DNA of 26,838 bases from a virus. Positions 1 through 26,838 of the stretch are shown piece by piece. Position 1 is the stretch's first letter, and each line of letters begins with the position of its first letter. The stretch is from the IMG/VR virus record IMGVR_UViG_3300020204_000307, positions 1 through 26,838 of that record. One strand, written 5' to 3'. The notes below the pieces were generated by a model. It was not told the origin of the DNA, did no database searches, and saw nothing but the letters and a program-made list of their open reading frames with translations. The translations under genes and the position numbers were made by a program.

Positions 1-35
1 ATCTTCAAGACATCACCACTCGGGTAGAACAATGA
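1..35 (+). CDS. 3' end of an upstream gene (partial)
   Basis: Reading from base 3 gives LQDITTRVEQ and then a TGA stop at 33-35, which overlaps the ATG of the next gene at 32-34 as ATGA. That overlap is the usual junction between tightly packed phage genes, and the peptide looks like a natural C-terminus. A second frame ends at a TAG (25-27) after IFKTSPLG, so the frame is not certain. The gene body lies outside the window and its function cannot be judged. Confidence 0.35.
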   Translation, partial: LQDITTRVEQ

Positions 36-226
36 GCAGCAGCTTCAAGAAAGAACTTACTATCTTGATGGAATCCTATCAGTTTCAGTTACAGCGGACT
101 TCGAAACATTTGGTCTGGTCGCATCCCTCAGGTCTTAAGATTTTCACCAGTGCTACACCCTCTTGTCGTCACGCATTGAATCAAATTGAACGTGATATTC
201 AGCGAAAAATGGTAAAAATCAATTAA
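32..226 (+). CDS. HicA-like small protein (putative, orphan)
   Basis: A 64-residue protein. After a short helix (residues 6-18), the pattern QLQRTSKHLVWSHPSGLKIF followed by a helix with an ERDIQRKM end resembles HicA/YcfA mRNA-interferase folds (dsRBD-like), in which a short helix leads to a beta hairpin with a conserved His and a second helix. The His in SKHLVW sits where the HicA catalytic His is expected. Two family features differ: the Gly-Ser before that His is Thr-Ser-Lys here, and no HicB-like antitoxin follows; the next gene encodes an unrelated 55-aa protein. The ATG at 32 overlaps the stop of the upstream frame. No Shine-Dalgarno is visible. As an orphan it may have become a non-toxic RNA-binding protein; it could also be a conserved cyanophage protein with only a superficial resemblance. 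Confidence 0.6.
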   Translation: MSSSFKKELTILMESYQFQLQRTSKHLVWSHPSGLKIFTSATPSCRHALNQIERDIQRKMVKIN

Positions 227-243
227 AAATGGCTTTTTTAATT
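221..243 (+). terminator. A/T-only hairpin with T-run after the HicA-like gene
   Basis: AATTAAAAA (221-229) and TTTTTAATT (235-243) are perfect 9-bp complements around a 5-nt loop, and the stop codon (224-226) lies in the left arm. The run of T at 234-239 gives a weak terminator-like look, but the stem contains no G-C pair, so termination would be inefficient. It may simply reflect A/T-rich composition. Confidence 0.25.
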
Positions 244-440
244 ATAGTGCGTGTTTTAATTCATTCTCAATAAGTGTTAGTTATTGAGAATCAATTAGGG
301 TGATTGTTGAGAATTAAGACCCTATAAAGCCCTTCGGTTATAGCGATCTTAGCCCGCACTCTACCACAACCGCAGAGAAATGTCAAGTCCCCCAGTATTA
401 CCATAACCGCACAGAGACCCCGCCAAATATCACCGATCCT
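227..440. other. Non-coding gap with hairpin and short repeats
   Basis: No credible reading frame lies between the HicA-like gene and the promoter cluster at 441. The gap contains a perfect hairpin (263-291), a further copy of its right arm (307-314), a smaller possible stem near 323-342 (TATAA...TTATA) and a loosely repeated segment CCACAACCGCAGAGA (364-378) / CCATAACCGCACAGAGA (401-417). No tRNA or known riboswitch could be recognised. The second half is C-rich on this strand, unlike the surrounding A/T-rich DNA. Confidence 0.6.
263..291. repeat. Perfect 11-bp inverted repeat, plus a third copy at 307-314
   Basis: ATTCTCAATAA (263-273) and TTATTGAGAAT (281-291) are exact reverse complements around the 7-nt loop GTGTTAG. 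TTGAGAAT recurs at 307-314 and could compete for the left arm. No T-tract follows, so a simple terminator is unlikely. The half-site TGAGAAT somewhat resembles Fur-type half-sites, but the full 7-1-7 palindrome is not present. A protein-binding site, RNA stabiliser or weak attenuator are all possible. Confidence 0.65.
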
Positions 441-448
441 CATAAATA
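441..448 (+). promoter_or_regulatory. T4-type late promoter motif CATAAATA
   Basis: CATAAATA matches the (N/T)ATAAATA octamer recognised by the T4-type late sigma factor (gp55 class). It lies 13 nt upstream of a sigma70-type promoter, so the 55-aa gene at 521 could be transcribed both early and late. The identical octamer is present before gp25 and gp8. Confidence 0.6.
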
Positions 449-460
449 CTCTGAGCACAC

Positions 461-489
461 TTGACACAAACGCTCCCGTATCTTATACT
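461..489 (+). promoter_or_regulatory. Strong sigma70-type promoter (TTGACA-17-TATACT)
   Basis: A perfect -35 TTGACA (461-466) and a -10 TATACT (484-489, one mismatch to TATAAT) are separated by exactly 17 bp. The predicted start is near 496, giving a leader of about 25 nt before the ATG at 521. The TTG of the -35 could be misread as an initiation codon for a 75-aa frame; the promoter reading is the better one. Confidence 0.75.
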
Positions 490-520
490 GGCCACAGTTA
501 GTTCCTCGACACCCAAAGCC

Positions 521-688
521 ATGTCAGTTTCTTATCTTCAAGCCCAGAAAAAGAATGTGCGTGTGACACTGGAACTTTCCGTGTATAGTGACTTTGATGC
601 ACGACAGATCAACTGGCGTAAGTTATTTCAACTCGATGGTGATGAGACAGTGGAGGTTTATGTGGAAGACCTGGATGTAGACTGGTAA
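521..688 (+). CDS. Conserved-type 55-aa cyanophage protein, function unknown
   Basis: A 55-residue acidic protein beginning MSVSYLQAQKK and carrying YSDFDARQINWRKLFQLD and a C-terminal VEVYVEDLDVD stretch, with no membrane segment. I chose ATG 521 because the in-frame TTG at 461 coincides with a consensus -35 element, and a transcript from that promoter would begin downstream of 461. The sequence has the look of conserved small cyanophage early proteins, but I know of no role. No clear Shine-Dalgarno precedes the start. The next small gene follows after 64 nt. The strong early-type promoter suggests expression soon after infection. Confidence 0.75.
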   Translation: MSVSYLQAQKKNVRVTLELSVYSDFDARQINWRKLFQLDGDETVEVYVEDLDVDW

Positions 689-752
689 TGTATAAGGAAT
701 GAGATGCGCCTTCATAGACACTCACCAAACACACAGTTACTCACACTTTATC

Positions 753-869
753 ATGACTCGTTCGATTGCACTTTCTCTGCTCGCTCAAGGTAACACTGGC
801 AATGAGCTTCTGAGCATTCTCGAATCCATCGCCACCGAAAATGTGGAGGTTGACATTATAGAATTTTGA
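753..869 (+). CDS. 38-aa small protein, function unknown
   Basis: A short frame starting MTRSIALSLLAQGNTGNELL with ILESIATENVEVDIIEF after it. The pattern of a short N-terminal helix, an AQGNTG turn and an ILxxI helix resembles small cyanophage proteins that I recognise only as conserved hypotheticals. The last 20 bases overlap the -35 and spacer of the promoter at 850-878, so the gene end doubles as control DNA for the next unit. No Shine-Dalgarno is visible and the length is low, which keeps confidence moderate. Confidence 0.6.
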   Translation: MTRSIALSLLAQGNTGNELLSILESIATENVEVDIIEF

Positions 870-878
870 TGGTATAAT
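850..878 (+). promoter_or_regulatory. Perfect consensus sigma70 promoter with extended -10
   Basis: TTGACA (850-855), a 17-bp spacer and TATAAT (873-878) are all exact consensus, and TGG precedes the -10 (870-872), giving the extended -10 TGn. The start is predicted near 884-886, inside the left arm of a hairpin (881-907). This is the strongest host-type promoter in the window and points to early transcription of the genes from 917 onward. Confidence 0.85.
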
Positions 879-880
879 AC

Positions 881-907
881 AGGGGTTCGGAGACACTCTG
901 AGCCCCT
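881..907 (+). repeat. 12-bp hairpin at the predicted transcription start
   Basis: AGGGGTTCGGAG (881-892) pairs with CTCTGAGCCCCT (896-907) over 12 positions with two G-T wobbles and an ACA loop. It lies just downstream of the consensus -10, so an RNA starting at about 885 would carry most of a stable 5' stem. Such stems can protect an mRNA from 5' decay. For transcripts coming from upstream it could also act as a weak terminator, although no T-run follows. Confidence 0.6.
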
Positions 908-1076
908 TAGATATTCGTGCAGCGGTTATTCGTGTTGGCAGTTATGGGTGCCTCTGCGGTTATTGCGGCGGGGCGCGTGACGGGGGCGTTTATAAAATTC
1001 AAAACTACCCTAACCTACAGAGGTGACAATTCGACCTCTAAATATCATTCAGACAAAAAAATCCCGGAGGAAAAAA
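885..1076 (+). other. Long leader or low-confidence coding stretch before the 27-aa gene
   Basis: About 190 nt separate the predicted start of the strong promoter from the well-marked ATG at 1077. The stretch contains the 5' hairpin, a GC-rich island (941-990, 34 of 50 bases G or C) and a stem AGAGGT (1019-1024) / ACCTCT (1034-1039). No known riboswitch consensus could be matched; in particular, the conserved GGAAGTAGG-type core of the glutamine (downstream-peptide) RNA is absent. It may be a structured leader or may encode the frame at 917-1099. Confidence 0.4.
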
Positions 1077-1099
1077 ATGGGCGTCAAATGGATTCATAA
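917..1099 (+). CDS. Possible 60-aa protein with an N-terminal hydrophobic segment
   Basis: The frame opens with GTG at 917, or ATG at 944, and its first 25 residues (LFVLAVMGASAVIAAG and onward) would form a membrane segment or signal-like helix, followed by a polar tail. It lies directly downstream of the consensus promoter. Against it, no Shine-Dalgarno is present, its 3' end overlaps a 27-aa gene with an excellent ribosome site, and the polar tail has no recognisable pattern. It could be a real small membrane protein or an open stretch within an untranslated leader. Confidence 0.3.
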   Translation: MQRLFVLAVMGASAVIAAGRVTGAFIKFKTTLTYRGDNSTSKYHSDKKIPEEKNGRQMDS

Positions 1100-1160
1100 G
1101 GACGATTATTCAAGACCTGACAAGAGAACCCTACCTAAAAAGGGTGGCAAGAAAAAATAA
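1077..1160 (+). CDS. 27-aa basic mini-protein with strong RBS
   Basis: GGAGG (1066-1070) followed by six A residues places the ATG at 1077 at ideal spacing; this and the site at 2888 are the best ribosome sites seen in the left block. The product starts MGVKWIHKDDYSRPDKR and ends in KKGGKKK, a lysine-rich tail that could bind nucleic acid. It overlaps the end of the uncertain frame at 917-1099 and would be expressed from the promoter at 850-878. I recognise no family. The strong ribosome site is the main support. Confidence 0.55.
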   Translation: MGVKWIHKDDYSRPDKRTLPKKGGKKK

Positions 1161-1163
1161 ATA
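1156..1163 (+). promoter_or_regulatory. Possible late promoter motif AATAAATA
   Basis: AATAAATA overlaps the stop codon (1158-1160) of the 27-aa gene and lies 25 nt upstream of the ATG at 1189. It fits the NATAAATA late pattern and has spacing close to that before gp25. The A-rich context raises the chance of coincidence. Confidence 0.4.
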
Positions 1164-1188
1164 ACCGTGTTGAATTAAAAATTTTTCG

Positions 1189-1374
1189 ATGCAAAAAATT
1201 TACCACATCTATGCAAAAGATAAGTGTCTGATGCACTCAGTAAAAGAAGAAGAATTTGCAATTGCATGGAAAACACTTAATCGCCTTGTAGGACTCATGA
1301 AAACTGAGTATTCTACAGGCGATCTTTCGTATGAAGAAATCGTAGCGACAAAGGAATTGGAAGCCTCTTATTGA
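1189..1374 (+). CDS. Conserved-type 61-aa cyanophage protein, function unknown
   Basis: A 61-residue soluble protein starting MQKIYHIYAKDKCLMHSV and containing EEEFAIAWKTLNRLVGLM and a DLSYEEIV segment, probably beta strands followed by helices. It resembles a small protein that recurs in T4-like cyanophages, but no activity is known to me. Its TGA stop (1372-1374) lies inside the first copy of the 24-bp tandem repeat that starts the next gene, so the two genes are almost contiguous. No clear Shine-Dalgarno precedes the ATG; a late motif lies 25 nt upstream. Confidence 0.8.
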   Translation: MQKIYHIYAKDKCLMHSVKEEEFAIAWKTLNRLVGLMKTEYSTGDLSYEEIVATKELEASY

Positions 1375-1421
1375 TTATGAATGACTATCGTGATAAATTG
1401 ATTATGAATGACTATCGTGAT
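1371..1421 (+). repeat. 24-bp direct repeat with 27-bp period at a gene start
   Basis: TTGATTATGAATGACTATCG followed by TGAT occurs at 1371-1394 and again exactly at 1398-1421, separated by AAA. The unit contains the stop codon of the upstream gene and the start codon of the downstream gene, so duplication produced two in-frame ATG codons (1377 and 1404) and a repeated IMNDYRD peptide. Perfect identity suggests a recent slippage or duplication event. Confidence 0.9.
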
Positions 1422-1934
1422 GATATGTTTGTGATTCCATTATTTCATGTTGAAGTAAGAGACTGGAAGAATAAGAAAGAACAATTAAAAGATATTTGTA
1501 ATCGCTGTAATCTTCGTGATAAGGATTATATAAAAACAGATTTTTATGATCAAAAAGAAATCTATGTAAAAGATATTCTGTATATTCTGAATGAAGAATT
1601 GAATATTTTTGCAAATCATTTTAACTTTAAAAATTTTAACATGCGAAATGCTTGGTTTGAAGACGCAAATAAACAAAATTTTCATGGAGTTCATAATCAT
1701 GGATCTCATGGATATAGTGCAGTATGTTATATTGACTATGATTATAATGAGCATACAGCAACTCATTTTATTTCTCCATTTAATTCTTTTTTAGATGGAA
1801 CTACTTTATACCATGCTCCTAATGTAAACGAAGGATCTTTGATTTTCTTTCCAGCAGTTGTCAATCACTATACACTTCCAAATGAATCTGAGAAAGAAAG
1901 ATTGATCTTATCGTTTAACTTAAATGTAAGTTGA
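1377..1934 (+). CDS. Putative 2OG-Fe(II) oxygenase-like protein
   Basis: About 185 residues. Numbering from ATG 1377, FHGVHNHGSHGYSAVCYIDYD (about 102-122) supplies the first metal-binding His cluster of a double-stranded beta-helix, and EGSLIFFPAVVNHYTLPNES (about 152-171) supplies the second His, followed by ERLILSFNLNV with the Arg expected to bind 2-oxoglutarate. This arrangement matches the short cyanophage 2OG-Fe(II) oxygenase family; the substrate is unknown. The first metal ligand appears to be an H-x-H cluster, so activity should not be assumed. The start is uncertain because of the tandem repeat: ATG 1377 and ATG 1404 are both possible, and 1404 may be the ancestral one. The stop (1932-1934) lies within the -35 of the next promoter. 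A glycosyltransferase-like gene follows. Confidence 0.8.
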   Translation: MNDYRDKLIMNDYRDDMFVIPLFHVEVRDWKNKKEQLKDICNRCNLRDKDYIKTDFYDQKEIYVKDILYILNEELNIFANHFNFKNFNMRNAWFEDANKQNFHGVHNHGSHGYSAVCYIDYDYNEHTATHFISPFNSFLDGTTLYHAPNVNEGSLIFFPAVVNHYTLPNESEKERLILSFNLNVS

Positions 1935-1959
1935 CAAAGCATATATACTCTGATAAAAT
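1931..1959 (+). promoter_or_regulatory. Strong sigma70-type promoter (TTGACA-17-TAAAAT)
   Basis: TTGACA (1931-1936), a 17-bp spacer and TAAAAT (1954-1959, one mismatch) with an upstream TGA giving an extended -10 (1951-1953). The -35 contains the stop codon of the oxygenase-like gene. Transcription would start near 1966, leaving a leader of about 18 nt that includes GAAGG (1967-1971) before the glycosyltransferase-like gene. Confidence 0.8.
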
Positions 1960-1983
1960 TGATCTTGAAGGTTTATTTCTCTT

Positions 1984-2751
1984 ATGGCAAAAGGATTTAC
2001 TGTGAAAGCAGCAACCCCGAAGGTTTCAGGGCCTGAGTGGGATTATGATAAAATTAAAGAAAGAATGCATGGTAAGTCAATTGTATTCTGTCTTCCTGGC
2101 AGAGGATGTTCTTATCAGTTTCTGAAGTCATTTGTACAAATGTGCTTTGATTTGGTACAGAATGGTATGAGTATTCAAATTTCTCAAGATTATTCTTCTA
2201 TGGTGAACTTTGCACGTTGTAAGTGTCTTGGTGCAAATGTACTGCGTGGGCCGAAGCAGATTCCCTGGGATGGCAAACTCAATTACGATTATCAACTGTG
2301 GATTGATAATGACATTGTGTTTAACTCAGAAAAGTTCTGGCAACTCTGTGATCTCGCTCTGAATGAAGAGGGAGAAGAGAAGGAGATTGTCGCTGGTTGG
2401 TACGCAACAGAAGATGGGCACACGACTTCAGTAGCTCACTGGTTAGAAGAAGATGACTTCCGCCGTAATGGTGGTGTGATGAATCACGAGAATGTGGAGA
2501 GTATCTCAAAACGTCGTAAGCCCTTCACGGTTGACTACACTGGTTTTGGATGGGTGTTGATTAAGAAGGGTGTCTTTGAGAATCTTGAGTATCCTTGGTT
2601 CGCTCCAAAGATGCAGGTTTTTGAATCTGGTGCAGTTCAAGATATGTGTGGTGAAGACGTGTCGTTCTGTCTCGATGCCAAAGAAAAAGGTTTTGAGATC
2701 TGGTGTGACCCTCGCATTCGTGTGGGGCATGAAAAGACTCGTGTGATCTGA
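1984..2751 (+). CDS. GT-A type glycosyltransferase-like protein
   Basis: 255 residues. FCLPGRGCSY (about 35-44) resembles the first strand and turn of a GT-A fold, LWIDNDIVF (105-113) supplies the DxD-type metal and nucleotide-sugar motif, TGFGWVLIKKGVFE (186-199) matches the acceptor-side strand, and GEDVSFC (223-229) with VGHEK (247-251) supplies the later acidic and His positions typical of this group. It would transfer a sugar from a nucleotide donor to an unknown acceptor such as protein, DNA base or glycan. It is transcribed from its own early-type promoter (1931-1959), and a 54-aa gene overlaps its stop by one base. Similar genes are common in T4-like cyanophages. The acceptor cannot be inferred. 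Confidence 0.82.
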   Translation: MAKGFTVKAATPKVSGPEWDYDKIKERMHGKSIVFCLPGRGCSYQFLKSFVQMCFDLVQNGMSIQISQDYSSMVNFARCKCLGANVLRGPKQIPWDGKLNYDYQLWIDNDIVFNSEKFWQLCDLALNEEGEEKEIVAGWYATEDGHTTSVAHWLEEDDFRRNGGVMNHENVESISKRRKPFTVDYTGFGWVLIKKGVFENLEYPWFAPKMQVFESGAVQDMCGEDVSFCLDAKEKGFEIWCDPRIRVGHEKTRVI

Positions 2752-2915
2752 TGAAGCACTTTAATATCTTATATCATGGGAGGAAGATGTATATGAATCT
2801 CTCCTATGAAGAATGTGCGGAGGTCCTCGAAGAACTCTCTCAAAAATATTATGAAAATGGTGAGTTTAATGTGAATGAATTAGAATTGGAGGAAATCTAT
2901 GAAACCCAAGGGTAG
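2751..2915 (+). CDS. Conserved-type 54-aa acidic cyanophage protein
   Basis: The ATG (2751-2753) shares its A with the TGA stop of the glycosyltransferase-like gene, indicating coupled translation. The product begins MKHFNILYHGRKMYMNLSYE, continues with CAEVLEELSQKYYENGEFN and ends in a Glu-rich NELELEEIYE helix. The pattern of a beta hairpin, an SYEEC turn and an amphipathic helix resembles a recurring cyanophage mini-protein of unknown role. An internal ATG at 2793 (MNLSYEEC...) is an alternative start. Its last 17 bases overlap the next gene. Confidence 0.7.
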   Translation: MKHFNILYHGRKMYMNLSYEECAEVLEELSQKYYENGEFNVNELELEEIYETQG

Positions 2916-3042
2916 TATGAATAAAGTGGTGTTCGAACCTGGAGCACCTAAGAAGACTCGTCAAGGACGATCTGCAAGAACTCTTCTCTCAGCAACATCT
3001 CGCAATGGGGCTAAGAAAAAATATAGAGGACAAGGTAGATGA
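2899..3042 (+). CDS. Conserved-type 47-aa highly basic cyanophage protein
   Basis: GGAGG (2888-2892) is followed by a 6-nt spacer and the ATG at 2899, a strong ribosome site inside the upstream gene. The product, from MKPKGSMNKVVFEPGAPKK through RQGRSARTLLSATSRNG to KKKYRGQGR, is rich in Arg and Lys with almost no acidic residues. It closely resembles a small basic protein that recurs in T4-like cyanophages; a nucleic-acid-binding role is inferred from charge only. It is the last gene before the intrinsic terminator at 3052. Confidence 0.8.
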   Translation: MKPKGSMNKVVFEPGAPKKTRQGRSARTLLSATSRNGAKKKYRGQGR

Positions 3043-3051
3043 TATAGATAG

Positions 3052-3077
3052 AGCAGGGATTCGTCTCTGCTTTTTTT
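3052..3077 (+). terminator. Intrinsic terminator with TTCG loop
   Basis: AGCAGGGA (3052-3059) and TCTCTGCT (3064-3071) form an 8-bp stem (one G-T pair) closed by a TTCG tetraloop and followed by a run of seven T residues (3071-3077). This is a textbook rho-independent terminator. It separates the left accessory block from the structural cluster. Confidence 0.92.
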
Positions 3078-3085
3078 ATTAACGT

Positions 3086-3796
3086 ATGGCATACTTAAAT
3101 CATAATCTTCCAACCATCACTTGTTACATTCGTAATGAGTTTCTATACAATCATAAAAAAGGCCACGGTGAGGTAACTTTATGCGATGTACACTCCGTAG
3201 CGTCCTTAGAGAAGCACGTACCCCTCTTTGAAGCGTTTCTGGAGAATGGAGTCAACTGGACTCGTAGACCGATTCATGCCTTCTGCTGGAAGCCAGATGC
3301 ACCTGTACCAGACCTTGAGGAGTGTATGTGGTGGGATTGCTTTTCTCCTTATATTGACGTTCAAGTTCGTTCGAGATTGGCTAACTTACGTGCCGAATTA
3401 GTGAACTATAAAGGAAAGAAAAATGAAGGAACCTATCTGTTCACTCTTGATTGGTCGTGGGAATCTAAATCCACACTGAATACTAACTTTAGTGAGACTC
3501 CAGAGCATAAGTGTGCTCATTTCTTTAAGATGGATAATGGAAATTTCTATGCATACCCAAATAATAAGATATTGTGGTATGATGATGCTTGGACTAAGAA
3601 TAGAATTACCAAAAATCCAGGGTATGAAATTGATTTAACCGAATATTCCGTCGAAAATCGTCGCAAAATTGAAACGTCAGATGATTTTATGTACGAGATC
3701 AAAGAAATTCGGGATAGCAACCCCGTAAAAAGTTCTGATTTTAACGAATCAGGAGCTAAAAACGATGGCAATCCATCCAACGGACAAGGGAACTGA
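3086..3796 (+). CDS. Conserved cyanophage protein of unknown function next to gp25
   Basis: 236 residues with no signal peptide or membrane segment. It is rich in aromatics: WTRRPIHAFCW (about 58-68), ECMWWDCFSPYIDVQVR, and YAYPNNKILWYDDAW further on. I recognise it as a protein commonly found beside the gp25 baseplate gene in T4-like cyanophages, but it does not resemble T4 gp53 or gp5 in the parts I can compare. The last 25 residues are Asn/Ser/Gly-rich and overlap the next gene by 32 nt, suggesting a C-terminal extension created by the overlap. The ATG at 3086 lies 8 nt after the terminator T-run, with no Shine-Dalgarno, so its promoter is unclear. A virion or assembly role is inferred only from position. 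Confidence 0.8.
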   Translation: MAYLNHNLPTITCYIRNEFLYNHKKGHGEVTLCDVHSVASLEKHVPLFEAFLENGVNWTRRPIHAFCWKPDAPVPDLEECMWWDCFSPYIDVQVRSRLANLRAELVNYKGKKNEGTYLFTLDWSWESKSTLNTNFSETPEHKCAHFFKMDNGNFYAYPNNKILWYDDAWTKNRITKNPGYEIDLTEYSVENRRKIETSDDFMYEIKEIRDSNPVKSSDFNESGAKNDGNPSNGQGN

Positions 3797-3959
3797 CTTT
3801 ATTAAATCGGGAATGACCCTTATTACTGAAATTTCTTCGGAAAAATACTTAAAAAAATCAAAAAAACTTAAAAATTATGACATTCCAGAGAATCGTTACT
3901 CAAGACCGTGTGGTGGTGCTGGCGGTTTTGACGATTTTGTTGAAAGATGGCATGAATAA
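3765..3959 (+). CDS. 64-aa small protein, function unknown
   Basis: AGGAG (3751-3755) with a 9-nt spacer marks the ATG at 3765, inside the end of the preceding gene. The product begins MAIHPTDKGTDFIKSGMTLI, has a Lys-rich centre (KKSKKLKNYD) and ends in RPCGGAGGFDDFVERWHE. The glycine-rich turn with a terminal aromatic helix looks conserved, but I cannot name a family. It ends 43 nt before gp25, and the late promoter for gp25 lies in that gap. Its position suggests a small virion or assembly factor. Confidence 0.7.
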   Translation: MAIHPTDKGTDFIKSGMTLITEISSEKYLKKSKKLKNYDIPENRYSRPCGGAGGFDDFVERWHE

Positions 3960-3973
3960 TCTTTAAAATCCGT

Positions 3974-3981
3974 CATAAATA
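3974..3981 (+). promoter_or_regulatory. T4-type late promoter CATAAATA before gp25
   Basis: CATAAATA sits in the 43-nt gap before gp25, 21 nt from the ATG, leaving a very short leader. It should drive gp25, gp6 and the giant gene as one late unit, since gp25 and gp6 abut and only 3 nt separate gp6 from the next ATG. Confidence 0.8.
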
Positions 3982-4002
3982 AGACAGATTTATTATTTTT
4001 TC

Positions 4003-4404
4003 ATGCCTTCAGAGCGTGTAAGTAAGGGTTTTAAGGATCTCAGTATGTCATTTCAGATTAGCCCTCTGAATTATGACATACTTGCGATTAAAAATGAAAC
4101 TGCAATCGCTCGCTCAGTGAGAAATCTTGTCACTACTCTTCCTGGAGAGCGATTTTTCAATCAAAACCTTGGTTCAAACGTAACAAAATCACTTTTTGAG
4201 AACATCAATGCTATTTCGGCATCAGTAATTAAGGACGAAATTGAAAATACAATCACAAATTATGAACCAAGAGTTAATTTGATAAGTACTGATGTTTCTC
4301 CAGACTATGATAATAATAGTTTTAACGTAACAGTTAAATATGAAATTGTTGGGATTGACGTATTACCACAACAATTGTCATTTGCATTACAGCAGACACG
4401 ATAA
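4003..4404 (+). CDS. gp25: Baseplate wedge subunit gp25
   Basis: 133 residues, against 132 for T4 gp25. It shows the GPW/gp25 family pattern: ARSVRNLVTT (36-45), PGERFFNQNLGS (47-58), LFEN (64-67) and a YEPRV turn (87-91), followed by two strands (NNSFNVTVKYEIV). In contractile phages gp25 links gp6 to the tail-sheath end of the baseplate wedge and helps trigger sheath contraction. ATG 4003 gives full length; an internal ATG (MSFQISPL, residue 15) is a possible shorter start. No Shine-Dalgarno is seen, but a late promoter lies 21 nt upstream. Its stop is followed directly by the gp6 start, with no spacer. Confidence 0.95.
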   Translation: MPSERVSKGFKDLSMSFQISPLNYDILAIKNETAIARSVRNLVTTLPGERFFNQNLGSNVTKSLFENINAISASVIKDEIENTITNYEPRVNLISTDVSPDYDNNSFNVTVKYEIVGIDVLPQQLSFALQQTR

Positions 4405-6318
4405 ATGGCACTAGTTAACTTTAGCAATCTAGATTTTGATCAAATTAAGAGTTCGCTCAAGGAGTATTTGAGAGCGAACTCTAATTTTACTGACTATGAT
4501 TTTGAAGGATCTAACCTTTCATCAATTATTGATGTATTAGCATATAATACTTACATTACTTCGTACAACGCTAACATGGTTAGTAACGAAGTATTCATTG
4601 ATAGTGCAACTTTAAGAGAAAATGTGGTATCTCTTGCAAGAGCAATAGGATATGTGCCAAAATCAAGACGAGCTGCAGAAGCAAAAGTATCATTTTCAGT
4701 AGATACTACAAATTTACCAACAAACCCAATTTCTTTAACTCTACAAAAGGGAATTGTTTGTACAAGTGCAGTTGCATTTGGAAATGAAAGTTATACTTTT
4801 ACAATTCAGGATTCAATTACAGTTCCTGTAGTTAATGGAATTGCATCCTTTGATAATGTTCAAGTTTTTGAAGGAACTTACGTTACTCAAAACTTTACAG
4901 TTGATGCAAACAACTCGAATCAGCGTTTTATCTTAACAAATTTCAATATTGACACAAATTTAATTCGTGTAGTCGTAAAAAATACTCAAAATAGCACTGT
5001 AACACGTAAATTTACGCTTGCAGAGAACTTAATTGGGATTAATTCTGAATCTAAAGTATTCTTTATTCAAGAAATTGAAGATCAAAGGTATGAATTGATT
5101 TTTGGTGATGATGTTTTTGGCAAGAAACTGGACAATCTTAATTATATTGAAGTTTCTTATGTTATAACGAGCGGAGAAGCAGGAAACCGCGTAAACAGTT
5201 TTAATTATAGTGGAAGATTATTAGATAATAATGAATCTGTTGTTACAGAAGATATTTCTTTAGTTACGACAGATTCTACTTCACAATATGGTGCTGAAAT
5301 TGAATCTGTTAACTCAATTAAAAATTATGCGCCAAGAATATATGCGTCACAAAATCGTGCGGTAACGGCCGCTGACTATGAAGCGATAATCCCAAGCATT
5401 TATTCAGAAGCAGAGTCTATTTCTGTTTTTGGTGGAGAAACTTTAAGTCCACCAAAATATGGTAAAGTCTTTATTTCAATTAAACCTTATAATGGGTCGT
5501 TTGTTCCGAATCCCATCAAAGATAATATCAAAGCAGGTCTAAGAAAATATACAGTTGCTGGAATTGTTCCAGAAATTCTTGATTTAAAATATATTTACGT
5601 CGAATATGATACAACAGCATATTATAACGCAAATACTTCTCCAGGAGCTAGCACAGTAAAATCTATTATTTCATCAAACATTGAAAAATATGCAGATTCT
5701 ATAGAATTAAACAAATATGGTGCAAGATTTAAATACAGTAAATTTCAAAAAATAGTTGACGATAGTCATACATCAATTACCTCAAATATTACAAGAATCG
5801 TGATGCGTCGTGACACAAAAGTTGTTATTAATAAACTTGCGGATTATGAAATTTGTTATGGAAATGAATTTCACGTTAAAGATTTAAAAAATGGATACAA
5901 TATAAAATCTTCAGGATTTACTGTTGATGGAATATCTGAGACATTATACATGTCAGATGTTCCAAACTCTGATGGGAAAACAGGATTGATATTTTTCTTT
6001 AGTTTAAAATCTCCAACAGAACCAATTATAAAAAGAACAAATGTTGGGGTTATTGATTATGTACGTGGAGAAATTAGATTATCTGCTATTAAGTTTACAG
6101 GAACTTCAAAAACTGATGGAGGAATTCCAATTATACAAATTTCGGTAAGTCCTCAATCAAACGATGTCATCGGAAAAGAGGATCTTTATTTGCAACTAGA
6201 TATTAATAACAGTGTGTTGAACATGCAATCGGATGATATCTCATCTGGAGCTAACATCTCAGGTTCAACTTATATCGTGACTTCAAGTTACACAAACGGA
6301 GCCTTTGTAAGATTATAA
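4405..6318 (+). CDS. gp6: Baseplate wedge subunit gp6 (Baseplate_J)
   Basis: 637 residues, against 660 for T4 gp6. The N-terminal stretch from DFEGSNLSSIIDVLAYNTY (32-50) through NEVFIDSATLRENVVSLARA (61-80) and IGYVPKS is the gp6/gpJ signature. YELIFGDDVFGKKL and the SQNRAVTAADYEAIIPSIY region (about 315-333) match the core of the Baseplate_J domain. gp6 dimers form the continuous ring that holds the wedges together around the hub. The gene abuts gp25 without a gap and ends 3 nt before the giant gene, so the three are probably translated from one late transcript. Composition is strongly A/T-rich, like its neighbours. Confidence 0.95.
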   Translation: MALVNFSNLDFDQIKSSLKEYLRANSNFTDYDFEGSNLSSIIDVLAYNTYITSYNANMVSNEVFIDSATLRENVVSLARAIGYVPKSRRAAEAKVSFSVDTTNLPTNPISLTLQKGIVCTSAVAFGNESYTFTIQDSITVPVVNGIASFDNVQVFEGTYVTQNFTVDANNSNQRFILTNFNIDTNLIRVVVKNTQNSTVTRKFTLAENLIGINSESKVFFIQEIEDQRYELIFGDDVFGKKLDNLNYIEVSYVITSGEAGNRVNSFNYSGRLLDNNESVVTEDISLVTTDSTSQYGAEIESVNSIKNYAPRIYASQNRAVTAADYEAIIPSIYSEAESISVFGGETLSPPKYGKVFISIKPYNGSFVPNPIKDNIKAGLRKYTVAGIVPEILDLKYIYVEYDTTAYYNANTSPGASTVKSIISSNIEKYADSIELNKYGARFKYSKFQKIVDDSHTSITSNITRIVMRRDTKVVINKLADYEICYGNEFHVKDLKNGYNIKSSGFTVDGISETLYMSDVPNSDGKTGLIFFFSLKSPTEPIIKRTNVGVIDYVRGEIRLSAIKFTGTSKTDGGIPIIQISVSPQSNDVIGKEDLYLQLDINNSVLNMQSDDISSGANISGSTYIVTSSYTNGAFVRL

Positions 6319-6321
6319 GAT

Positions 6322-9300
6322 ATGTCAGAAGTAAGAGTTAAGATTAGTCAGGTTGTTGAAAGTCAACTTCCAAGATTTATAAAAGAAGAATTCCCTCTTG
6401 TTGTAGAATTTTTAAAACAATATTATCGTTCTTTCGAATTCCAAAGTGGAGCGTCAGATCTTTTACAAAATATTGATCAATATGTCAAAATTGATGAACT
6501 GACAAATCTTACAGAGAGCACAACCCTTACTTCTAGTGTTTTATTTACTGATGATACTATTTCTGTAGACTCTACTTATGGATTTCCAGATTCATATGGT
6601 CTCATCCAAATTGATAATGAAATCATCACTTATACTTCTAAGACTTCAACACAGTTTCGGGGTTGTATAAGAGGATTTAGTGGCGTAACATCTTATGATG
6701 ATCCAGCAACTACAGATCAACTTGTATTTTCTGACTCTGAAATTGCAGAACACACATCAGGATCTATTGTAACTAATTTAAGTATTTTATTCTTAAAAGA
6801 GTTTTTTAATAAAGTTAAAAAGCAAGTTAGCCCAGGATTTGAAAATAGATCATTATACTCTGGATTGAATGACGGTCTTTTTGTTAAGCAATCAAAAGAC
6901 TTCTATTCTTCGAAAGGAACCGACGCTTCTTTTAAGATTTTATTTTCAGCTCTCTACGGAAAAGAAGTCGAAGTTATACGTCCGAGAGACTATTTAATTC
7001 AACCTTCAGATGCTCAATATAGAATCACTAAAGACTTGGTGATTGAAGCGATTGAGGGAGATCCGATAGATCTTCAAAATAAAACTCTATATCAAGATTT
7101 TGATGGATTTTTCAAAAGAGCAGAAGGCACAATATCTAAAGTTGAAAAAATAGTTCGTGGCAATAAAGAATATTATGTATTAAGTCTTGACTATGATTAT
7201 GACAAAGACATCAATGTTTCTGGAACGGTTTTAGGTGAATTTAGTATTCATCCCACAACTCAAACAGTTACCAACACCATAATCAATGCTATAACTTTAG
7301 ATGTTGATTCCACAGTTGGATTTCCTCCTTCTGGTGAATTGATTATAGAATTAATAAATGGAACATCATTGACTGTAACTTATGAAGAAAAATCTTTAAA
7401 TCAATTTTACGGGTGCTCTGGAATTACTCAGGCATTTTCTAGTGGTCAAGTAATTAGAATTAATGCCTTTGCTTATGGGTATGGTGATAAAGCAGCAACT
7501 GAAATTATAAAAGTCAGAGTTAGTGGAGTATTATCGGATCTTGATATTTTAGACAAAACTAGTTTTTATCAAAAAAATGATTTAGTCAAAATAAAGTGTT
7601 TGGGTTCTAATCTAACAGATTATAAGTCAAATAATTGGTTATTTAACGTTTCAACAAGATATGAAGTTAAAACAATTGATCTTATCGATTCTTCAGACTT
7701 CACTTACAGAGTAAGTCTTTATGATGCTCATAATTTTTCTATTGGTAACTCCGTTACATTAATAGGATCTGATAGTCAAGAATTTGTTTCCGTGGTTACA
7801 TCAGAAGAAGCTTCATTAACTGCAGAATCTAGCATAATTTCCTTACAAGATACAACTTCATTTAATATTAGTGGCCAAGGTGAACTAGACACTACAAAAT
7901 TTTATAGTATCAGAAAAAATATTTTAAAAGTAAATTCCTCAAACTATCCAAGTCTTACAAAATATACTGCAAATGTTCAAAACGTATACACGGATTTAAA
8001 ATATTCGTTGTATGTTGCATCACCATCATTACCAAATTATTTAAATCAGTCAGTTAATGTTGTTGATAGATCAATAACTTTTTCTGGAGAATTTTCTGGA
8101 ACAGATTTAGAAATTGGCATTCATAATTTTTATACTGGTGATATAATTGTTTATAATCCAGAAAGCACCACAAATAAATTAAATTTACTTAAAGGAATTT
8201 ATTTTGTAAAAAAAGTAAATGAAACAACCATAAAATTAGCTAGAAGTAAAGAAAATATTTTTACAGAAAACTTTATTTCAGTATCTGGAACTGTAACCAA
8301 TAACAAATTCTATTTGTACAATTTTTCAGATGCTAATCTGAATCTTAATTCAGTTGAAAGTCAAAAACTTATTAGAGAACTTTCTAATCCAGAGAGCACC
8401 ACTGAAACTTATGAGACAATTCCAGGGTCTACTGGTATTTTTATAAGTGGTGTAGAGTTATTAAATTATAAATCCGAAGATCTGGTTTATTATGGTGAAA
8501 TTGAAAATGTCAATGTTCTAAGTCAAGGAAATGGATATGATATAATAAATCCACCAGTGCTGACAATATCTGATGACATTGGCACTGGAGCTTCTGGTTA
8601 TTGCTCTGTCATTGGTGGACTTGAAAGAATTGAAATAGTTGATCCTGGATTTGATTACTTAGATGATCCTGTTATTGCCATTTCTGGTGGAAATGGATCT
8701 GGAGCTTTCGTAAAACCAAATCTTATAGAATTTGATCACCATGCTGAATTTAACTCAACATCTCCAGCTGGGCACGTAAATCTTACGAATAATACTGTTG
8801 GATTTTCGAGTCATCATAAATTTAGAAATGCTGAAAAAGTAATCTATAATTCTCAAAGTGGAGTAGATGTTGGTGGATTATCTAATGGAGCTTTTTATCA
8901 TGTTTCTGTTCAAGATGGATTTACAGTAAAACTTCATAAAACTTTTGATGATGCTGCAGTTGGAATTAACACTGTAGATTTAACATCTTTTGGAACTGGT
9001 ATACACAAATTGTCATCGATAATTAAAAAGAAAAAACTTGGTTCAATATCAGTAATTTCTTCTGGGAGTAATTATCAAAATAAAAAAGTTACAACTACAA
9101 CAGTTGGAGTTAATACTTCTTCAAATATAATCAACATTAAAAATCATGGATTTTTTGATGGCGAATTAGTTTCTTATCAAACAACAGGATCTGTAATTGG
9201 TGGATTGTCAACAACGACAAATTATTATGTAACCAAAGTTTCTGATGAACAATTTAGATTGTCAATTGTTGGAGTTGGAACGGATAATCAAGATTTCTAT

Positions 9301-12300
9301 TACAAAACAAAACAATATATTAATTTAACTTCGACCGGTGGCGGAACACATATATTTAATTATCCAGAAATAAGTCTTACAGTAAAGGATAGAATTGGAG
9401 TTTCTACTTTATCTGGTCAAAGCTTCAGTGCAGTTTTACAACCAATTTTTAGAGGATCAATTGATTCTGTTTTTGTAGAATCTGGTGGAGAAGATTATGG
9501 ATCTGAAGAAATTTTAAATTATAATAGACAACCATCATTTACACTAAACAGTGGCAGTGAAGCTCAGGTTTTGATAGTTGTATTAAATGGAAAAATTACT
9601 GACGCATTGGTCGTTAATGGTGGATCAGGGTATAATGCCCCACCAAACTTAGTTATAAACGGAACTGGTACTGGCGCACAATTAACTCCAATAGTTTCTA
9701 ATGGGTCATTATCAGAAGTAAAAGTTATTTCTGGAGGTAATGGATATTCTTCTTCAACTTTTGTTACTGTAGTGTCTGCAGGATCTGAAGCAAAATTTGA
9801 TGTACAAATTAAATCTTGGAGAGTTAATTTAGTAGAAAGACTCATTGCATCAAATCAAATTTCTGATGATGATGGCGTAATCATTAAATCTTTAGATGAA
9901 AATTTTGGATTGAAATATACTCATGCATATGCTCCAAGAAAATTAAGATCTATAGTTTTAGCAACAAAATTCAAAGATGGAAATGTAATCTTTGTTCCCG
10001 ATTTACAAACATCATCTGGAGTAGAGTCTTTATCCAGTTCACACTCACCAATTATTGGGTGGGCATATGATGGCAACCCAATTTATGGTCCATATGGGTA
10101 TAGCGAACCATCTGGGGGTATTGTAAAATGTTTGGAAACTGGTTATTCACTTTTTCTTAAAACTAACAGGCCTAGCGCGTCATTATATCCTTCTGGATTT
10201 TTTGTTGAAGATTATGAATTTACAAAAACTGGAGATCTTGATGAATACAATGGTAGATTTTGTGTAACTCCAGAATATCCAAATGGTGTATACGCATATT
10301 TCTGTACAATAAATCCAGTTTCTGTAGATAGTGATGGAGCTTTTGAAAATTATTTAAGACCTGTATTTCCATATGCTATTGGAAATGAATATAAATCAAA
10401 ACCAATTAACTTTAATTTTGAAAAAACATCTAATCAAGATGAAATTGATATTAATGAAACTGGATGGTTAAGAAACACAACTCCATATAATATCACAAAA
10501 CAAAGAAGTTACTATGATTATGTAGTTGATCCAAACAAAATTAAAAAACAAACTTCAATTGTAAAAGGAGTAACACAAAGTAGTATAACTTCTATAGGGA
10601 TTGTAACCGGCGGCACTGGTTATCAAGTCAATGATCAATTAGTATTTGATAATGATGGAACTGGTGGATCTGGACTTAATGCAAAAGTTTCTACAGTTAG
10701 TGGTAAACAAGTATCTCAAGTAAGTGTTGCTAACTCAACTGTTTATAATGTGGAGTTTGTTCCACTTGCGAGTGGAGACAAATTTATTGGATTTGCAACA
10801 CAACCACATGCATTCTTAAAAAATGACATCGTTACAGTTTCTTCTTCTTTAGATTATCAAAAGTCTGGATTAATTGGTATTACAACAAATGTTTTAAAAT
10901 TAACAAGTGGAATTGGATCAACAACATCTACAGGTAAAGTAACATACTTTGAAGTTAGTGGGTTACTCAATTATCCTAATATTAAAGAAAATGACATTTA
11001 TCAAATTCGAAATGAACAGGTAAAAGTTTTAAATATTGATACTTTATCTTCTAGAATACGGGTTTTAAGAAATACAAATAATGACGCGGGAATTGGCACT
11101 TATTCTGCTGGCATAGGCTTAACTGAAGTAACTAGAAAATTACAACTCAATTTTGGAATTTCAACATCATACCAATATGACTTGAATAAAGAGTTTTATT
11201 TTGATCCTGGTGAGTCTGTGGGACTTGGAACAACTTCTGGACCAGGAATTGGATATACTTTATCTTTTGCAAACCCAGGAGCAGGAATAACTCAAATCAA
11301 TATTCCAACTAGAGCAATATATCTACCAAATCATCAATTAAAGACTGGAACTCCATTAATTTACAAAACAAATGGAGGAACTCCAGTATCTATTTCTACT
11401 AACGGTATTTCAAGTTTCCAACTTCAAGAAAATTCTGTTGTGTATGCGGCAAAAATTTCAGATGATTTAATTGGTATTTCAACATTTAAAGTTGGTCTTG
11501 GCAGCACGGGATCTTTTGTGGGTGTTGGAAGCACATCTACAAATATTCTTTATTTTACAAGTGTTGGGGTTGGAAATACTCATAGTTTCAAAACAAGTTA
11601 TCAAAATACTTTAACTGCTCAAGTAAGTAGAAACAAAGTCACAGTAGCAACTGCATCATCTCATGGACTAGAAACAAATGATGAAGTTTATGTACAAGTA
11701 AATCCAGGATTGGCAACAACTGTCGTAGTAAAATATGATGATTACAACAGAAGATTGGTTATCAACCCAAGATCATTTATATCTACAAATGTTGATGTTT
11801 TAAATAATACAATTTCAATATCAAATCACAAATATACTACTGGTGAAAAGATTATTCATACTTCAACATCTTCATCTGGTGGTTTATTAAACGAAGCAAT
11901 TTATTATGTCGTCGCTGTTGATGAAAATAAAATTAAATTAACAGAGACATATTATGATGCTATACAACCAATACCAACAGTGGTTGGAATTAGTTCAGCT
12001 TCTTTAGGGACAATATCACAAATTAATCCTCAAATCAATGCCGTCAAGGATTACACTTTAGTATTTGACGTTTCAGATTCTTCTTTATCTTTCTTCAATA
12101 ATTCAGTTCAATATTCTGCATTTGATTTTAATTTTTATACAGATCCTAATTTTAAAAATATTTTTAATTCTACAGAGCAATCACCTTCATTCGAAGTTGT
12201 AAAAACTGGATCAATAGGAGTAACCACAACAGCAACAGTTTCTATAAAAATAAATGATAATCTTCCATCAACATTATATTATTCTTTAGATCCAATTAAT

Positions 12301-15300
12301 TTGAGTATAAATGATGTAACTAAAAAAGAAATTATAATTGACAATGAAATTATTACACATAATCAAATTTTATTAAAAAATAGTGATTATGTTGGAAAAT
12401 TTAATGCAATAAAATCTTCAGAAACTGAATTTGCATATACAATATTAAAAAATCCAGAAGAAAGTCAATATACAACAACTAGCGGACTCTTAGAGTATTA
12501 TACAAATTCTACTACAGCTTATGGTAAAATTAATTCGATCTCTATTACATCAAAGGGTAGAAACTATCAAAAAGTTCCACATATAACAGTTTCATCATCA
12601 TATGGTACAGGATCTGTTTTGATTGCATCCAGTTCTGGAATTGGTTCAATTACTAAAGTTGAAATTGAAGATATTGGATTTGATTATCCATCAGATTTGA
12701 GTTTAAGACCTTCTGCTAAATTGCCAGAGATATTAAAGATTGAGTCTTTATCATCATTTAAATCAATTGGAATTAGTTCTGTTGGTAGAAATTACACTAT
12801 AGCTCCAAATCTTGTGGCAATTGATAGTGTGACTAATGAAGTGATTTCTGATGTTGATTTGACGTACAATGTTGGAGATTCTCAAGTTACAATTTTAAAA
12901 AATACAAAAGGCATTAGTAACGTAACTCCAACTATTATTCCAACTAACAATATCAACGGAGTGGGGATTAGTACAATAACATTCATTCAATCTTCAAAAG
13001 ATGTTGTTGTAACTCTTGGAGCAAGTTTTAGCAATGCTTCAGATTTCCCATTTAATATTGGTGATAAAGTTTTAATTGAGAGCATCAGTGTTGGTGTTGG
13101 ATCTACTGCAAAAGGATATAACTCTGCAAATTACAATTATACTTTATTCACTATTGTAAATACTGATCCAAATATTGGCGGTATTGGAGCTACGGTTTCA
13201 TACAATTTGTCAGATTATTTAAAATCCACAGAAATTCCAGGAACTTATGATCCAGTAAATTCTTATGGTAGAATAATTCCACAGAAACATTTTCCAATTT
13301 TCAATATAGAACTTCAAAAAAATCAGTTCAATATTGGAGAAAATGTTTATTCTGAAACTGCTGCCGGAACTGTTCTTAGTTGGGAAGATGAAAGTAGTTA
13401 TTTAAAAATAGCAACTGAAACTGATTTTTCACCAAATCAAATTGTATTTGGAGAATCCTCTAATTCTCAAGGTAGAGTAGAAGAAGTTGTAAAATATGAT
13501 TCTGTTTATGATGTAAAATCATCTTCGATTGTTAAAAAGGGATGGAATACTGAAACTGGATTCTTGAACAACGCTTTACAAAGAATACATGATAATGACT
13601 ATTATCAGTATTTCTCTTATGCACTCAAATCTGAAGTTTCACTAGATACTTGGAATGACGTTGTTAGTGATTTAAATCACACTTCGGGATTTAAAAAATT
13701 TAGTGATTTGGTATTAGAATCTTCAGCAGACTATACTGGTATTGCAACAAGTCAAGATAATGGAGATTTTGAAGCTGTTGTTGATGTAGATACAGTAATT
13801 GACACAAATTGTATTTTTGATTTTGATTTGGCAAAGGAAAACAATATTATTCTAGATGGAAAAATCAATTCTAATCAGATAACATTTAACTCAAAAATAG
13901 TACAAGACTATATTGAGTCGATTGGAAATAGAGTCTTGATGATTGATGATTTAAGTCCTCAATTTAATAGTTCTCCTAGATCGATAGCGTATAGTGTTGT
14001 TGATACATTCTCTGTCGATGAATTTGATGTAAATGCATATAGATTTAGAAAATATATTGCATTAATAACTGATAAATTTACAATAACAGATCAAGAAGTA
14101 TTACTTGTTTCACTTCTTCATGATAACGCAAATGGATATCTAAATCAATATGGACGTGTAGAAACAATACATGATCTTGGATCATTTGATTTTACAATTT
14201 TAGGTACAGAAGCAAATCTTCTTTTCTATCCAAATTATTTTTCTGTCAATAATTATGATGTAAGTTTAGCATCTTATAATTTAAGAGATATTACAACTGG
14301 AATTGGAACAGTTTCTCTTGGAGATTCTGTAATCATAAAAACATCTACACAAAATGTTTCGGTTGGAACCACAACAGCTTCAACAATTGTTGGAATTGCA
14401 TCTACTTATAGAGCATCCAAACTTCTGATTCAAATTGAAGCATCCGACAAGTCTTATTTTGAAATTGATGAAGTTACTGTAATTCATGATGGAACATCAG
14501 CAACACTGATAGAATACGGTCAAATGACCGCAAATGACCTAACTCCAACTGCTATAAGTGGATTAGGAACTTATAGTGCTTATCTTTCTGGATCCAATTT
14601 AAATATTGATCTCACTCCAAATTCTGGGTTAACAACTAACTACAATATTAATACATTTATAGTTTCGATTGGAAATACTTCATCAACAACTACTGGATCA
14701 CAAACTATCACAGATTCCACTTTAAAATCTACTATAACATCGATTGCATCATCGACAGCACCAACATATAACATTGTATCACAATATCCAAATACTTCGT
14801 TTGGTGCATATTATATTGCTGTTGTTGAAGATAAAACAAATAACCAATATCAGATTTCAGAACTTGTTTCGGTATCAAATAGCGGAAACACCTGTTTAAC
14901 TGAATTTGCAGTTCTCGAAACAGGATCTTCTATTGGATCGTTTACAATTGATAATCCATCTGATGTAAATCTGTATTTTACTCCAATTGCAAATGCAAAT
15001 GTAGAAGTAAGAGTTTATCAACATGCAATTACAAATGTACATGATTCATCGTTAACTCCATCAATTGATTTTATAAATGGATCCATAGAATCTGTTTATG
15101 GTGATTATACTGGTTCTGAAATTGATGTCAAAAAATCTTTCTACTTAACTCACAAAGATAAACCAATCTTTGAAAGATATATTCTTGGTAATGATTCAAA
15201 CATTATTGACATAAGCAATAATAGAATAAAAATTCCAGAGCATTTCTTTGTAACTGGACAAGAATTATCATACGCACACTCTGGAGCTGGCACGACACAA

Positions 15301-18300
15301 GCAGTTGGAATTGCGACTACGACTGTCACTGGAATTGGATCAACTGATAAACTTCCATCGACTTTATATGTTGTTAAGTCAAGTGATCTACACATTCAAG
15401 TTGCTGCTTCGGCATCAGAAGCACTTAGAACTCCACCTTCAGTTTTAACACTTTCAAGTGTTGGCATTGGCACTTCTCATGTTTTAAGAGCCAAAAATCA
15501 AAATTCAAAAGTTATTGTTGGACTCGACAATGTAATTCAATCGCCAATTGTAAGCACTTCTGTTACAACAACTTTGACAAGTAATATTGAAGTAATTACT
15601 AGTTCAATATTTATTTCTGGTATTACCTCATTCTTTGCCGGTGATATTGTAAAGATTGGCAATGAACTTATGAGGATAACTGCAGTTGGATTTGGATCTA
15701 CTAACAGTATTCTCATTGATAGAGGATTGGTGGGAAGTGGAATATCAACACATCCGTCCGGTAGCGTTATCACAAAAGTTCTCGGCAATTTTAATATTGT
15801 AGACAATTATATTAACTTTACAGATGCCCCATATGGTGAAATTCCTTTCCCAAATCCATCGTCAAGACCAGATGAGCAAGATTATACAGGATTGAGCACC
15901 AGTTCAACGTTTAGTGGAAGAGTTTTCTTAAAATCTGGTGATCCAGATTCTCTACAAGAATCTTATCATGACAATTATATTTTTGATGATATATCACATC
16001 AGTTTGATGCAATTACAAAAGATTTTACTATAAGATCTGACTTCCAAAATATCGCTGGGGTATCGACATCAAACGCTATTGTATTAATTAATTCAATATT
16101 CCAACAACCAAGAAGATCTGGGCCTCTTACTATACTCGGAGATTATTACCTGACAGAAAGTTCTGGTATCACATCAATATCATTTACTGGTGCAGCTTCA
16201 TCTATTCAGTATGATGTTAACACTGCATCAATTCCTCGTGGTGGCGTAATCATTTCTGTTGGATCTACTGCTGGATTTGGATATCAACCTCTTGTTTCTG
16301 CAGGAGGAACTGCAATCGTATCCATTGCTGGAACAATCTCCTCAATTAGTATTGGAAATAGTGGATCTGGATATAGAGCAGGAATTCAAACTGTTGTTAA
16401 TGTTGGCGTTCAAACTTCAAGTGTTGGGACACCAAACATTGAGTTTATTGGAACCGCAGCTATTAGTGGCGGTCACATTGTAAGCGTTGCTATCACAAAT
16501 CCTGGAGCAGGATATACATCATCAAATTCACCAATTGTTGTTTTTGATGACCCTCTTTCTTATTCAAATATTCCATTAATTTACAGTTCCTCTTCTAGAC
16601 CTGGATTTGGTACTGAAGCGACAGTGGACATTATTGTCGGCCAAGGATCAAGTATTATTAATTTTGAAATTAAGAACATTGGACACTCTTATGGTCAAGG
16701 AGAAATATTAACTGTTGCAATTGGTGGAGCAACAGGCATACCAACAAATACTTCATTAACGTTTAAAGAGTTCAAAGTTTCTATTGATAAAACTTTCACC
16801 GATAGTTTCTCTGGATGGATAGTTGGTGATTTACAAGTATTTGATTCGATTGATTCCTTGTTTGATGGTGAAAGAAAAAATTTCCCATTAAGCATTGATG
16901 GCGTTCAAACTACAATTCGATCTAGTAAAGGTTCAAACATTGATATTCAAGCGACTCTGTTAGTATTCATAAATGACATTCTTCAAGTTCCTGGAACTGG
17001 ATATGAATTCAATGGTGGAAGTATAATTACATTTCCAGAACCTCCAAAAGTTGAAAGTTCTTCAAAAATAATTTTCTATAAAGGAAATGCTGATGTTGAC
17101 GTTGAGTTTATTGACATTCTTGAGAATGTAAAAATTGGTGACACACTAACGTTACATTCAGATGTTGAAAATTTAACTGAAACTGAAAGGCTAGTTACAG
17201 AAATTAAGTCGTCAGACACAGTTCTAACAAGTCTTTATAATGGTGTTGGAATTTCTGCAGATACAACACTTTTAAGACCAGTTACATTATGTAAGCAAAC
17301 TGAAGACAAAATTATCAATGGTCAAAGAGTTGGAAAAAATAGAGAAAGTTATGAAGCATCAATTCAACCAACAACTAATATTATTCAAAATGTCGGTGTA
17401 ACTTCTACGGTAATATTTGTTGAAAGTGTAAAAACTTTCTTTGATAATGCGAGCGAATATACATCTTCAGAGCAACAACCAAAGAGAATTACAATTACAT
17501 CTCAAGATACCATAGTTGCAGCTGCAGCAACAGCAGTTGTTTCAGTTGCTGGAACAATTAGTTCTATTGTAATTAGTGATGGTGGAGGTGGATATACATC
17601 CACACCATCAGTTACAATTGAATCTCCAGTTGGTCTTGGATCGACTCAGAGAGCGTCTGCAGTCTCTTCCTTGACCGGAGGATCTGTTACATCTATTTCT
17701 GTTACCTCGCCAGGAACAGGATATACTTCATCAAATCCACCTGTTGTTCTGATTGAATTCCCAACTCCAAAAACAGAACAAATCACAAAAGTAAATTACA
17801 GTGGAGATTTTGGAGTTATTACAGGTATTTCTACAACTTCTGTAGGTGTAGCATCCACTGGACTTGTTTTAGATCTGTTCATTCCAACAAACTCATTCTT
17901 AAGAAATACATCAGTGAATAATGTTGGAGTTGCAACAACTGGTGTTAGTGGAATTCAAACTGGATATTACTTTGTTGTGTTTAATTCTAACGTAGGATCT
18001 GCAGTTACTTCCATACGTGAAGATCAAACTATTATTGGATATGGAACTCAATTTATTGATAATATCTATGAGGCTGCTGCGGTTTCTATTGCACAAACAA
18101 GTGTCCCTGGAATTGGAGTTACTTATGTGACAAAAGTTACTGTAAGTCTTCAAAATTACAATGGTATTAGTGGAATTGGGTTTAGTAACTTCTATGGTGA
18201 ATTTAGTTGGGGAAGAATTACAAATCTTACAAGATCTAATCCTGAGTCATTTACAATTTACAACACTGGTTTATCTGGGATTGCTACTTCTCCAACTGTT

Positions 18301-18342
18301 CAAAGAACACAACCACTTAAGTCTCGTAATTACACTACATAA
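6322..18342 (+). CDS. gp7: Giant baseplate wedge protein in the gp7 position, with YHYH domain
   Basis: 4006 residues, nearly four times T4 gp7 (1032). The N-terminal ~260 residues look like the wedge core: FPLVVEFLKQYYRSFE (24-39) and FYSSKGTDASFKILFSALYG (about 194-213) followed by LIQPSDAQYRI, a pattern known from phage gp7-type baseplate proteins. The middle is a mosaic of repeated beta modules. The GxGY module occurs about 15 times (from ~736 to ~3800), and an H-F-tGe...YYV...kL module occurs near 598, 829, 939, 1667, 1833 and 2970. A YHYH domain (about 1240-1345) has SPIIGWAYDGNPIYGPYGY and two Cys. Two paralogous stretches with 'INsiFQqP' and 'INDILQVPGTGY' lie near 3260 and 3550. The C-terminus (FYGEFSWGRI, about 3949-3958, to the end) resembles the ends of other cyanophage structural proteins. 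No frameshift or stop is seen. Position between gp6 and gp8 supports gp7; the arms may add glycan- or surface-contacting functions. Confidence 0.85.
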   Translation: MSEVRVKISQVVESQLPRFIKEEFPLVVEFLKQYYRSFEFQSGASDLLQNIDQYVKIDELTNLTESTTLTSSVLFTDDTISVDSTYGFPDSYGLIQIDNEIITYTSKTSTQFRGCIRGFSGVTSYDDPATTDQLVFSDSEIAEHTSGSIVTNLSILFLKEFFNKVKKQVSPGFENRSLYSGLNDGLFVKQSKDFYSSKGTDASFKILFSALYGKEVEVIRPRDYLIQPSDAQYRITKDLVIEAIEGDPIDLQNKTLYQDFDGFFKRAEGTISKVEKIVRGNKEYYVLSLDYDYDKDINVSGTVLGEFSIHPTTQTVTNTIINAITLDVDSTVGFPPSGELIIELINGTSLTVTYEEKSLNQFYGCSGITQAFSSGQVIRINAFAYGYGDKAATEIIKVRVSGVLSDLDILDKTSFYQKNDLVKIKCLGSNLTDYKSNNWLFNVSTRYEVKTIDLIDSSDFTYRVSLYDAHNFSIGNSVTLIGSDSQEFVSVVTSEEASLTAESSIISLQDTTSFNISGQGELDTTKFYSIRKNILKVNSSNYPSLTKYTANVQNVYTDLKYSLYVASPSLPNYLNQSVNVVDRSITFSGEFSGTDLEIGIHNFYTGDIIVYNPESTTNKLNLLKGIYFVKKVNETTIKLARSKENIFTENFISVSGTVTNNKFYLYNFSDANLNLNSVESQKLIRELSNPESTTETYETIPGSTGIFISGVELLNYKSEDLVYYGEIENVNVLSQGNGYDIINPPVLTISDDIGTGASGYCSVIGGLERIEIVDPGFDYLDDPVIAISGGNGSGAFVKPNLIEFDHHAEFNSTSPAGHVNLTNNTVGFSSHHKFRNAEKVIYNSQSGVDVGGLSNGAFYHVSVQDGFTVKLHKTFDDAAVGINTVDLTSFGTGIHKLSSIIKKKKLGSISVISSGSNYQNKKVTTTTVGVNTSSNIINIKNHGFFDGELVSYQTTGSVIGGLSTTTNYYVTKVSDEQFRLSIVGVGTDNQDFYYKTKQYINLTSTGGGTHIFNYPEISLTVKDRIGVSTLSGQSFSAVLQPIFRGSIDSVFVESGGEDYGSEEILNYNRQPSFTLNSGSEAQVLIVVLNGKITDALVVNGGSGYNAPPNLVINGTGTGAQLTPIVSNGSLSEVKVISGGNGYSSSTFVTVVSAGSEAKFDVQIKSWRVNLVERLIASNQISDDDGVIIKSLDENFGLKYTHAYAPRKLRSIVLATKFKDGNVIFVPDLQTSSGVESLSSSHSPIIGWAYDGNPIYGPYGYSEPSGGIVKCLETGYSLFLKTNRPSASLYPSGFFVEDYEFTKTGDLDEYNGRFCVTPEYPNGVYAYFCTINPVSVDSDGAFENYLRPVFPYAIGNEYKSKPINFNFEKTSNQDEIDINETGWLRNTTPYNITKQRSYYDYVVDPNKIKKQTSIVKGVTQSSITSIGIVTGGTGYQVNDQLVFDNDGTGGSGLNAKVSTVSGKQVSQVSVANSTVYNVEFVPLASGDKFIGFATQPHAFLKNDIVTVSSSLDYQKSGLIGITTNVLKLTSGIGSTTSTGKVTYFEVSGLLNYPNIKENDIYQIRNEQVKVLNIDTLSSRIRVLRNTNNDAGIGTYSAGIGLTEVTRKLQLNFGISTSYQYDLNKEFYFDPGESVGLGTTSGPGIGYTLSFANPGAGITQINIPTRAIYLPNHQLKTGTPLIYKTNGGTPVSISTNGISSFQLQENSVVYAAKISDDLIGISTFKVGLGSTGSFVGVGSTSTNILYFTSVGVGNTHSFKTSYQNTLTAQVSRNKVTVATASSHGLETNDEVYVQVNPGLATTVVVKYDDYNRRLVINPRSFISTNVDVLNNTISISNHKYTTGEKIIHTSTSSSGGLLNEAIYYVVAVDENKIKLTETYYDAIQPIPTVVGISSASLGTISQINPQINAVKDYTLVFDVSDSSLSFFNNSVQYSAFDFNFYTDPNFKNIFNSTEQSPSFEVVKTGSIGVTTTATVSIKINDNLPSTLYYSLDPINLSINDVTKKEIIIDNEIITHNQILLKNSDYVGKFNAIKSSETEFAYTILKNPEESQYTTTSGLLEYYTNSTTAYGKINSISITSKGRNYQKVPHITVSSSYGTGSVLIASSSGIGSITKVEIEDIGFDYPSDLSLRPSAKLPEILKIESLSSFKSIGISSVGRNYTIAPNLVAIDSVTNEVISDVDLTYNVGDSQVTILKNTKGISNVTPTIIPTNNINGVGISTITFIQSSKDVVVTLGASFSNASDFPFNIGDKVLIESISVGVGSTAKGYNSANYNYTLFTIVNTDPNIGGIGATVSYNLSDYLKSTEIPGTYDPVNSYGRIIPQKHFPIFNIELQKNQFNIGENVYSETAAGTVLSWEDESSYLKIATETDFSPNQIVFGESSNSQGRVEEVVKYDSVYDVKSSSIVKKGWNTETGFLNNALQRIHDNDYYQYFSYALKSEVSLDTWNDVVSDLNHTSGFKKFSDLVLESSADYTGIATSQDNGDFEAVVDVDTVIDTNCIFDFDLAKENNIILDGKINSNQITFNSKIVQDYIESIGNRVLMIDDLSPQFNSSPRSIAYSVVDTFSVDEFDVNAYRFRKYIALITDKFTITDQEVLLVSLLHDNANGYLNQYGRVETIHDLGSFDFTILGTEANLLFYPNYFSVNNYDVSLASYNLRDITTGIGTVSLGDSVIIKTSTQNVSVGTTTASTIVGIASTYRASKLLIQIEASDKSYFEIDEVTVIHDGTSATLIEYGQMTANDLTPTAISGLGTYSAYLSGSNLNIDLTPNSGLTTNYNINTFIVSIGNTSSTTTGSQTITDSTLKSTITSIASSTAPTYNIVSQYPNTSFGAYYIAVVEDKTNNQYQISELVSVSNSGNTCLTEFAVLETGSSIGSFTIDNPSDVNLYFTPIANANVEVRVYQHAITNVHDSSLTPSIDFINGSIESVYGDYTGSEIDVKKSFYLTHKDKPIFERYILGNDSNIIDISNNRIKIPEHFFVTGQELSYAHSGAGTTQAVGIATTTVTGIGSTDKLPSTLYVVKSSDLHIQVAASASEALRTPPSVLTLSSVGIGTSHVLRAKNQNSKVIVGLDNVIQSPIVSTSVTTTLTSNIEVITSSIFISGITSFFAGDIVKIGNELMRITAVGFGSTNSILIDRGLVGSGISTHPSGSVITKVLGNFNIVDNYINFTDAPYGEIPFPNPSSRPDEQDYTGLSTSSTFSGRVFLKSGDPDSLQESYHDNYIFDDISHQFDAITKDFTIRSDFQNIAGVSTSNAIVLINSIFQQPRRSGPLTILGDYYLTESSGITSISFTGAASSIQYDVNTASIPRGGVIISVGSTAGFGYQPLVSAGGTAIVSIAGTISSISIGNSGSGYRAGIQTVVNVGVQTSSVGTPNIEFIGTAAISGGHIVSVAITNPGAGYTSSNSPIVVFDDPLSYSNIPLIYSSSSRPGFGTEATVDIIVGQGSSIINFEIKNIGHSYGQGEILTVAIGGATGIPTNTSLTFKEFKVSIDKTFTDSFSGWIVGDLQVFDSIDSLFDGERKNFPLSIDGVQTTIRSSKGSNIDIQATLLVFINDILQVPGTGYEFNGGSIITFPEPPKVESSSKIIFYKGNADVDVEFIDILENVKIGDTLTLHSDVENLTETERLVTEIKSSDTVLTSLYNGVGISADTTLLRPVTLCKQTEDKIINGQRVGKNRESYEASIQPTTNIIQNVGVTSTVIFVESVKTFFDNASEYTSSEQQPKRITITSQDTIVAAAATAVVSVAGTISSIVISDGGGGYTSTPSVTIESPVGLGSTQRASAVSSLTGGSVTSISVTSPGTGYTSSNPPVVLIEFPTPKTEQITKVNYSGDFGVITGISTTSVGVASTGLVLDLFIPTNSFLRNTSVNNVGVATTGVSGIQTGYYFVVFNSNVGSAVTSIREDQTIIGYGTQFIDNIYEAAAVSIAQTSVPGIGVTYVTKVTVSLQNYNGISGIGFSNFYGEFSWGRITNLTRSNPESFTIYNTGLSGIATSPTVQRTQPLKSRNYTT
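8527..17763 (+). repeat. GxGY beta-module family within the giant gene
   Basis: A short module of the form (S/D/N)-x-G-G-x-G-Y-x-x-x-P-x-(V/L)-x-I recurs about 15 times, near residues 736, 774, 913, 1054, 1100, 1137, 1429, 2076, 2117, 2153, 3347, 3393, 3452, 3753 and 3796. Typical examples are GGSGYNAPPNLVI, KGRNYQKVPHITV, PGAGYTSSNSPIVVF and GGGGYTSTPSVTI. Copies often come in pairs 35-45 residues apart with a GtGa linker, suggesting tandem beta-sandwich or beta-helix turns. Divergence at the DNA level is high, so the repeats are old. Confidence 0.8.
10042..10308 (+). other. YHYH domain segment in the giant gene
   Basis: Residues about 1241-1329 contain SPIIGWAYDGNPIYGPYGY, then SGGIVKCLETGY, DLDEYNGRFCVTPEYPNG and VYAYFCTINP. 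The SPIIG-AYDG-PIYGPYGY core is characteristic of the YHYH domain family, found in bacterial secreted proteins and cyanophage virion proteins. The eponymous YHYH stretch reads YAYF here. The function is unknown. Confidence 0.8.
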
Positions 18343-18345
18343 ATA
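18338..18345 (+). promoter_or_regulatory. Late promoter CATAAATA overlapping the giant-gene stop codon
   Basis: The octamer CATAAATA includes the TAA stop (18340-18342) of the giant gene and lies 17 nt upstream of the gp8 ATG. It is identical to the octamers at 441 and 3974. A separate late promoter here would keep gp8 and the DUF4815 gene expressed without reading through 12 kb. Confidence 0.8.
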
Positions 18346-18362
18346 GATAAAAAAACGGCAAA

Positions 18363-19916
18363 ATGTCTGCAATTATAACTGACCAGTTAAGAATTTTGAA
18401 TGCTAAGAATTTTGTCTCTACGGCAACTTCTTCTTCAAATTCTTATTATGTGTTTGTTGGTTTACCCAATGCAACTGATTATAGTTCAACTTGGAATACA
18501 AATCCACCAGCACCTAAAGATAATTTTGATCAGGAGAATGATTATTGGGATACTACAATAGCATTAAAAAAATTAAACTCCAGTGATGTTCAACAAGTAG
18601 TTAGAAAAATTACTTGGACATCTGGAACAACATATGATATGTACCGCCATGATATTAGTGTTACGAATACAGCGAAACCATCTGGTGCAGTAAGTCTATA
18701 CTCTGCAAATTATTATGTTGTAAATAGTGATTACAAAGTTTATATTTGCTTACAAAACGGTACAGATCCTGAAAATCCAGAGGGAACACCATCTCTTGAT
18801 GAACCAACATTTACAGATCTAGAACCAAGGTCTGCTGGTAATAGTGGTGATGGATATATTTGGAAATATCTTTACACTATCAAACCAAGCGATATTGTAA
18901 AATTTGATTCTATTAATTTTATGCCAGTTCCCAAAGATTGGTATACTAATACAACCGATGCCTCTGTTAGAAATAATGCAGCAACTAGTGGACAGTTAAA
19001 AATCGCAACTATTACTAACCGTGGTGTTGGAATTGGAACGGCAAATAAAACTTATACTAGAGTTCCTGTAAAAGGAGATGGTTCTGGAGCTGAAGCAACT
19101 GTTGTTATCAATAATGATTCAAAAGTACAGTCGATTACAATATCCAGAGGTGGATCTGGATACACTTATGGAACTGTTGATTTAGAAGCAGGAAATGTTC
19201 CCACACCAACAACAAATCCTATTTTTAATATTATCATTCCACCCAAAGGTGGTCATGGTGCCGATATCTATAGAGAATTAGGAGCTGACAATGTTCTAAT
19301 ATATTCTCGTATAGAAAATGATAATCAAAATCCAGATTTTATTACGGGAAATGAAATTGCTAGAGTTGGTATTGTAGAAAATCCACAAGCATACGCTTCA
19401 ACATCACTTTTAGATTTACCAAAAGCAAGTTCTGTTTACGCTTTAAAGTTAACTGGTGCTGGATATAGTTCTGCTACTTTTACTGCAGATAGTAGAGTTA
19501 TCCAAACTGTTGGAGTTGGTTCAACAGCAGTTGGAAGAGTAATTTCATATGATCAGGCAACAGGAGTTCTCAAGTATTGGCAGGACAGAAGTCTTGTTGG
19601 ATTTAACTCAGATGGAACTCAAAACACTTCTCCAGTTTATGGATTTAAACTGAACAGATTTACATCTAATCCTGGAGTAGGTGGAACAACTGTTATTGTT
19701 GGTGGAAGTGTAAGTCTTTCCATTGATACAAACTTCACAGGTCTGTCAACCACAATAAATAGTAAGACATATTATCTTGGACAATCTTTTACAAACGGCG
19801 AGTCCGATCCAGAAGTTAAAAAGTATTCTGGAAACATTATTTACGTTGATAACAGACCATCAATTACAAGATCGTCTAATCAAAAAGAAGATATTAAGGT
19901 AATTTTGCAATTCTAA
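18363..19916 (+). CDS. gp8: Baseplate wedge subunit gp8
   Basis: 517 residues, longer than T4 gp8 (334). The N-terminal ~200 residues carry the family pattern: SAIITDQLRILNAKNFV (2-18), SYYVFVGLPN (28-37), an NDYWDTTIALKKLN region, ARKITW-like RKITW with MYRHDI, YYVVNSDYKVYICLQN, and GYIWKYLYTIKPSDIVKF. gp8 dimers bridge gp7 and gp10 in T4 wedges. The extra length lies mainly in the second half, which includes GGSGYTYGTVDLEAG near residue 263 and a second AGYSSATF near 364, the same GxGY module seen in the giant protein. The start is supported by a late promoter 17 nt upstream. The next gene follows after 6 nt. Confidence 0.93.
   Translation: MSAIITDQLRILNAKNFVSTATSSSNSYYVFVGLPNATDYSSTWNTNPPAPKDNFDQENDYWDTTIALKKLNSSDVQQVVRKITWTSGTTYDMYRHDISVTNTAKPSGAVSLYSANYYVVNSDYKVYICLQNGTDPENPEGTPSLDEPTFTDLEPRSAGNSGDGYIWKYLYTIKPSDIVKFDSINFMPVPKDWYTNTTDASVRNNAATSGQLKIATITNRGVGIGTANKTYTRVPVKGDGSGAEATVVINNDSKVQSITISRGGSGYTYGTVDLEAGNVPTPTTNPIFNIIIPPKGGHGADIYRELGADNVLIYSRIENDNQNPDFITGNEIARVGIVENPQAYASTSLLDLPKASSVYALKLTGAGYSSATFTADSRVIQTVGVGSTAVGRVISYDQATGVLKYWQDRSLVGFNSDGTQNTSPVYGFKLNRFTSNPGVGGTTVIVGGSVSLSIDTNFTGLSTTINSKTYYLGQSFTNGESDPEVKKYSGNIIYVDNRPSITRSSNQKEDIKVILQF
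19754..19761 (+). promoter_or_regulatory. Possible internal late motif AATAAATA in gp8
   Basis: AATAAATA occurs in the 3' part of gp8, 161 nt before the next gene start. It fits the NATAAATA pattern and could add transcription of the DUF4815 gene, but A/T-rich coding sequence yields such octamers by chance. Confidence 0.2.
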
Positions 19917-19922
19917 CGAGTC

Positions 19923-22900
19923 ATGCCCCAGCAAACTAATCTCAACGTTTCTCCATATTTTGATGACTTTAATGCGGACAAAAATTACTATAAGGTACTA
20001 TTTAAACCAGGATATCCTGTTCAAGCTAGAGAATTAACAACATTACAGTCAATTTTACAGAATCAAATTGAACAACAGGGTAACTTCAACTTCAAAGAAG
20101 GTTCTATTGTAATTCCAGGGCAAATTAATTACAATAATAGATTTAATGCTGTAAAAATTGAAAATTCATATTTGGGTGTAAATGTTGGATTATATGTAAA
20201 TGACTTAGTTGGAAAAATAATCAAAGGAGATACTTCAAAGGTTGAGGCTAAAATTGCATATGTTTTAAGTGAAAATGAAGTTGGTAATGAATATACAACT
20301 TTGTACGTAGCATATTTGGCTTCTGGTGTAAATAATGATCAATCAACTTTTTCAGACCAAGAAAAATTAGTTCTTGAGGAATCTTTTACTAAAGATAATA
20401 TTATTATCCAAGCAGGAGAAGGATTTGCAAATACAACAACAGATTCAACAGCAGTGGGATCTGCTGTTATTTTATCTTCTGGAGTTTATTTTCTAAGAGG
20501 AACTTTTGTAAACGTTGAGGATCAAATCTTAGTTCTTGATCCATATTCAAATACATCATCATACAAAGTTGGACTTGATGTTATTGAAGAAATTGTAACA
20601 TCAGATGATGATGATTCATTAAATGATAATGCACAAGGATTTTCAAACTATGCAGCTCCAGGTGCTGACAGATTTAAAATTACAGCAATTTTAAGTAAAA
20701 GAGATATTACCACAACAAATACTGAAAATTTTGTAGGTCTTTTAGAAATTAGAAATGGAGATTTAATTAAAAATTCTGCTACAAATCCAACTTTAAATAT
20801 TTTAGCAACAGAATTAGCTAGAAGAACTTCAGAGGAATCTGGTGATTATTATACAAAACCACTTGATGTTTCATCCAAAGAAACATTGAATAACAAACTG
20901 GGTAATGATGGCATTTTTAATGAGAATCAATTAACTTATGATAATAATACCCCAAGAGAAGATTTGGGAACGTATAGAATTTCTCCAGGAAAAGCATATA
21001 TTCAAGGATATGAAGTTGAAAATATTTCCGCAACATATGTTGATTTTGAAAAACCAAGAACAACTAACACAAACACGGATGTTAATCTTACATATTTAAC
21101 TGGACCAACTTTTACTTTAAATAGAGTTGCAGGATCTCCAAATTTAAATCTTGCAAATCCTTTTATTGTAAGTTTAAGAAACTCTAGGGTAGGAATTTCT
21201 TCAACAACAGGAGCAGGAAAAGAAATTGGTCTTGCCAGAGTATATGATTTTGCTTTAGAGTCTGGATCTTACGATACTTCAAATCAAAATTTAAATCAAT
21301 GGGACCTTGCGTTATTTGATATTGATACTTATACTGAAATTTTATTAAATCAAAACACTACACTAACAGTTCCAACTCATATTAAAGGAAAATCCAGTGG
21401 GGCTACCGCACACTTAAGATATGATGTTGACAACGCGGGAATTTTAACTGCATATGGAGTTCAGGGATCATTTGTTTCTGGTGAAAAATTCATCTTTAAT
21501 GGTGTAGAAACAACGAGTAGAGTATCAACTGCTGCCACTGCATATACTACAAAAGATGTTTTATCAGTCTCCCAATATATAACTGGAGTTGGAGCCACTA
21601 TCTTTACGGCAGATGTAATTCCATCAACTCAATATTTTGTTGGATTATCTTCAATTACTGCAAGATCTGCAGCAGGAATTAGTAGCATTTCAATTTCCTC
21701 TGATACTAATTTTATATTTACAAACAATGTAAAACAAGGAGGACTGGTAGCATTTACAGTATCTGGATCAACAGTTCCAACATTTTGTAGTGTAGAATCA
21801 GTTTCTGATAGATCAATTACAGTAACTGGTGTCACAACTGTAACTGGAATATGTGAAGGGACTCCACCTGCAGCAGCTCAAACTTTATCAGATTTAAAAA
21901 TCTTAGGATCAAATTTTCAATCATCCGCAGATAATACTTTATATACATTCTTCAGAAAACCATTTGTAAAGTCTGTAGATCTTACTGATTCTTCTTTAAC
22001 CATCAAAAAAGAATTTGCAGTTACTATTACAAGTGGACAATCAAATACCTTAACTGCTTCGTCAAATGAATTTTTCTTACCGTTTGATGAAGAAAGATAT
22101 GTTTTAGTTCGTTCTGACGGATCTTTTGAATCTTTAAGTGCTGATAAACTTGTATTTGATGAGCAAGCAAAACAACTCACAATTTACGGTTTAGGTGCAA
22201 ATGATACTGGTGCAAGATTGATTGCCACTTTAAGAAAAACAAATGTAACGTCTAAAGTTAAGAATAAAAATAGAATTGTATCCTTAATTGTAGACAAATC
22301 AAAATACAGTTCTTCTGGTATTGGATCCACAACAATCAACGATGGATTAACTTATGGTTCTTATGCATATGGAACTAGAGTTCAAGATAATGAGGTTTCT
22401 TTGAACAGAGCTGATGTTACAAAAATATATGGCATCTTTGAATCTAGTGGAACTTCTGCTGCTGCGTTACCAAAAATAACTTTTAGTAGTTTGGATGGCC
22501 CAACAAATAAAACTACAGATTTACTGATTGGTGAGCAATTTATTGGTCAAACTAGTGGAGCAGTTGGAGTATACGTTACGAGAAATAATGATCTCCAAAT
22601 TGATTTTATCTATCTCAACGATATTGCATTTTTAGAAACAGAAAATGTTAAGTTCAGTGATTCTGGAATAACATCCGTTATTTCGGCAGTTTCACTTTCT
22701 GATAAAGATGTCACTGACAGTTATACTTTAGATGCTGCTAGAAAAGATACTATTCTTGACTATGCAAAAATAGTCAAGAAACCAAATGTAAAGGAACCAG
22801 TAAGACAACTCAAAATTATTTTTGAGGCAGCAAGTTTCTTACCTTCTGATTCTGGTGATATTACCACTGTAGATTCTTATAGTCAATTTGATTATGGAAA

Positions 22901-25900
22901 TCTTCCACTTGTAGATGGTATAAGAGCAGTTTCTGATATCTTGGATATTAGACCAGTAGTTTCAAACTACACTGTTTCTACAGGATCTCGTTCTCCGTTT
23001 GAATTTTTGTCAAGATCATTCTCACAAGTTTCAAACAGTGGAAGAAATATTCTTGCGTCGGATGAGTCTATTGTATTATCGTACCAAAACTATCTCGGAA
23101 GAGTTGATAGAATATTCTTGAACAAAAATGGTCAATTCCAATTAATCAAAGGAGAACCATCAGAAAATCCTCAACTTCCAGCTGCAGTAGATGATGCATT
23201 GGAAGTAGCATCTATAACTTTACCACCATATCTTGCAGATGCAACTAAAACTTCTATTCGATTGTTTGAGCATAAGCGATATCAGATGAAGGATATTGCA
23301 AAACTTGAAACTAGATTAACAAGACTCGAAAATTATACTGTATTAAACCTTCTGGAAATAGATGCAAATAACTTTAAAGTAAAGGATGTTAATGGGTTAG
23401 ATAGATTTAAATCTGGATTTTTTGTAGATAATTTTAGATCAACACAATACCAAAACAAAACAATATCAATTAAAAATTCTATTGATGTTGCAAATTCTGA
23501 GTTAAGACCATCGCCATATGTAACATCTTTAGATTTGATGATTGGATCTAAATCTTTAGTTGGGATTGGACAATCTGTAGATCCAGCTGCAGATCCAAAA
23601 TTTGTGACTGATTTAGTTGCAAATAATGTTAGAAGAACTGGACAATTAATTACTTTAGATTACACTGACGAATCTTATATTATTCAACCTTATGCTACTA
23701 GAACTGAAAATGTAACACCATATCTAGTAACAAAATACGTTGGATCAATTCAATTATATCCTTCATCTGATACTTGGACAGATCAAGTTAGACTTGATCC
23801 AAAAACAATCAGTGTAGACACTTATGCAAGTACAGTTCAGCAACTTGCATTTTTAGGGTTTGATCCACAATCAGGATCCACAGCACCATTCTGGGGTTCT
23901 TGGGAAACCACTTGGACTGGTACAATACGATCAGTGGGAACAGCTCCGCCAGGGAGAGGGCGTGGTGCTGCCCAAAGATTTGAACAACAAGTTGGTGTTG
24001 AAAGAAGAACTGGAATTTCATTCCAAGTAACTGAAAATCTCAAAACAGTGTCTTTGGGTGATAGAGTTGTTTCGACTGAACTTGTTAAGTTCATGAGATC
24101 TAGAAATGTTGAATTTACTGCAAATAGATTCAGACCATTTACACGAGTCTATTCTTTCTTTGATGGAAAAGATGTAAACAATTACATTGTTCCAAAACTT
24201 CTTGAAATTACAATGCAATCTGGAATATTCCAAGTTGGTGAAACTGTAATTGGAACTTTTGCATCTTCCTTTACTAATGTAAACTCAACTCCTGGACAAA
24301 CAACGACAGAAATTTCGTTTAGAGTTGCAACAGCAAATCATAAGTATGGACCATATAATAATCCAGTTGATATTCATACAAGAAATCCTTATGATCAACA
24401 AAACACCGCAGTAATTCCATCTGTTTATTCATCAACATCAACGATTTTAAATGTTGATACATCCAGTCTGTCATCAGAAGTATCTGGTCAATTTTATGGT
24501 AGAGTTTTAAACGGTCTTGTCTTAAAAGGACAAACTAGTGGAGCTCAGGCAGTTATTAATAATGTAAGATTGATTGCAGATAATGTTGGAACTGTCATTG
24601 GATCTTTCTATATTCCAAATCCAAACGCACCATCAAATCCATCTTTTGAAACTGGAACTAAAACATTTAAATTGACAAGTAGTTCAGTTAATTCACCTGT
24701 AGAGGGAGCAGCAGACTCTTTAGGTGAGGTAAGTTATTCTGCAACTGGATTATTGAACAGTGTTCAAGAAACAATACAGTCTACAAGAGAAGCAGTAGTA
24801 ACTCCTAGAACTGTAACAGATACTAGATCAATAGCAAGTCCTAGAGTCCCTGTAGGACAACCATTTGATCCATTAGCACAATCTTTCCTTGTTACTGATG
24901 AAACTGGTATTTTTGTTACTAAACTGGACATATTTGTTCAAACAAAAGATGATACTTTACCATTGATTGTTCAATTAAGACCCATGGAATTGGGAATTCC
25001 CAAGGCCACAATTTATCCATTGAGTGAGGTTGTAGTACAACCAAAAGATATTAATATTTCCGAAGATGGTTCTGTTGTCACAACAGTTACATTCCCATCT
25101 CCAATTTATCTTCAGGGTGGTCAAGAACATGCAATTGTTCTTCTGTCTGAAGCAAATACTTATACAGTTTGGATTTCTAGATTAGGTGAAACTGAAATAA
25201 CAACTGCAGATCTTGCAGAATCTCAAAGAGTTGTTGTAACTCAACAACCAAACTTAGGTTCATTATTTAAGTCTCAAAATGGTTCAACTTGGAATGCAAG
25301 TCAATATGAAGATTTAAAATTCACAGTTTATAAAGCAAACTTTACATCTACTTCTGGCGATGTTAATTTCTACAATTCAAAGCTTAGTGTTGGAAATAGA
25401 CAAGTTGCAAATCTTTTAAGCAATTCACTTGAATTCAATTCAAGAAAAATTGCAGTTGGACTTGGAACAACTGTAACTGATGCAAATCTAAATTTGGGTA
25501 ATACAATTATTCAAAGAAATTCAAATGCAACTGGAAAATATGTTGGAGCTGCTGGGTCTGCAACGGGAACACTAAATCTCATTAATACCGGCATTGGATA
25601 TTCAAACGGTGCATTTACCAACCTTGCACTAACAAATGTTACCGGGTCTGGAATCAATGCAACAGCAAATATTACCATCACTGGTGGTGTTGCTGTTGGA
25701 GCAACAATAAATGCTGGTGGTTCTGGATATCTTGTTGGTGATGTATTGACAATTACCAACTTTAATGGAAGCACTATCGGAAGTAATTTACAACTTTCCG
25801 TTCAACAAATTGCTGGTGTTAATCAATTAATCCTTGATAATGTTCAAGGAGCATTTACCACTGGAGCTGGAAGTACAATTGCCTTTATTGGAACTGGAGT

Positions 25901-26838
25901 TGGAACCACTGATCTCAATGTGACTGGGGGAAATGTAACAGTTTCGTCTGTTGGAGTTGTCTCTGAAGAAACTGAAGGATTACACATCAAGGTTAATCAT
26001 AAGAACCATGGAATGTATTCTTCAAATAATTCAGTTACAATTACTGATGCGTATTCAGATATTACTTCAACAAAACTTTCTGTAGCATATTCAAATCAAG
26101 ATAGTGGAGTTATTACTCTTTCTGATATGATTGTTGATCCATCCACTTCATTGAGTACTTTTAACACCTTTGAAAATGTAAGCGTAAGTTCTACAAATCC
26201 AGGATATATTAAGATTGAAAATGAAATCATTTCCTATGAAGGAGTAAGTGGTAATACCTTAACTAATATTACAAGACAGGTTGACCAAACACCAAAATTC
26301 TCTTACACCGTTGGAACTCCCGTGTTTAAGTATGAACTGGATGGAATTTCTTTAAGGAGAATCAACAAAACACATTCATTAGATGATGTTGGATTTACTA
26401 CAGTCAGATCTAAAGATCTCGATTATTATTATATTAAGATCGATCCTAGCACTTCTGGAATTGATCGAAGTGTTGGAACCAGCTTCCCACTCTTGTACAT
26501 CAAAGAAACAAAATCTACTGGTGGTTCAAACGTCTATGCTACACAAAATATTCCTTTTGAAATTGTAAGACCAAATCTTCAAACATTAATTCTGACAGGA
26601 ACTTCAATTTCTGCAAGTGTAAAAACTGTTAGTGGAACAAGTGTTGATGGAACTGAGACATCATTTGCAAATAAAGGATTTGAACAGATTGCATTGGATC
26701 AAAATAATTATCTATCTTCACCTAGAATTGTTGCATCGCATGTAAACGAAACAACAAACCTTGGATCTTTACCTGGCAATAAATCATTTACTTTAAATTT
26801 AAATCTATCTACAAACAATTCCAATATTTCTCCAGTAA
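19923..26838 (+). CDS. DUF4815-type virion structural protein (3' partial)
   Basis: Open from ATG 19923 to the right edge, at least 2305 codons, with no in-frame stop in the stretches I translated. The N-terminus (NVSPYFDDFN, NYYKVLFKPGYPVQAREL, TLQSILQNQIEQQGNFNFKE, SIVIPG) matches the DUF4815 family of cyanophage and related structural proteins. ISPGKAYIQGYEVE (about 358-371) fits the same domain. Near 1376-1410, LVKFMRSRNVEFTANRF with RVYSFFDGK resembles a motif in large phage tail proteins. FDPLAQSFLV with FVTKLDIFVQTKD near 1650-1680 resembles a sheet found in tail-fibre and baseplate proteins. GxGY modules occur near 1889 and 1930, and an IKIENEIISYEG module near 2095. By order it sits where T4 has gp9/gp10, so a peripheral wedge or fibre-attachment role is plausible. 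The gene starts 6 nt after gp8. Confidence 0.9.
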   Translation, partial: MPQQTNLNVSPYFDDFNADKNYYKVLFKPGYPVQARELTTLQSILQNQIEQQGNFNFKEGSIVIPGQINYNNRFNAVKIENSYLGVNVGLYVNDLVGKIIKGDTSKVEAKIAYVLSENEVGNEYTTLYVAYLASGVNNDQSTFSDQEKLVLEESFTKDNIIIQAGEGFANTTTDSTAVGSAVILSSGVYFLRGTFVNVEDQILVLDPYSNTSSYKVGLDVIEEIVTSDDDDSLNDNAQGFSNYAAPGADRFKITAILSKRDITTTNTENFVGLLEIRNGDLIKNSATNPTLNILATELARRTSEESGDYYTKPLDVSSKETLNNKLGNDGIFNENQLTYDNNTPREDLGTYRISPGKAYIQGYEVENISATYVDFEKPRTTNTNTDVNLTYLTGPTFTLNRVAGSPNLNLANPFIVSLRNSRVGISSTTGAGKEIGLARVYDFALESGSYDTSNQNLNQWDLALFDIDTYTEILLNQNTTLTVPTHIKGKSSGATAHLRYDVDNAGILTAYGVQGSFVSGEKFIFNGVETTSRVSTAATAYTTKDVLSVSQYITGVGATIFTADVIPSTQYFVGLSSITARSAAGISSISISSDTNFIFTNNVKQGGLVAFTVSGSTVPTFCSVESVSDRSITVTGVTTVTGICEGTPPAAAQTLSDLKILGSNFQSSADNTLYTFFRKPFVKSVDLTDSSLTIKKEFAVTITSGQSNTLTASSNEFFLPFDEERYVLVRSDGSFESLSADKLVFDEQAKQLTIYGLGANDTGARLIATLRKTNVTSKVKNKNRIVSLIVDKSKYSSSGIGSTTINDGLTYGSYAYGTRVQDNEVSLNRADVTKIYGIFESSGTSAAALPKITFSSLDGPTNKTTDLLIGEQFIGQTSGAVGVYVTRNNDLQIDFIYLNDIAFLETENVKFSDSGITSVISAVSLSDKDVTDSYTLDAARKDTILDYAKIVKKPNVKEPVRQLKIIFEAASFLPSDSGDITTVDSYSQFDYGNLPLVDGIRAVSDILDIRPVVSNYTVSTGSRSPFEFLSRSFSQVSNSGRNILASDESIVLSYQNYLGRVDRIFLNKNGQFQLIKGEPSENPQLPAAVDDALEVASITLPPYLADATKTSIRLFEHKRYQMKDIAKLETRLTRLENYTVLNLLEIDANNFKVKDVNGLDRFKSGFFVDNFRSTQYQNKTISIKNSIDVANSELRPSPYVTSLDLMIGSKSLVGIGQSVDPAADPKFVTDLVANNVRRTGQLITLDYTDESYIIQPYATRTENVTPYLVTKYVGSIQLYPSSDTWTDQVRLDPKTISVDTYASTVQQLAFLGFDPQSGSTAPFWGSWETTWTGTIRSVGTAPPGRGRGAAQRFEQQVGVERRTGISFQVTENLKTVSLGDRVVSTELVKFMRSRNVEFTANRFRPFTRVYSFFDGKDVNNYIVPKLLEITMQSGIFQVGETVIGTFASSFTNVNSTPGQTTTEISFRVATANHKYGPYNNPVDIHTRNPYDQQNTAVIPSVYSSTSTILNVDTSSLSSEVSGQFYGRVLNGLVLKGQTSGAQAVINNVRLIADNVGTVIGSFYIPNPNAPSNPSFETGTKTFKLTSSSVNSPVEGAADSLGEVSYSATGLLNSVQETIQSTREAVVTPRTVTDTRSIASPRVPVGQPFDPLAQSFLVTDETGIFVTKLDIFVQTKDDTLPLIVQLRPMELGIPKATIYPLSEVVVQPKDINISEDGSVVTTVTFPSPIYLQGGQEHAIVLLSEANTYTVWISRLGETEITTADLAESQRVVVTQQPNLGSLFKSQNGSTWNASQYEDLKFTVYKANFTSTSGDVNFYNSKLSVGNRQVANLLSNSLEFNSRKIAVGLGTTVTDANLNLGNTIIQRNSNATGKYVGAAGSATGTLNLINTGIGYSNGAFTNLALTNVTGSGINATANITITGGVAVGATINAGGSGYLVGDVLTITNFNGSTIGSNLQLSVQQIAGVNQLILDNVQGAFTTGAGSTIAFIGTGVGTTDLNVTGGNVTVSSVGVVSEETEGLHIKVNHKNHGMYSSNNSVTITDAYSDITSTKLSVAYSNQDSGVITLSDMIVDPSTSLSTFNTFENVSVSSTNPGYIKIENEIISYEGVSGNTLTNITRQVDQTPKFSYTVGTPVFKYELDGISLRRINKTHSLDDVGFTTVRSKDLDYYYIKIDPSTSGIDRSVGTSFPLLYIKETKSTGGSNVYATQNIPFEIVRPNLQTLILTGTSISASVKTVSGTSVDGTETSFANKGFEQIALDQNNYLSSPRIVASHVNETTNLGSLPGNKSFTLNLNLSTNNSNISPV
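22753..22780. repeat. Perfect 11-bp inverted repeat inside the DUF4815 gene
   Basis: TTCTTGACTAT (22753-22763) and ATAGTCAAGAA (22770-22780) are exact complements around the 6-nt loop GCAAAA. The coding frame reads ILDYAKIVKK here. No T-run follows. It may be an RNA hairpin, a protein site or chance. Confidence 0.6.

Follow-up and report, generated by a model that had tools for sequence, protein, structure and literature searches.

Among T4-like phages, gp7 is very divergent (PMC3037559). Its minimal form in Vibrio phage XM1 (242 aa) carries the core-bundle helices at its N-terminus and binds the tail spikes through an internal loop (residues 80-106) and its C-terminus (PMC10457771). In cyano- and pelagimyophages, gp7 has been described as absent and replaced by VrlC, with YHYH proteins listed as unidentified (PMC7029224), and many giant relatives of the protein described here are already annotated as 'baseplate wedge initiator gp7'. 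Proteins from this slot have been detected in virions. In S-CREM2, the gp7-slot protein, its slot being assigned from gene order, was represented by 91 unique peptides (27% coverage), compared with 113 for the gp6-slot and 55 for the gp8-slot protein (PMC10665884). The S-SCSM1 study detected 45 proteins by MS, and the 4120-aa homologue in that phage is annotated as a virion protein. During a host coexistence experiment with S-PM2, the 'exceptionally large' S-PM2d081 (3048 aa) acquired changes early on, as did gp8 and a virulence-associated (VrlC-type) protein (PMC9910659). The gp7-slot protein S-PM2p084 has a gp7-type N-terminus and a length of exactly 3048 aa; from this identical length and from its position, we infer that it is the same protein as S-PM2d081.

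We analysed a viral DNA stretch of 26,838 nucleotides (IMG/VR virus record IMGVR_UViG_3300020204_000307), referred to in its entirety as the window. One giant gp7-type baseplate wedge protein of 4006 aa, assigned by its ORF, family match and alignments, is encoded at 6322..18342 on the + strand, as are all gp7 features and wedge genes given below. The initial annotation had reported a 12-kb frame without a stop, and this was confirmed: the ORF runs from ATG to stop through 4006 codons with no internal stop. The product has a predicted mass of 433 kDa, is acidic and is rich in Ser, Thr and Gly. It is 3.9 times as long as T4 gp7 (4006/1032), as had been estimated, and the six-copy mass calculation also stands, giving 2.6 MDa in total or ~1.9 MDa above six copies of T4 gp7. 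A chance or frameshifted ORF was ruled out, because Bellamy gp7 (gp111) aligns with the window protein end to end at 45.5% identity and because dN/dS against the close relatives L011 and L009 is 0.07-0.21 in every 250-residue section.

The gene is part of a wedge operon with the order gp25-gp6-gp7-gp8-VrlC, in which the gp6-gp7-gp8 run is the same as in T4. Upstream are gp25, the sheath initiator / wedge protein (4003..4404; PF04965, 52 bits), and gp6, to which gp7 binds in the core bundle (4405..6318; PDB T4-type gp6, E 6e-30 to 1e-32). Downstream are the wedge protein gp8 (18363..19916; PDB T4 gp8, E 3.5e-7; PHROG_438) and a VrlC / DUF4815 virion protein (19923..26837; DUF4815, 207 bits), incomplete at the window end. 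The position that marks a T4-type gp7, between gp6 and gp8 with gp25 in the operon, is therefore present. The window gp8 has 517 aa vs 334 in T4 and bears one GxGY module resembling those of gp7, and the VrlC after it has a solved relative, PDB 9euf 'ORF65' (E 7e-42). Further 5' of gp25, a 236-aa ORF at 3086-3796 matches a ferredoxin PHROG and a 255-aa ORF at 1984-2751 shows weak glycosyltransferase similarity; in relatives, the slot 5' of gp25 is occupied by different metabolic genes (purM, CP12, tryptophan halogenase).

Family searches placed the protein in PHROG_2885, 'baseplate wedge subunit' (4179 positions), with E = 0 and 3664 bits over two stretches, the best covering 1-3370. The three nearest IMG/VR relatives are 4007, 4007 and 4012 aa long at 79-83% identity, and the full-length relatives (n = 44) span 3680-4307 aa. 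We extracted 45 closed long frames from IMG/VR, and those above 3500 aa all fall within 3680-4255. Annotated Kyanoviridae homologues are mostly 3048-6076 aa: Bellamy 4067, S-SM2 4156, S-SCSM1 4120, P-TIM68 4307, ACG-2014f 4225, S-CAM9 3884, P-HM2 4454, S-RSM4 3515, P-SSM2 5195, S-PM2 3048 and Syn9 6076. The unusual size highlighted at the outset is thus no novelty, since close relatives share it and Syn9 goes well past it; given the narrow range above 3500 aa and the 4007-4012 aa of the nearest three, the window protein is a further member of a known giant gp7 family and its size is ordinary for the clade. Megablast of the window against phages gave no match, so there is no close isolate among the phages searched. 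PHROGs divide the giant gp7 orthologues between 'tail' and 'head and packaging' families; the S-PM2 orthologue (L121:2573-11719, S-PM2p084) sits in PHROG_4406, 'head and packaging, virion structural protein', where it is apparently misfiled.

Homology to T4 gp7 is confined to a short segment near the N-terminus. Profile-profile comparison by hhalign matched residues 184-309 (6871..7248) to T4 gp7 724-822 with a probability of 97 and E 1e-10, and single-sequence BLASTP matched residues 186-218 to T4 gp7 726-758 at 54.5% identity (E 3e-5). A 40-sequence N-terminal profile searched against 177,635 PDB sequences returned two matches only, both T4-type gp7 (E 2.5e-6). Comparison of the entire chain, in overlapping 700-residue blocks, with T4 gp6, gp7, gp8, gp9, gp10, gp11 and gp12 gave a single match above 20% probability, the core at 184-309; the T4 gp7 N-terminal domains (1 to ~640) matched no block. 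The gp7 identity proposed initially is upheld by this core homology together with synteny. The accompanying statement that the wedge signature comprises an N-terminal region and a C-terminal tail held in its first part, the core being confined to 184-309; the 'tail' proved to be a conserved block of ~600-700 residues common to PHROG_2885. A fusion with gp10, gp11 or gp12 was ruled out, since no block gave a profile match to them and the window contains no NDGTGD motif. This gp9/gp10 N-terminal motif has a lone near-match within the gp7 ORF, which lacks the final acidic codon.

These matches bear on the published view (PMC7029224), under which a tail fibre or adhesin gene would have moved into the gp7 slot after gp7 was lost and replaced by VrlC. 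The many beta modules and the YHYH domain do resemble surface proteins, but the N-terminus has specific gp7 core homology, the gp6 partner adjoins the gene, and VrlC matches DUF4815/ORF65 rather than gp7; we consider such a replacement very improbable. At least in cyanophages, and in disagreement with PMC7029224, our data place the gp7 core in the YHYH protein itself.

The core is N-terminal in the window protein, whereas in T4 it lies near the C-terminus after several hundred residues, so it is not a T4 gp7 enlarged fourfold. The chain consists instead of a minimal wedge core within the N-terminal ~310 residues followed by a C-terminal extension of ~3700 residues, for which no counterpart among T4 gp6-gp12 is detectable. 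XM1 gp17 is likewise too short to hold the T4-specific N-terminal domains; gp7 proteins in the broader sense are not defined by these. In an AlphaFold2 model, residues 8-54 (6343..6483) form N-terminal helices, the putative equivalent of the helix-turn-helix that gp7 contributes to the (gp6)2-gp7 core bundle, at low local confidence (pLDDT mostly 40-60); they are positioned as in the XM1 minimal gp7 (PMC10457771), and a colinear match to T4 645-671 there is weak and not significant. Helices at 153-167 and 184-212 were predicted at low to moderate confidence, after which the chain is beta-rich. A first FPxG beta module (residues 67-123; 6520..6690; profile search and AlphaFold2) is inserted in this N-terminal domain. 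The extra domains of the window protein, namely the 67-123 module and the C-terminal extension, fall at the two spike-attachment positions of XM1.

Profile searches along the chain found 11 GxGY modules (~32 residues), six HG-YYV, three FPxG and two INGIxQ modules, plus one YHYH domain; shuffled control sequences gave no module matches. Recognisable modules account for ~1100 of the 4006 residues, or ~27% of the chain, far from the >3500 residues of module arrays first claimed. A second FPxG module (residues 313-369; 7258..7428) is followed by a region with three HG-YYV (601-652, 832-886, 942-982) and two GxGY modules (725-758, 765-796) at 8122..9267, where shuffled controls were empty. Alignments then define a conserved block at residues 1056-1485 (9487..10776), which contains GxGY modules at 1090-1120, 1128-1155 and 1421-1451 and the YHYH domain PF14240 (residues 1238-1331; 10033..10314; Pfam 85.5 bits, cut-off 25) with the motif HSPI-G-AYDGNPIYGPYG. 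Two further HG-YYV modules lie at 1671-1724 and 1836-1886 (11332..11979), and residues ~1801-2000 (11722..12321) form a variable block in which no column reaches 95% conservation. GxGY modules at 2068-2099 and 2145-2172 accompany a conserved block at 2089-2474 (12523..13743), and an HG-YYV module (2974-3040) precedes the third FPxG copy (3083-3142) at 15241..15747. The conserved C-terminal block (15967..17421) carries the INGIxQ modules (3216-3299, 3502-3586) and GxGY modules at 3337-3368 and 3384-3417, and the last GxGY pair lies at 3744-3775 and 3787-3817 (17551..17772).

Beyond the N-terminus, conservation across 45 full-length sequences is densest in the YHYH block and at 3300-3600. By motif or alignment, the YHYH block is present in 13/13 cyanophage isolates examined and missing from the Methylophilales phage Melnitz; its invariance suggests a specific binding or assembly site. 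The distant S-PM2 and Syn9 proteins share with the window protein approximately the blocks 1-480, 677-796 and 1056-1485 as well as parts of 2089-2474, and block 3489-3649 is found in Syn9. Six relatives of 3680-3689 aa lack some 325 residues in the region of 1801-2000, a cassette-like gain or loss.

Structure prediction by segment, proposed initially as a check, was applied to both ends of the protein. The AlphaFold2 model of residues 1-1190 was moderate (pLDDT 75), and its top PDB match in Foldseek was 5iv5 chain BJ (T4 baseplate, 1004 residues; E 2.8e-3), which by its size we take to be gp7; the match is supportive only. The model of residues 2905-4006 was poor (pLDDT 63.5) and gave no usable fold. 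Fold searches with both models returned no firm match for the extension, and searching BFVD yielded mostly relatives plus long-range noise. Matches of the C-terminal model to rotavirus VP5 and integrin folds are not believed, that model being too weak, and pyruvate kinase, the sole whole-protein sequence match among solved structures (E 0.13), is meaningless. Neither a solved structure for any giant protein of this type nor data on cleavage of one was found.

In several relatives the gene is naturally split. In L086 the split falls at residues 2477-2527 with a short gap (13750..13902; L086:14286-14310), giving products of 2615 and ~1720 aa. In Synechococcus phage B23 it falls at residues 2910-2919 with an ATGA overlap (15049..15078; L004:26538-26541), giving 2845 and 1081 aa. 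In S-SSM7 it falls near residue 3125, with a gp10-like gene between the halves of 3007 and 3001 aa (L006:27009-28075). Stop codons just upstream of the second start in B23 argue against a simple frameshift artefact. These natural fissions show that the gp7 chain need not be continuous and that its C-terminal part can be a separate polypeptide. That B23, L086 and S-SSM7 encode the same sequence as two genes could also indicate a precursor that is cleaved post-translationally, yielding a gp7-like wedge fragment and distinct arm or fibre fragments. However, the split points differ (~2500, ~2915, ~3125), so that the fissions look independent, placed at module joints and unlike one conserved cleavage site; moreover, no protease was seen in the operon, and most relatives keep a single frame. 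We therefore regard processing of a precursor as unlikely.

A gene with the NDGTGD motif of the T4 gp9/gp10 N-terminus lies between gp7 and gp8 in P-TIM68, S-SSM7, S-SCSM1, Syn9 and Melnitz (L005:28948-31392, L006:27039-28061, L007:21084-21863, L091:10018-11238, L094:9328-10212) and is missing from other relatives and from the window. No relation between this neighbour and gp7 length was evident among the relatives.

Purifying selection acts over the whole length of gp7, and the N-terminus has some of the lowest dN/dS values in the comparison with L011 and L009. No fast-evolving receptor-binding tip was seen in dN/dS along the whole protein, and because the ratio is low everywhere, the sequence does not favour a direct role in receptor binding. 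Synonymous divergence from L011 is 0.3-0.4 at 13822-15321 (residues ~2501-3000) vs 0.55-1.1 elsewhere, a drop suggestive of intragenic recombination.

Taken together, we favour, with a probability of roughly three in four, the reading that a T4-type (Kyanoviridae) myovirus here encodes its gp7 orthologue, in the giant form normal for that family, whose N-terminus docks on gp6 and whose remainder makes an outer arm. The N-terminal helices would link a pair of gp6 chains within the core bundle, and each wedge would contain one copy of the protein, making six in the virion, a number taken from T4/XM1. The beta-rich chain of GxGY, HG-YYV, FPxG and INGIxQ modules and the invariant YHYH block would run outward as a peripheral baseplate arm, which may hold or form host-contact parts and pass the binding signal to the wedge; in T4 this job falls to gp7's own N-terminal domains together with gp10/gp11. 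The 'large external arms' envisaged initially are thus reasonably inferred. Since the gene splits in relatives, the arm may be composed of units able to assemble without being one chain. Most of the extension is dispensable for a working wedge, because Melnitz manages with 896 aa and S-CREM2 with 1937 aa in this slot (coordinates in PMC10665884).

The extension might alternatively serve mainly as a structural spacer or skirt that widens and stiffens the baseplate, leaving host contact to VrlC, gp10-like and short tail fibre proteins, a reading that differs from the outer-arm reading only in the arm's job. The uniformly low dN/dS and the repetitive beta modules fit such a role, and the mosaic gp10-like gene beside gp7 in several relatives could carry fibres. 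Against it, the S-PM2 counterpart gained amino-acid changes during host coexistence (PMC9910659), and the invariant YHYH block speaks for a more specific function; we see a spacer as a real but doubtful possibility. Within the preferred outer-arm reading, a broader proposal can be put forward tentatively, at somewhat less than even confidence: gp7 of marine cyanophages may have become an all-in-one wedge and arm that, together with VrlC/DUF4815, replaces T4 gp10, gp11 and short-fibre attachment, split in some lineages at module joints with the subunits reassembling.

The gp7 core is now placed precisely within the giant protein, in conflict with PMC7029224 and with the PHROG 'head and packaging' labels. 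The ocean harbours T4-like cyanophages in abundance, and we found in the literature no structure of their baseplate periphery and no cryo-EM structure of a cyanomyovirus (T4-like) baseplate. The module map, the invariant YHYH block and the natural split points allow the arm to be divided into parts for structural work and binding assays, and PDB 9euf could, via VrlC, give a structural frame for the periphery.

Among described systems, the PHROG_2885 proteins (S-SM2 gp7, Bellamy gp111, P-TIM68, S-SCSM1, B23) share the length class and slot of the window protein, those of S-SCSM1 and Bellamy being 40-46% identical to it end to end. The B23 counterpart is split whereas the window gp7 is one chain, and the P-SSM2 protein (5195 aa) has large insertions that the window protein lacks. 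Syn9 gp101 (6076 aa) and S-PM2p084 (3048 aa) share the N-terminal core (E 1e-95 and 1e-110), the YHYH block, the GxGY modules and the gp7 slot, but their module arrays between conserved blocks differ, and Syn9 gp101 has ~510 residues inserted near residue 110. XM1 gp17, compared from its paper rather than by alignment, has N-terminal core-bundle helices that we liken to those of the window protein, but no giant extension. T4 gp7 (PHROG_964; PDB 5iv5, 5hx2) has a homologous core and the same 6-7-8 gene order; the T4 and window proteins thus share a short core, with additional domains particular to each lineage.
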